Notes under the pieces: generated by a model | Seen by the model: only the letters and a program-made list of their open reading frames with translations | Databases searched by the model: none | What the model was told of the DNA's origin: nothing | Translations under genes and position numbers: made by a program | Shown here: positions 1 to 64,000 of the stretch, in pieces | Layout of the letters: each line of letters opens with the position of its first letter | Numbering within the stretch: position 1 is the first letter of the stretch | Origin: Globodera rostochiensis | Taxonomy: Eukaryota > Nematoda > Chromadorea > Rhabditida > Heteroderidae | Assembly (NCBI GenBank): GCA_018350325.1 | Contig: JAEVLN010000062.1 | Span: 1 to 64,000 of the forward strand | Direction: 5' to 3' | Length of the DNA: 64,000 nucleotides

Positions 1-850
1 CGAGAATGTTTTTTTCGCAAAATTTCATCAAAAAATCCAATATTTTTCAAGCTAAGGGAATAACTCTTTTTGCTTGCCAAAGTTCATCTAAAAATAGAGG
101 CCCATTTTTTTCTCGGTGAGTGCGTTTCAAAAAGAGTCAAAATTTTTTTTGCTACTGCGCTGAGGGATTAACTTTTTTTTTCGCAAATGTGGACCAAAAA
201 AAATTTTGTTGTCTGTGAGAATTTCACATAATCCCAACCTGGCCAACTCGGGTCTGATATTCCTGCTCCTCGTGCGGCAACTTGCGCATTTCTATTGGCC
301 GCTGGGCGGTGGCTCCCGCTGCTGTGAATATGTCCAACAACTGGACCCGTCCCTGGAAAGCACAAATTATGAGACAATATTTTTGAACTAAAAAATATTG
401 GAGAATGAATGACTTTTGAAAATCGAAGACCGGGCATTTTCTGGAGAAAAAATTCCGAAAAAAAACTCGGGACTTCAAATCGGGTGTTTTTTTGCTATTT
501 TTTTAAGTTAAATTCGGAGGGCAATCAATGGCTTGTGGGGAAGTGAGGGGGTTACGTTAGTCTGTGCGGCAATAGTGTGCCATAGACAAAATTTTTGTTT
601 GCTGCGCAAAGGGAAAGAAATCTGTATGAAAAAACATTGGTTTGGCGTAGGTGATAAAAAATGAGTTAAAGGCGTGCGTGCCCAATGTGTCCAACGAAAA
701 AAGTTTTTAGCAAAAAACAAACAGAAAATTCAGTTAGGTGCCAAAATTTTCACTTCCTAAAACATTATGTAAAAAAATGGCAAATAAAGAGGACAAGTTT
801 GAAGAAATTTCTTTTATTTTGGAATTTTGTGGACAAAAAAAGTGAAATTT
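1..850. other. AT-rich flank, no supportable gene
   Basis: Homopolymer-rich sequence. The short open frames on both strands lack recognisable domains, splice structure or promoters, so I see nothing to annotate. Confidence 0.5.
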
Positions 851-1127
851 TTAAGAAAAGGTACTCAATCTGACCTTAAAATAGTGCGGGTCCTGTTCCC
901 ACGACCCACCCATGTTTCGAGTCGTCGAATTTGTTGTTTGCTGCTGATCTTCCAACTCAAGTATTCGTGCACGAATCACTTGTAATTCACGTACGGCATT
1001 GTTAAGAGAAGCAGATGATGATGCTAAAAAAGGATTGGATAAGAGTTAGAGGTTTTAATAAAAAAAACGAATTGAATTTTAGTTTACCCTGCTCAGCAGC
1101 GATTTGGGCGCTGTTAGTTTCAGTCAT
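851..1127 (-). CDS. possible small two-exon coiled-coil protein
   Basis: Not recognised. A start codon at 1127 opens a 40 nt exon (1088-1127) followed by a canonical GTAAAC donor. The next exon begins at 1023 after TTTTTTTAG, and the phases agree (1 then 2). Together they encode about 70 residues: a short polar N-terminus, a serine-rich stretch, then a Leu/Ile/Arg heptad-like helix (ELQVIRARILELED) followed by a Q/T/N-rich tail. It resembles in style the first, coiled-coil exon of the RING gene at 8309-8491 but is outside the Polinton repeats. It may be the 5' end of a longer gene or a chance model; there is no homology support. Confidence 0.35.
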
Positions 1128-1735
1128 TTTAAAAATGTTCAGTGCTTAAGTGTTTTATGTTAAGTAAAAGCTTTAAGGCCAATAAGAATTCGGTTATTGA
1201 AATGAAAAATGCTTGATTTTGTTGAAGGAATTTGATTTAACAGCAGATTAATTTTGAAAGTAAGAGCACGTGCTTGTATCTTACGAAACAATTGAAAAAT
1301 CAGTAACAAAGGATTTGAACATTTGGCCGGAAATTTCAAAAGGGTAAAAATTGGATGTAGCCTCATATTTATCAGCATTTTCATTGCATTTGCTTTTAGA
1401 AGGCAAAATTTTCGAAATTGCTACTACTTTTTGGATAAAGTTGCAGAAATTGGTTGAATTTTTTAGGCCAAAGATCAATGTATTTGGACTCTCCACGAAA
1501 GTGGATCGATAAATTTTGGAATGTCGGACTGAAAGGTTATATTTAATTTTTTGAAATGTTGCATTCGTTCACAGCTCAAGCAAAAAGGAATGTATGTTAT
1601 ACAAAGCCTAATATTTTATGTCTGTTTGGAAAACTGAACAAAAAGTATATGTGTAAAACAATGAACATAACGCCAAAAGCAGGTAAAAAGTCACAAAAAT
1701 TACAGAATTCAATTTAGTACCATTGTTAAACGGTT
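1128..1735. other. intergenic, nothing recognised
   Basis: AT-rich unique sequence with no coherent coding signal on either strand. Confidence 0.5.
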
Positions 1736-1739
1736 TTTT

Positions 1740-2455
1740 GGATTTCCAGAACATTAAACAATAAATTGTGGTGCATACTAGCTTTCAGAACATCAAATAA
1801 CAAATTCTGGTTCATATGGCTTTCCGGAGACCCAAATGTTGGTGATGCTGGCTTTCCGGAAGACCAAATTCTGGCGCACACTGGATTTCCAGAACGCCAA
1901 ATTCTGGTGCACCTGACTTTCCGGAGCACCAAATTCTGGTGCATTCTGGATTTTCAGAACCTCTAATAACAAATTCTCGTGCATTCTGTATTTCCAGAAC
2001 AGCAAATAACAAATTCTGGTGCATTCTGATTTTCCGGGACACCAAATTCTGGTTTTTTGTAAGTGTCAAATTGCTGAATTGCTTGTGTTTCAACACATTT
2101 GAATTGATTTTGTGTTTTTGTAAGTGCTTGTGTTTTCGACGCATTTGACTTGTTTTGTGTTTTTTATAAGTGACAAATTGCTGAATTGCTTGTGTTTTCA
2201 AATTCTGGTTCAGGTGGTTTTCCGGATCAGCAAATTATGGTGCATTCTGGATTTCCAGAACATCAAATAATAAATTCTGCTGCATTCTGACTTTCCGGAA
2301 CACCAAATTCTGGTGCATTCTGACTTCTGGGAAAGCAAATTTTGGTCTGTTGGTTTTCCGGATCAGCAAATTCTAGTGCATTCTGTATTTGCAGAACAGC
2401 AAATAACAAATTCTGGTGCATTCTGATTTTCCGGGACACAAGTTCTGGGTTTTCG
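1740..2455. repeat. degenerate minisatellite A
   Basis: Roughly 30-35 bp units built on the phrases CAAATTCTGGTGCATTCTG and TTTCCGGAACACC, repeated about twenty times with substitutions and unit-length drift. Open frames here on both strands are by-products of the periodicity. Confidence 0.85.
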
Positions 2456-2790
2456 TAAGTGTCAAACTGTTGAAGTGCTTGTGTTTTCGACACATTTACT
2501 TGTTTTGTGTTTTTAGAAGTGTCAAATTGCTGAATTGCTTGTGTTTTCAACACATTTGAATTGATTTGGTGTTTTTGTAAGTGTCAAATTGCTGAATTGC
2601 TTGTGTTTGCAACGCAATGAATTGATTTGGTGTTTTTGTAAGTGTTTGTGTTAACAAACACATTTTTGACTTGTTATGGGCTTGTATGTTGTGATTAAAT
2701 GGCTGAATTTTGTGTTTGCAGCACTTTGTTTTGTGTTTTTGTTAGGTTTAAATGACTGAATGTTTGTGTTTTCAACACCATTAAGCAAAA
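2456..2790. repeat. degenerate minisatellite B
   Basis: About 60-65 bp units containing AAGTGTCAAATTGCTGAAT and GCTTGTGTTTTCAACAC. Two units also occur earlier (around 2060-2200), interleaved with minisatellite A, so the two arrays have expanded together. Confidence 0.8.
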
Positions 2791-3276
2791 TTTGCGCAGC
2801 AAAAAATGGAAATTGCAAAAATTTCTTAAGACCGATCAAAAATATTTTTAAAAAATCGGGAATACTTTAAAACATATTTAGAAATTATTTCTACTACATA
2901 AAATATCAATAGGAAATTACCAAAAAAAAATTATTTTTTTATCTCACAACAAAAGGGTCCCCCCTTTGGTTTTGAAAGTCAAAACCACTTATACTCTTAT
3001 AACTCCGTTCAATGTAGAGCTTTTGGAATGAACTCAAAAACTATTTGGTAGAGCAAAAAATTAGCTATTTTTGTAATGAAACAGAATTTGAAAATCTCCA
3101 TTTCAAAAATTGTTATGAATTTTTTTGTGAAAAATTCATTTTTTGCACAAAATTTACTATAACTTTTTGAGTTTCAAACTTAACATAATATTTCTTTAAC
3201 TAAAAAATGCAGCTTATTTTTCTGCATTTTATGATATTAAAATGATGAGCATTACTCAAAGTTGAACAAAGTTATG
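2791..3276. other. left flank of the Polinton
   Basis: AT-rich sequence without genes. It does not contain the missing 3' exons of the receptor gene that the Polinton interrupts on its right side. Confidence 0.6.
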
Positions 3277-3745
3277 AGTAGTGAAAGCCCCCCCCCCCTC
3301 GCGGGAGTCCCATCCCATCGCGGGCCTATTGAGTACCATTGAGTCCCGTCCTCTCGCGGACCTATTGAAGGGTTTATTCCCGTTTCATCGTGAGCCTGTT
3401 GAATTGGTTTTTGAACCAAAGGGTTTGGGATAAGGGTTCGGGGGTAAACCCTTATCCCATCGTGGACCTTTTGAGTCCCGTACTCTAGAGGTCCCATCCC
3501 ATCGGTGACCTATTGAAAGGTCTATTCCCGTTTCATCGCGAACCTATTGAATTGGTTTTTGAACCAAAGGGTTTGGGATAAGGGTTTCGGTTAAACCCTT
3601 TCCTATCGTGAACCTATGGTAGGGTTTCGGGGTCGAACCAAAAAGGGCTCAGGGGTTTCAGGGTAAACCAAAAGGTTTTGGGATGGGTGGAGGGGAGGAG
3701 AGGGCTGGTGAACTTTGTACTTTGGTGTCCACCCCCGTCCAGTCG
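3277..3745 (+). repeat. Polinton left terminal inverted repeat
   Basis: Reverse complement of 26575-27032 with substitutions and small indels. It contains a C-tract, CTCGCGGGAGTCCC, and two internal copies of a segment including GAACCAAAGGGTTTGGGATA, so the repeat is itself internally repetitive. Confidence 0.88.
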
Positions 3746-4232
3746 TTAGGCGTCCACCCCATCCTTCCTTCCATCCATCCATTGGACAGAAGGGCCAACA
3801 AAAAAAAATTGATTTTTATTCTTTCCCCTCCCCAAATCCTCTTATTTGGTTTTAAAAACCTTTTTATAACAAGTATTTTTTCATATTTCACAATTTTATT
3901 AAAGATTCATTTCCTTTTAATTTTTAAATATTTTATTTAACATTAAAAAATTCTCAATCCAAAATCATTTCCTTTGAAGAAACCATTCTCTCCCCCCCCC
4001 CCCTCCATTTTTCTTTACTTATTCTTTCATCCGTGTTAGGTATTTCTATAAACCGTTTTATAGCACAAATTTTTCATATTTCACCTAATCTTTTTATTCC
4101 TATTTCAAAATTTTTATTAAAGATCATTTCTTTGTAATTTAAATATTTTGTTTAACATACATAAAAAATCGATTTCCTTTGAAAGAACCAATCCCCCCCC
4201 CCCCCCAGCACTCGCTTCTCTCTCTCTCTCAA

Positions 4233-4263
<31 letters not shown>

Positions 4264-4610
4264 GTCTCTGCCTCTGTCTCTGTCTTTGTCTCTCTTTCTT
4301 TTCCTTTCTCAGACTCCTGTCTAACTCTCTCTCTCTCATGTAAAAAGCTTCAAAAAAGTACCGTATATTTTTTTTAAAAATCCGATTGCAAATCTCTTAA
4401 CTTTAAATTTACTCTTCGAAGACTACCCTCTCAATTGTTTTCAAAAAAAAAAAGAAAAGATTTTTTTAGTTTAAAGGGGACTGTCCTAATTTTCATTATA
4501 TTTATTAATTTTTAAAATTTAAAGGCTCGCCAGTTTTCGCTTTCTTTTCCCAACAACAACAACAATTTCAGTTTTGTTCTGTTCGCGCAATCATCACCAT
4601 CACCAACCCA
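3746..4610. repeat. AT-rich spacer with (CT)n microsatellite
   Basis: No gene seen. Two C-tracts (around 3993 and 4194) and a CT-dinucleotide tract at about 4208-4345 precede the first exon of the chromodomain gene. A near-duplicate AT-rich segment (CATTTCCTTTGAAGAAACC / CGATTTCCTTTGAAAGAACC) flanks the C-tracts. Confidence 0.7.
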
Positions 4611-6560
4611 ATGCCAGCAGCCGAACCAACAAAGAGGGCAAAGAAAAATCAGCGGAGACGAAGCAGAAAGCGAAAGCCCGACAGCAGTCGGGTGGAAAAT
4701 TTTTAAATTTTTAATAATAATAATTAAAAAAAAAAGTTTATAATTAATTTTTAATTTCATTGTACATTTGCAGATGTTTGTGAACCACGCACCAACAAGG
4801 CTGAGGAGGACAGTGAAGACGGAGAAAGCGGACAGAGGAGGCCATCAGCATCAGCAGCATCAAAACGAAGAAGTTGAAGCGGAAGGCGGCTGCCTGCCGG
4901 TTCATCAGTATGTTGTGCCGGAGAGCGACTACGACGACGAGATGGAGGAGGACGGAGGCCATCAGCATCAGCAGCATCAAAACGAAGAAGTTGAAGCGGA
5001 AGGCGGCTGCCTGCCGGTTCATCAGTATGTTGTGCCGGAGAGCGACTACGACGACGAGATGGAGGAGGACGGAGGCCAGCAGCAACTGCAAAACGGAGAA
5101 ATGGAAGATATGGGCGGCTGTCAGCCGCATGATCAGCACGGAGCGCCGGGTGGCGACAACGACGAACAAGTGAGGGGGGAGGAAGATGAAGTGGAAGAGC
5201 AGCAGCAGCAGCAGCATCATCCGGAGCAGAACGTGGCAACGACACAGCAACAGCCAAACAACAAGAAGAAGCCAGAAGAGAAGGAATATGAAATAAAGAA
5301 CGTCTATGCGGTGTATACCCACACCAACGAGCACCGTGCATACTTCATTGGATGGGCTGGTGTGTAAATTTTTTGATTTTTCTGGAGGGGTGGCTGGATG
5401 AATAAGAGGGGGGGGGTCTTACATTTGAAATGGAGTGGTCCGTCTCAACTCAAAAAAAAAAAAAACATTTCCTCCTAACATTCAGTATTCTCTCTCTCTT
5501 TCTATCTCTCTCTCTATCTTCTCTCTTTCTCTTTCTTCTCTCTCTCTTCTCTCGTTTACTTCTCACTCTTCCTGAACCGGAACGGCCGGGTTCTCTTGCG
5601 GCGCTGCAAGCTGAGCCCCTCTTCGTTCCGGGGAAGGTTGATTCACATCAAATCACTCTTCCTGAACCGGAACGGCCGGGTTCTCTTGCGGCGTTGCAAG
5701 TTGAGCCCCTCTCCGTTCCGGGGAAGGTTGATTCACATCAAATCACTCTTCCTGAACCGGAACGGCCGGGTTCTCTTGCGGCGTTGCAAGTTGAGCCCCT
5801 CTCCGTTCCGGGGAAGGTTGATTCACATCAAATCACTCTTCCTGAACCGGAACGGCCGGGTTCTCTTGCGGCGTTGCAAGTTGAGCCCCTCTCCGTTCCG
5901 GGGAAGGTTGATTCACATCAAATCACTCTTCCTGAACCGGAACGGCCGGGTTCTCTTGCGGCGTTGCAAGTTGAGCCCCTCTCCGTTCCGGGGAAGGTTG
6001 ATTCCCATCAAATCACTCTTCCTGAACCGGAACGGCCGGGTTCTCTTGCGGCGTTGCAAGTTGAGCCCCTCTCCGGGAAGGATTGAGATCACTTCAGCCC
6101 CTCTGTTTATCTTCTAACTCTTTCATCCGGTTTCAGCATATAGAGGGGTCCACGAATGGACCTTAAGCGAGGACATAAGCGGTGTGGAGATCGTAGCAGA
6201 TTTTACACGGTCGTCGACTATCGACGCAACTTTAAGCGCTGTCTTAGGCAATCCAGTGTCGCAAGACCTGCTTGACTCGCTCAACCAGAACAGTAAATTT
6301 GAAAAAGGTTTTTTTTTAGATTTTCTTTATTTTAAACATTTTTAAAAAATTTTTTTCAGTCCGCAGCCAAATGGATAAAGCGAAGGATGTAAGGTCGGCG
6401 GAGTTCAATATAACGTTCGCCCAGAATACGCCTGCGTACATTCGTCGTAAGGTAATGAAAACAAAAAAATCTTGTATTTTTTTTTTGCTTTTCAAATCTA
6501 CAATCATTTATATTCTAGGCTGAGAAGGAACTACAGGCCTTTGTGAGTATGTGTATGTGA
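4611..6560 (+). CDS. five-exon chromodomain protein (318 aa)
   Basis: Exons at 4611-4691, 4774-5359, 6137-6292, 6360-6451 and 6519-6560 join with consistent phases (0,1,1,0) and canonical GT/AG ends. The N-terminus is very basic (Lys/Arg-rich, nuclear-signal-like). Next comes an acidic, Gln/His-rich region with a perfect 39-residue tandem duplication (117 bp, from about 4839). A chromodomain follows at about residues 199-253, split by the intron after the FIGWA motif and completed by HEWTLSEDI and VEIVADF; the aromatic cage-type positions Y/W/W are present. Chromodomains bind methylated histone tails. This one is separate from the integrase chromodomain, so it may target the element to chromatin or interfere with silencing (inference). 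It lies within the Polinton ends. Confidence 0.78.
5562..6085. repeat. 90 bp intronic minisatellite
   Basis: Almost six copies of a 90 bp unit (CCTGAACCGGAACGGCCGGG is part of it) lie in intron 2 of the chromodomain gene, after a CT-rich tract. Copies are nearly identical, differing at one or two bases. Because 90 is divisible by three, all frames stay open, producing spurious long ORFs. The final unit is truncated. Confidence 0.93.
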
Positions 6561-7098
6561 GGGCGGCTGCAAAAGAAGAAGAAGAAAATTTTTTCAAATA
6601 TTTTTTCACACACACACACATTTCATTTTATTTTTATTTGAAAATAAAACAAATTAAATACAAGGTCGTAAACAAAAATTGGAGGTAGTAAATGTTTGAA
6701 TGAATGTTGATACGGTAATTAAAACATGATAAATTGGAAATTAAAAAAAATTTTAAATGAATTGATGTATTACATAAAATCAATTTTCCCGCACATTTTT
6801 AAATTTTGTTTATTGTTAAAATAAAAACATTTATTAAATTAAATTAAAAAAAAATAACGAAAATTAAAAAATCGGTTATTATAAGCACATAAATAATAGT
6901 AGATAATGATGAATGAAATATGAGACTGTGGTGTGGTTATAAAAGCAAAAATTGAATAAATTAAAAAAATGTGAAAATGAACAAAATTTTGAAATAATAA
7001 TATTAAAATTGAATTGAACAAATTAAAAATGTGAAACTGAACAAAATTGAAATAGTAATATTAAAATTGAAATTGAATAATGATAAAAAATGATAAAA
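6561..7098. other. AT-rich intergenic, no gene
   Basis: Very AT-rich with a short (CA)n run near 6605 and a local duplication of AAATGTGAAAaTGAACAAAA-type sequence around 6970-7060. Separates two convergent accessory genes. Confidence 0.6.
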
Positions 7099-8491
7099 TT
7101 ACAACTCGGGATAATTACCGAGGATCTTAAAATGGCCAGATCGCCGTCGACAAATGGGGCACCGCGCCGGATGACCTGCCCGACTCTGGACCACCATCTG
7201 CACAGAGCACGCGACACACAAGGCGACGTGTCCGCATGGACCGTAAGTTCGCGGGACGCTGCTAAGGCACACAACACATTCGCGCTCCCAAAAGAGTTTG
7301 AACGGTATCGACGCCCAAGGGTCTATTGGCTCCAGCACCGCTGGTTCGGCATTGTCGTCCTAATTCGAAATTGAAACATTTAAATAAATGAATAAGAAAA
7401 TTTAAATTCAACACCAGTCCCTTTGTGAGGCCCTTCCCCCACCTACCGGGTTTTGAGGCGCAGCTGTTGGTGGTACATCAGGCGGGCTGATCAGAACGCC
7501 GACTCCGTTTTCGATAACGGCGCGGTAGGTGCTCGGGCAGTCAAAAAGGCGCCAGCTTCGCGCAGTCGCCTTGCCTCCAGTCCCTCCCGTTCCGACACGG
7601 GTCCGTGCTCAATACCATTCCGGTTCCTCACTCTGTTTATGCGCCGAGCGGTCGCGCACTCAGTGCAGTCAGAGTCGTGACAACCGCACGGATCTGTGCA
7701 ACACAAAAAAAATGTTGTCACACTGATCAGACACAAAATTGAAAAATTATTATTATTATTATTATTATTATACCGTATTCGGGGTTCAACGAAAACGCCG
7801 CAATCGGTGCAGCAGCAGGTGCATGTTGTTGTTGCTGTTGCTGATGGTGCTGCTCCAGCCCTGGCTGAACGTTTGAAGAAGCAGAAGTGCCTTGGACTTC
7901 GCTGCTTTGATCTCCACGAGTGCAAATTGTGCACCGACATTCTCTGTTGCCGATGTTGTTGTTGTTGTTGTTGTTGCTGTTGGCCGTCTGCATGTACTCC
8001 ACGTCTTGTCTCAGCTGCTCCTCCTGCTCGGAAAGTGCGACGGCAAATTCCTGTCCTTGGCGATGGGTGCGCACGCACGTGGCACAGGTGCAGCTCACTG
8101 CTGCACTGCTTGGCACTTCTCGAGGCTGTTGTCGTGAGCGCTCACGACGGAATTTGCGAGCGCTGATGTATGGCGCAAAGCGTGGCTGGTACGGCATATG
8201 CACTTCCTGCAAAATAAAATTGTGTAACACCGTACAATTTAGCAAAAAAAATCAAAGCAACTATACAGATTTTAAAAATTTTGCACAAGTTTCCTATTAT
8301 CTGCTTACCCGCGATGCCCAAGCTTCCACTCTTTCAAGGCGCTGCGTGTTCTGAAGAGTTACGTCGTTGATGGCCCGGAGCATCGTGTGCTGATTAGTTG
8401 TCCGATTCGTTGTACGTCGAAGTTGTTCCTCGAGAGCTGCAATACGCGCTTCAAGCAGTTGCTTCCATCCAGCAGATGAGGGAGGCGCCAT
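7099..8491 (-). CDS. five-exon RING-finger protein (353 aa)
   Basis: Exons 8309-8491, 7774-8206, 7632-7693, 7447-7569 and 7099-7359 join in phases 0,1,0,0. Exon 1 is a coiled-coil-like helix (about residues 5-55). Exon 2 carries Cys pairs, a poly-Asn run and poly-Gln. The last exon has a C3HC4 RING at about residues 295-338 (ECVVCL, CGHVALCVAC, RCPICR), near the C-terminus as in viral and host IAP-like E3 ligases. RING proteins typically act as ubiquitin ligases, so a role in degrading a host factor is possible (inference). The third intron is only 62 nt and GC-rich; if it is not real, a frameshift is required there. A TATA box lies about 90 bp upstream. Confidence 0.75.
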
Positions 8492-8578
8492 TGTTCAGAG
8501 GAGTAGATCGAAGAGTCAAAGGCTTGGTGAGTGAGCAGCAGAGGGTAGTCCAAATAAAGACAAAGGCCGGGACGCCTA

Positions 8579-8586
8579 CTTTTATA
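8579..8586 (-). promoter_or_regulatory. TATA box of RING gene
   Basis: TATAAAAG on the minus strand, about 90 bp upstream of the start codon. Confidence 0.6.
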
Positions 8587-8599
8587 TCGCTCAAATTCC

Positions 8600-9122
8600 G
8601 GTGCAAAAATCCCGCCCCCCCCCCCCCCCCTCCCGATATCATGCCAATACCTGTTGCATGCCCCCCCCCCTCTTTAATCTCCTTCCGTTATGGGTGCGCG
8701 CGAGCTGTTGGCACCTTATGCAAACAAGGAGGTGATGGGCGAGAACGGCATATTAGACGGCATACCCAAATCTTTCCCTCCCCTAAGTAAACAATGGAGG
8801 TGACGACGGCAATTATTGTTTGAAAAATTTGAATTTGGTCAAACCGATGACTTTGAGCCAAAGTGAAAAACAATTGGCGCTCGTTTGATGTTCGCCGTTT
8901 TTTTTGAGGCCAATCTTTAATCCGTTAAGGATATCAACTTTCAATTTTGGAGCAATATGACGAAAACATTTGGGTCTTTTGAAGTTACCGAATTGGAATA
9001 AACCCCCTCCCCTTCTCGATCAAAATAACAGCAAATGAAGAGCATGAATATTTATGTAATTAATTAATTAATTAATGACAGATTTTAACTTATATTTGAA
9101 AATTGTTTTTTTTTTGATCAAC
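8600..9122. other. intergenic with poly-C tracts
   Basis: Contains two C-tracts (8617-8632, 8661-8670) and a (TTAA/AATT)n run at 9059-9076. No gene supported. Confidence 0.6.
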
Positions 9123-9473
9123 TCACTCCTTCTTCTTCATTGGGGCAAGAATGTCGGTGGCCCTTGTGTTACTGATCACACAGTCGTTGCAGAGAATGAT
9201 CTTCACAGTCACTGAGTCCCCTTCGCGCACCGTTTTCTCCTCGTTGTGAAAAAGGGTGCTTTGACACTCCTTACAAAGATAGAAGGTCAACAGAAATTTG
9301 CCCTTCGTCAGCTTCCAGAGATGCTCACGCTTTTTGGCAGATGGTGGTGTTGGGTTTTGAACGTCTCCTTCTTCCTCTTCGTTAGCAGAACGTTTGGAGG
9401 GCAGCGATTGCTGTTGTTGCTGCTGAAACAGCTGGTAAACAGCTTCAAGTTGTTCAGCCGGAATTGAGTTCAT
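9123..9473 (-). CDS. small zinc-ribbon-like protein (116 aa)
   Basis: Intronless. The N-terminus has a Gln run and an acidic stretch followed by a basic patch (SAKKREHLWK). The C-terminal half has two Cys pairs about 32 residues apart (LCKECQ and LCNDC), the spacing of a zinc ribbon. It starts at an ATG about 50 bp after a TATA box and shares a ~200 bp divergent promoter region with the PAZ gene. I do not recognise a family. Possible roles include transcription factor or nucleic-acid binding (inference from zinc-ribbon layout only). Confidence 0.65.
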   Translation of the reverse strand: MNSIPAEQLEAVYQLFQQQQQQSLPSKRSANEEEEGDVQNPTPPSAKKREHLWKLTKGKFLLTFYLCKECQSTLFHNEEKTVREGDSVTVKIILCNDCVISNTRATDILAPMKKKE

Positions 9474-9523
9474 TTTTTGAATTAATATGATAAAATGGAG
9501 ATGTCCTAATGCGGGGTACCCTC

Positions 9524-9531
9524 TATTTATA
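9524..9531 (-). promoter_or_regulatory. TATA box of zinc-ribbon gene
   Basis: TATAAATA, about 55 bp upstream of the minus-strand start. Confidence 0.6.
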
Positions 9532-9629
9532 CCGCTACAATTAGGTCAAGTTTACACTACGGATTAAAATCTTGGGGTCATTCGGCAAAATTCTTTTGAT
9601 CTTGAATAAGAAGTTAAATAATTTGCAGA

Positions 9630-9638
9630 TATAAAAAG
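9630..9638 (+). promoter_or_regulatory. TATA box of PAZ gene
   Basis: TATAAAAAG, about 40 bp upstream of the ATG at 9677, divergent from the zinc-ribbon promoter. Confidence 0.6.
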
Positions 9639-9676
9639 GCTTAAAAATCGACCATTTCATTTCATTGTTTATCAAA

Positions 9677-10246
9677 ATGGTGCTTGTTAGTGTTTATTGC
9701 GCTCAACTTCTCAACATAAAAGTCCGATTGTTGCGCGAAAAGCTGACCCATCCCGCAGATCGAGAAGCAGTACTTCGTTTGTTGAAGGGAAAGCAAGTGA
9801 GGACAACCTACGCGGATAGGAACGGGTTCAAAAAAACGTTTTTCATTGACGGTCTGACAACAGACGGAGCAGCACACGTCATGGCCTATGGCCGTCTTCC
9901 CCGTCCTTATAACATAAATGTGGCTGCTCATTATTTTGCCCGTCATCGAATTCGTCTGCATAATCCGTACACGCAGTGCATTGTTGAACATCCGATCCGG
10001 GGAGAGGATAGGTTCTACCCAATGGAACTTCTTGAAATTGTTGACGACGCATCATTCATTACAGGACAAATTCAGGCAGGGCTGGGTCGTGTTTTCACAG
10101 AGATTAGAGACAGACACAGTTCATCCAAAACTGAGAGCTCCGAGGAATCTGATGATGATGAGACGCTGACCGGTTTTCAGACCTACACTGATGATTTTGC
10201 GTACACTGGGCGTGCATTGTGCAGTCAAGGCGCGCCTCGGTACTAA
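9677..10246 (+). CDS. stand-alone PAZ-domain protein (189 aa)
   Basis: I chose the ATG at 9677, four codons inside the longest frame, because it lies about 40 bp from the TATA box. Residues ~35-125 read as an Argonaute-type PAZ domain: LKGKQVRTTYADR opens the OB-like fold, then GLTTDGA, then the signature INVAAHYFARHRIRLHNPY and a closing DRFYPMELLEI, matching the family pattern V..YF...H...L.YP....(Y)LPLE. PAZ binds 3' ends of small RNAs. No MID, PIWI or N domain follows; instead there is an acidic Ser/Glu/Asp tail. The gene is intronless, unlike its neighbours. It could sequester host small RNAs or compete with host Argonautes (inference). The family call rests on motif reading only. Confidence 0.72.
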   Translation: MVLVSVYCAQLLNIKVRLLREKLTHPADREAVLRLLKGKQVRTTYADRNGFKKTFFIDGLTTDGAAHVMAYGRLPRPYNINVAAHYFARHRIRLHNPYTQCIVEHPIRGEDRFYPMELLEIVDDASFITGQIQAGLGRVFTEIRDRHSSSKTESSEESDDDETLTGFQTYTDDFAYTGRALCSQGAPRY

Positions 10247-10640
10247 GACACACACACACACACACACACAAACCCCCACGCACTCCTACACACGCGCGTA
10301 CCACCCACACGCGCGCGCATGTGTACACCACTAATAATTTGCTGATTTTAACAAATTGTGTCTTCTTATCACTAATTCTGCACTTTTCCGCTGTAAACTG
10401 ACATCTTCTAAACCTTAATTCTGCAATTGTATCTTCTATTCACTAATTATGCTTATTCCTTCCTTAAAATGACATCTTCCAAAGCTTAATCTGGTAACAA
10501 CACATTAATTTTTTACCAATTGTATCTTCTAAACACTAATTGTGCACTTTTCCGCTGTAAAATGACATCTTCTAAACACTAACTTTGCATCAGTTTAATC
10601 TTTCATTTCCACAAAAATACGTACAAATAAATGACAGTAA
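10240..10640. repeat. (CA)n microsatellite and degenerate ~90 bp repeats
   Basis: A CA-repeat follows the PAZ stop (about 10241-10330). After it come three or four degenerate units containing TGACATCTTCTAAAC and TTGTGCACTTTTCCGCTGTA up to about 10600. No gene. Confidence 0.75.
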
Positions 10641-10713
10641 TGATACAATGTGTGAAAAAAAATGGTAGGACAAATGTTTCAAACATGTAAATGAACAACA
10701 ATAACAAAAAACA

Positions 10714-13700
10714 TTATGTGGGGCGGGTATATCCAAAGTCAAGAATACGGTGATCGGGTCCAACAATTCCTTTTCCTACATACGGCTTATACACTTTGCA
10801 CGTCTTTTCTGATGTCACCTCACCCTTCTTGATGTTCGGCTTCAGGCTTCTCGTGAACACCGGGATCGGGTCTAGCTCTCCAGTTTCTGAGTAGTGCAGC
10901 ACGCGCTCCCGGAACGTCGTGTAGCACAAGTTCTGGTTGACCTTCACATCGTAGTTCAGTGTTATTCCTCTCAGCTTCAGCACGTGCTCCGTCTCTCCAT
11001 TGTCTTTACGCCGCAACTTCAGACCGTACTGTTTCTAAACATTCAAAGTTATTGAAGGGTCCATTTGTATGAAAATGTTTAAAAGATTACCGCTCCTCCA
11101 CAGCAGAATTCTTGAATCTCGTGCTGCGGGTATTCAGTCGGTCAGATCACCAAGGATGAGGACCGAGATCCAATGGATTTGAAGCCTCAGCGTGGCAGAA
11201 AATCACGCTGTCCGTGTCGGTGTACAGCAGGTCCGCACCCGAACGCACAATTTTCTGCATCAGCTTCAACAAGTACAGGCGGGCTGCACTTGTAGTCCAC
11301 AATGAGACGACTGAAAATAATTATTATTTAGTATTATTTTTGAGTTAAAATGTTAAATGTTTTACCAATGTTGGAGCAGCCGTGTTCTTCTATCCATTCC
11401 TTCTTTGTGGTGAAGCTGATCATCACTGTACTGTCGTTCAAGATATCCACGGAAGTGACCTCCTTTGATCGATCATCCAAATGTTCGGTGAGATCAACAG
11501 GGTCCGAGGTGACGAAAGTTTGGGTAAGTTCGTTCCTCATGGAGAAGCGCCCCCCTGAAAAAATTATAAATGTTTTGGTTAACTCTACAACCATAAAAAA
11601 CGAATACTTACAAAGGTTGTTGAGAGCCAGTTTGGCCAGCGATCTCTTCCCCTTGTTCGGCGCCATTTTCCGCTGATCAATCTGGATGCCGAAACGCTCA
11701 AAGCACTCGTTGACAAACCGCTGTTCAGCATCCTTGCACCCTTTGATCTCATCACTGAAGCCGCTGGCATGTATTTTCTGGGCCATGAACTCTGCAATGT
11801 ACGGCTGGAACAGCGTGTCGTCAGATTCTGCATACTCCAGCACGCGGTATAGCTTCGTCACACGGTAGCCCTCCTCCAGCGCTGCATCCAGTTCAATCGA
11901 AGTGCAGCTGCTCACCCACCCTCGCTCCTCATCATCATGCTCACAGCTGTATTCGCGCAGCACTCCGCCATTTGGAAACTCTCGTCTGAAAATGTTTCAT
12001 TGTTCCAAAATATAATAAAAAATATTAAAAAAAACTTACGCGCACGAATGGCAGATGCCGAAAATAAGCCGACCATCAACCCTCACCGGCAGAACGGGTA
12101 TGTCGATGGTGCGAGGTGGAATGATGAACACCTTGAGCAGAGCCATTTTGTATGGGTTGTGTTCCGGAAGAGTCCAGCTCACTGCCACGTTCAACACATG
12201 CACCTCCGGGTGGCCAACCGGGTATTTTGTTGTGGCACTAAATTTTGGCAATTAATTTGAATTTCAAACGGGGATAATCCTTACTTTATGAACGGGTACA
12301 AGGACGTCACATCGTAGTATGAAATTTTCTGGCCAGGCTGAACGGCGTGGAACATTTTGCGCGGGCCACAGCGTCCTCCCGTGAAGCACTCCCGGATGCT
12401 CAACGGCCCCTCGTCTCTGTACCGCTCGAACTTGCTGCGCATTTCCTTGTCCTTCTCCAGCTGCTTTCGGATGTCACACTCCCACACCACTTCAACCTCG
12501 GTGACCTGACTGCGGATGAAGGCCAGGCGAGCAGCATCCAGCTGGCGTGTCATTCCTGCTGTTTTTCCATTGGGTAGAAGTTGTTCGTCCAGAGGGAAAC
12601 ACCTTGAACAGCCGTGCCAAACACAGCCTAAAAATTTTTTAATTTACAAAAATTAATTACGTTCATCTATTTCTTACCGTTAACTTCAATCGCTAGGCCA
12701 AGGCTCTCAACCCAGCCATCAACTTGGTAGTTGGCGATCTTCTTCTCCTTTTCCGGGGAGTGCGCGCCTTGGACTTTGACTCCGTGCTTCTCGCTGTACC
12801 ACTGAAGGTATTTGAGTGCCAGCAAGCTTTGGTTGTCGGTGTTATCGTACCCCTTTTCAGGGACAATGGCGAGATGCTCTGCTTGCAGGTGGTTGGTTTT
12901 GAAGTGGCGCATGCAAGCAGCTGAAAAAAAAATTTGTATTTGAGTTGAAAAGTCAAATGAAAATTTTTATTGTGTACCTGCAATTGTCATTGCCTCCCTG
13001 AGCACATCAATTCCGTCGTGGATGTCCTGGCGTTTTGACACATCCATAAACTCGGTCCGGAACGCGACAAGGGCGCACATGAGGATTTCCACATCATTCT
13101 TACAGTAGGACGCCAGTGCCTCCTCAAGTCGGAACGGGTGCTGCTTGTTTTGGTCGTACCATTTGTCGAAATCGCTCCGTCTCGCCGGCATCATTCCGTT
13201 GGCCATGTAGTCGTTCTTTGAAGGCCAGACGTCCACGGCGTAGTTGTCAGGGCGGTTGACAAGATGGGGGAAGAACGGCTTCTCCACGACGTCCAGTCCG
13301 TATGCGGGCACCAGCGCAGACAGAGAGCACGGCATCAAGTTGTACGAGTCACGGAATATGACGGTCTGGGTTCCAGCCATGTTGTTTGTTCAGCTTCATT
13401 TCGTACAATTTGTTGCCTTTGCGGATCAGCTGCGGGCAAAGGCCACGACGAAACAGCTCCTTGAACACCAGCACCATGTCGAACCTTCCTCCGTAGTGGC
13501 TGAACGCTACGGTGTCGTACTCTACAGGCAGACTGTAGAGAATCCAGTCGATGAATTGCTCCAGAGGATCAGCTGTCACAATCTGCTTGTCCACTTTCGT
13601 ACTGCTGCTGAACGAGTGCTGGTTGAAGGTGATGGTTCTGCATGGACCGCACACAGCACATGGACTGGCCGCCAGACTCGAACGCCACTTTCCGGTGTCG

Positions 13701-15288
13701 ATGCACTCAGGGCAAGCAATTTTGGCCGCTACGAAGTTCACCTGGTGGATCATTTTCTGCATTTCCGCTGCCGCTTCAGGATTCAGCGGAACATGCTGCA
13801 TTGTCTCCACGTCGAAGCTCACGATACGATACGGCTTTGCAGTTTTCGGCTCAAGCGGGTGAATGAAGCATCCTCTGGCCTTTGAATGGAAGCCCCAACA
13901 TGTGTAGCAATAGCGCTCGTCGCATTTGTGCCCCTAAAACAATTACTTCATTTTAAGTTTTTATGTCAGAATTAAAACACAGTTACCGTTCTGCCTCGTG
14001 CAGTGTTAAGCTTCACGTCCCAAATCACACCGCATTCCAGACATTTTTTTGAACGTGAACAGAAATTGGATTGAAGGTGCTGCTGAAAACAGTTGTTGTT
14101 GTTGAAAGTCTTTTTGCAACCAGTGCAAAGCTCTTTGAATCCTCCATCGGCCATGCACGGGTACGCCAGTCCAACTCTACCGCACTGAATACACCGCGCC
14201 TTGCAAGACTTTGAGTGCGTTGCAGCTTTGTCATAGGGAACTTCGCACGAAAGACAGTAGGGTTTTCCAAACAATCGGCCAAACCGTTTCACAGCATCGA
14301 AGTGCTCGTTGTTGAAATACAGCCGCAAGGCCATGTTGTAGTTGTCTGGACCGTACTTGAAGAGTGGTTTGTATCGTCCGCCCTCTCCGAAGATGAACAC
14401 TTTGATGGAGTGCTCGTTCACATACTGCTCATTGTTCCAATAGTCGACAACACGAGGAACCCATGTAGCAGCCTCGTAGCCATTTTGGAACAGCGGGGCA
14501 CCAACACACCGCATCAGTTTCTCCGTGTCCTGTTCAAACTGCTCGGCTGAACCATAGCGACCGTTGATGTAGTTATAGAATTTCCACGGCGCCCAGTTGC
14601 TGATGTGGTGCATCAATGCCGCAATGAGTGCGTAGAACAGGCAATGATTGTTCTTGTTGTGGATCTTTTAAAAAACATTTTATCATTTGAAATGTTTTTA
14701 TTTTAATCGATTTAGGTTTAACTCACCTTTATCAGAGCGTGTTCGCTGATTTGATGTTGAACAGCGCGGGGTGGACGGCGTGCACCTCCCTTGAGCGTCC
14801 GTGATTCCGGAAGTCCTTTGCGGCTCACAGTGGTGACTTTGACGGTGAATGGTGCTCCCAACAATGACACGCTTTTCTTGCTCTGCACCACGCTCAAGAA
14901 CCGATTGAGGATGACGTCCACAATGTTGTCATTGATTTCACGGATGGGTGTCCACACATCGGTGTCGAGATGCTCACTGCTGATCAAGCACCCGAGACGG
15001 TCCGGTTCATGACCGTACTGACGACTCTCCTCCAGTGCATCGTCAACGCATTTCTGAAAAACACCGGCCAACAAAGCTTCCGGATCGGCAGGCAAATCTT
15101 CGATTTGAAACTTTGACTTCACCTTGACCACATTGAACTTTGCCGAGTGCTCAATGTCCTCCTCCAACTTCCGCACATAGTCCCTCGGGAGTTTTCTCTG
15201 TAGGATTGCCGTTGCCTATTTGAAGTTCGTCGCCGAGCAGTTCTTCGATGGTGAAACGTGCTCGCTTTCGGGGTGGTGGACCGTCCAT
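10714..15288 (-). pseudogene. polB: protein-primed DNA polymerase B, ten exons, frameshifted
   Basis: Exons: 14727-15288, 13987-14664, 12978-13933, 12678-12920, 12285-12627, 12040-12237, 11612-11985, 11366-11554, 11091-11310, 10714-11034. Introns are canonical and phases fit. Visible domains: Cys-rich N-terminal region, exonuclease motifs (SFDVETM; SHYGGRFD), the GGR motif, polymerase A (DVTSLYP), B (KMAPNKGKRSLAKLALNNL) and C (YTDTDS), then a C-terminal KLRGITLN segment. This is the Polinton replicase. Four single-base frame gains are needed: one near 15215 (exon 1), one near 13375 (exon 3, exonuclease domain) and two in exon 9 near 11150, just after motif C. Exon lengths independently give the same excess (+1, +1, +2). 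It is either inactivated or hit by sequencing indels; the other core genes are clean. Confidence 0.88.
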
Positions 15289-15358
15289 TGGGGGGATAAG
15301 TTGTTATAATGGTTAAGTGAAGGGGATGGTAAGAATGGCTCTCAGTCTTGCAGTCGGC

Positions 15359-15366
15359 TATTTATA
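15359..15366 (-). promoter_or_regulatory. TATA box of polymerase gene
   Basis: TATAAATA, about 70 bp upstream of the proposed start at 15288. Confidence 0.6.
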
Positions 15367-15371
15367 CGCCC

Positions 15372-15731
15372 ACCCCCCTGACCTCGTTTGAAATTTGAAC
15401 CCCAATCATTCTCAAAATTTTGACCTCAAAAAATGAATGATCAAATTCAAAAGCTTGCCGACAAGTTTTTTATCTGAGTATCAGTATCGATAAAGTCCGT
15501 GATCAGCAAGACCTTGCATCAGCAGCCACAACAACAGCACACCATTGTTTACATAACGATGGTCCAGGAACGCTTGCGCAACAACAATAGGCCGCAATAC
15601 CCTTTGAACTTATGCCGACAAAAAAAAAGCGTTGATTTTTGGTCCGGCCTCAGAAATATTAATTGTTTATCTACGGATTAGCACCAAATGCGACGCATTT
15701 TACCGACAAAGATTTATGAAGACAAACAAAT
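15372..15731. other. intergenic, nothing recognised
   Basis: Separates the polymerase promoter from the 3' end of the protease gene. No coherent coding signal. Confidence 0.5.
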
Positions 15732-16187
15732 TCAATTTTTCACCAATTTATTCACCATTTTTGTTACAAATAAATCTGTGTAAATATGTGAATCAAGAAC
15801 ACTGAGGAACTGATCGTACGTAAAGCCGAGAGAGAGAAAATAAATAAAACAAATGCAATAATGACCACATGTTTTTGTTAAAGGGGACTGATAGGATTTC
15901 TGATTTTTGTGCACAAGTGGAAAGCTGTTGAGAAATTGGTCTATTTGGGGTACAATAGGGAGAGCTAAACTGTCAAAGTAATTGATCATCTTAGGACCAT
16001 TCACAAAAATTGCAATCCAATGAGAGCCTTTCATTCCTTCGGGGTCCAAGTTGACAATGAGCGCTGACGGAGTTTTGTGCTGTAGAGCCTGGGGACTCGG
16101 CATTCTGTCACATGGATAGCACCCGTGGAACACGCGTCCCGTCAGGCGATTTGCTTCCAAAATTTGGGAAATTTGGCTGCTGTCCAT
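15732..16187 (-). CDS. adenain-like cysteine protease (151 aa)
   Basis: The adenovirus-protease/Ulp1 fold is indicated by the order His56 (SHWIAI), Asp72 (YFDSLA), Gln100 (SYQSP) and Cys107 (TCGHYC), the usual catalytic set of Polinton maturation proteases. Length is at the short end for the family, though the frame extends 28 residues upstream without another good start. I chose the internal ATG at 16187. The first 80 nt overlap the 3' end of the signal-peptide/membrane gene in another frame. It probably cleaves capsid precursors during assembly, as adenain does (family knowledge). Confidence 0.88.
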   Translation of the reverse strand: MDSSQISQILEANRLTGRVFHGCYPCDRMPSPQALQHKTPSALIVNLDPEGMKGSHWIAIFVNGPKMINYFDSLALPIVPQIDQFLNSFPLVHKNQKSYQSPLTKTCGHYCICFIYFLSLGFTYDQFLSVLDSHIYTDLFVTKMVNKLVKN

Positions 16188-16689
16188 TCCCGAACAGTAG
16201 AGGCGGAGGTGGTGACGGGGGTCCAAATTGCGATGCTGGAACACCGTAGATAAGGCTTGGTACACTTTCACGTTTTGACGGGGAAGGAGATTGAGAAGAA
16301 TTTTGGGTTTGTCGCCGTTGTTTTATCCAGAGGATGGAACGAAGTTGGTAAATGATGAGTGAAAGCATCATCATCGCGTACAGCGCGAACAATGCGTAGC
16401 AGAAAATGTGTCCCAGGTAATTGTCATCTGCCGGTCTGTCCTTGCACGGCTGTAACCCTGAGAAAAGTCCAAATGAAGGGTATTGCTGGGGTTGAATTTG
16501 TTTGGATGTTTTAGGCTTACCTGTTACGGGTGTAGTCGTTGTTTTTGGAGAAGTGGAAGTAGGTGTCGGGAAACCCTGCCGCCGCCGCCACTCTTTATAC
16601 TCGGGAAGGTCTTCAATTTTCACACCCTCCTCAACAATCATCGCGGCCACTGTGTGCAACAGAAGAACAACGAAAATAATTGATCGCAT
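16108..16689 (-). CDS. signal-peptide, single-pass membrane protein (193 aa)
   Basis: Residues 1-16 form a clear signal peptide (MRSIIFVVLLLHTVAA). A short Thr/Pro-rich ectodomain follows, then a membrane span at about 94-115 (CYALFALYAMMMLSLIIY) and a Pro/Ser-rich cytosolic tail that overlaps the protease start. Within the ectodomain, a 63 nt stretch (16457-16520 region) begins GTAAGC and ends TTTTCTCAG, is divisible by three, and could be a retained or optional intron. Not recognised. It is too small and lacks the domains for the gB-like fusogen reported in some nematode Mavericks. It could be a virion or cell-surface protein (inference). Confidence 0.7.
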   Translation of the reverse strand: MRSIIFVVLLLHTVAAMIVEEGVKIEDLPEYKEWRRRQGFPTPTSTSPKTTTTPVTGKPKTSKQIQPQQYPSFGLFSGLQPCKDRPADDNYLGHIFCYALFALYAMMMLSLIIYQLRSILWIKQRRQTQNSSQSPSPSKRESVPSLIYGVPASQFGPPSPPPPLLFGNGQQPNFPNFGSKSPDGTRVPRVLSM

Positions 16690-16766
16690 TTTATTTATTA
16701 TTATTATTTACTCTGATGGTGAACAATAATATTTTTCGAAAAATGTAAATGAATGTGTTGAAATGT

Positions 16767-18089
16767 TCAAATGGTTGTATCTGTGGAAATTGTTCTGTTT
16801 TTATCCAGCATCACCAGCGCATCGCATTCACCCATCACAACAAGCATGATCCCGCCCACGGGCACACTCTGGCTGAACTTGACGCTCACCGCTGTTGTCC
16901 CGTTCTTGATCAGATCAAAAAGGCCCGCCTGGTCATCACCGCTGCTGGTCATGTTGAACACGTACATACAATGTGTCTTACCATATTGTTTAAACGTTAT
17001 ACCGTTGCTCTCCGTCGTATTGCAGAATCCCACTGCCTCGTTCATGTCGTTGAATGCACGCACGTATTTTCCCTTGGAATAATCCAGATCGTAGGGAGCC
17101 TGGGGATACGACCTCCCGTTAGCAATGATTGAGATTTCACGCACATTAAACGGTTGAAAGTTGAACGGACTGCGCTTTGCGTCTCCCACATAGTCTGAGT
17201 TGGAAACCAGACCCATGATTATACGTCGAGGAATCTGGTCCATGAAGAGGTTGGCGGTAAACTCGAATCGCCCTTGGCTGATGAACAGCGACTTCATCAT
17301 CGTCTTTCGCACAGCATAACGTGCTGGTTTTACCTCCAACTTCCGGGCAATGTCCAACGCTAGTCCGTCCATCAGAGACACTTTTTTCACGTACATTTTA
17401 AGTCCAACAACCTCAAAGTGATAGCGTGGAGCAGTCGCTCCAGCGCTGGGTGCTACGATCAAAAAGTTGCTGTCATTGGGCAGAATTTCAACGTCCAATT
17501 CACAAAAATTAATTAGATAGAGTGGCTGGTTGAACAGGTCAGCGTCAATTTTGGCAATGAATTGTGCGGTTTTACTGCCTGCAAACAGATCCCTTCTAGC
17601 TGCACATCCATCTCCCTGTTCGAGAGTTTCATCCTTGTCCCCATAGTAGCCCGCAGCGTTTAGGTGTGAGTCCTTTGCAGTCGACGAATAGGAGAGTTCA
17701 TGTGAAAAGTACGTTTTGTAGGCCATCAGAGAATTTGTGTTGAAAATTTCACGACCATTAATGCTCATGCGGATGTTGCGGATGAATGTCTGTCCAATCA
17801 TTTGAATTGGACATACCAAATTGTCTGAAGCGTCCAAGTTAACCAGTAGACCGCTTGCGTTCTCCTTGCGGATTCGAAACTCCGTGAACAGGTAACACTT
17901 TGAGAGATCGATGAAATTTTGGCTTGAATGCAGCTTGAAGTGGTAGGGGGTGTCTGTCAACGGGTTGCTAGGCAACAACTCAAACACTTTTGAAGATGAT
18001 ACACTCACATTTGTCGGTGGGACGTGAAAGAAATCCAAGGCGTTGGTTATTGAGTTGACGCTGTCGTTATCAATTTTGTGAAAAGCCAT
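16767..18089 (-). CDS. major capsid-like protein, F54H12.2 family (440 aa)
   Basis: The sequence matches the pattern of the C. elegans F54H12.2-type family encoded by metazoan Polintons. It has an opening FFHVPPTNVSV, IDLSKCYLFTEFRI, a conserved FIRNIRMSINGREIF block, QGRFEFTANLFMDQIPRRI, FNFQPFNVREISIIANG, and a C-terminal PVGGIMLVVMG block. Members are thought to form the double jelly-roll major capsid (family knowledge; I cannot run a fold search). The ORF is intact and starts two bases from the stop of the preceding 173-aa gene. Its own TATA box lies inside that upstream gene. It is the strongest structural gene of the element. Confidence 0.8.
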   Translation of the reverse strand: MAFHKIDNDSVNSITNALDFFHVPPTNVSVSSSKVFELLPSNPLTDTPYHFKLHSSQNFIDLSKCYLFTEFRIRKENASGLLVNLDASDNLVCPIQMIGQTFIRNIRMSINGREIFNTNSLMAYKTYFSHELSYSSTAKDSHLNAAGYYGDKDETLEQGDGCAARRDLFAGSKTAQFIAKIDADLFNQPLYLINFCELDVEILPNDSNFLIVAPSAGATAPRYHFEVVGLKMYVKKVSLMDGLALDIARKLEVKPARYAVRKTMMKSLFISQGRFEFTANLFMDQIPRRIIMGLVSNSDYVGDAKRSPFNFQPFNVREISIIANGRSYPQAPYDLDYSKGKYVRAFNDMNEAVGFCNTTESNGITFKQYGKTHCMYVFNMTSSGDDQAGLFDLIKNGTTAVSVKFSQSVPVGGIMLVVMGECDALVMLDKNRTISTDTTI

Positions 18090-18091
18090 TT

Positions 18092-18613
18092 TTAGTAGAG
18101 TCCAAAGGTGTCCGAGCGTATGCGTTTCTTTGATGAAGATGTTTGTAGTGGCAATTTTTTTTTAATTGTGCGTCCAATTAATGTGTGATGACTGGGGATA
18201 ATGGTGCCTTTGGGTTTATTACCTCTCCTTTTTATACCCACTTTTCCCGTACCAAACTGCTTGGGCAGGCCTCCTTTTTCCAGAACAGTGTCAATACCAC
18301 GCTTTCCTTCGTTGTACAACGTCTCCTTCAGAGGCGCTCCTTCGTTTGCCACTCGCTCCAGTACACGCTGGCCTGTGTTTAGGGCCTCCGCTCCGACAGT
18401 TGTCCCTACACGCCGCAGAATGGGAAGAAAAAATCGCCACAGTCCTCGAAAAACATCCCCCACTCCAGCTCCACGCTGTATTCCGTAACCTCTCTGATAC
18501 GGTGAGGAGCCTTTGAAATATGTGAGGTCTTCTCCGGCTTCTGCAGCACCCCCTCCCGTCTGCACATAGTCATCATACTCCACGTTGCTCGTATCAAATA
18601 CAACATGTACCAT
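18092..18613 (-). CDS. GYG-type minor virion protein, pVI/pX-like (173 aa)
   Basis: A small basic protein found next to the capsid gene in many Polintons. It shows the characteristic YFKGSSPYQRGYGIQRGAG motif, then an amphipathic FRGLWRFFLPILRRVG helix, TVGAEALNTG, and a Lys/Arg-rich C-terminus. It resembles adenovirus minor core/cement proteins in composition (Gly-rich N-terminus, amphipathic helix, basic tail). A role in lysing membranes or organising packaged DNA is inference. The segment encoding VGIKRRG doubles as the TATA box for the capsid gene. Confidence 0.65.
   Translation of the reverse strand: MVHVVFDTSNVEYDDYVQTGGGAAEAGEDLTYFKGSSPYQRGYGIQRGAGVGDVFRGLWRFFLPILRRVGTTVGAEALNTGQRVLERVANEGAPLKETLYNEGKRGIDTVLEKGGLPKQFGTGKVGIKRRGNKPKGTIIPSHHTLIGRTIKKKLPLQTSSSKKRIRSDTFGLY
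18227..18236 (-). promoter_or_regulatory. TATA box of capsid gene inside upstream ORF
   Basis: TATAAAAAGG, about 140 bp upstream of the capsid start, within coding sequence of the 173-aa protein. Confidence 0.5.
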
Positions 18614-18686
18614 TTTTGTAGTTGTTGTTGTTCTTTATTTTAAATTTAAAAAAGAATGAATGAGAAAACACAATGGGAATGAGAGA

Positions 18687-20360
18687 TCAAAAGTTTATCA
18701 CCTTCTTAAATATCAGCACAACCATCGTCGTGCCGTACGCAAAGGGGACCAAACGACCGCTGTCCATTGTCCGCAGTTCAATCTCAATCTCACTAATTTC
18801 TCGAGGCAACACGCGGGCGTAGATAGGCGAATCGTAGATCTTCTCGTTGTACTCTCCTTGTACCGCACCCGTGACGGAGACCACACGCAATAGGGAACTC
18901 AGCGTATTTCCGATGATCACATTCTCTGTGAGTCCTTTGGAATAAACTGCAAAGCTGGAAAAACCACCTCGCAAATCACAACCGTACTTTGCAATCTCGT
19001 TGTGCCGCACATACGGAGGGTTTTGAAAGCCTAAAACATACCCCAGCTGAGGTGAAAATGACAAATGACTGACGCCAGCGCGGTTGACAACAAGTTTGAA
19101 GCGTTCAAAGGTCTCTTCATATTGGATATCCACTGAGTCAACAATTGCTTTAAGGTATTCAATCGCCGAACTTTTTACCCTGTCTTCACCAACGAGAACG
19201 GACAGCATTTGTTGTGCACGTTCTTTCTCACCGGGTTTAGGCGCTCTAGAAAAAAGATCATCGAGAGGATTTTTCCAAGTAGGAGAAGGCTCATCATTCG
19301 GAAGAAAATTAAAATAAAATTCCTCCTCCTCCTCTTCCTCATTTTCTTTGCGTCCCAAAGCAGCTGCAACTGGTGGTGGCGGCGAAACCTCGGATCGTGT
19401 AGGTAATGGCTGTGGAGGTGTTGTTTGAGGTGCTGTAGCGCGTTTTTGATGTACGAGTTGTGTTGCTTTGTTTGAGCCGGCTGCTGCTGCTGTTGGAGGT
19501 GCTGGTAGAGGTGCTGTAGCAGTTTTTGGTTGTATGTGTGGTTTTGGTTTGTTTTCTGTAGCTTTTGCTGTTGGAGGTGTTGGTTGAGGTGTTGGAATTG
19601 GTTTTGGTTGTACGGGTGGTGTTGCTTTGTTTGCTGCGGATACTTCTGCTGGATGTGCTGGTTTTGCTAATGAGGGAATGTGCGGCGTTTTCTTTGGAGT
19701 GATTGGTTCCTTTGATGTAGTTGGAGGAGGTGTTAATTTGGCAGATGCAGCTGGAGTTGTATTTGAAAGGGGTGGGGGTACTGAAGGTGTTGACACAGGT
19801 TTAGGTTCCGCTCTTGGCTTCTTTACCTCCCGTGGAGGAGACGAAAGTGTCGTTTTGTCTGCGCTTGGCGGCAAAGGCAATGTTTCGTCTACTTCAACGC
19901 TCGGGGGCAAAGGTAATGTTTCTCCTGTTGATCTTTTACGACGTTTAAGCGGTGGTGGAGAAGCGAGTATTTCCGGTCTATCCACAAACTCTGTAACTTC
20001 TTTGTTCTGTGTTAAAGATTGCAGCAGCCTGCTGTGATGCTTCAGTACCGTAGCAAGAAAATCCCTCAACTGCTCAACCTTTTTGAGTGAAGCCTTGGGA
20101 ACAGGCAGACGAATGACTCTGAGCGTGTCCCGATCTTGAGGGTCAAAAACATCAAGAAAATGGATGTTTATCCACTGGTCATCCAGTGTTCCAATGGTTG
20201 AATGCCAAGAGTAAGGGTAGCTGACGCTGTGCAACCCACACACCCAGAAACCGTTAAATTCAATTGACTTGGGCAGACGTACTCGGAATTTGTTTGGCTG
20301 ATTGTCCGGGTAATCCGTAACATTACTGGGCAAAAACACAAAGAAACTGTTTGAAGCCAT
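18687..20360 (-). CDS. penton-like/minor capsid candidate (557 aa)
   Basis: The N-terminus (SFFVFLPSNVTDYPDNQPNK, then FWVCGLHSVSYPYSW) and the C-terminal ~200 residues match the pattern of a large Polinton protein usually located beside the capsid gene and interpreted as the minor (penton) capsid or a PX/PY-type protein; the exact assignment is uncertain. The middle, about residues 150-350, is a low-complexity Pro/Ala/Thr/Lys-rich linker, perhaps a spike stalk, followed by an acidic Glu run. The start is supported by a TATA box about 65 bp upstream that contains the integrase stop codon. The ORF is intact. Confidence 0.6.
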   Translation of the reverse strand: MASNSFFVFLPSNVTDYPDNQPNKFRVRLPKSIEFNGFWVCGLHSVSYPYSWHSTIGTLDDQWINIHFLDVFDPQDRDTLRVIRLPVPKASLKKVEQLRDFLATVLKHHSRLLQSLTQNKEVTEFVDRPEILASPPPLKRRKRSTGETLPLPPSVEVDETLPLPPSADKTTLSSPPREVKKPRAEPKPVSTPSVPPPLSNTTPAASAKLTPPPTTSKEPITPKKTPHIPSLAKPAHPAEVSAANKATPPVQPKPIPTPQPTPPTAKATENKPKPHIQPKTATAPLPAPPTAAAAGSNKATQLVHQKRATAPQTTPPQPLPTRSEVSPPPPVAAALGRKENEEEEEEEFYFNFLPNDEPSPTWKNPLDDLFSRAPKPGEKERAQQMLSVLVGEDRVKSSAIEYLKAIVDSVDIQYEETFERFKLVVNRAGVSHLSFSPQLGYVLGFQNPPYVRHNEIAKYGCDLRGGFSSFAVYSKGLTENVIIGNTLSSLLRVVSVTGAVQGEYNEKIYDSPIYARVLPREISEIEIELRTMDSGRLVPFAYGTTMVVLIFKKVINF

Positions 20361-20423
20361 TTATTAACAATAATAATAACAACAACAATAAATACAAATG
20401 ATGATAACATTAAAAATGTACGA

Positions 20424-20431
20424 CTTTTATA
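20424..20431 (-). promoter_or_regulatory. TATA box overlapping integrase stop codon
   Basis: TATAAAAG on the minus strand. The TAA at 20427-20429 is both the last codon of the integrase and the core of this TATA box. Confidence 0.55.
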
Positions 20432-21626
20432 CAAGCTGTGACTCTTGAATCCATTCCCTCTCCGGATACCCCGCAAACTTTACGAGAATTTCTGTAGAAC
20501 CGTCTGCTCTCTTTCGCTTTCGGTACACCTTCTCGATGCGGTAACTGGTCTCTGCGTCCTTTCTTACACGAGCCAGCTCGTGCTCGTAGAAAGTACCTTT
20601 GAATTTCTCGCCTCGTTCGTCTCGAAGCTTGTACCGTACTGGGCGAACCCCTTCCAACACCGCGTCAATTGTCAAAATTTCGTCACCGTAGTTTGGCAAG
20701 TACCCCTTCTCGAACTGACCTTTCTCACGACTCATTCGCACAAATTCATCCTTGCGGAAGCGAGGTCGTCGTCGTCGTCGTTGTTGTTTATCACCACCAT
20801 CATCATCAGTGCCATAAATGCGCAACCAAACTTGCTGCGCATTTTTGAAATTCACGTCAACCGGACGCATTCCGTGCACACGCGACACGGACTTGTTGAT
20901 TCCGTCAATAATTTTCTGCACCACATCCACCCAGTTGAGCGTTTCCTTTTGTGCAAAATACCTGTACAGTCGCTGTTTCACATTCCTAATTGCCCGTTCT
21001 GCTACGGACGCTTTCACTGATGAGTGGACAGGTTCGTGCTTTGCAATGTCCTGCTGTTCAAAAAACTCCTTCAGCAGCCGATTCCGAAACTCGGTTCCCT
21101 TGTCTGAAAAGATACGATGCGGTGCCATGGGCATCTGTTCAATGAGCTGTTTGAACGCCTGAAGCATATCTTCTGCACGTTTGGTGAGCAGCGGTACAAC
21201 AAACAGCCGCTTGGAGAGTACGTCTACGGCCACAAGCAGGTAGCGATATCCTCTGTTGTGACGTGAGAGCGTCTGCAGGTCTGCCAAATCTACTTGGACA
21301 TCGGTCATGAACCCTGCAGCAACAGTTTTTGCCCTGGGAAAGCGTACGCGCCGTGGGCGAAGCAGGGTGTACGTACGATGACCTTCCAAATAGTTTTGCA
21401 CATCTTTTTTGCTGATATTAATTTTGTTTCTGTTCAATTTTTTGCGTGCCTCCCTCTGTAGACCTTCAACACCTGCAAAGGCGGACGGTGATGACAGGTC
21501 GTTGTAGAGAGGGTCAAGCGCTGCCTTAATCAATTCCACTTTTGGGGACGGAAGCGTCGTCCTGTTGCCGACGCTGATGCTTCCTTGGTGGCCGTCTCCC
21601 GCCTCCTTCTCGTTGGAGCTGTCCAT
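20427..21626 (-). CDS. int: Polinton integrase, DDE core plus chromodomain (399 aa)
   Basis: Retroviral-type integrase. After an N-terminal region with the Polinton-typical LYNDLSSPSAFAG motif and an HTH-like segment, the rve core carries catalytic D113 (VQVDLADL), D175 (SDKGTEF) and E210 (SVAERAIRN), a D-D-35-E spacing. A C-terminal SH3-like strand region follows, and a chromodomain closes the protein (YRIEKVYRKRK ... VKFAGYPEREW). It integrates the element, producing 6 bp target duplications, with chromatin targeting by the chromodomain (family knowledge). The 5' end overlaps the preceding 432-aa gene by 97 nt in another frame. The ORF is complete with all three catalytic residues. Confidence 0.95.
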   Translation of the reverse strand: MDSSNEKEAGDGHQGSISVGNRTTLPSPKVELIKAALDPLYNDLSSPSAFAGVEGLQREARKKLNRNKINISKKDVQNYLEGHRTYTLLRPRRVRFPRAKTVAAGFMTDVQVDLADLQTLSRHNRGYRYLLVAVDVLSKRLFVVPLLTKRAEDMLQAFKQLIEQMPMAPHRIFSDKGTEFRNRLLKEFFEQQDIAKHEPVHSSVKASVAERAIRNVKQRLYRYFAQKETLNWVDVVQKIIDGINKSVSRVHGMRPVDVNFKNAQQVWLRIYGTDDDGGDKQQRRRRRPRFRKDEFVRMSREKGQFEKGYLPNYGDEILTIDAVLEGVRPVRYKLRDERGEKFKGTFYEHELARVRKDAETSYRIEKVYRKRKRADGSTEILVKFAGYPEREWIQESQLV

Positions 21627-22828
21627 GAATACAAAATTGGGTCTGTCTTTAGTTTTGTTTCCAAGAGACTAGTACCTGGTGGTCCTCTGGCATGAATGCT
21701 GTGTAGGCCGGCTCTCTTCTCGATTATATATTTTATGGATTGTCGAAGATTGCTGCGCAAAATTCTACGATTGCTATTAGTATTAACGATCGTGTTAGCG
21801 TTGACGCCAAGGCGCTTAGGGTGGCGATTACAGATGGTGTAAATGCGCTCAATCTGTTGATCCATTGTCAGATCTTGCGGTGGAATTGAAAACAGCTCAA
21901 CTTCGTGCGCCTCCTGCCTACTTCTCATTTTTGGTCCTGATAGATAGGCTTCCAATTTCCGTTTTCTACTAGGTGCCGGTTTTTTCTTTTTTCTCGCCGG
22001 TTGATCATCGTCTTCATTGGTCCCTGCTTTTCTTTTGGTGGCGATTCTTCGTTCATTGTACCCTTCCATTGGCCAGGTGTCATCATCACTGTCAGGGAGA
22101 ATTAACTCGTCCGAGTTGACTGAAGGAACTGAAAGAGTCGACCCGTCTTCAAGCAGGTAAACATCGTCGTCAAAATCGTACGGTAGTGGCGCAGCAGCTG
22201 CCTCAGCGACCAAATCTCGTTCTGGTTCATTTCGTGTGGGTTGTTTCAATGCCGCGCGTTTTCTGCTGACTCGTTGTTGAAAGCGACGGGCTGCCTCCTT
22301 ATGGAGAGGTGGAGGTTCGAGAGTGTCTGCAGTAATGAGATTTCTTTTGACTTCTGTAGGGTCGGGCGCTCTGAATTTAGTAGTTTTACGCTTTATACTC
22401 TGCCGAGGGGGAGGTGAAACGGGTCTCCTGCTTTGCGGGATTTGTGCAATACGACTTGGACCTTGTGCAGGAGGCTGTGGCGTGTTCACACCACTTCTCT
22501 GGGTTTGTGGTATACTGTGTTGTCTTTGTGCAGGAGGATGTGGAATGTCCACAACCTCTGCTTCTTCTTCTCCGCCACGCTTTACCAGCAAACTTAGTCC
22601 CTTTGATAATGCCACCTTTGTCGGCTTGCTTTCATATTCCTTTCTCATATGCAAGTAGCGTCTGAGTTGCTGATTGTACCGTACATTTTTTGCTGACGGA
22701 TTTGCTCTTTCGCTTCTTGCACGCTGAAGCTCATGGCGCACCGCATCAAGGTTAATGTCACCCGTATCCGAAACAGCTGTGAGCCCTCGATAAATTTCTT
22801 CCGGAACAATGAGAAATTTGTTTGCCAT
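21530..22828 (-). CDS. unrecognised Polinton protein, VPE-type N-terminus (432 aa)
   Basis: Function unknown. It starts with an ANKFLIVPEEIYRGL motif, then a helical region, a long disordered Pro/Arg/Lys-rich middle with acidic patches, and a more ordered C-terminus (about 310-405) ending in basic residues and FRPQKWN. The intact genes at 54945-55808 and 56841-57704 have the same architecture (ANKMTMVPEAEYHALL ... KPTLW) and the same upstream neighbour, so this is a conserved gene of the virus-like lineage. Position between the hydrophobic-tail protein and the integrase suggests a virion or DNA-associated role (inference). The TATA box overlaps the stop codon of the preceding gene. Confidence 0.7.
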   Translation of the reverse strand: MANKFLIVPEEIYRGLTAVSDTGDINLDAVRHELQRARSERANPSAKNVRYNQQLRRYLHMRKEYESKPTKVALSKGLSLLVKRGGEEEAEVVDIPHPPAQRQHSIPQTQRSGVNTPQPPAQGPSRIAQIPQSRRPVSPPPRQSIKRKTTKFRAPDPTEVKRNLITADTLEPPPLHKEAARRFQQRVSRKRAALKQPTRNEPERDLVAEAAAAPLPYDFDDDVYLLEDGSTLSVPSVNSDELILPDSDDDTWPMEGYNERRIATKRKAGTNEDDDQPARKKKKPAPSRKRKLEAYLSGPKMRSRQEAHEVELFSIPPQDLTMDQQIERIYTICNRHPKRLGVNANTIVNTNSNRRILRSNLRQSIKYIIEKRAGLHSIHARGPPGTSLLETKLKTDPILYSWTAPTRRRRETATKEASASATGRRFRPQKWN

Positions 22829-22871
22829 TTTTTATTTTTTTTCAAATGAATGCCATTTTGCGAGATGGGTA

Positions 22872-22880
22872 CCTTTTATT
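22872..22880 (-). promoter_or_regulatory. TATA-like box overlapping upstream stop codon
   Basis: AATAAAAGG; its TAA is the stop codon of the small gene at 22876-23283, about 45 bp before the next start. Confidence 0.5.
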
Positions 22881-23283
22881 CTTTTCCTGTTGAGGAAATT
22901 GCCGAGCTCACCAGAGATGTCAAGATAGGTGTTAGAAGAGCTGCAAACAATCCCGGTAATCCGGCGCCTTTTTGAACAATGACACGCTTTGCACCTCGTT
23001 CACTTCTTGCCCTACTCATACGGCGTACAAAATCAGCGTACGGCATTAGGCGCTTTTTCTGACGGGTTGTTAGAGTGAAGCGTGTAGCCACAATGTTTAA
23101 GCAGATCTCGACCAATGATAACAGCTGCTCGGCATTTGCATTCCGCAACATCTTCGTACGCTTCTTTGCAGACCTTGTCCTTGCAAGTCCGCACAGAAAT
23201 TTGGAGTTTTCACAAACCAGCGAACTGATTTTCGTTGATGACGATGATGATGATGAAAATTGTTTTTTACAGGTGTCCTCCAT
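22876..23283 (-). CDS. small protein with Gly/hydrophobic tail, pX-like (135 aa)
   Basis: I chose the ATG at 23283, which overlaps the last codons of the ATPase gene, rather than the longer open frame. Order: Ser run, a basic region, a conserved block (LLSLVEICLNIVATRFTLTT then RQKKRLM), a basic RSERGAK stretch, and a Gly-containing hydrophobic tail (GLPGLFAALLTPILTSL). This arrangement recurs in metazoan Polintons and in the frameshifted copies at 54602 and 58048 here. It resembles small basic core or membrane-active virion proteins (inference). Confidence 0.7.
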   Translation of the reverse strand: MEDTCKKQFSSSSSSSTKISSLVCENSKFLCGLARTRSAKKRTKMLRNANAEQLLSLVEICLNIVATRFTLTTRQKKRLMPYADFVRRMSRARSERGAKRVIVQKGAGLPGLFAALLTPILTSLVSSAISSTGKE

Positions 23284-23935
23284 TTTTAGGAATGAAAATA
23301 ACGCGCTGATCGTCTTCTTTAAATATGCCAGTGCGCAGGCGTAACACCGGGTCTGAAGACGCACTCATGTCAATTACCAGGTATCCGTAAGGCTGACTGG
23401 TCGCTTGACGATATGCGTCAAGGAAGAAGTCGAGTTGCCTTGGGAAGAGTTGTACACCAAGATTGCGTACAGCAAGCACAGAGTTCGGTGAGCGCATCAG
23501 CACCACATACTGCGCATTTTGACGAGCGACCTTGATTTTCCGTTCAAACAAATTCTGTGTCACAAAAACAATCGCAAAGTTTTGGTGATGAGATTTTTTG
23601 GTGAACAATTCTGACAGGTATTTTTCGTCGATGGACATCAGCAGATCATCGAGGATAAGGAGAAGAGGTTTTGTCTGCCTACGAATCAGTTCTTCCGGAG
23701 GAACACCAGCATACACGGATATTCCGGCCTTCTGTAGAACCGGCACAATGGTGCTCATCTCGCCGAAGCAATAGAGAATTGACGCAGGAGTGGGGTCGAT
23801 AAGCTCTCTGTACTCTGCCACAAGGTTGAGCAAAAAGGTACTTTTTCCTGACAATGAGGGACCCGAGATGATCATACCAAAGGGTAGTTTGAATTTTAGA
23901 TCTTGATCGGAGAAAGACGAAGTGTTACTAATCAT
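23267..23935 (-). CDS. genome-packaging ATPase, FtsK/HerA (A32-like) type (222 aa)
   Basis: Walker A GPSLSGKST at residues 25-33, Walker B LLLILDD ending at D96-D97, and a downstream FVTQNLF sensor-type Gln motif place it with the A32/HerA packaging ATPases of Polintons and large DNA viruses. It would drive DNA translocation into capsids (family knowledge). Length is normal for the compact Polinton form. The stop overlaps the start of the next gene by 17 nt, indicating a compact gene arrangement. Confidence 0.93.
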   Translation of the reverse strand: MISNTSSFSDQDLKFKLPFGMIISGPSLSGKSTFLLNLVAEYRELIDPTPASILYCFGEMSTIVPVLQKAGISVYAGVPPEELIRRQTKPLLLILDDLLMSIDEKYLSELFTKKSHHQNFAIVFVTQNLFERKIKVARQNAQYVVLMRSPNSVLAVRNLGVQLFPRQLDFFLDAYRQATSQPYGYLVIDMSASSDPVLRLRTGIFKEDDQRVIFIPKNGGHL

Positions 23936-24009
23936 ATTTATTTTGTACGAGTATGAAAATGTGTGTGTGTGAACAACAATGAATTGATCATTTAAATAGT
24001 CTTACACAA

Positions 24010-24936
24010 TTACAAAGATGTGCGCAAATTGATATTTTGAGGCTGCTCAATGGTTTTCACCGCTGCTTCCTCTTCCTCCTCCGCTTCTACGCTGGGCTTT
24101 CTCTTTTCCAGTTTCTTTTTCTTCGTCACCTTTGGCTCAGCCGTTTGTGGTGACGCTGCTTGAGTCTGAGAAGGAAGAAAAGTGGTAGCCGCTGACATTG
24201 CATCCACAAAGCCTTGCATCTCAACCTGCTGCTGTGGTTGTTGTTCGATATGTTGTTGCGGTTGTTGCGAAGGTAGGAGCGTGGCTGCTGCAGACATTGT
24301 GTTGACCAGTTCATCGAGTTGCTGCGCCGTAAAAGTGGTCCCCGCTACCTGTTGCTGCTGTTGTTCAGCTGGAAGGAATGTGGAAACATCCATTAAAGTG
24401 TTTCCAAAGTCCTGAAGCTGTTGCTGCTGCTGCTGCTGCTGCTGTCGGTGATCCGCTTCTTGTGCAGGGTGTGCGGGTGCCAATGTAATATTTAGGGGTG
24501 AGGGTGAATTATCCACCAGCATGGACTGCTGCTCCACACTCTTGGGCTCAGGCGGTACAGCAAGCTGTACTGCAACAGGTGAGCAAACCGTCGGGGCGTG
24601 CTGTGCTTGAACATGCTCCACATCAAACGCCCTCCCCTTGTTCTTGATTTTGAAGAAGGTGTGCCCCGGAAGATCGTAGACAAAGTCGAATGGCACAAAT
24701 GCTGGTCCGTTGATGCGCGAGCACCAAACGGTCACACCTTCCTTTGTCACCATGTAATCCATGTCCCCCTCCGTAGACTTACAGTGACGACATTTTCCGG
24801 GAATGTCAAATGGGATGACCCTCGGGGTTGATAGGCGTTCGCTGGCCACCGTTATAGAGTTGGATGTGATAGAAAAGTTAACGCTGGGTATGATCGAGTC
24901 AAAGAGGGAACGCTTGTCGTTAATATTAAAAGCCAT
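24010..24936 (-). CDS. polyQ protein with Cys-rich N-terminal domain (308 aa)
   Basis: I chose the ATG at 24936, 16 codons inside the frame, because it follows a TATA box by about 55 bp. The N-terminal ~110 residues look folded, with a KCRHCKS pair and a later single Cys (VWCSR) that could bind zinc. The remainder is low complexity: several Gln-rich tracts with repeated LP(S/A)(Q/E)QQ and MSAAT(T/L)LPSQ modules, then a Lys/Glu-rich end. No family recognised. It lies directly upstream of the ATPase on the same strand. Confidence 0.65.
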   Translation of the reverse strand: MAFNINDKRSLFDSIIPSVNFSITSNSITVASERLSTPRVIPFDIPGKCRHCKSTEGDMDYMVTKEGVTVWCSRINGPAFVPFDFVYDLPGHTFFKIKNKGRAFDVEHVQAQHAPTVCSPVAVQLAVPPEPKSVEQQSMLVDNSPSPLNITLAPAHPAQEADHRQQQQQQQQQLQDFGNTLMDVSTFLPAEQQQQQVAGTTFTAQQLDELVNTMSAAATLLPSQQPQQHIEQQPQQQVEMQGFVDAMSAATTFLPSQTQAASPQTAEPKVTKKKKLEKRKPSVEAEEEEEAAVKTIEQPQNINLRTSL

Positions 24937-24990
24937 TTGTGTATATTTTTTAAGTAAAATAATAAATGGTGAAACGGTTAACAATTACCA

Positions 24991-24999
24991 CCTTTTATA
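24991..24999 (-). promoter_or_regulatory. TATA box of polyQ gene
   Basis: TATAAAAGG about 55 bp upstream of the start. Confidence 0.6.
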
Positions 25000-25302
25000 C
25001 TCGACTAGTCTTAGATCAAAGAGACCCGACAGCTTTCGAAAGAAGACGCCGACAAACAGAGAATGATTGTTTGACAACACTAATCCTTGGCCAGTGCTGT
25101 GTCAAAACAAAACAAACAAGCACCCAACCTTCCAAGTCAAAAATTCCCTCTCCCTTCCCTCCGACAAAATCATCATATAAACCAGCCAAACTTCAGTGTT
25201 TGATTTATTTTAGAGAAAAAAATATTGAAATTGAAATTAAAAAATATATATTTTGTGTAAATAGAAATGAGCAATTTTAATGTCTCAAAAAATTTTCCTC
25301 GC

Positions 25303-26092
25303 TCAAAACTCTTCGTCGTCTTCTTCTTGAATGTCCTCGAGTTGCTTCGTCGCAACGCAATCGTTCACAACCTCGATCTGAACAGGCTGTGCGGCGTGTT
25401 CGGCAAGTGCCCATTGACGGTTGAGCTGTGAAAACAAAAAGATAATAATCAATGTATAATTTCTAACCGTCACTACTATACCTGCTGATGAAATGAGAGT
25501 TCCAAACACATGCCAACGGCTGCTGGGCGAGAATTGACCGCCAAGGGCGCAGGAAATGCTTGGATGAAAGGCGGACGCCTCACACTGTTGAGCTCTGAAT
25601 TTAATGCAATTAAATTTAATAAAAGTAAAAAATTGTCAAAAAAATGAGCACATACCGACTCCATGTACGGATCCATGATGCGAACGCTGACGGCGGTGGT
25701 GACTGTACCCATTGGAGCTGGCACGCTTTGCCAAATGGTCACGGACAGACTTAGCCATTGTGATGATCTGTAATAAAAGAAAGTTAGTTAATTTTAAATG
25801 TGGAACAAAATTATTTTACTTGCAACAACAAAATTGCCAAAAGGAGACAGATGATGGTGGTCCAAAAAAGGAGAGGAAATGCTGCCGGTGGTGAAGGAGT
25901 AATTGGCGAGATAATTGCTGACGCTGTTGTTGTTGTTGTTGTTACTGTTTCGGGTGGTCCTTCGCGCAGAAATTCCGTCAAATTTTTAATGTCTTCATGC
26001 AGACAAAGTATCGGAAGACGATAAAACTGCGGTCTCAAACATTTCAAATTTTCAGGGCATTGGGTACAGTTGGAAATTTCAACCCATTCCAT
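25303..26092 (-). CDS. four-exon single-pass membrane protein (206 aa)
   Basis: Exons 25820-26092, 25656-25767, 25482-25594 and 25303-25425 have canonical ends and compatible phases (0,1,0). The first exon encodes a short region with CTQCPENLKC and further Cys, a Thr run, and a hydrophobic span at about residues 72-94 (LLFWTTIICLLLAILLL). The later exons give a His/Arg/Ser-rich juxtamembrane stretch and an acidic tail ending DDEEF. No signal peptide is evident, and a longer upstream frame exists without ATG. Not recognised. It is the outermost gene on the right side of the Polinton. Confidence 0.62.
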
Positions 26093-26574
26093 TTTTATTG
26101 CGGGAGGAATATTCTTTTTTCGATTTTGTGCAGATTGGAAAATGACCCAGAGAACTGCTTCAGGCGCTACAATCACTATTCATACCCTCCCCCTCCCCCG
26201 CTTTTCCCTTTCCCCCTATTCTTCATTGAATACAATAGAATTTGGCCAACTCTCTGAAAGAGCTTTATCAATGGCCAAATCGCCAAAAATTATGGTCTCT
26301 CAACAATTCGGCTATTAAATGGATTGCGAAGGACTGGGGTAATGCTAAATAAAAGTGACCGCTCCATTCCTTCATATCCCCGCAAGGGAGAGAACCCTTT
26401 CTGACTGGAAAATCAATGCCAATGGCTGTGGATGGGGTGGGATGGCCAACCGAAAGATAGGACGGACGACGAAAATAGAATGAATGCCCTCGCGATGGGA
26501 TGGGGGTGGACAAATCAATGCTCACCCCACACCCAAACCCTTAGGTACAGCCCTGGAAAAAAACCGAAATAGGT
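26093..26574. other. spacer between last gene and right TIR
   Basis: Pyrimidine-rich and GC-moderate, with GATGGGATGGGG-type motifs that resemble TIR subrepeats towards its right end. No gene. Confidence 0.6.
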
Positions 26575-27032
26575 AGGTCCGCGATGGGATGGGGATGAAC
26601 AGCAAAGTACAAAGTTCACTACCCCTCTCCTCCCCTCCCCATCCCTCCACCCAAAACCTTTTGGATGGTTTACCCCGAAACCCCTTGAACCTTTCTCCCG
26701 AAACCTTCACGAAGGGATAATGGTTTACTCCCGAACCCTTATCCCAGAGGGCTTAACCCGAAACCCTTACCACAAACCCTTTGGTTCAAAAACCAATTCA
26801 ACAGGTTCGCGATGAAATGGGAATAGACCCTTCACAGGTCAACGATGGGATGGGACTCAATGGTACTCATAAGGCCCACGATGGGATGAGGGTTCACCCC
26901 CGAACCCTTATCCCAAACCCTTTGGTTCAAAAACCAACTCAATAGGTCCGCGAGAGGACGGGACTCAATGGGACTCAATAGGCCCGCGATGGGACGGGAC
27001 TCCCGCGAGGGGGGGGGGTGGCTTTCACTACT
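26575..27032 (-). repeat. Polinton right terminal inverted repeat
   Basis: Inverted counterpart of 3277-3745, ending GGCTTTCACTACT. The next base begins GPCR exon sequence. Confidence 0.88.
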
Positions 27033-27908
27033 TGCGTAACATAAAAATTCGCCACAATATATTATAAAGGCGGAAATATTAGTGAAATTTTGATTTTCGG
27101 GTTGTTGGTTGGGGTCGCCAAGTATGCACATCACTGGCCTAATAAATTATTTTTAAATTAATTTTTGCAAAAATCCTAACTTTTCCCAATTCGATGAGCT
27201 TCCAATATAGGCGCTGAGCCCATTTATTATTGACCTGATGCAACAAATGCTAATGGAAAATTTAAAAGTGACGTATTTTCCATTTGCTTTATACCTTAAA
27301 CATATTTAATTTACAATTAATAATAGCTTTATCACCATATTGGAAAGATAACTCTGATCAGACGGTCGAGTCCAATGCATATCTGAAGCGTCAAAGCAAT
27401 TGCTGTGCCAATTAGGGGAACAATTTGAATATAAAAGCACGCCCGCAGTGTGATGTAATTAAATCCAAACACAAAAATGACAAATTTGACGCAATTTCCA
27501 AAAAGGAGAAATGAGGCAAAAAATGCATACAAAGCGATCAGAATCATGCAAGGCGAATGGAGTGATCTGATCGGATAAGCGTTAACACTTTTTGCAATTC
27601 TGATCGAAATACGCCAGAAAATTTCAAACTTTGGCATTTTGTTTTTCATAAACACTTCGGTTCTAATAAGGGCATTTCCAAAGCCTTGCTGGCTTAGACT
27701 CGAATTTTTTTTTACTTTGTTTTAATGGTCACATAGACGAGAGACGAGTTTAGGCCAATTCCGACACAACAAATCATAGCAACGATTCCGTTTGTAATAA
27801 TTTCAATGGGAACAAAACCTTTGTTCTTGTAAAGATCGTAAAGCTTAAAAATAGAAATTTCAATTAATTAAACAAATAATAATTAACCGGATCAACGGAT
27901 GATGCCAT
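27033..27908 (-). pseudogene. GPCR gene truncated by the Polinton (copy 1)
   Basis: Corresponds to exons 1-5 of the intact receptor genes downstream: start at 27908, the 128 nt and 231 nt exons, the TM4 exon, and part of exon 5. Exon 5 is cut after the codons for FLCYA, exactly where the Polinton terminus begins, so TM5 (part), TM6 and TM7 are lost. The DRLIGV motif after TM3 reads DRLIRV here. The missing 3' exons are not on the other side of the Polinton. Confidence 0.85.
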
Positions 27909-28254
27909 TGTAATTGAGATTTATTATGCTTAATGTATAATCTAAATAAACTTTCCAAACAAATAAGGATTTTGAATTAATGGCTACATTTTTACTATTA
28001 TTTGTTTGCCCTTGACAAACACGCCTACACAGTTGCTATGTCAGAATCATTTGCATTCTATTAGACTATAATTAAATAAACCTTTAATTAGTGCTATGAT
28101 GAAAAACATATTTTTCTGAATGCTCTAATTTAAATTGTTTATCCGTTGAATAAATTGAATCATTAAATTTGTTTCAAAATTCTAGTCCGGGTGTATTACC
28201 CGGATTATCCGGCTCCCGATTCGGTCCGATTTCTTGAATCCGGACGGCTGCCAG

Positions 28255-29548
28255 TATGAGCATACCATCGTCCGTTTTTTCGAATTAAAAGAACTACATC
28301 AATTCCTGGCATGGGTGCATTTTCCCCTTTGATGATTGATGGCTCTTTATAGTCAGCGAATCATATCGAAAACTGATTTCTGCCCATTCTGAAACCCCGA
28401 ATTTCTGCAATAAATGGACAAAGAGCGAAAACCCAAACTGGAAAATATGGATCATATGGTCCAGAGGCAAAACGGAACAAATTATATATTGCATTCAACT
28501 CCCCTTGGTCTGCAATGTAAGAATCAGGAAAAAAATTTTGCGGCAACCATTCTCCGAAGAGTTACAGACCCGGGACTGAAGTGTCGTTTGACTGGAGTTT
28601 CGACTGATTAAAAAATGGCCAAAATCACTCATATAGGCTTTTATAATCACGAATCGAACTTGAATGTTACTTATGCGCGCATGGGGAAGTCAAAAGGTGG
28701 GTGTGTGAAAAGCTATTTTCATCAACGGCTAAGTTAATCTGTTAATATTACTAATATTAATAGTTATCTTACTTTTGACTATCCCTTAATTCGCCACCCT
28801 TGCCGGGGTCCTGTGCACTGTTCTCTCCGGTTCACAGTTGTCTACTGGGAAAGGCCTTCATTTTAAGAATTGGTACTGAAGTGTATCTATTTTACAATTT
28901 TGTCTTAATTTTCAAAATTTTAAACTGTTTCAAAAACCGTTTTAAATGATCAATTTTGATTTTCTATCAACTAATTCCTAATTTTGAAAGCCTATATGAG
29001 TGATTTTGTCCTTTTTTCCGGATCCTTACATTGCAGACCGAGGGGAGTCGAATGATATATAATTTGTTCCGTTTTGCCTCTGGACCATATGATCCATATT
29101 TACCCCCCAAACTTTCAGGACAACGTTATTGGTGAAAAGCGGGCCGCTACGCGGCCTTTCTTAATTACTTGAAAATGTGGCCAATTCAAAAATTTCGGGT
29201 TTTAAAATTTTGGTTGAAAATCTCTTAACAAATCGAGTCAAAATTTTCTCGGCGGCAGCTATCAGCACCGCTGACCCTTTCGCATCAGGTGGTTTCGACA
29301 GTAGTTGATTTTGACAGTGAGTGATTTCGACAGTGAATTCCAAATAAATGTTTCGAACTTGTTAGACATTTCGAATTTTCAACTTCTAAATGCTTTTTAG
29401 ACCTGTACGTTATCCGTTTTGCTAAAAAATGCATTTTTAGGCTTGCCTCGAAAATTACAGATTTTTTGAATTGTTCGAATTTTTACTTTTTCAGAGATTT
29501 TATATCATTTACGTGGGTCGAAATGCCTAAAAATACGAATTTTTAGAC
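28255..29548. repeat. unit-1-specific segment with inverted repeats
   Basis: Found only in the first unit. The stretch around 28437-28640 (ATGGATCATATGGTCCAGAG) recurs inverted at about 28991-29104, with the shared CACTCATATAGG, so it can fold back. This may be a small mobile element or its remnant. No gene. Confidence 0.6.
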
Positions 29549-29698
29549 TTCTTGGAAACCGGGACTAAATGTACACCCCTAATGATGGCATCATCGAGCG
29601 ACAATTTCAACTTTTTTACTTAGGTCAACAGTATAGTCAGATGGCCTAGTGGTTTGTCGTTTTCCCACCCTAGCATTTTACTTTACGAACACACAAAC

Positions 29699-30378
29699 CA
29701 GGGATGGGCGGAATTCCGATTTCCGACATTTTTGGGGTGGAATTCCGAGTTCCGATTTCCGAAATTTGGAGCAAAAAGTCGGAAATTTTCGGAAAAATCG
29801 ATATTTTTTGGACCAAATCTCTTAACAAATTTAGCTAAAAAGTTCAAAATTTCTCCCGGCGGCGCCTATCGGCACTGCCGGGCCCCCGCAGCTCCCTAGT
29901 GCGTTTGGTCCGGGATTAACCTCAATAAAAATTAAACCCCTAAAAGTGAATTTTGAGCGAGATTTACATTGATGGTGGTTTAGTGGTGAGTGGTTGGGAG
30001 TTGAGTTATAGGTTTGGTTCAGATCTCTGATGTGTAAATGATTTTCCCGATCTGTTAACATCTATATGCTGATTTGTGATGGAACAATTTTTAAAACTTT
30101 TTAAATTTGTCCCAATTAAAAAGCTTTTGATGACAATTTTGAAATTTAACTTTTTTTTAGCACGATTTACAAAAATTATTTTGTTGAGCGGGAAGAGGGA
30201 GGTATCGGCGGTGCCGATAGGCGCCGCCGAGAAAATTTTTTGAAAATAGGCCAATTTTGTTAAAAAATTTTTTCCGATTTCCGACTTTTTTGGGGTCGGA
30301 ATTCCGATTTCCGAAATTTTTTTAGGCCTCGGTATTCCGATTTCCGAAATTTTCTGAGGCCGTCGGCGCCCATCCCTG
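29699..30378. mobile_element. hAT-like non-autonomous element (680 bp), copy 1
   Basis: Ends CAGGGATGGGCG / CGCCCATCCCTG are inverted repeats, and ACACAAAC flanks both sides as a perfect 8 bp target duplication (29691-29698, 30379-30386), as in hAT transposons. The interior is built from CGGAATTCCGATTTCCGA repeats and two oppositely oriented GC-rich hairpins. No transposase. Confidence 0.88.
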
Positions 30379-30540
30379 ACACAAACCACCAGTGCGCAGA
30401 TAACCCCGACTTTTTTAGAGACATTTTAACTCGCGGATCTTGAATTCATTCAAAAGGCACTTTAGTGCACTCGCGACAAAAACCAGTTTTAAAAAGCAAT
30501 GTTTGAATTCACAGGTAAATTAGTTTTTAATAATTATAAA

Positions 30541-30622
30541 TTAATTGTTCAAATATTGGACAGCTGTAAATTGTTGTTCTTGATGACCGAATTGTGTGCG
30601 AAATGCTTTGTGATATTGGCCG
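30541..30622 (-). CDS. duplicate (alternative) last exon of GPCR
   Basis: About 130 bp beyond the normal stop, a second exon starts after TTTGAG in the same phase and encodes GQYHKAFRTQFGHQEQQ... before its own stop. It is clearly paralogous to the regular last exon (AQYRSAFRTLFGHQ). It is present in each unit (also near 35360-35441 and 40181-40262) and could give an alternative cytosolic tail. Confidence 0.6.
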
Positions 30623-30753
30623 CTCAAATTAGGCATAAATAAATTTAAATTTAAATTCAATATTTATATTCATGATCAGTGGGTAAAAAGACCAATAGAA
30701 ATGCATTTTAATAACCAATCGCGTCTTTAAATAAATATCCATGCTTTTGATTG

Positions 30754-32105
30754 TTAAATTATCGGAGTGACTTGGTTTGATTGATGACCAAATAGTGTGC
30801 GAAAAGCGCTGCGATATTGGGCACTAAAAATATGTATTAAATTATATTTTGAATAAATAAAATAATTGTTTCAAAAAGAATCTTTACCTGCAAAAGTAGA
30901 GAACCGGGGCACTGCTTCCGTATGCAATCGAAAGCAAAACAATACAAATTGGGAAAACAAAATATTCAATTGTAAATGCGTCCAAATTGAGTAAGGGCGT
31001 TATGACACGCGCGAAGAAAATATTCTTAAAAAAGTTTTTAAAAATAAAAAGAATATAAGTATTTGTTAGCTAACCAAGATGTAGCATATCAGACCAATCG
31101 ACATCAGAATGCTCAGCAAAATTGTTAACTTTTTCACATTTTCCGGAACTAAACGCAAAAACTAAAATATTTGTTAAACAAAATGTAAAAACTCGATGAT
31201 TTTTGACGCCAAATAATCAGCCAAATCAGTGCGTAACATAAAAATTCGCCACAATATATTATAAAGGCGGAAATATTAGTGAAATTTTGATTTTCGGGTT
31301 GTTGGTTGGGGTCGCCAAGTATGCACATCACTGGCCTAATAAATTATTTTTAAATTAATTTTTGCAAAAATCCTAACTTTTCCCAATTCGATGAGCTTCC
31401 AATATAGGCGCTGAGCCCATTTATTATTGACCTGATGCAACAAATGCTAATGGAAAATTTAAAAGTGACGTATTTTCCATTTGCTTTATACCTTAAACAT
31501 ATTTAATTTACAATTAATAATAGCTTTATCACCATATTGGAAAGATAACTCCGATCAGACGGTCGAGTCCAATGCATATCTGAAGCGTCAAAGCAATTGC
31601 TGTGCCAATTAGGGGAACAATTTGAATATAAAAGCACGCCCGCAGTGTGATGTAATTAAATCCAAACACAAAAATGACAAATTTGACGCAATTTCCAAAA
31701 AGGAGAAATGAGGCAAAAAATGCATACAAAGCGATCAGAATCATGCAAGGCGAATGGAGTGATCTGATCGGATAAGCGTTAACACTTTTTGCAATTCTGA
31801 TCGAAATACGCCAGAAAATTTCAAACTTTGGCATTTTGTTTTTCATAAACACTTCGGTTCTAATAAGGGCATTTCCAAAGCCTTGCTGGCTTAGACTCGA
31901 ATTTTTTTTTACTTTGTTTTAATGGTCACATAGACGAGAGACGAGTTTAGGCCAATTCCGACACAACAAATCATAGCAACGATTCCGTTTGTAATAATTT
32001 CAATGGGAACAAAACCTTTGTTCTTGTAAAGATCGTAAAGCTTAAAAATAGAAATTTCAATTAATTAAACAAATAATAATTAACCGGATCAACGGATGAT
32101 GCCAT
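30754..32105 (-). CDS. nematode seven-TM chemoreceptor-like GPCR (305 aa), copy 2
   Basis: Eight exons: 32085-32105, 31913-32040, 31533-31763, 31378-31491, 31193-31335, 31075-31148, 30888-31024, 30754-30823. All have GT/AG ends and phases that close on a 918 nt frame. The product has seven hydrophobic spans. Landmarks are NSSLVYVTIKTKSL after TM1, SPCMILIALYAFF in TM2, and CIGLDRLIGVIFPIW (DRY-equivalent) after TM3. An extracellular loop with an N-glycosylation sequon (NFT) follows, then a TM7 ending YGSSAPVLYFC. This matches the Srsx/related rhodopsin-like chemoreceptor style of nematodes. The ligand is unknown. No frameshift or stop is seen. Confidence 0.85.
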
Positions 32106-33410
32106 TGTAATTGAGATTTATTATGCTTAATGTATAATCTAAATAAACTTTCCAAACAAATAAGGATTTTGAATTAATGGCTACATTTTTACTATTATTT
32201 GTTTGCCCTTGACAAACACGCCTACACAGTTGCTATGTCAGAATCATTTGCTTTATTAGACTATAATTAAATAAACCTTTAATTAGTGCTATGATGAAAA
32301 ACATATTTTTCTGAATGCTCTAATTTAAATTGTTTATCCGTTGAATAAATTGAATCATTAAATTTGTTTCAAAATTCTAGTCCGGGTGTATTACCCGGAT
32401 TATCCGGCTCCCGATTCGGTCCGATTTCTTGAATCCGGACGGCTGCCAGTAGATGGGGCGGAGACCCCGGGCTACGAAAGAAATCCGCGCCGCGATCCGG
32501 CTTAGGGTCTCGCGTGCGCTCGCGCCGCGGGTTGCCGCCAGAGCGTTGCATTCTTCGCAACGCCAGTTGTGTGTTGGGTTCAAACCCGCTTGAGTGCAAG
32601 CATTTATTTATCGTTTTGCCTAAAGATTTTTTTACCTTTTATCGAAAATTTTGATGATATTTCTTAACAAAAATGCCAAAATAATTTTCAGACGGCGCCT
32701 GTCGGCACCGTCGGGCTCCCTTTCCCAGAAAAATTTCAGATGTTCTTCAGAAAGGTTTCGCGCCAGCAAATCTTGCACAATTTGTTTCCTCACCTTAATT
32801 TGAATATGACTAAATTTACTATTGCGCAAATTTGAGTTAGAGATTTATTTTAAAAAATTGAATATCCAAAATTTTCTTTTTAAAATTGCGGAAATTGCTT
32901 CTTCCTCCGCCCTCCGACTCGCCCCGCTACTTGCTCCGTCATCGCATGCTCGCTGTTGCAGGCTGTCAGCGGACTTTCATTATTATATCCCGGTTTTTGT
33001 TAACGTTTTTTGCTTATTTTCAAAAATTTGAACCGATTTTCAATTCACAATTTTTGATTTTCTATTGACGAATTCGCAATCACTGCATCCAATAACAAAT
33101 TTTCAGATAACTTTTTAAATAAACTATTTTCAAGCAATTTTGACCAGATCTATTAAGTTTAGAAAGGTGTCGAACAGTATATAATATGTGTGATTCCAAA
33201 TCCAAATATTCATTTTAAAATCGATTTAGGCATAGATTGTATGAAAAGTAGTGCACCTAAAAAATTCAGCAATGTGATATATTTTAAAAACATTTTAGTT
33301 TTGTACCAATTTTCTTAACAAACAGTACCAGAATTCTGCTTTCTGGTTTTTAAAAAGGCGACCAGAGCACATCCCTGATGGGCAATGGACGACGTCTACA
33401 AAAGGTTACC
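32106..33410. other. GPCR upstream region and SINE-like/hairpin segments
   Basis: AT-rich 5' flank of the receptor gene, then a GC-rich stretch (32400-32600) ending in a tRNA B-box-like GGGTTCAAACCC near 32577, then a GC-rich hairpin at 32691-32715. No protein gene supported. The same holds in units 3 and 4. Confidence 0.5.
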
Positions 33411-34372
33411 TGGGGCCTATTTCAATTGGATCATATCTCCGATATTTTCCTATGATATGTCATATCTGTGTTTCAATTCCGTCGTATTGACTGGGATATG
33501 ATATCATAGGCAGAGTTTACATACGACGGCTGCGTGTGACACGGCATCATACGCAGAAATCATATGTCATAAGATGCTGTTTCAATTAATTTACCGATAT
33601 GATATCATATTCTACATATGATTTCTCTCCTTACCGTAACCAATAGCCCTTTTACGAAACTAATACCCCTTTCCAAATTCGAAAACGTGATTAAATTAGA
33701 ATTTAGGTCGTAGAATTCAAATCTGACTTTCATTTCGACCAATTTTCGACCCTGACCCGAATTCGAACCATTTTTCGAAAATTCAAAATAGTTTTTCTAG
33801 GGATTTCTAGGCGTAGAATCCGAATCTGACCTCGAGTTCGCCCAATTCAGAATTCCGGACCCGAATTCGAACAATTTTTCGAAAATTCAAAATAGTTTTT
33901 CTAGGGATTTCTAGGCGTAGAATCCGAATCTGACCTCGAGTTCGCCCAATTCAGAATTCCGGACCCGAATTCGAACAATTTTTAGAAATTTTTCGAATTT
34001 TTTTAGCTTTTTTATAAACAGTTTGACGGTATAAATAAAAAAAGCAAAAAAAATTTTTTTCGAAAAATTGTTTGAATTCAGGTTCGGGGTTCGAAATGGT
34101 CAAAATTATTAGGATTCTATGGCCCAGGGGTTCGGGGTTCGGAATTGGTCAAAATAGAAGTCAGATTTGGTTTCTACGACCCCAAAAATCCCTAGGCATG
34201 TGCCGAGGATGATATCACCTGCGATATCATACACATATCTCTGATATCATACCCGATCTAATTGAAACGCACATATTACATCCCCATATGACATATCACG
34301 GGCGGCACATGATTTTTCATACGATTTAATTGAAACAGAAATTTTGCATACGATATGATATCGTATACCGGG
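33411..34372. repeat. foldback AT-rich element, copy 1
   Basis: Both ends carry inverted, related blocks rich in ATATGATATCATA and GTTTCAATT, and the centre has two tandem ~85 bp copies containing TTTCTAGGGATTTCTAGGCG. This looks like a non-autonomous inverted-repeat transposon present in units 2-4 but absent from unit 1. Confidence 0.65.
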
Positions 34373-34517
34373 ACCAACCGGGACTAAATGTACACCCCTA
34401 ATGATGGCATCATCGAGCGACAATTTCAACTTTTTTACTTAGGTCAACAGTATAGTCAGATGGCCTAGTGGTTTGTCGTTTTCCCACCCTAGCATTTTAC
34501 TTTACGAACACACAAAC

Positions 34518-35197
34518 CAGGGATGGGCGGAATTCCGATTTCCGACATTTTTGGGGTGGAATTCCGAGTTCCGATTTCCGAAATTTGGAGCAAAAAGTCG
34601 GAAATTTTCGGAAAAATCGATAATTTTTGGACCAAATCTCTTAACAAATTTAGCTAAAAAGTTCAAAATTTCTCCCGGCGGCGCCTATCGGCACTGCCGG
34701 GCCCCCGCAGCTCCCTAGTGCGTTTGGTCCGGGATTAACCTCAATAAAAATTAAACCCCTAAAAGTGAATTTTGAGCGAGATTTACATTGATGGTGGTTT
34801 AGTGGTGAGTGGTTGGGAGTTGAGTTATAGGTTTGGTTCAGATCTCTGATGTGTAAATGATTTTCCCGATCTGTTAACATCTATATGCTGATTTGTGATG
34901 GAACAATTTTTAAAACTTTTTAAATTTGTCCCAATTAAAAAGCTTTTGATGACAATTTTGAAATTTAACTTTTTTTTAGCACGATTTACAAAAATTATTT
35001 TGTTGAGCGGGAAGAGGGAGGTATCGGCGGTGCCGATAGGCGCCGCCGAGAAAATTTTTTGAAAATAGGCCAATTTTGTTAAAAAATTTTTTCCGATTTC
35101 CGACTTTTTTGGGGTCGGAATTCCGATTTCCGAAATTTTTTTAGGCCTCGGAATTCCGATTTCCGAAATTTTCTGAGGCCGTCGGCGCCCATCCCTG
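34518..35197. mobile_element. hAT-like non-autonomous element, copy 2
   Basis: Same 680 bp element and same flanking ACACAAAC as at 29699, so it was duplicated with the unit and did not insert independently. Confidence 0.88.
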
Positions 35198-35572
35198 ACA
35201 CAAACCACCAGTGCGCAGATAACCCCGACTTTTTTAGAGACATTTTAACTCGCGGATCTTGAATTCATTCAAAAGGCACTTTAGTGCACTCGCGACAAAA
35301 ACCAGTTTTAAAAAGCAATGTTTGAATTCACAGGTAAATTAGTTTTTAATAATTATAAATTAATTGTTCAAATATTGGACAGCTGTAAATTGTTGTTCTT
35401 GATGACCGAATTGTGTGCGAAATGCTTTGTGATATTGGCCGCTCAAATTAGGCATAAATAAATTTAAATTTAAATTCAATATTTATATTCATGATCAGAG
35501 GGTAAAAAGACCAATAGAAATGCATTTTAATAACCAATCGCGTCTTTAAATAAATATCCATGCTTTTGATTG

Positions 35573-36924
35573 TTAAATTATCGGAGTGACTTGGTTTGAT
35601 TGATGACCAAATAGTGTGCGAAAAGCGCTGCGATATTGGGCACTAAAAATATGTATTAAATTATATTTTGAATAAATAAAATAATTGTTTCAAAAAGAAT
35701 CTTTACCTGCAAAAGTAGAGAACCGGGGCACTGCTTCCGTATGCAATCGAAAGCAAAACAATACAAATTGGGAAAACAAAATATTCAATTGTAAATGCGT
35801 CCAAATTGAGTAAGGGCGTTATGACACGCGCGAAGAAAATATTCTTAAAAAAGTTTTTAAAAATAAAAAGAATATAAGTATTTGTTAGCTAACCAAGATG
35901 TAGCATATCAGACCAATCGACATCAGAATGCTCAGCAAAATTGTTAACTTTTTCACATTTTCCGGAACTAAACGCAAAAACTAAAATATTTGTTAAACAA
36001 AATGTAAAAACTCGATGATTTTTGACGCCAAATAATCAGCCAAATCAGTGCGTAACATAAAAATTCGCCACAATATATTATAAAGGCGGAAATATTAGTG
36101 AAATTTTGATTTTCGGGTTGTTGGTTGGGGTCGCCAAGTATGCACATCACTGGCCTAATAAATTATTTTTAAATTAATTTTTGCAAAAATCCTAACTTTT
36201 CCCAATTCGATGAGCTTCCAATATAGGCGCTGAGCCCATTTATTATTGACCTGATGCAACAAATGCTAATGGAAAATTTAAAAGTGACGTATTTTCCATT
36301 TGCTTTATACCTTAAACATATTTAATTTACAATTAATAATAGCTTTATCACCATATTGGAAAGATAACTCCGATCAGACGGTCGAGTCCAATGCATATCT
36401 GAAGCGTCAAAGCAATTGCTGTGCCAATTAGGGGAACAATTTGAATATAAAAGCACGCCCGCAGTGTGATGTAATTAAATCCAAACACAAAAATGACAAA
36501 TTTGACGCAATTTCCAAAAAGGAGAAATGAGGCAAAAAATGCATACAAAGCGATCAGAATCATGCAAGGCGAATGGAGTGATCTGATCGGATAAGCGTTA
36601 ACACTTTTTGCAATTCTGATCGAAATACGCCAGAAAATTTCAAACTTTGGCATTTTGTTTTTCATAAACACTTCGGTTCTAATAAGGGCATTTCCAAAGC
36701 CTTGCTGGCTTAGACTCGAATTTTTTTTTACTTTGTTTTAATGGTCACATAGACGAGAGACGAGTTTAGGCCAATTCCGACACAACAAATCATAGCAACG
36801 ATTCCGTTTGTAATAATTTCAATGGGAACAAAACCTTTGTTCTTGTAAAGATCGTAAAGCTTAAAAATAGAAATTTCAATTAATTAAACAAATAATAATT
36901 AACCGGATCAACGGATGATGCCAT
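35573..36924 (-). CDS. seven-TM GPCR (305 aa), copy 3
   Basis: Offset by exactly 4819 bp from copy 2, with the same eight exons, and essentially identical over the coding region. Intact. The alternative last exon follows at about 35360-35441. Confidence 0.85.
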
Positions 36925-38227
36925 TGTAATTGAGATTTATTATGCTTAATGTATAATCTAAATAAACTTTCCAAACAAATAAGGATTTTGAATTAATGGC
37001 TACATTTTTACTATTATTTGTTTGCCCTTGACAAACACGCCTACACAGTTGCTATGTCAGAATCATTTGCTTTATTAGACTATAATTAAATAAACCTTTA
37101 ATTAGTGCTATGATGAAAAACATATTTTTCTGAATGCTCTAATTTAAATTGTTTATCCGTTGAATAAATTGAATCATTAAATTTGTTTCAAAATTCTAGT
37201 CCGGGTGTATTACCCGGATTATCCGGCTCCCGATTCGGTCCGATTTCTTGAATCCGGACGGCTGCCAGTAGATGGGGCGGAGACCCCGGGCTACGAAAGA
37301 AATCCGCGCCGCGATCCGGCTTAGGGTCTCGCGTGCGCTCGCGCCGCGGGTTGCCGCCAGAGCGTTGCATTCTTCGCAACGCCAGTTGTGTGTTGGGTTC
37401 AAACCCGCTTGAGTGCAAGCATTTATTTATCGTTTTGCCTAAAGATTTTTTTACCTTTTATCGAAAATTTTGATGATATTTCTTAACAAAAATGCCAAAA
37501 TAATTTTCAGACGGCGCCTGTCGGCACCGTCGGGCTCCCTTTCCCAGAAAAATTTCAGATGTTCTTCAGAAAGGTTTCGCGCCAGCAAATCTTGCACAAT
37601 TTGTTTCCTCACCTTAATTTGAATATGACTAAATTTACTATTGCGCAAATTTGAGTTAGAGATTTATTTTAAAAAATTGAATATCCAAAATTTTCTTTTT
37701 AAAATTGCGGAAATTGCTTCTTCCTCCGCCCTCCGACTCGCCCCGCTACTTGCTCCGTCATCGCATGCTCGCTGTTGGCAGGCCGTCAGCGGACTTTCAT
37801 TATTATATCCCGGTTTTTATTAATGTTTTTTGCTTATTTTCAAAAATTTGAACTGATTTTCAATTCACAATTTTTGATTTCTATTGACGAATTCGCAATC
37901 ACTGCATCCAATAACAAATTTTCAGATAACTTTTTAAATAAACTATTTTCAAGCAATTTTGACCAGATCTATTAGGTTTAGAAAGGTGTCGAACAGTATA
38001 TAATATGTGTGATTCCAAATCCAAATATTGATTTTAAAATCGATTTAGGCATAGATTGTATGAAAAGTAGTGCACCTAAAAAATTCAGCAATGTGATATA
38101 TTTTAAAAACATTTTAGTTTTGTACCAATTTTCTTAAAAACAGTACCAGAATTCTGCTTTCTGGTTTTTAAAAAGGCGACCAGAGCACATCCCTGATGGG
38201 CAATGGACGACGTCTACAAAAGGTTAC

Positions 38228-39190
38228 CTGGGGCCTATTTCAATTGGATCATATCTCCGATATTTTCCTATGATATGTCATATCTGTGTTTCAATTCCGT
38301 CGTATTGACTGGGATATGATATCATAGGCAGAGTTTACATACGACGGCTGCGTGTGACACGGCATCATACGCAGAAATCATATGTCATAAGATGCTGTTT
38401 CAATTAATTTACCGATATGATATCATATTCTACATATGATTTCTCTCCTTACCGTAACCAATAGCCCTTTTACGAAACTAATACCCCTTTCCAAATTCGA
38501 AAACGTGATTAAATTAGAATTTAGGTCGTAGAATTCAAATCTGACTTTCATTTCGACCAATTTTCGACCCTGACCCGAATTCGAACCATTTTTCGAAAAT
38601 TCAAAATAGTTTTTCTAGGGATTTCTAGGCGTAGAATCCGAATCTGACCTCGAGTTCGCCCAATTCAGAATTCCGGACCCGAATTCGAACAATTTTTCGA
38701 AAATTCTAAATAGTTTTTCTAGGGATTTCTAGGCGTAGAATCCGAATCTGACCTCGAGTTCGCCCAATTCAGAATTCCGGACCCGAATTCGAACAATTTT
38801 TAGAAATTTTTCGAATTTTTTTAGCTTTTTTATAAACAGTTTGACGGTATAAATAAAAAAAGCAAAAAAAATTTTTTTCGAAAAATTGTTTGAATTCAGG
38901 TTCGGGGTTCGAAATGGTCAAAATTATTAGGATTCTATGGCCCAGGGGTTCGGGGTTCGGAATTGGTCAAAATAGAAGTCAGATTTGGTTTCTACGACCC
39001 CAAAAATCCCTAGGCATGTGCCGAGGATGATATCACCTGCGATATCATACACATATCTCTGATATCATACCCGATCTAATTGAAACGCACATATTACATC
39101 CCCATATGACATATCACGGGCGGCACATGATTTTTCATACGATTTAATTGAAACAGAAATTTTGCATACGATATGATATCGTATACCGGG
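38228..39190. repeat. foldback AT-rich element, copy 2
   Basis: Unit-3 counterpart of 33411-34372, nearly identical. Confidence 0.65.
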
Positions 39191-39335
39191 ACCAACCGGG
39201 ACTAAATGTACACCCCTAATGATGGCATCATCGAGCGACAATTTCAACTTTTTTACTTAGGTCAACAGTATAGTCAGATGGCCTAGTGGTTTGTCGTTTT
39301 CCCACCCTAGCATTTTACTTTACGAACACACAAAC

Positions 39336-40018
39336 CAGGGATGGGCGGAATTCCGATTTCCGACATTTTTGGGGTGGAATTCCGAGTTCCGATTTCCGAA
39401 ATTTGGAGCAAAAAGTCGGAAATTTTCGGAAAAATCGATAATTTTTGGACCAAATCTCTTAACAAATTTAGCTAAAAAGTTCAAAATTTCTCCCGGCGGC
39501 GCCTATCGGCACTGCCGGGCCCCCGCAGCTCCCTAGTGCGTTTGGTCCGGGATTAACCTCAATAAAAATTAAACCCCTAAAAGTGAATTTTGAGCGAGAT
39601 TTACATTGATGGTGGTTTAGTGGTGAGTGGTTGGGAGTTGAGTTATAGGTTTGGTTCAGATCTCTGATGTGTAAATGATTTTCCCGATTTTCTGTTAACA
39701 TCTATATGCTGATTTGTGATGGAACAATTTTTAAAACTTTTTAAATTTGTCCCAATTAAAAAGCTTTTGATGACAATTTTGAAATTTAACTTTTTTTTAG
39801 CACGATTTACAAAAATTATTTTGTTGAGCGGGAAGAGGGAGGTATCGGCGGTGCCGATAGGCGCCGCCGAGAAAATTTTTTGAAAATAGGCCAATTTTGT
39901 TAAAAAATTTTTTCCGATTTCCGACTTTTTTGGGGTCGGAATTCCGATTTCCGAAATTTTTTTAGGCCTCGGAATTCCGATTTCCGAAATTTTCTGAGGC
40001 CGTCGGCGCCCATCCCTG
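39336..40018. mobile_element. hAT-like non-autonomous element, copy 3
   Basis: Unit copy of the element at 29699 with a 3 bp length difference; the 8 bp flanking duplication is kept. Confidence 0.88.
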
Positions 40019-40393
40019 ACACAAACCACCAGTGCGCAGATAACCCCGACTTTTTTAGAGACATTTTAACTCGCGGATCTTGAATTCATTCAAAAGGCAC
40101 TTTAGTGCACTCGCGACAAAAACCAGTTTTAAAAAGCAATGTTTGAATTCACAGGTAAATTAGTTTTTAATAATTATAAATTAATTGTTCAAATATTGGA
40201 CAGCTGTAAATTGTTGTTCTTGATGACCGAATTGTGTGCGAAATGCTTTGTGATATTGGCCGCTCAAATTAGGCATAAATAAATTTAAATTTAAATTCAA
40301 TATTTATATTCATGATCAGAGGGTAAAAAAACCACTAGAAATGCATTTTAATAACCAATCGCGTCTTTAAATAAATATCCATGCTTTTGATTG

Positions 40394-41744
40394 TTAAATT
40401 ATCGGAGTGACTTGGTTTGATTGATGACCAAATAGTGTGCGAAAAGCGCTGCGATATTGGGCACTAAAAATATGTATTAAATTATATTTTGAATAAATAA
40501 AATAATTGTTTCAAAAAGAATCTTTACCTGCAAAAGTAGAGAACCGGGGCACTGCTTCCGTATGCAATCGAAAGCAAAACAATACAAATTGGGAAAACAA
40601 AATATTCAATTGTAAATGCGTCCAAATTGAGTAAGGGCGTTATGACACGCGCGAAGAAAATATTCTTAAAAAAGTTTTTAAAAATAAAAAGAATATAATT
40701 ATTTGTTAGCTAACCAAGATGTAGCATATCAGACCAATCGACATCAGAATGCTCAGCAAAATTGTTAACTTTTTCACATTTTCCGGAACTAAACGCAAAA
40801 ACTAAAATATTTGTTGAACAAAATGTAAAAACTCGATGATTTTTGACGCCAAATAATCAGCCAAATCAGTGCGTAACATAAAAATTCGCCACAATATATT
40901 ATAAAGGCGGAAATATTAGTGAAATTTTGATTTTCGGGTTGTTGGTTGGGGTCGCCAAGTATGCACATCACTGGCCTTAAATTATTTTTAAATTAATTTT
41001 TGCAAAAATCCTAACTTTTCCCAATTCGATGAGCTTCCAATATAGGCGCTGAGCCCATTTATTATTGACCTGATGCAACAAATGCTAATGGAAAATTTAA
41101 AAGTGACGTATTTTCCATTTGCTTTATACCTTAAAAAATATTTAATTTACAAGTAATAATAGCTTTATCACCAGATTGGAAAGATAACTCCGATCAGACG
41201 GTCGAGTCCAATGCATAGCTGAAGCGTCAAAGCAATTGCTGTGCCAATTAGGGGAACAATTTGTATATAAAAGCACGTCCGCAGTGTGATGTAATTAAAT
41301 CCAAACACAAAAATGACGAATTTGACGCAATTTCCAAAAAGGAGAAATGAGGCAAAAAATGCATACAAAGCGATCAGAATCATGCAAGGAGAATGGAGTG
41401 ATCTGATCGGATAAGCGTTAACACTTTTTGCAATTCTGATCGAAATACGCTAGAAAATTTCAAACTTTGGCATTTTGTTTTTCATAAACACTTCGGTTCT
41501 AATAAGGCCATTTCCAAAGCCTTGCTGGCTTAGACTCGAATTTTTTTTTACTTTGTTTTGATGGTCACATAGACGAGAGACGAGTTTAGGCCAATTCCGA
41601 CACAACAAATCATAGCAACGATTCCGTTTGTAATAATTTCAATGGGAACAAAACCTTTGTTCTTGTAAAGATCGTAAAGCTTAAAAATAGAAATTTCAAT
41701 TAATTAAACAAATAATAATTAACCGGATCATCGGATGATGCCAT
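40394..41744 (-). CDS. seven-TM GPCR, copy 4
   Basis: Same eight-exon structure in unit 4, with several substitutions relative to copies 2 and 3 (for example MASSDDP at the start, ITLRTC and ALTLQLC in TM3). Splice sites are kept, including a changed but valid acceptor before exon 5, and no disrupting indel was found. This copy is the most diverged of the minus-strand group and may represent an older duplication. Confidence 0.8.
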
Positions 41745-42949
41745 TGTAATTGAGATTTATTATGCTTAATGTATAATCTAAATAAACTTTCCAAACAAAT
41801 AAGGATTTTGAATTAATGGCTACATTTTTACTATTATTTGTTTGCCCTTGACAAAACACGCCTACACAGTTGCTATGTCAGAATTATTTGCATTCGATTA
41901 GACTATAATTAAATAAACCTTTAATTAGTGCTATGATGAAAAACATATTTTTCTGAATGCTCTAATTTAAATTGTTTATCCGTTGAATAAATTGAATCAT
42001 TAAATTTGTTTCAAAATTCTAGTCCGGGTGTATTACCCGGATTATCCGGCTCCCAATTCGGTCCGATTTCTTGAATCCGGACGGCTGCCAATAGATGGGG
42101 CGGAGACCCCGGGCTACGAAAGAAATCCGCGCCGCGATCCGGCTTAGGGTCTCGCGTGCGCTCGCGCCGCGGGTTGCCGCCAGAGCGTTGCATTCTTCGC
42201 AACGCCAGTTGTGTGTTGGGTTCAAACCCGCTTGAGTGCAAGCATTTATTTATCGTTTTGCCTAAAGATTTTTTACCTTTTATCGAAAATTTTGATGATA
42301 TTTCTTAACAAAAATGCCAAAATAATTTTCAGACGGCGCCTGTCGGCACCGTCGGGCTCCCTTTCCCAGAAAAATTTCAGATGTTCTTCAGAAAGGTTCT
42401 CGCCTTTTAAAATTGCGGAAATTGCTTCTTCCTCCGCCCTCCGACTCGCCCCGCTACTTGCTCCGTCATCGCATGCTCGCTGTTGCAGGCTGTCAGCGGA
42501 CTTTCATTATTATATCCCGGTTTTTGTTAACGTTTTTTGCTTATTTTCAAAAATTTGAACCGATTTTCAATTCACAATTTTTGATTTTCTATTGACGAAT
42601 TCGCAATCACTGCATCCAATAACAAATTTTCAGATAAATTAAATAAACTATTTTCAAGCAATTTTGACCAGATCTATTAGGTTTAGAAAGGTGTCGAACA
42701 GTATATAACATGTGTGATTCCAAATCCAAATATTGATTTTAAAATCGATTTAGGCATAGATTGTATGAAAAGTAGTGCACCTAAAAAATTCAGCAATGTG
42801 ATATATTTTAAAAACATTTTAGTTTTGTACCAATTTTCTTAACAAACAGTACCAGAATTCTGCTTTCTGGTTTTTAAAAAGGCGACCAGAGCACATCCCT
42901 GATGGGCAATGGACGACGTCTACAAAAGGTTACCTGGGGCCTATTTCAA

Positions 42950-43340
42950 TTGTGTCATATCTCCGATATTTTCCTATGATATGTCATATCTGTGTTTCAA
43001 TTCCGTCGTATTGACTGGGATATATATCATAGGCAGAGTTTACATACGACGGCTGCGTGTGACACGGCATCATACGCAGAAATCATATGTCATAAAATGC
43101 TGTTTCAATTAATTTACCGATATGATATCATATTCTACATATGATTTCTCTCCTTACCGTAACCAATAGCCCTTTTACGAAACTAATACCCCTTTCCAAA
43201 TTCGAAAACGTGATTAAATTAGAATTTAGGTTTTCGACCAATTTTCGAACCCCTGACCCGAATTAATTTTTCGAAAATTCAAAATAGTTTTTCTAGGGAT
43301 TTCTAGGCGTAGAATCCGAATCTGACCTCGAGTTTGTGAG
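42950..43340. repeat. truncated foldback element, unit 4
   Basis: Left part of the foldback element, ending abruptly at GACCTCGAGTTTGTGAGC near 43340, where the array stops. Confidence 0.6.
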
Positions 43341-43389
43341 CTAGAAATGTCAGAAGTTTCCTTTCAGCATTCAATTTTTTCTTTTTAGC

Positions 43390-43615
43390 TTAAGGTATAA
43401 TTTACGCTTTCCAAACAAATAAGGATTTTATGAATGGCTACATTTTTATGACAAGCCTTCACAGTTGATATGTCAGAATCATTATCATTTGCATTCGATT
43501 AGACTATAATTAAATAAACCTTTCATTAGTGCTATATAAAAAACAACATATTTTTCTAAATGCTCTAATTTAAATTACTTATTCATTGAATAAATTGCAT
43601 CTTTAAATTTTTTTT
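43390..43615. repeat. remnant of a further GPCR unit
   Basis: Diverged copy of the region just upstream of the receptor genes (compare 41770-42005: TTCCAAACAAATAAGGATTT and GACTATAATTAAATAAACC), so the array once extended further. Confidence 0.7.
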
Positions 43616-44714
43616 CAAGTCTGCGGATTTGTTTTGTATTTTCCGCAATTTGGATCCGCAATTGGTTTTCGGATGAAAATTTTTCAAAACGAATACTTTT
43701 TAAATACTCAACAGTTCCGGTTTTTGTCTAACCAAAGGGGGGGGGGCCCTTTTAAACTTGGAAAAATTACCTTATTTATAAAATTTTGGTTGCCAATCTT
43801 TTAAGAATCAAAAATTTTCTCGACTCGCCGACCCCCCTCCCCCAGAAGTGAAGCAGAATTCGCAATTTTTTTCGAAAATCGGCAAAAAAGGGATGGGGGT
43901 CGGCGGTGCCGATAGGCGCCGCCGAGAAATTTTGAATTTGCAACCACATTTAAAAATCCGGTCATTTTTTGAAGCTTTTTAGGAAATATTCGGGAATTTT
44001 TTTTGAGATTTAACGAATTTGTTGAGAAAATTAGTCCAATTTACCAATTTTACAAAGAAAAATTGGATTTCAGTGATTTGTTAGAATTCGAAATTGCGAA
44101 TTTATCTGTTTTATACACTGTCGGTCTTAAAATAATTTGGAATTAATTACATCGGCCCAGTTTCCATCAGTTAATGATTTTTAAAAATGCCAATCAATAA
44201 CGTGTCATTTATGTGTTCTTACTACATACATCAATACACGTCATTATTATCGACCCTTATGCTTTTTTCAATAAAATAATAAGTAAAAAAATATAAAAAT
44301 CAATTTTTTATCCATTTTACGATAATGGAAAATATTAATATTGGTTTCAATTCTATTAAAATTACATAATTTTGAACAGATTTTCCAATTTTGTAAATCG
44401 CTTGAATGTTTAAAAACCAATTATTATTTTTCAAAATTATCAGTTTCAAAATGAAGTTTTTGTTTATGTGTAATGAATAACATTAATTAATCTTTATTAC
44501 GCAAAATTTTTATTAATATGTTTCATCAAGAAATTTAAGATTTTATTATTAATAACAAGTACGATATTAGCATATAAATAAATATCCATTTTATCAATAA
44601 ATTCAGTGAATCAATTCAATTATCAATATGTTAAATATTTAGTTTTTTATAATTGTAGATTTATTTATTAATTTGAATAAGAGAAATGTTATTTTTAGCT
44701 AAATAATCAAGAGA
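43616..44714. other. AT-rich intergenic with one GC hairpin
   Basis: No gene. Contains a C-tract, and at 43893-43926 the GGCGGTGCC-GATA-GGCGCCGCC hairpin. Confidence 0.6.
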
Positions 44715-45098
44715 ATGAATTTGCTATTATTATTTCTATTTTTAAATGCATCACATTTAATTTGGACGGTTAATGAACCAAAAAATGGTAAAATTCGACC
44801 AACTTTTGATGAAATATATGGGAAAGGATGGGACAAAGATGACCATCAACAAATAAAAGTGGAAACATCGCCGTTAAACTCGGGAGAAAATGCACTAAAT
44901 GAACAAGCTGATCATGATGACAATATAGATCAGGATGTTGAAGCTTATAATTCGGATTCGACTGATCAGAGTTTTACACAGGAAGACCCGGATCGCATTG
45001 ATCAAAGTGATGATGAAACAATTGAAGGAATTAATGAAAAAAATGAATTCTCCGAGAAAGAAAAAAGAGAAATTATATTTCCAAATTTCACGCGATGA
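44715..45098 (+). CDS. secreted acidic protein (127 aa)
   Basis: Residues 1-17 are a strong signal peptide (MNLLLLFLFLNASHLIWT). The rest is highly acidic and Asp/Ser/Gln-rich (for example NIDQDVEAYNSDSTDQS), without Cys. The stop overlaps the ATG of the next frame (ATGA at 45095-45098). The pair may be one gene broken by a frameshift or joined by an intron I could not place. Secreted acidic leader plus HTH modules would suit a secreted effector-type protein, but no family is recognised. Confidence 0.55.
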   Translation: MNLLLLFLFLNASHLIWTVNEPKNGKIRPTFDEIYGKGWDKDDHQQIKVETSPLNSGENALNEQADHDDNIDQDVEAYNSDSTDQSFTQEDPDRIDQSDDETIEGINEKNEFSEKEKREIIFPNFTR

Positions 45099-45610
45099 GA
45101 AAAGAATATAAAGGAAAATTCCCGGCAACAGAAAGGGTTAAAATTGAGCGTAAAATTGCAAACCAATTTGGAGTCAGTCGCGAGAAAATTTATCAATTGA
45201 AGAATGAATTTGGCTTAAATAAAAAAAGTTTTTATGAAAAGAAAAAGCGCGAATTTATTGCAAGAATTGATGACATCAAAATGTGCCAACATGGAGAACA
45301 GATTAACCTTATCAAAAATTTGGGTATTTCTGAAAAGACGTTTCGTTGTTGGAAAAAAGAATTCTACTTCCAGTCAATTGTATGAATTTAAATAATTATT
45401 GTCAAATTTTTTCATTTTAATTTAGCGCAGCAACACTCCGATATCGAGACATTGGAATTGCTGGGAAAATATCACAAAATTAAACAAAGAAATCCTAAAA
45501 TTAGTGAAATTGATATTGCCAATATTTTAAATATTCCGAGAACAACATTATACGGATGGAAAAAACAATGCGGTTCCTTATTACGCATAAAACGAGCTAT
45601 TATATGCTAA
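45095..45610 (+). CDS. protein with three helix-turn-helix-like modules (154 aa)
   Basis: Exons 45095-45379 and 45431-45610 join in phase 0 using the acceptor GCGCAG. Three related modules are visible: IANQFGVSREKIYQLKNEF, IKNLGISEKTFRCWKKEF and IANILNIPRTTLYGWKKQ. Each reads as helix-turn-recognition helix of the homeodomain-like/transposase (psq) class. The protein is strongly basic, so DNA binding is likely. It could be the C-terminal part of the secreted protein immediately upstream, or a domesticated transposase fragment. Confidence 0.6.
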
Positions 45611-47423
45611 AGCTTATAAATTAAGCATAAATAAACACATCATTAAGAAATTAAATATTTCACAGAGGATTAAAATTCAAAATGGGATTTAGGTTGTCAG
45701 TATGGCCTGCCATGCCTTGATGGAAATTTCGAAAATGATTAAATATTTGATAGAGGAATTCATCAGATTATTTTTATAATCAGCGGCAGCAGAGAATTAA
45801 GAAATAAAGTAAAAACCAAACAAATGACCAATCAACAGCGTCAGCATATGCAGTTTTTTGCATAAACAAAGAAGCAAAATAACTGACCTTCAATGATCAA
45901 AAAACACACGAAATTTCCCTCATTTTTCAGTGTCCTCAATTTCTCGATTTCGTGGGAAATTCGCCAAAATCCCCCGATTTTCTTTTTTTTTTACAGGAAT
46001 TCCCTTGGAATTGGGGGAAAATTCCCTGGGAACGTTTCACTCACTCTTTTTTTACGGGCTCAGAGCGTTTGCTTCGCCTATGATTTGTGAACATCTTTTC
46101 CATTTGTGTTAGATACCTTCGTTTTGACCTGGTATGACTTAAATAAAAATAACAATAATGTAGTTCGGACCTCTTCGAGATATTTTGTTGTGAGTTCATT
46201 GTCCATCCACGTCCTACCACACCATAAAACAAACCAACTTATTCTTGTCATAATTTCCGGCACAAAGATTTTAAATCTGTTATCTTTTGTTCATTATTAA
46301 ATTTTCACGCGCGAATTGTCATTAAAAAGTTGTGACGTTTCTTGACAAAAAGTTCTTTAATGTTTGCTTGTAAATATTTATGTTCATTAACTGGAAAGAT
46401 TTAATTTAACTTTTTCCTATTTGTTCCGCAAACACTTTTCAACATCTTTAGATGAAAATTTAACTTTTTTGCATTAATTATTAATAAATAAATTAAAATT
46501 GAGGGAATCATGATTTTAAGAAGAATCGGAATTGGGATTAAATACCGTACAGTATTTTACTAAAATAAACCCAGTGGGGTTTATTTGGTGTTGCTCCCCG
46601 ACCCCGAACCCCGACCCCGAGCCTCAAAATGGGGGCATCCCCGACCCCAACATGCCCAACCCCGGCCTCCCCGACCCCAACCTTTTTTTATGTCGGAGAT
46701 TTTGGGTGAACAAATACCCACAAAGATCGGACTTTTTTTGGGGAGAATAAGTACTTTTGAAAAGGTTCGGATTCCGATTGCGGAAATGGGTTTTTACCTT
46801 ACCTATATGAAGAACAATGATGGAGGAAAAACAATTTCTAACATTTTTTAAAATTGTTTCTGTTTTTAAAAAATATTTTTGATGACTATTCAGATAAAAT
46901 TTTCACTTTTTTGGTCAGCAACATTTGATTTTCAAAAAAAGTATTACTTTGTTCAAGGTTGAATGATCTTAAGTATTTTTGTGTCATAAATTGTAGGAAA
47001 AAGATAGCGTAATTTTTATTCCATATATATTTTTTTAATTTTTGAAAATTCAAAAAGTTATATTCAGAGATTTTCACTTAAAACTTCCAAATTTAAGAAG
47101 TGTTGGCCAAATTTCGTTGATTTTTTCTTAACAAGCATTGTTAAAATTCTCAAAAAAATCCAGCGGCGCCTATCGGCACCACCGACTCCTCCAAATTCAA
47201 ACATGACGAGAACTCCATTAAATATTTTTTTTTTCACAAACAAAATTGTATTAACTCTTGAGATTTTTGAGGATAATGAATGTTAAAAAAATTATATATT
47301 TTATGATTGCCTAGTGAAGACATTCCAGAAATTTTTATGAACAAAATTTTCTAACAGGTCTTATATTTTGTTTGACAAAGTTTATTTTAATTATACATTA
47401 AGCATAATAAAACTTCAATTGCA
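45611..47423. other. intergenic, no gene
   Basis: AT-rich with a simple CCCCGACCCCGAACCCC-type tract at about 46590-46685 and one GC hairpin at 47162-47185. The short open frames lack supporting structure. Confidence 0.6.
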
Positions 47424-48861
47424 ATGGCATCGTCCGTTGATCCGGTAGTTATTATCTATTTAATTAACGGAATTTTCTTTTTTTAAGCTTTACGATCTTT
47501 ACATGAACAAAGGCTTTGTTCCTATTGAAATTGTTTTAACCGGAATCATTGCTATGATTTGTTGTGTCGGAATTGGCCTAAACTCGTCTCTCGTCTATTT
47601 GACCATCAAAACAAAGTAAAAAATATTCGATTAAATGCCAAATTTTGATATTTGCTAGTCGTATCTCGATCAAACTTTGTAAGAAAAACGGCTAACACTT
47701 ATCCGATCAGATCACTCCATTCGCCTTGCCAAATTCTGATCGCTTTGTATGCATTTTTTGCCTCATTTCTCCTTTTTGGAAGTTGCGTCAAATTTGTCAT
47801 TTTTGCGTTTGGAATTAATTACATCACACTGCGGACGTGCTTTTATATACAATTTATTCCACTAATTGGCTCAACAATTGCTTCGACGCTTCAGCTATGC
47901 ATTGGAATAGACCGTCTGATCGGAGTTATCTTTCCAATCTGGTGATAAAGCTTGCAATTTAAATGGAATTTTTAACAAATATTTTGATTTCTTTTTACAT
48001 TTGGGTTTATTCCAAAACGCAAAACTATGGCATTGTCTTCCTTCGTACTGCAAATTATTTAAAAGAAAATTATATTAAAATTGTAGCATTAAAATTTTAA
48101 GGTATAAAACAAGTGGAAAAAACGTCACTTTTAAATTTATTATTGGCATTTGTTTCATTAAGTCGATGTTAAATGAACTCAGCGCCTATATTGGAAGCTC
48201 CGCGCATTGGGAAAAGTTAGCATTTTTGCAAAAATTAATTTAAAAAAGAAAATTTAGACCTGTAATGTGCACACTTGGGGATCCCTCTAATCAACCCGAA
48301 AATTATTATTTCACTAATATCAATGCTTCAGTTATATATTGTGGCGAATTTTTATGTTACACACTGATTTGGCTAATTATTTGGGGCCAAAAATCATTGA
48401 GTTTTTATATTTTGTTCAATAAATATTTTCCCTTTTACATTTAGTCCCGGAAAATGTGAAAAAGTTAACACTTTCGCTGAGTGTTCTGATGTCGATTGGT
48501 CTGATATGCTACATATTGGTTTGCTTACAAATAATTCTATTCTTTATTTATTTTTTACAAATAAGAATATTTTCTTCATACGTGTCATAATGCCCTTACT
48601 CAATTTGGACGCATTTACAATTGAATATTTTGTTTTACCAATAAGTTTTGCTTTGCAAGCGATGGCATACGGAAGCAGTGCCCCGGTTCTCTACTTTTGC
48701 AAGTAAAAATTAATTTTTAAATATAAAAAGAAATATTTTATTTAAATTGATTTATACCTATTTTTAGTGGCCAATATCGCAGCGCTTTTCGCACACAATT
48801 TGGTCATCAGGCAAACCAAGTCACAATTGTCCGAACAATAATTGTACATTCAAATCCTTGA
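47424..48861 (+). CDS. seven-TM GPCR, diverged opposite-strand copy 5
   Basis: Same exon pattern as the array genes: 47424-47444, 47488-47615 (128 nt), 47711-47941 (231 nt), then TM4, loop/TM5, TM6, TM7 and tail exons to a stop at 48859-48861. Differences include YMNKGFVPIEIVLTGII in TM1, WYKTSGKNVTFKFIIGICFIKS in TM4, and a longer tail (QVTIVRTIIVHSNP). No inactivating change found. It lacks the duplicated last exon and its orientation is opposite, so it is an older paralog flanking the array. Confidence 0.8.
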
Positions 48862-49461
48862 CATTTAAAATTGACTAAAAACGAATAATCATTATTGTTA
48901 CCGAAAATCACATGTGTCTGAGTTGTTTAGTTTAATGAATTTTAAAATGGTCGTTTTACCCTCTGCATGAATATCTTATTAATCCTTCATCTGATCAATG
49001 ATTTAATCTTGAATTTTAATTTATGTATAAAAAGCTGTCACAATATTTGTAGGGTTTGACTATGCATTTACGAAAATAGAGTTTTAAAGCGGTTTTTGAA
49101 TCGGTTGAAAACATTGAAATTTAAGGAAAAATAAAAAAAGTTTTATTAATTAAAATAAATATTTAAAAAAATAATAGAGATCGCCCTGGACCTTGTATGC
49201 AGTCAAGCCTGGATTTTTCCTGGATATGGATTTTTGTTCAGGAAATCAGGTCCAGGCACCTCCCTAAAATCTAGGTCCCCAGGATCTGGGCCATGAAATT
49301 TTCAAATTGACGGACTCTAACAAATAATTTTTTGTTGAAATAAAGGTTTTATGCAATTCTAAAAAGTATTCGTGGGTTATCGAGGTTGCTCGCCACATCA
49401 TTATTCATTTTTTATTTGTTATCGTCTTCTATAAAGTGTTTCACGTTGGGTTTAGCCGGGC
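48862..49461. other. intergenic, no gene
   Basis: AT-rich; contains a local inverted CCTGGA/TCCAGG-rich patch at 49190-49280. Nothing else seen. Confidence 0.5.
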
Positions 49462-49469
49462 CCTTGAAG

Positions 49470-50332
49470 CAGGGCTGTGTCGAAATTTCGATTTTCGACG
49501 TTTTTTTCCTTTCGATTTTCGATTTCGACAAAAATGGGCTGTTTTTCGAAAATAATTTCGAAAGTCGTGGTCCCGGCTTTTAAATTTTTGGCAAGGACGG
49601 GCAGTGGTCTTGCCAACTTTTTGACAAAATTTCAATCTTTTTTACATGCTTCCCCTCGGTAGACGGACAGCTCAGTGGTTAGTCTTTTCTATGTTGTGTT
49701 TGGGTTCGAACCCGCTTCAGTGCGATCATTTTTTTAAAGCCTTTCTTCGGCCTTCACATTCTATCCCCCATTAACGGAACATTTTTAATGATTTTCAAAT
49801 ATTTTTAAACTAAAATGCGCATAAAAAAAGAATTTTTCAAATAAATTAATCACATCTTCTTGAATTTTTGCTTTCATTTTCTTAACAAATAGCATTAAAA
49901 TGTTCAAAAAATTCCCCTGCGGCGCCGACAGGCGCCGCCGAACTCCTCCACTTACGTAATTTTTTTTAAAAAAATTTTCCTAAATTCCAAAGCAAAATGC
50001 TTAATTTTTCTAAAATTTTGATGAAATTTCTTAACAAAATTGAGTTAAAAATCCAAAATTTTCTCGACGGCGCTTATCGGCACCGCCGACCCCCCCCCCG
50101 CCCAAAAGCTTTAAGCCTAATAAGGGCCACTGAAGCAAAAAATGATGACATCAAACAATATTTATTAAAATAAATTATTTTAATAAAATACTTTTTTTTA
50201 GTCACATAAAAAAAATTTCGATTTACTTTCGATTTCGATTTTCGACGTTTTTTTTCCTTTCGATTTTCGATTTCGAACTTTTCAGTTTCGATTTTCGATT
50301 TCGACTTTTTTTTAACTTTCGACACAGCCCTG
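49470..50332. mobile_element. hAT-like non-autonomous element (863 bp)
   Basis: Inverted ends CAGGGCTGTGTCGAAA / TTTCGACACAGCCCTG, flanked by a perfect 8 bp duplication CCTTGAAG (49462-49469 and 50333-50340). Subterminal TTTCGATTTTCGA repeats and two GC hairpins lie inside. No transposase. Different family from the 680 bp element, but with the same internal hairpin. Confidence 0.9.
49660..49735 (+). repeat. tRNA-like (SINE-type) pol III promoter segment
   Basis: A-box-like CAGCTCAGTGGTT (49669) and B-box GGTTCGAAC (49703) at tRNA-like spacing, ending near a T-run. I could not fold a convincing full cloverleaf, so I regard it as a SINE head and not a functional tRNA. It lies inside the hAT-like element. 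Confidence 0.45.
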
Positions 50333-50340
50333 CCTTGAAG

Positions 50341-51185
50341 CTGAATCTGGCCTCCATGTGATTCGAACGCTGGACTTGAACTTGGACATTTCGTTAACTT
50401 CAAATTTCCAAAAAATCTATTTGTTATTTTGGCCTCAAAATTGTCAAAAGGAAAGAAATGATCGAATCGTGCGTTTTAACTGCTTTTAAGGCCAAATTGA
50501 TTGTTTGGAAATATTTTTAAAAATTTATAGATGTTGAAATCTTAGGTTAGATGAATGCGCATGATGAATCTGATGTCATATTCATGGCCAACAACCGATA
50601 ACCCCTGTATTTCCATTTGGCCAAGTCGTTTGACTGAAAATCATCACAAAATTAGAAGGATTTCATGTATTTTCAATGATTTTGAGACCAAATTTGATAC
50701 TCTAAACTCGTAAATGGGTCCGGTGGAATTTAGAATTTTTTTTTTCTTCACAGGAGTCACTGATTTAAAAAAAAATTCATATCTTTGCTTAAAGTTAGCC
50801 AATTCTTATATTAGAGACTAGAATATTTTTACGATTTAAAAAATCGGAATTCTGTTTAAAAATTATGCAATTTTAATTCGGATCGATCAAATGATGGGTA
50901 GAATGTAGTTAAAAACATAAAATGGCTTATTGAATGCCAATTTTTCTTAAAATAAAACTATTAACTTTCTTCAAAACCTTAATTTTTGTGACATCTGTGA
51001 TTTTTTCCACAATTTGAAGATTTATTTTTTTTCTTTGTTCTAACTGTAGTTCTGACACCAATTAGCACAATTCTTGATGGGGTTATTTTTAATAAAAATG
51101 TGTTGTATTTTATAAATAGGGTTGGAATTTTTAGGTGATAAAAAAGAAATCGGGTTTAGGCACATAAATAAGTTTTATAAAACCT
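50341..51185. other. intergenic, no gene
   Basis: AT-rich unique sequence; no coherent coding or repeat signal. Confidence 0.5.
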
Positions 51186-51189
51186 CAAA

Positions 51190-51960
51190 AAGGTGCTAAA
51201 ACCCCCCAAAAATGCCAAAACAGTTTCTAAAAAGCCATCAGCAGCATATGACGTCAAAACCTCGCGGGTACCTCGCGGGTCTGAAAACTCGCGGGTCGAT
51301 TCTTTGAACTCACCGTCACTAAGCCCAAACCTATTGGAGGGGTCGGGGTCTTTGATCATGCCGCCCCAAGCTAAAACCGTCCGGGTATCGTCCGGGTCAA
51401 AACCTCGCGGGTACCTCGCGGGTCTGAAAACTTGCGGGTCGTTTTTGACCATGCCGCCCAAACCCAAACCTATTGAAGGGGTCCAGCCCTTTGAACTCAC
51501 CGCCCAAAAGCGAGCGGTTAATTCAGTCCCAAACAAACCGAGCGGGTACCGAGCGGTCTCTTTTGACATTGCCGCCCGCAAAGCCAAAACCTATGAAAGG
51601 GGTCCAACCCTTTGATCTTACCGCCCCAAGCCAAAACCGCGCGGGTACGGCGCGGCCAAAAAGGGCGCGGGTACCCATACCTATTGGAGGGGTCGGGGTC
51701 TTTGATCATGCCGCCCCAAACCAAAACCTATTGGGTCCTTTGATCTTGCCGCCACTAAACCCAAACCTATTGAATGGTTTCAACCCTTTGAACATACCGC
51801 CACCAGAACAAAAGCTGGTATCGACCGGCCAAAACCGTCCGGGTACCCGCGCCCTTTGATCGTGCCGCCCAGGGCTTATTGAGGGGTGGGTTTGAAAAAA
51901 GCGCGGACGATTTTTGATCAAACACTCAAAACCCATCGGGCCCATTGCCAAATCCAAAAT
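51190..51960. repeat. GC-rich degenerate repeat block
   Basis: Irregular repeats of CTCGCGGGT, CCAAAACC(TATTG) and GATC(A/T)TGCCGCC. The same phrases recur in the arms of the palindrome (53220-53460), and the style (CTCGCGG, CCTATTGAAGGGG) recalls the Polinton TIR subrepeats. Long open frames on both strands come from the periodicity. Confidence 0.65.
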
Positions 51961-52180
51961 TCAATTTCCCTCCCCCATCCCTCAAGGTCATTCCGGCAGC
52001 TGTCAATCAAACTTTCTCCGCGCATCAAAAATTTCCCTCTCACCTGTCAATCAAACTCCGCTCAAATTTTGTAACAAAAACATTCGGAAATCGATTTCAC
52101 TTTTGTGACATTTTTAAATAAGGCATAATGTGATAATACATTTCGGTAATTTCTTCAATATTTTTTCCACCCGTTATTAC

Positions 52181-53138
52181 TAGGGTTGGACAAGAACGGG
52201 TATCCGGAACCGGAACCGGGACCGGTATCCGGGTGTTTTGGGCTAATTATCCAGGACCGGTATCCGGGTGTCCAGGATCCGGGATACCCGGTATCCGGGG
52301 GTTGGATCTGGGCGGGTTAAGCACCCCTAATGGTGGTATTTTTTCCGAGAGATTTTTTTTTGTGATGGTGTTAGCGCTAGTAAAATTTTTGAATTTTGCG
52401 CGCCAATTTGCCATTTCCTATTAAAATTAAATAAAGAGATATGGGCTTATGTAATTTGTTTTTTATAATTAATTACCAATTTCACAAAACAATTGGCTTT
52501 CAACAAAAATTGCTCAAATTTTCTTTAAAAATTCTACCCGCGCTAATTTCGAGTTTGTCTAATTGAAACCGCCGACCCTTCCTCCCACAAATACAGCAGA
52601 ATTCTCAAAAAAAAAACTCGATCGGCAAATAACGATTTTTTATACAATTTTTATAACAAAATCAAAAATTCTACAAAGTTTACCAAAAGAAAATGCAATA
52701 TAAAATACTCCTTTAAATCAATTTCTTTTTTGTTAAACAATTTTTTTTAAAGAAAAATGAAATAAAAACCAAAAATGCACACCTAAAATCGAATTTTTTT
52801 TTTTGAATCAGCCCTCTCCCCAAAAAATTCTTAGGCATGCTTTGACCGTCTCCTGTTTTAGATTAAGAAGCGTTATTGACAAATGAAATTAACCATCCAA
52901 CTTGATTGAATTTTATTGTATTTTTATTTTATGCGTTTGACTTACTTTTTGGCAAAAATCGCGTGAAATTTGATTTTTTATAAAATTTTAATTATTATTT
53001 TCAAAAATTGAAAATTATCCGGTATCCGGACGGGTATCCGGGCATAAATTACTATCCGGTACCGGTATCCGGGTGTCAAGGAACCGGTGGAACCGCTATC
53101 CGGGGGACCCGGATAATATCCGGTTTTGTCCAGCCCTA
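52181..53138. mobile_element. hAT-like element with 8 bp duplication, left arm
   Basis: 958 bp, ends TAGGGTTGGACAAGAACGGG and (inverted) TAGGGCTGGACAAAACCGG, subterminal CCGGTATCCGG repeats. The flanking GTTATTAC is duplicated (52173-52180, 53139-53146). A related unoccupied site (CCCGTAATTACCAC) sits at about 53738 in a neighbouring direct repeat. Confidence 0.92.
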
Positions 53139-54566
53139 GTTATTACCACTTTGCCCGTCCAAAAAATTAAGGCAGTCAATCTTTTTCCGCTTTTGTAGTT
53201 TAGACCACAAAAAATTTCAGGCTCATAAAAACCTATTGAAGGGGACTAACCTTTGATCTTGCCGCCCAAGCCAAAACCTTTTGAGAGGTTCAACTCTTTG
53301 ATCATGCCGCCCCAAGCCAAAACCTATTGGGGAGGTCGGGTCCTTTGAACTTACCGCCACTAAACCCAAACCTATTGGGTCTTTTGAACATCCCGCCTTC
53401 TATCTGACACAAATGCGAGCGGTTTGCGGTCAATTCAGTCCCAACCAAACCGCGCGGAGTTAAACAACCCTACTTTTTTATGGGGGCCCCAGAACTATTG
53501 GGCCCATTGCCAAATTTAATTTCCCTCCCCCGTCCCTCACGGTCATTAGGGCACCTGTCAATCAAAACTTTTTCCGCGCACCAAAAAATTTTGAAACGGG
53601 TCACCTGTCAATCAAACTTCCGCCGCTCAAAAGTTGCAACAAAAACATTTGGAAAATCGATTTGACTTTTGTGACATTTTTAAATAGGGCATAATGTGAT
53701 AGTACATTTCGTTAATTTCTTCAATATTTTTTCCTCCCGTAATTACCACTTTTCCTGTCCAAAAAATTGGTCGTCAACCTTTTTCCCTTTTTGTAGTTTA
53801 GACCACAAAAAATTGCAGGCTCATAAAAAATCAAATTAAAAATTTTGGTGTTTCGATGTTGAAGTGAAAAGAGTGAAACGAACAAATGGGTGAAAAGGAA
53901 GAAACACAATTAGGTGAAAAGGGTGAACACAAAATAGGTGAAAAGAGGTGAAATCGGGTGAAATTTCACCTAAAAGTATATAGGACATGTGTTTTATGGG
54001 GGTAGTATGCATAAATAAAATGTCAAACTTAAACAGAGGAAATTTTGTACTGGTTAACCAAAACGAAAGTCTACCACTGTCATCTTCCACTCCCGCTCAA
54101 CACTAAATTAAATTTATAATCCCCACAGAAAATTGCCCACCAAAACAAACACATTTGAACTTTTCATTATCCGCCCGCTAAAAAAAAAAGACTGCAGGGA
54201 TGCATATTTACCAATCGAAAAAGAACTTGTTAATTTTAAGGGAAAAATAAAAATTTAAAATATGGGAAAAAGTAGTGTTTGTTGAAAATAAAGAAAAAAA
54301 TTACAACACGAAACGTTCAAATAACTTCAAGTTATAAGTATTATAAGGAGGTTGACAAATATGAGAGGAGTGGTAAAACACGGTGCTGAATTTTGAGAAT
54401 TATTATCAAAATTATGAGAATTATGGTCGGAAAAATTAAATTTGATTCTAAATTGATGGTCTGAAATGAGAATAGAATGACAAATATGAAAAACAGTAGA
54501 AGAAAACCGAGAATGACAGTCAAAACTGTGAGAATATTAGGGGAAAAAGGTGAACCATTTGAAACC

Positions 54567-54574
54567 TATAAAAG
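54567..54574 (+). promoter_or_regulatory. TATA box of palindrome small gene
   Basis: TATAAAAG about 30 bp before the ATG at 54602; same style as the Polinton promoters. Confidence 0.55.
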
Positions 54575-54601
54575 CAAATTCAAATACCAAAACATGAAGA
54601 A

Positions 54602-54948
54602 ATGTATCAATTTAGTCATCAAGTAAGCGATAATACAGCATTTCTGAAAAAGCTAGCTTCCAACAGTTCAGACCGAAAGAAGAACGAATTAATCGAATCT
54701 GCAACTACCGATCAAATTTTGGCAATTGTTGAAATTTGTGTAAACATTTTGAGTTTTAATTTCAAACTTAATAAAAGACAGAAACAAAGACTTGTTCAGT
54801 AGCAGATTTTTACCGGACTATTGCCAGATCCCGCTCAGAAAAAACAGCAAGAAAGGCGATACAGCACGGAAGCGGAATAGCATTAGGAGCGATTTTAGTC
54901 CCGATTTTAAGCGTTCTAGCTCAACATTTGTTAGAAAAAATCGTATGA
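54602..54948 (+). pseudogene. frameshifted pX-like virion gene (left arm)
   Basis: Diverged counterpart of the Polinton gene at 22876-23283. The block ILAIVEICVNILSFNFKLN followed by RQKQRLV aligns with LLSLVEICLNIVATRFTLTT and RQKKRLM. A stop follows at 54799 in this frame. The remaining homologous part (basic RSRSE-type stretch, then Gly and a hydrophobic tail) continues in another frame to a TGA at 54946, which overlaps the next ATG as in compact viral genomes. One missing base (or two extra) at about 54797 explains it. Present in both arms. Confidence 0.75.
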
Positions 54949-55808
54949 TGAAGTTTGCAAATAAAATGACAATGGTCCCGGAGGCAGAATACCATGCATT
55001 ATTAAATTCGCTCAGGGGCGGAGACTATTTGCAAAATGAAAAGGCCATGTTGGATGCAAAGATTATGCAAAATTTAGAAGATCCGACAATAAGTGAAGAT
55101 CTTAAAGCGAGTAGGCATAGTTGGCTCTATAAGGAGCGAAGAATGATAAAAAGAATGGTTGATAATAGACCGCAAAGAGTTGTGATTGTTAACCAAAATC
55201 CGGCACCTAATGTTGCACCATATTTGGGGGTTAGTCAGCCAAATACCCAGTCAACCGAGGAGCCAAGAAAATTCATAGTGCCTACAAAAAGGCTCAGAAG
55301 AGAAGAAAACGAAAGTGAAGAAGTTGATAAAAACTTGAGAGATGAAAATGCGAGGGAGGTGATCCAATCTTCATTAATTGAAGAGGAAGTTCCACTCGAA
55401 TTACACTCCCCAGTTTCTTCAGAAACATCATCAATTTTTAAAACACCAGAAAAATTGCGCACTACTACGATCATTCACCCAAACTTTTTGGGGGATCTTT
55501 TTAATTATGTATCTAAAAACAAGGATACATTTAAAATAACGGCAATGGGGAAAGTTCAATCTAATAAAAATCTGCCAATTGACGATAGTAATTATAGGAA
55601 CGTCTTGAGATATCTTGCTGGAGAAGAGGTCGACACACCCCGAGGAGCGAAATTTCTAAAAGATCGGCTCTTAAAAGATGCGACAATACGAGAAATGGTT
55701 GACAGGTCAAACGCCATGTGGGGAAAAGGTACAAAAAATATTAAAACTACCGGAACATTGCAGCAGAAGAAAAAACCATTTAAGCCAACATTATGGGCAA
55801 GGCTATAG
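54945..55808 (+). CDS. VPE-type virus-like protein, left arm (287 aa)
   Basis: Starts at the ATGATG overlapping the previous gene's stop. The N-terminus (KFANKMTMVPEAEYHALL), disordered charged middle, ordered C-terminal ~100 residues and final KPTLWARL parallel the Polinton 432-aa protein at 21530-22828. It is shorter because the middle linker is reduced. Gene order (pX-like then VPE-type) is the same as in the Polinton. Intact here and in the right arm, differing by at least one Pro/Ser substitution. Function unknown. Confidence 0.75.
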   Translation: MMKFANKMTMVPEAEYHALLNSLRGGDYLQNEKAMLDAKIMQNLEDPTISEDLKASRHSWLYKERRMIKRMVDNRPQRVVIVNQNPAPNVAPYLGVSQPNTQSTEEPRKFIVPTKRLRREENESEEVDKNLRDENAREVIQSSLIEEEVPLELHSPVSSETSSIFKTPEKLRTTTIIHPNFLGDLFNYVSKNKDTFKITAMGKVQSNKNLPIDDSNYRNVLRYLAGEEVDTPRGAKFLKDRLLKDATIREMVDRSNAMWGKGTKNIKTTGTLQQKKKPFKPTLWARL

Positions 55809-55901
55809 ATAAGATGTTTTAAAAAAGTTTAATATAATTTTGAATCTCCAACTTATAGCAGTTGCAAGGACTTTTAATTAGAGAAATTATAAACCCTGGA
55901 G

Positions 55902-55910
55902 TATAAAAAA
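55902..55910 (+). promoter_or_regulatory. TATA box with no complete gene behind it
   Basis: TATAAAAAA downstream of the VPE-type gene. In the Polinton the next gene is the integrase; here only an ATG followed by a stop (about 55980) remains before the FLYWCH segment, consistent with truncation. Confidence 0.4.
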
Positions 55911-55986
55911 GGAAAAGACAATCTTGCTAGGCGGGAAGGATATTTTGATAGCGTTAATTTAATTAAAGATTCCGATTTTATGTGAA

Positions 55987-56211
55987 TTAATTTAATTCAT
56001 TTTCAATTTGCAATAAAATTGGGTCTGGGGCGTGATTGTGGTTTCGCGTAAGAATAAATTTCTCATCCCCCTCGAACCCCCACCCTTCACAACCATATCT
56101 AAACCATTCACACTTCCACCATGTCTTGAATTTTGTTGACTTATGTTTATAATATCGATAACCATCGCAAAATTTCCCCTTTCCATCTTTTATTGTGTTT
56201 AATTTTGACAT
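55987..56211 (-). CDS. minimal FLYWCH-type zinc finger (74 aa)
   Basis: Contains YRYYKHK, WWKCEWFRYGC and a terminal NHNHAPD, i.e. the C-x6-C ... H-x-H arrangement with aromatic residues of FLYWCH zinc fingers, which bind DNA or are found in MULE-type transposases. The 3' half lies in the left arm, the 5' half and promoter in the unique spacer, so only this side is complete. The mirrored sequence in the right arm retains only the C-terminal codons. A TATATA box lies about 45 bp upstream. Confidence 0.6.
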   Translation of the reverse strand: MSKLNTIKDGKGKFCDGYRYYKHKSTKFKTWWKCEWFRYGCEGWGFEGDEKFILTRNHNHAPDPILLQIENELN

Positions 56212-56563
56212 TTTTTTTTTTAATTTTGCATATTACCCTCTAAAACACGTGCCCTATATACTTTTTGGCAATCTTCTGGGGCTCCTCTTAAGCCTCTTCG
56301 ACTAGAATTTAATCATTTTAACTCCGTAATCATGGCGATTTAGAGTCAGTTTAAACCAAAATGATTTTAGCATAATATAGTACTTAATAATTTATCATTT
56401 GTGGCGTACAAAAATGCTATAGCGAAATGGCTATAAAATAAAAATAAATAAATATGGATTTAATAAAACCAGAAAGAAAGAATAACCAACTTTGTGAATC
56501 TGCAAAAAAAAAATAGGGGCAGAAAGAGTTTGAAGGGTTGGTGGTAAATCGAGTAGTCCAAAG
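56086..56563. other. unique spacer of the palindrome
   Basis: 478 bp with no inverted counterpart. Holds the 5' part and promoter of the FLYWCH gene (GTATATAGGGCACGTGTTTTA on the minus strand), which is a diverged copy of the promoter-like block in the arms near 53975-54022. Confidence 0.7.
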
Positions 56564-56840
56564 GGGTGGGGGTTCGAGGGGGATGAGAAATTTATTCTTA
56601 CGCGAAACCACAATCACGCCCCAGACCCAATTTTATTGCAAATTGAAAATGAATTAAATTAATTCACATAAAATCGGAATCTTTAATTAAATTAACGCTA
56701 TCAAAATATCCTTCCCGCCTAGCAAGATTGTCTTTTCCTTTTTTATACTCCAGGGTTTATAATTTCTCTAATTAAAAGTCCTTGCAACTGCTATAAGTTG
56801 GAGATTCAAAATTATATTAAACTTTTTTAAAACATCTTAT

Positions 56841-57704
56841 CTATAGCCTTGCCCATAATGTTGGCTTAAATGGTTTTTTCTTCTGCTGCAATGTTCCGGT
56901 AGTTTTAATATTTTTTGTACCTTTTCCCCACATGGCGTTTGACCTGTCAACCATTTCTCGTATTGTCGCATCTTTTAAGAGCCGATCTTTTAGAAATTTC
57001 GCTCCTCGGGGTGTGTCGACCTCTTCTCCAGCAAGATATCTCAAGACGTTCCTATAATTACTATCGTCAATTGGCAGATTTTTATTAGATTGAACTTTCC
57101 CCATTGCCGTTATTTTAAATGTATCCTTGTTTTTAGATACATAATTAAAAAGATCCCCCAAAAAGTTTGGGTGAATGATCGTAGTAGTGCGCAATTTTTC
57201 TGGTGTTTTAAAAATTGATGATGTTTCTGAAGAAACTGGGGAGTGTAATTCGAGTGGAACTTCCTCTTCAATTAATGAAGATTGGATCACCTCCCTCGCA
57301 TTTTCATCTCTCAAGTTTTTATCAACTTCTTCACTTTCGTTTTCTTCTCTTCTGAGCCTTTTTGTAGGCACTATGAATTTTCTTGGCTCCTCGGTTGACT
57401 GGGTATTTGGCTGACTAACCCCCAAATATGGTGCAACATTAGGTGCCGAATTTTGGTTAACAATCACAACTCTTTGCGGTCTATTATCAACCATTCTTTT
57501 TATCATTCTTCGCTCCTTATAGAGCCAACTATGCCTACTCGCTTTAAGATCTTCACTTATTGTCGGATCTTCTAAATTTTGCATAATCTTTGCATCCAAC
57601 ATGGCCTTTTCATTTTGCAAATAGTCTCCGCCCCTGAGCGAATTTAATAATGCATGGTATTCTGCCTCCGGGACCATTGTCATTTTATTTGCAAACTTCA
57701 TCAT
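56841..57704 (-). CDS. VPE-type virus-like protein, right arm (287 aa)
   Basis: Inverted twin of 54945-55808 with the same length and start, differing by at least one Pro-to-Ser change. Intact. Confidence 0.75.
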   Translation of the reverse strand: MMKFANKMTMVPEAEYHALLNSLRGGDYLQNEKAMLDAKIMQNLEDPTISEDLKASRHSWLYKERRMIKRMVDNRPQRVVIVNQNSAPNVAPYLGVSQPNTQSTEEPRKFIVPTKRLRREENESEEVDKNLRDENAREVIQSSLIEEEVPLELHSPVSSETSSIFKTPEKLRTTTIIHPNFLGDLFNYVSKNKDTFKITAMGKVQSNKNLPIDDSNYRNVLRYLAGEEVDTPRGAKFLKDRLLKDATIREMVDRSNAMWGKGTKNIKTTGTLQQKKKPFKPTLWARL

Positions 57705-58048
57705 ACGATTTTTTCTAACAAATGTTGAGCTAGAACGCTTAAAATCGGGACTAAAATCGCTCCTAATGCTATTCCGCTTCCGTGCTGTATCGCCTTTCTT
57801 GCTGTTTTTTCTGAGCGGGATCTGGCAATAGTCCGGTAAAAATCTGCTACTGAACAAGTCTTTGTTTCTGTCTTTTCTTAAGTTTGAAATTAAAACTCAA
57901 AATGTTTACACAAAATTTCAACAATTGCCAAAATTTGATCGGTAGTTGCAGATTCGATTAATTCGTTCTTCTTTCGGTCTGAACTGTTGGAAGCTAGCTT
58001 TTTCAGAAATGCTGTATTATCGCTTACTTGATGACTAAATTGATACAT
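57701..58048 (-). pseudogene. frameshifted pX-like gene (right arm)
   Basis: Carries the same frame break as the left copy and an additional T in the ATTTTG run near 57913, which introduces an early stop. Also a Lys/Asn difference just upstream of the RQKQRL motif. Confidence 0.75.
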
Positions 58049-59319
58049 TTCATCATGTTTTGGTATTTGAATTTGCTTTTATAGGTTTCAAATGGTTCAC
58101 CTTTTTCCCCTAATATTCTCACAGTTTTGACTGTCATTCTCGGTTTTCTTCTACTGTTTTTCATATTTGTCATTCTATTCTCATTTCAGACCATCAATTT
58201 AGAATCAAATTTAATTTTTCCGACCATAATTCTCATAATTTTGATAATAATTCTCAAAATTCAGCACCGTGTTTTACCACTCCTCTCATATTTGTCAACC
58301 TCCTTATAATACTTATAACTTGAAGTTTTCTGTGGGGATTATAAATTTAATTTAGTGTTGAGCGGGAGTGGAAGATGACAGTGGTAGACTTTCGTTTTGG
58401 TTAACCAGTACAAAATTTCCTCTGTTTAAGTTTGACATTTTATTTATGCATACTACCCCCATAAAACACATGTCCTATATACTTTTAGGTGAAATTTCAC
58501 CCGATTTCACCTCTTTTCACCTATTTTGTGTTCACCCTTTTCACCTAATTGTGTTTCTCCCTTTTCACCCATTTGTTCGTTTCACTCTTTTCACTTCAAC
58601 ATCGAAACACCAAAATTTTTAATTTGATTTTTTATGAGCCTGCAATTTTTTGTGGTCTAAACTACAAAAAGGGAAAAAGGTTGACGACCAATTTTTTGGA
58701 CAGGAAAAGTGGTAATTACGGGAGGAAAAAATATTGAAGAAATTAACGAAATGTACTATCACATTATGCCCTATTTAAAAATGTCACAAAAGTCAAATCG
58801 ATTTTCCAAATGTTTTTGTTGCAACTTTTGAGCGGCGGAAGTTTGATTGACAGGTGACCCGTTTCAAAATTTTTTGGTGCGCGGAAAAAGTTTTGATTGA
58901 CAGGTGCCCTAATGACCGTGAGGGACGGGGGAGGGAAATTAAATTTGGCAATGGGCCCAATAGTTCTGGGGCCCCCATAAAAAAGTAGGGTTGTTTAACT
59001 CCGCGCGGTTTGGTTGGGACTGAATTGACCGCAAACCGCTCGCATTTGTGTCAGATAGAAGGCGGGATGTTCAAAAGACCCAATAGGTTTGGGTTTAGTG
59101 GCGGTAAGTTCAAAGGACCCGACCTCCCCAATAGGTTTTGGCTTGGGGCGGCATGATCAAAGAGTTGAACCTCTCAAAAGGTTTTGGCTTGGGCGGCAAG
59201 ATCAAAGGTTAGTCCCCTTCAATAGGTTTTTATGAGCCTGAAATTTTTTGTGGTCTAAACTACAAAAGCGGAAAAAGATTGACTGCCTTAATTTTTTGGA
59301 CGGGCAAAGTGGTAATAAC

Positions 59320-60279
59320 TAGGGCTGGACAAAACCGGATATTATCCGGGTCCCCCGGATAGCGGTTCCACCGGTTCCTTGACACCCGGATACCGGTACC
59401 GGATAGTAATTTATGCCCGGATACCCGTCCGGATACCGGATAATTTTCAATTTTTGAAAATAATAATTAAAATTTTATAAAAAATCAAATTTCACGCGAT
59501 TTTTGCCAAAAAGTAAGTCAAACGCATAAAATAAAAATACAATAAAATTCAATCAAGTTGGATGGTTAATTTCATTTGTCAATAACGCTTCTTAATCTAA
59601 AACAGGAGACGGTCAAAGCATGCCTAAGAATTTTTTGGGGAGAGGGCTGATTCAAAAAAAAAAATTCGATTTTAGGTGTGCATTTTTGGTTTTTATTTCA
59701 TTTTTCTTTAAAAAAAATTGTTTAACAAAAAAGAAATTGATTTAAAGGAGTATTTTATATTGCATTTTCTTTTGGTAAACTTTGTAGAATTTTTGATTTT
59801 GTTATAAAAATTGTATAAAAAATCGTTATTTGCCGATCGAGTTTTTTTTTTTTGAGAATTCTGCTGTATTTGTGGGAGGAAGGGTCGGCGGTTTCAATTA
59901 GACAAACTCGAAATTAGCGCGGGTAGAATTTTTAAAGAAAATTTGAGCAATTTTTGTTGAAAGCCAATTGTTTTGTGAAATTGGTAATTAATTATAAAAA
60001 ACAAATTACATAAGCCCATATCTCTTTATTTAATTTTAATAGGAAATGGCAAATTGGCGCGCAAAATTCAAAAATTTTACTAGCGCTAACACCATCACAA
60101 AAAAAAATCTCTCGGAAAAAATACCACCATTAGGGGTGCTTAACCCGCCCGGATCCAACCCCCGGATACCGGGTATCCCGGATCCTGGACACCCGGATAC
60201 CGGTCCTGGATAATTAGCCCAAAACACCCGGATACCGGTCCCGGTTCCGGTTCCGGATACCCGTTCTTGTCCAACCCTA
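59320..60279. mobile_element. hAT-like element with 8 bp duplication, right arm
   Basis: 960 bp inverted twin of 52181-53138, flanked by GTAATAAC on both sides (59312-59319, 60280-60287). It inserted before the palindrome formed. Confidence 0.92.
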
Positions 60280-60461
60280 GTAATAACGGGTGGAAAAAAT
60301 ATTGAAGAAATTACCGAAATGTATTATCACATTATGCCTTATTTAAAAATGTCACAAAAGTGAAATCGATTTGCCGAATGTTTTTGTTACAAAATTTGAG
60401 CGGAGTTTGATTGACAGGTGAGAGGGAAATTTTTGATGCGCGGAGAAAGTTTGATTGACAG

Positions 60462-60784
60462 TGTTCGGGTGAAAGCACCCGACGACATTCAAACCCATTT
60501 ATCTGTTTGTTGCCCTCCCACCATTTAGTCCTTCCTCTGACCAATTCCCTCCATTGTTTATGGGTGTCTGCCCTCCCACTACGGAGTCAGACACACCCCC
60601 GTTTTGCATTACCTGTGACCTATGAGTTATTGGTCATTCATTCCCTTTTTACTTATTGTTTGATTCAGTCGAATTGACTGCATCTTATCTCCTTCTGTCG
60701 ACCTTTTATTTTGTTTGGCAATAAACGTATTTTATTATAACTGTTCGGCCATTTGACTATTCCCGGCCTTACCCGGACCGAACA
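60462..60784 (+). repeat. 5' LTR of Ty3/gypsy element (323 bp)
   Basis: Starts TGTTCGG and ends CCGAACA, a perfect 7 bp inverted terminus. Contains AATAAA near 60720. The 3' LTR and the target duplication lie beyond the window. Confidence 0.85.
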
Positions 60785-60787
60785 GGT

Positions 60788-60806
60788 TGGCGACGCCCGT
60801 TCTGAA
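60788..60806 (+). promoter_or_regulatory. candidate tRNA primer-binding site
   Basis: TGGCGACGCCCG begins three bases after the LTR, at the expected place for a minus-strand primer site. The tRNA was not identified. Confidence 0.5.
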
Positions 60807-61082
60807 TTCGAACAGAAACGGAAATAAAGCAATTGCGGACAGGTCCCGAATTGCCGTACTACACTCGTCGGACCAAAAACATTTCATCGTTTTCAACCCG
60901 TTTAATCCGCTAGGTGCGGTTAAACGTGATTCGTCAAAAACCGAGTATACCCTAGGCGGGTGAAAGGTCTGCCAGGTGCAGTTAATCTTCATTCTACAGA
61001 AAAATCCGCTAGGTGCGGTTTTTCCAACAAGTTCAACAAGGAAAGAATCCGCCGGGCGCGGTCAACAAACAATCAATAAAGG

Positions 61083-64000
61083 ATGACGCAACCAAATATC
61101 GATCAGCTCATCAAATTGCTAACGCAGCAGCAACAGCAGATGGACCAACAGCAAAAATTGGTGCAACAGCAATCGCAACAGATTGCTCAATTGCTCACCA
61201 ACGCACCGCCCGCTGGGCAGCCCACCGGTCAGGCTGCAATCACTATCCCAGCGCTGCCGGACGTTTCACTGTTTGAGCCCAGCGACGAGAAAAGCCGAGT
61301 CACGGAATGGCTCGATCGCTTCAAATTCGCGCTCGACTGTGCTGCTCCTTCGGCAACGGACGAGACGAAAGTCAAATGTCTCATGAATAAAATGAGCGAA
61401 CTCGCTTTTAGCGAGTACAGCCGTTCCGTGTTGCCGGCTGTCGTTACAGACTTCAATTTCGCAACCACGATTCAGAAACTCGAGAAATTATTTGCCAAGC
61501 CCCAGTCAATTTTCATCGACAGGTACGAATGCCTGAAAGCGATGAGGGGAGAGGGTGAGGAGTTTCGCCAATTCATTAACCGACACAAAAAGCTTCTGTC
61601 GGACTTCAAATTCGACGAATTGAAGAAGGAACAATTTTATTGCCTAATGCTGTTGACCTCATTGAAGTCACACAGCGACGCTGCATTGCGCCAGCGCATT
61701 CTGGTAAAGCTCGCGGCGGATGGCGCAAATGTCAGGTACGACGGCGTAGTTGAGGATCTGATCAATTATCAGTCCACAATCTCCGAGGCACGGGCACTTG
61801 AAGTGCCGAATTTTTCACGAAATGTGAACGCCGTGCAGCAGAAAAGGAGACCATACGCCACGGCCACCGATAATCAAGGAAAAAGGGGTTGGAAACCCAC
61901 CCCAATCAACAAGAAATGCTGGCGTTGTGGAGGTGAACACCGGCCCGACAATTGTCTGCACAAAACCGCAAAATGCTGCAAGTGCCATTTTCCCGGGCAT
62001 CTCAACACCCAATGCGACAGCGTGCAAGCGTGGCGAAAGCAATTGCACGCCAAGCCTTGGAATAAGCGGGTCGGCCACCTCCGAATTGGAATGGCATACC
62101 GGCCGATCAACGCATTATCATTACTGAAAGTCGAAATATTGCTGAACCAAACGCCCGTCCGCGTCTACCTCGACACTGGCTCTGACGCAAATGTCATTGA
62201 TGAGCGGACATACACCAAACTTGGTCGTCCCTCCATTACAAAGTGTACGGAGGTTGGGAAAACATTCGACGGGACCCGAATTTCATTTATCGGGAAATGC
62301 TTTGGCACAATTGAATTCGGCGGAATTGCCATTGAGCAAGAATTTTATGTGGCTAAATCCGGGTCACTTAACTTGCTGAGTTGCGAAGCAATGGACAAGT
62401 TTGGCTTATTGGATGAGCTCAGGCAGAAGATTCGCAATGTTGCTGTCAACTCGTGCACTGCGAGTGACGGGAATGGAGAGAAATTCATGCCAAATTCAGT
62501 TCAAATCAAAGGAACAACGAGTCATATTGAAGATCTGAAAAGGGCATTCCCCGACGTCTTCGGCAGCGCATTAGGCTGTTGCACCAAGGAGAAAGCGCAT
62601 CTGACACTGAAGGATGACGCCAGACCGGTTTACCGAAAGGCACGGCCGGTGCCGTACAATTCGCGGGAAATCGTCGAACGGGAATTGGAACGGTTAGAGA
62701 ATTTGGGCGTCATCCACAAAGTCGATCACTTGGATTGGGCCGCCCCTATCTTAATTGTAAAGAAGGCAGACGGATCCTCACGACTTTGCATCGATTATTC
62801 AACGGGATTGAACGATGCACTTCTTGATTGCCAACATCCACTGCCAATTCCAGAAGATATCTTCGCAACCCTAAATGGGGGAAGAATTTTCTCGCAGTTG
62901 GACCTTCGAGATGCGTATTTTCAGATCGAACTGGATGAGGAGTCGAGGCTATTGTGTGGATTGGCCACTCATCGCGGAAATTATTGCATGAAACGCTTAC
63001 CATTTGGTGTGAAGCCGGCACCAGGCGTGTTCCAGTCCATTATGGATAAAATGCTGGCCGGCTTGGACTTCGCCACCGCATACTTGGACGACATATTGGT
63101 TGTCAGCGGTTCGCAGGAGGAACACATCAAACAGTTGAAGGAAGTGTTCATCCGCATCCAATCGTATGGCTTCCGTGTCAACCCGGAAAAATGCACCTTC
63201 TTTCGAGACCAGATAAAATATCTGGGTCAGATTATCGACAAGAACGGGCGCAGACCGGACCCTTCAAAAATTCATGCGATTGCAAAAATGCCCGCCCCTA
63301 AGGATATTTCCACTCTCCGCTCCTTCCTTGGCATGGTCAACCACTATCAACAGTATGTCAAAAACATGCGGTTTATCCGGAAACCGCTGGACGACCTCCT
63401 CAAAAGGGACAATGAGTGGAAGTGGAGCGAAGAATGTCAGCGGACATTCCTCAAATTAAAGGAAATTTTGACATCCGATCTACTGCTCTCGCACTATGAC
63501 CCGAAGTTGGAACTCATAGTGGCAGCGGATGCGTCCGAATACGGAATTGGGGCGGTCATTTCGCACAAATTTCCAAATGGAAGCATTAAGGCGGTTGCAC
63601 ACGCATCGAAGTCGCTTTCACCTGCAGAGAAAAATTACTCGCAGATCGAGAAGGAGGGATTGGCGCTGATCTTCGCCGTGAAGAAATTTCACAAAATGAT
63701 ATACGGCAGACATTTTACGCTCGAAACTGACCACAAGCCGTTGCTTGGAATATTCGGAAGCAAGAAAGGCATAAGGCAGTGCAGCGCCAATCGCCTAATT
63801 CGATGGTCACTGATCCTGCTGGCATATGATTTCAGTATTCAATATATAAACACCAACGATTTTGGCCAGGCCGACGCATTATCACGCCTCATCGCCAAAG
63901 GTGCGGAGGACGAGGACGAACGAATTATCGCAGCATTTAACGTCGAGTCCGAGCTGGAATCAGTACTTGAGAATGCGGTGAAAAGCTTGCCGCTGAAATT
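61083..64000 (+). CDS. Ty3/gypsy gag-pol polyprotein, open to window end (>972 aa)
   Basis: Single uninterrupted frame from the ATG at 61083. Order: Gln-rich coiled-coil N-terminus (about 1-45), gag region (about 60-240), and two zinc knuckles from residue 279 (CWRCGGEHRPDNC, which is C-x2-C-x3-H-x4-C, and a canonical CCKCHFPGHLNTQC). Then come aspartic protease (LDTGS, Asp364), reverse transcriptase (QLDLRDAYFQIEL; YLDD at 667-670), and RNase H (AADASEYGIGAV, Asp816; TDHKPL). The integrase lies beyond the window. Order protease-RT-RNase H is that of Ty3/gypsy. Gag and pol are fused without a frameshift. The clean frame and intact motifs suggest a recent, possibly active copy. GC content is higher than its surroundings. 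Confidence 0.93.
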   Translation, partial: MTQPNIDQLIKLLTQQQQQMDQQQKLVQQQSQQIAQLLTNAPPAGQPTGQAAITIPALPDVSLFEPSDEKSRVTEWLDRFKFALDCAAPSATDETKVKCLMNKMSELAFSEYSRSVLPAVVTDFNFATTIQKLEKLFAKPQSIFIDRYECLKAMRGEGEEFRQFINRHKKLLSDFKFDELKKEQFYCLMLLTSLKSHSDAALRQRILVKLAADGANVRYDGVVEDLINYQSTISEARALEVPNFSRNVNAVQQKRRPYATATDNQGKRGWKPTPINKKCWRCGGEHRPDNCLHKTAKCCKCHFPGHLNTQCDSVQAWRKQLHAKPWNKRVGHLRIGMAYRPINALSLLKVEILLNQTPVRVYLDTGSDANVIDERTYTKLGRPSITKCTEVGKTFDGTRISFIGKCFGTIEFGGIAIEQEFYVAKSGSLNLLSCEAMDKFGLLDELRQKIRNVAVNSCTASDGNGEKFMPNSVQIKGTTSHIEDLKRAFPDVFGSALGCCTKEKAHLTLKDDARPVYRKARPVPYNSREIVERELERLENLGVIHKVDHLDWAAPILIVKKADGSSRLCIDYSTGLNDALLDCQHPLPIPEDIFATLNGGRIFSQLDLRDAYFQIELDEESRLLCGLATHRGNYCMKRLPFGVKPAPGVFQSIMDKMLAGLDFATAYLDDILVVSGSQEEHIKQLKEVFIRIQSYGFRVNPEKCTFFRDQIKYLGQIIDKNGRRPDPSKIHAIAKMPAPKDISTLRSFLGMVNHYQQYVKNMRFIRKPLDDLLKRDNEWKWSEECQRTFLKLKEILTSDLLLSHYDPKLELIVAADASEYGIGAVISHKFPNGSIKAVAHASKSLSPAEKNYSQIEKEGLALIFAVKKFHKMIYGRHFTLETDHKPLLGIFGSKKGIRQCSANRLIRWSLILLAYDFSIQYINTNDFGQADALSRLIAKGAEDEDERIIAAFNVESELESVLENAVKSLPLK

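Follow-up and report, generated by a model that had tools for sequence, protein, structure and literature searches.

In the genome of the cyst nematode Globodera rostochiensis, a gene encoding an isolated PAZ domain, with no other part of Argonaute, is regularly retained in the capsid-bearing Polintons, and findings in Heterodera support the same conclusion there. The gene that led to this observation lies in a window of 64,000 nucleotides (contig JAEVLN010000062.1, positions 1 to 64,000) and proved to be one member of a large family spread over many Polintons of the genome, which went beyond the original prediction made from the window alone. We propose, with a probability of roughly 0.4, that a PAZ domain of host Argonaute origin has long been a core gene of tylenchid Polintons, that its product serves as a decoy capping the 3' ends of host small RNAs, and that it would be the first PAZ protein known in any virus or virus-like element. 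The gene and its immediate surroundings were organized as follows.

9677–10246, plus strand: PAZ-only gene, a single 189-aa ORF from ATG to TAA, with a profile match and a modelled fold
9764–10051, plus strand: PF02170 PAZ match, residues 30–125
9677–10051, plus strand: PAZ fold modelled by structure prediction, residues 1–125
10052–10243, plus strand: acidic, serine-rich tail with low pLDDT
9630–9635, plus strand: TATAAA of the PAZ gene, 47 bases 5' of the ATG
9526–9531, minus strand: TATAAA of the divergent 116-aa ORF, from the sequence
9123–9473, minus strand: divergent 116-aa ORF with two CxxC pairs, zinc-ribbon-like by eye

The original prediction had read the 189-aa product as an isolated PAZ domain and had called for a profile search and a structure prediction, both of which gave PAZ. 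The PF02170 match reached 31.8 bits (E 1.5e-7), compared to the curated Pfam gathering cut-off of 28.8, and the structure model and structure searches bore out the fold independently of this match. A chance match was rejected on these two grounds. A single-sequence search of the PDB with the window protein returned no PAZ structure. No other Pfam family was found in the ORF up to E 10, and the protein therefore contains neither MID nor PIWI, as had been proposed. With PAZ as the only Pfam match, the PIWI domain that would mark an Argonaute was absent, as were the RNase III domains that accompany PAZ in Dicer. By profile and model, the product of the window gene is a PAZ domain of the Argonaute type, complete and standing alone, followed by an acidic tail predicted to be flexible. 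The pLDDT was below 50 from residue 126 nearly to the C-terminus, and the net charge of the tail was −7 against +8 for residues 1–122, in agreement with the acidic tail noticed earlier. The absence of an intron from the single open ORF and the presence of an upstream TATAAA at position 9630 also agreed with the first reading; a TATA box was present at −47 to −52 in five of the ten PAZ copies checked. The divergent 116-aa ORF had eight matches in the genome, at seven places, and because each of them adjoined a PAZ gene, the two genes may work as a pair. Compared with the PAZ domain of eukaryotic Argonautes (human Ago1 and Ago2, Drosophila Ago1 and Ago2; PF02170), the Polinton protein is devoid of the N, MID and PIWI domains, possesses two extra residues in the loop following the TTY strand, carries an acidic tail and is encoded by a virus-like element.

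The element around the PAZ gene is a Polinton, bounded by inverted repeats whose outer limits are 3277 and 27032 and with Polinton genes between them, so the location first proposed for the gene was correct. At the element ends as placed, no matching 6-bp target duplication was seen by eye.

3277–3598, no strand: left terminal inverted repeat region, outer end AGTAGTGAAAGCC
11334–11963, minus strand: PolB piece matching DNA_pol_B_2 (E 6.1e-6, 25.8 bits, at the cut-off)
12967–13380, minus strand: PolB piece matching DNA_pol_B_2 (E 6.5e-11, 42.2 against 25.8 bits)
13349–13822, minus strand: PolB exonuclease-region piece, the polymerase (POL) marker, without a Pfam match of its own over the cut-off
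15732–16271, minus strand: adenovirus-type C5/C48 protease, slightly below both Pfam cut-offs
16767–18089, minus strand: double-jelly-roll major capsid protein, 440 aa
18687–20360, minus strand: 557-aa ORF in the capsid cluster, without Pfam match
20427–21626, minus strand: rve integrase (33.5 against 32.6 bits), with a weak C-terminal chromodomain match
21530–22828, minus strand: basic protein
23267–23935, minus strand: A32/IVa2-type packaging ATPase (Pox_A32, 27.8 against 22.8 bits)
24010–24984, minus strand: Polinton ORF with no assigned role
26748–27032, no strand: right terminal inverted repeat region, from the sequence

The polymerase is a putative protein-primed family B enzyme, in which DNA_pol_B_2 matched in two pieces and the priming itself is predicted. 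By eye, the piece at 13349–13822 resembled a segment of the run-on protein P0163, the one ahead of its Pfam match to PolB. In the window, PolB is split over several ORFs at 11334–15176; in two other copies, the frame at the marker is open over 1441 and 1509 aa. The protease ORF scored 21.1 bits for Peptidase_C5 (cut-off 21.3) and 20.6 bits for Peptidase_C48 (cut-off 20.7). The terminal inverted repeats, the rve integrase, PolB, the candidate C5-type protease, the A32-type ATPase and the double-jelly-roll capsid are those of an animal Polinton/Maverick; the elements described here have in addition a retained PAZ gene, of which no mention was recognized for animal Polintons/Mavericks in the papers searched. 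The left part of the element also contains a tandem array at 5563–6075 (90-bp unit, 5.7 copies, 99% match, open in two frames). Directly beyond the right end, a Srsx chemoreceptor match was observed at 27332–27655. Beside the element, at 30006–40029, ORFs of 127, 107, 127, 107 and 128 aa with a spacing of about 4.8 kb suggest large tandem repeats, and two 338-aa ORFs on opposite strands at 54792–57857 suggest an inverted duplication.

The window protein (P0001) had 34 matches in the genome, ten of which covered at least 161 of the 189 residues in a stop-free frame; these counts, like the others from the genome searches, are lower bounds. Integrase (INT), capsid (MCP) and polymerase (POL) markers were mapped across the genome, and 28 of the 34 matches were located within 20 kb of a Polinton marker, a situation shared by 3.9% of the genome. 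The idea that the PAZ gene was a cargo unique to the window copy was rejected, as many Polintons of the genome have it. Three arrangements were observed around the gene. In the first one, that of the window, POL was located at about +3.6 kb, MCP at +7.5 kb and INT at +11 kb, all opposite to PAZ. The second had INT at about −5.3 kb and MCP at −2.2 kb on the same strand as PAZ, with POL at about +2.7 kb on the opposite one, and the third had INT at about +3.2 kb on the same strand as PAZ, with MCP at −4.3 kb and POL at +7.5 kb opposite. Some PAZ places fitted none of the three, and the first-subfamily locus C18:677313 was found in the second arrangement. Representatives of the second and third subfamilies were 27–28% identical to the window protein. 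The PAZ cut-off was reached by L019 in the second subfamily and, for the third, by its Heterodera relatives P0036 and P0037. L037, also of the second subfamily, is a 117-aa PAZ ORF without the acidic tail as read and scored 28.4 against 28.8 bits; L020, of the third, scored 11.4, with an apparent intron retained in its sequence. No PAZ match was found in Pfam for L016, a divergent member of the first subfamily.

The retention of the gene was evaluated with 71 of 106 integrase rows, 53 of 95 capsid rows (merged to 52 places) and 49 of 66 polymerase rows; most of the rows left out were additional fragments of copies already represented and weak integrase rows of retroelement-like character. At all 37 capsid places having an integrase match within 15 kb, a PAZ gene was present within 15 kb. 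Within 20 kb, PAZ was found at 43 of the 71 integrase, 38 of the 52 capsid and 35 of the 49 polymerase places. None of the 14 capsid places without PAZ had an integrase match within 20 kb, and these may be remnants. No PAZ was found within 20 kb of the other 28 integrase places, several of which had uninterrupted frames of 361–371 aa; a single one had a capsid match within 20 kb. A polymerase match was present within 15 kb of 39 integrase places, 34 with PAZ and five without (C67:2686955, C14:446559, C67:949017, C14:1137975 and C67:4333113). These five also had no capsid match within 20 kb, and perhaps represent another Polinton lineage. More generally, the integrase places without PAZ may belong to other element lineages, or their PAZ and capsid genes may have diverged past detection. 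Since 28 of the 71 places are in this situation, some integrase-bearing elements lack PAZ or possess an undetectably diverged one, and the term core gene therefore applies to elements with this type of capsid, not to all integrase-bearing elements.

Combining the matches of the window protein with searches by subfamily and by Pfam gave 63 distinct PAZ loci, of which 43 were near Polinton markers, 11 near PIWI and nine near neither. Among the loci near neither, the one on C26 is separated from a contig end by about 2.5 kb, and an ORF adjoining C45:3419475 resembles the Polinton ATPase by eye. L009 (C17:991629), whose 170-aa PAZ-only ORF is intact, is a solo copy: no marker was found within 20 kb of it, nor any PIWI match within 6 kb. 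L028 (C5:2617651), a PAZ exon, had neither a Polinton marker nor a PIWI match in its vicinity; it may be an Argonaute that has diverged, or an ancient copy that was domesticated. In a tree of PAZ pieces from the elements and from the host, the element sequences grouped together with weak support, and L028 formed, again with weak support, a long branch inside them, with the second PAZ subfamily. At this support, no donor Argonaute could be named from the tree.

The dN/dS ratio was calculated by the Nei–Gojobori method with our own script. For the PAZ part, it was 0.10–0.13 in eight of 45 first-subfamily pairs, those with a dS of 0.67–1.2, many of the other pairs being saturated at silent sites, and 0.04–0.22 over 15 second-subfamily pairs. 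The L001–L002 value of 0.49 derives from five changes only, and the L004–L005 value takes in an upstream extension of the frame. The PAZ gene is thus under purifying selection. Where values could be obtained for the tail as well as for the PAZ part, the tail was the less constrained of the two in most pairs.

Two homologue searches gave 32 and 63 matches. The homologues with a named source came only from Globodera, Heterodera schachtii, H. trifolii, Meloidogyne enterolobii and M. incognita, in addition to metagenome proteins. In H. trifolii, the PAZ gene niasHT_003309 and the capsid gene niasHT_003308 were taken as neighbours because their contigs share the same size (478126 nt), and likewise niasHT_025073 and niasHT_025072 (288134 nt). 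The H. trifolii gene model P0034 runs PAZ into a homologue of 21530–22828 (E 1e-11), and the G. rostochiensis model P0035 runs it into a homologue of 24010–24984 (E 4e-20). The search of other nematode Polintons suggested at the outset was therefore positive for H. trifolii, where PAZ is found beside Polinton genes, and for Meloidogyne reached the occurrence of both PAZ and capsid homologues. The corresponding entries in Globodera, Heterodera and Meloidogyne, called "PAZ domain-containing protein", are homologues of the window gene; they were named automatically by domain, so homologous proteins were already on record, under names that, as listed, mention neither Polintons nor a function. Some Polinton capsid homologues (P0098, P0141 and similar) are named "Major sperm protein" or "Galectin" in UniRef, apparently wrongly. 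No relative of the PAZ protein was found in IMG/VR scans with two alignments or in a scan of prokaryote genomes, and PHROGs and PADLOC gave no match to it.

The original prediction had considered that the ORF might be an exon of a host Argonaute gene misassembled into the element. None of the 43 Polinton-linked PAZ loci had a PIWI match (PF02171) within 6 kb and none of the 11 PIWI-linked loci had Polinton markers, so this origin is refuted, short of an artefact affecting the whole assembly. The family profile does score the PAZ exons of host Argonautes as well (28.8 bits at best), but intact single ORFs in many copies, purifying selection and the proximity of Polinton genes in H. trifolii leave a misplaced exon, or a hitchhiking gene fragment, with practically no likelihood.

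The residues forming the 3'-end pocket of human Ago2 were mapped onto 33 homologues by sequence-profile alignment, and not by coordinates. In this profile, R315, H316, H271, R277, Y279 and Y338 were kept or conservatively replaced: R315 and H316 corresponded to R89 and H90 (kept in 30 and 31 of the 33), H271 to Y45 (33), R277 to K53 (Lys or Arg in 32), Y279 to F55 (32) and Y338 to Phe or Tyr (28). Two positions were altered, Y311 to His in 27 and K335 to Glu in 31. According to an excerpt of PMC5896489, the contacts with the 3' overhang include H271, R315, H316, Y311, K335 and Y338, and an excerpt of PMC5389725 describes PAZ-domain mutations made at H271, R277, Y311 and H316. In the tail, R-x-x-[CL]-[STN]-Q was present in 25 of 33 homologues and a terminal Trp in 21, the window copy ending with Tyr and having no Trp in its tail; the tail was acidic in all 12 homologues measured. 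The conserved segment or the terminal Trp is possibly a short binding motif.

The most likely action of the PAZ protein, to which we give even odds, is to antagonize host small-RNA silencing by holding small RNA. The protein would be made from its own promoter, and its conserved pocket would bind host small RNAs, or the duplexes that precede them, at their 3' ends. Without MID and PIWI it could not hand them on and, one step further, silencing of the element would be weakened; more speculatively, the tail might add contacts to Argonaute or other silencing partners. Viral silencing suppressors that sequester small RNAs include p19 and B2, and the known ones use, to our knowledge, folds unrelated to PAZ. 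If this function is right, the Polinton protein would resemble them as a small virus-encoded protein tying up small RNAs, and would differ in using the host's own PAZ domain. Such a decoy is plausible because the pocket is conserved, though Y311 and K335 are changed. Isolated PAZ domains have been solved with RNA, judging from structure titles, and the rest of Argonaute would therefore be dispensable for binding. Polintons/Mavericks are described as piRNA targets in molluscs and cichlids in excerpts of PMC6128900 and PMC11753138, and plant-parasitic nematodes are reported, in an excerpt of PMC5934874, to have AGO and WAGO Argonautes and no PRG-1. Besides the two pocket changes, several observations speak against silencing antagonism: the tail-less subfamily of the L037 type, the lack of a Pfam PAZ match in L016 and the integrase places without PAZ. 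The acidic tail could also compete with RNA.

Retention in capsid-bearing elements fits a role in replication or packaging as well as counter-defence. The PAZ protein may thus serve the life cycle of the element itself, binding free DNA or RNA 3' ends during protein-primed replication, transcription or packaging, with no action against the host. We consider this, the main alternative, unlikely, at about a quarter of the weight, which it owes to the presence of the gene at every capsid-plus-integrase place, as expected of a core virion or replication gene. The integrase places without PAZ are also mostly devoid of a capsid match, PAZ adjoins PolB in convergent orientation in window-type elements, and binding by PAZ extends beyond RNA ends, an isolated domain having been solved with a duplex carrying a deoxynucleotide overhang (title of 1si2). 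However, the pocket resembles that of the RNA-binding Argonaute PAZ, and the gene order around PAZ varies between element types, unlike a fixed replication module. Furthermore, related viruses do without such a protein, judging from a fold search of the BFVD viral proteins with the PAZ model, in which nothing matched at E 0.001.

Silencing might also be antagonized without any holding of RNA, if the PAZ surface or the tail takes up proteins that would otherwise partner Argonaute or Dicer. GW/WG hooks occur in viral suppressors, and by analogy a tail with R-x-x-C-S-Q and a terminal Trp might act like an Argonaute-hook peptide. The frequency of these tail features and the acidity of the tails argue for such a role, and the altered pocket positions could mean weak RNA binding. 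It appears improbable given the Tyr end and Trp-free tail of the window copy, the subfamily without a tail in the ORF as read, the otherwise conserved RNA pocket and the lower constraint on the tail in most pairs. Still less credible is a use of PAZ by the element to steer or stabilize host small RNAs so that its competitors, related elements or viruses, are silenced. An antiviral role after recruitment by the host has been proposed for Polintons (excerpt of PMC6361761), but nothing in the protein would allow it to load or slice a target.

The original prediction knew of no PAZ gene in Polintons, and no paper describing one was recognized among the literature matches listed; Jeong 2023, reportedly a survey of nematode Polinton polymerases, was outside this scope and could mention the gene. 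The word PAZ is absent from the main texts of PMC11071296 and PMC11071308, and in excerpts of PMC6361761, PMC7845603, PMC11753138 and PMC6128900, PAZ designates Argonaute's own domain and not a Polinton gene. As far as the literature was searched, the place of the PAZ genes in Polintons and their retention are new.

Returning to the holding of small RNA as the preferred action, the presence of an isolated PAZ domain at each of the 37 capsid-plus-integrase places, and in element types with varied gene orders, points to counter-silencing and to a molecule that can be tested. Polintons multiply in genomes policed by small RNAs. If true, this would be a new route of RNA-silencing suppression, in which the guide-binding domain of the host is turned into a decoy. 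Even with another function, one would not have expected PAZ to belong to the regular gene set of a virus-like lineage.
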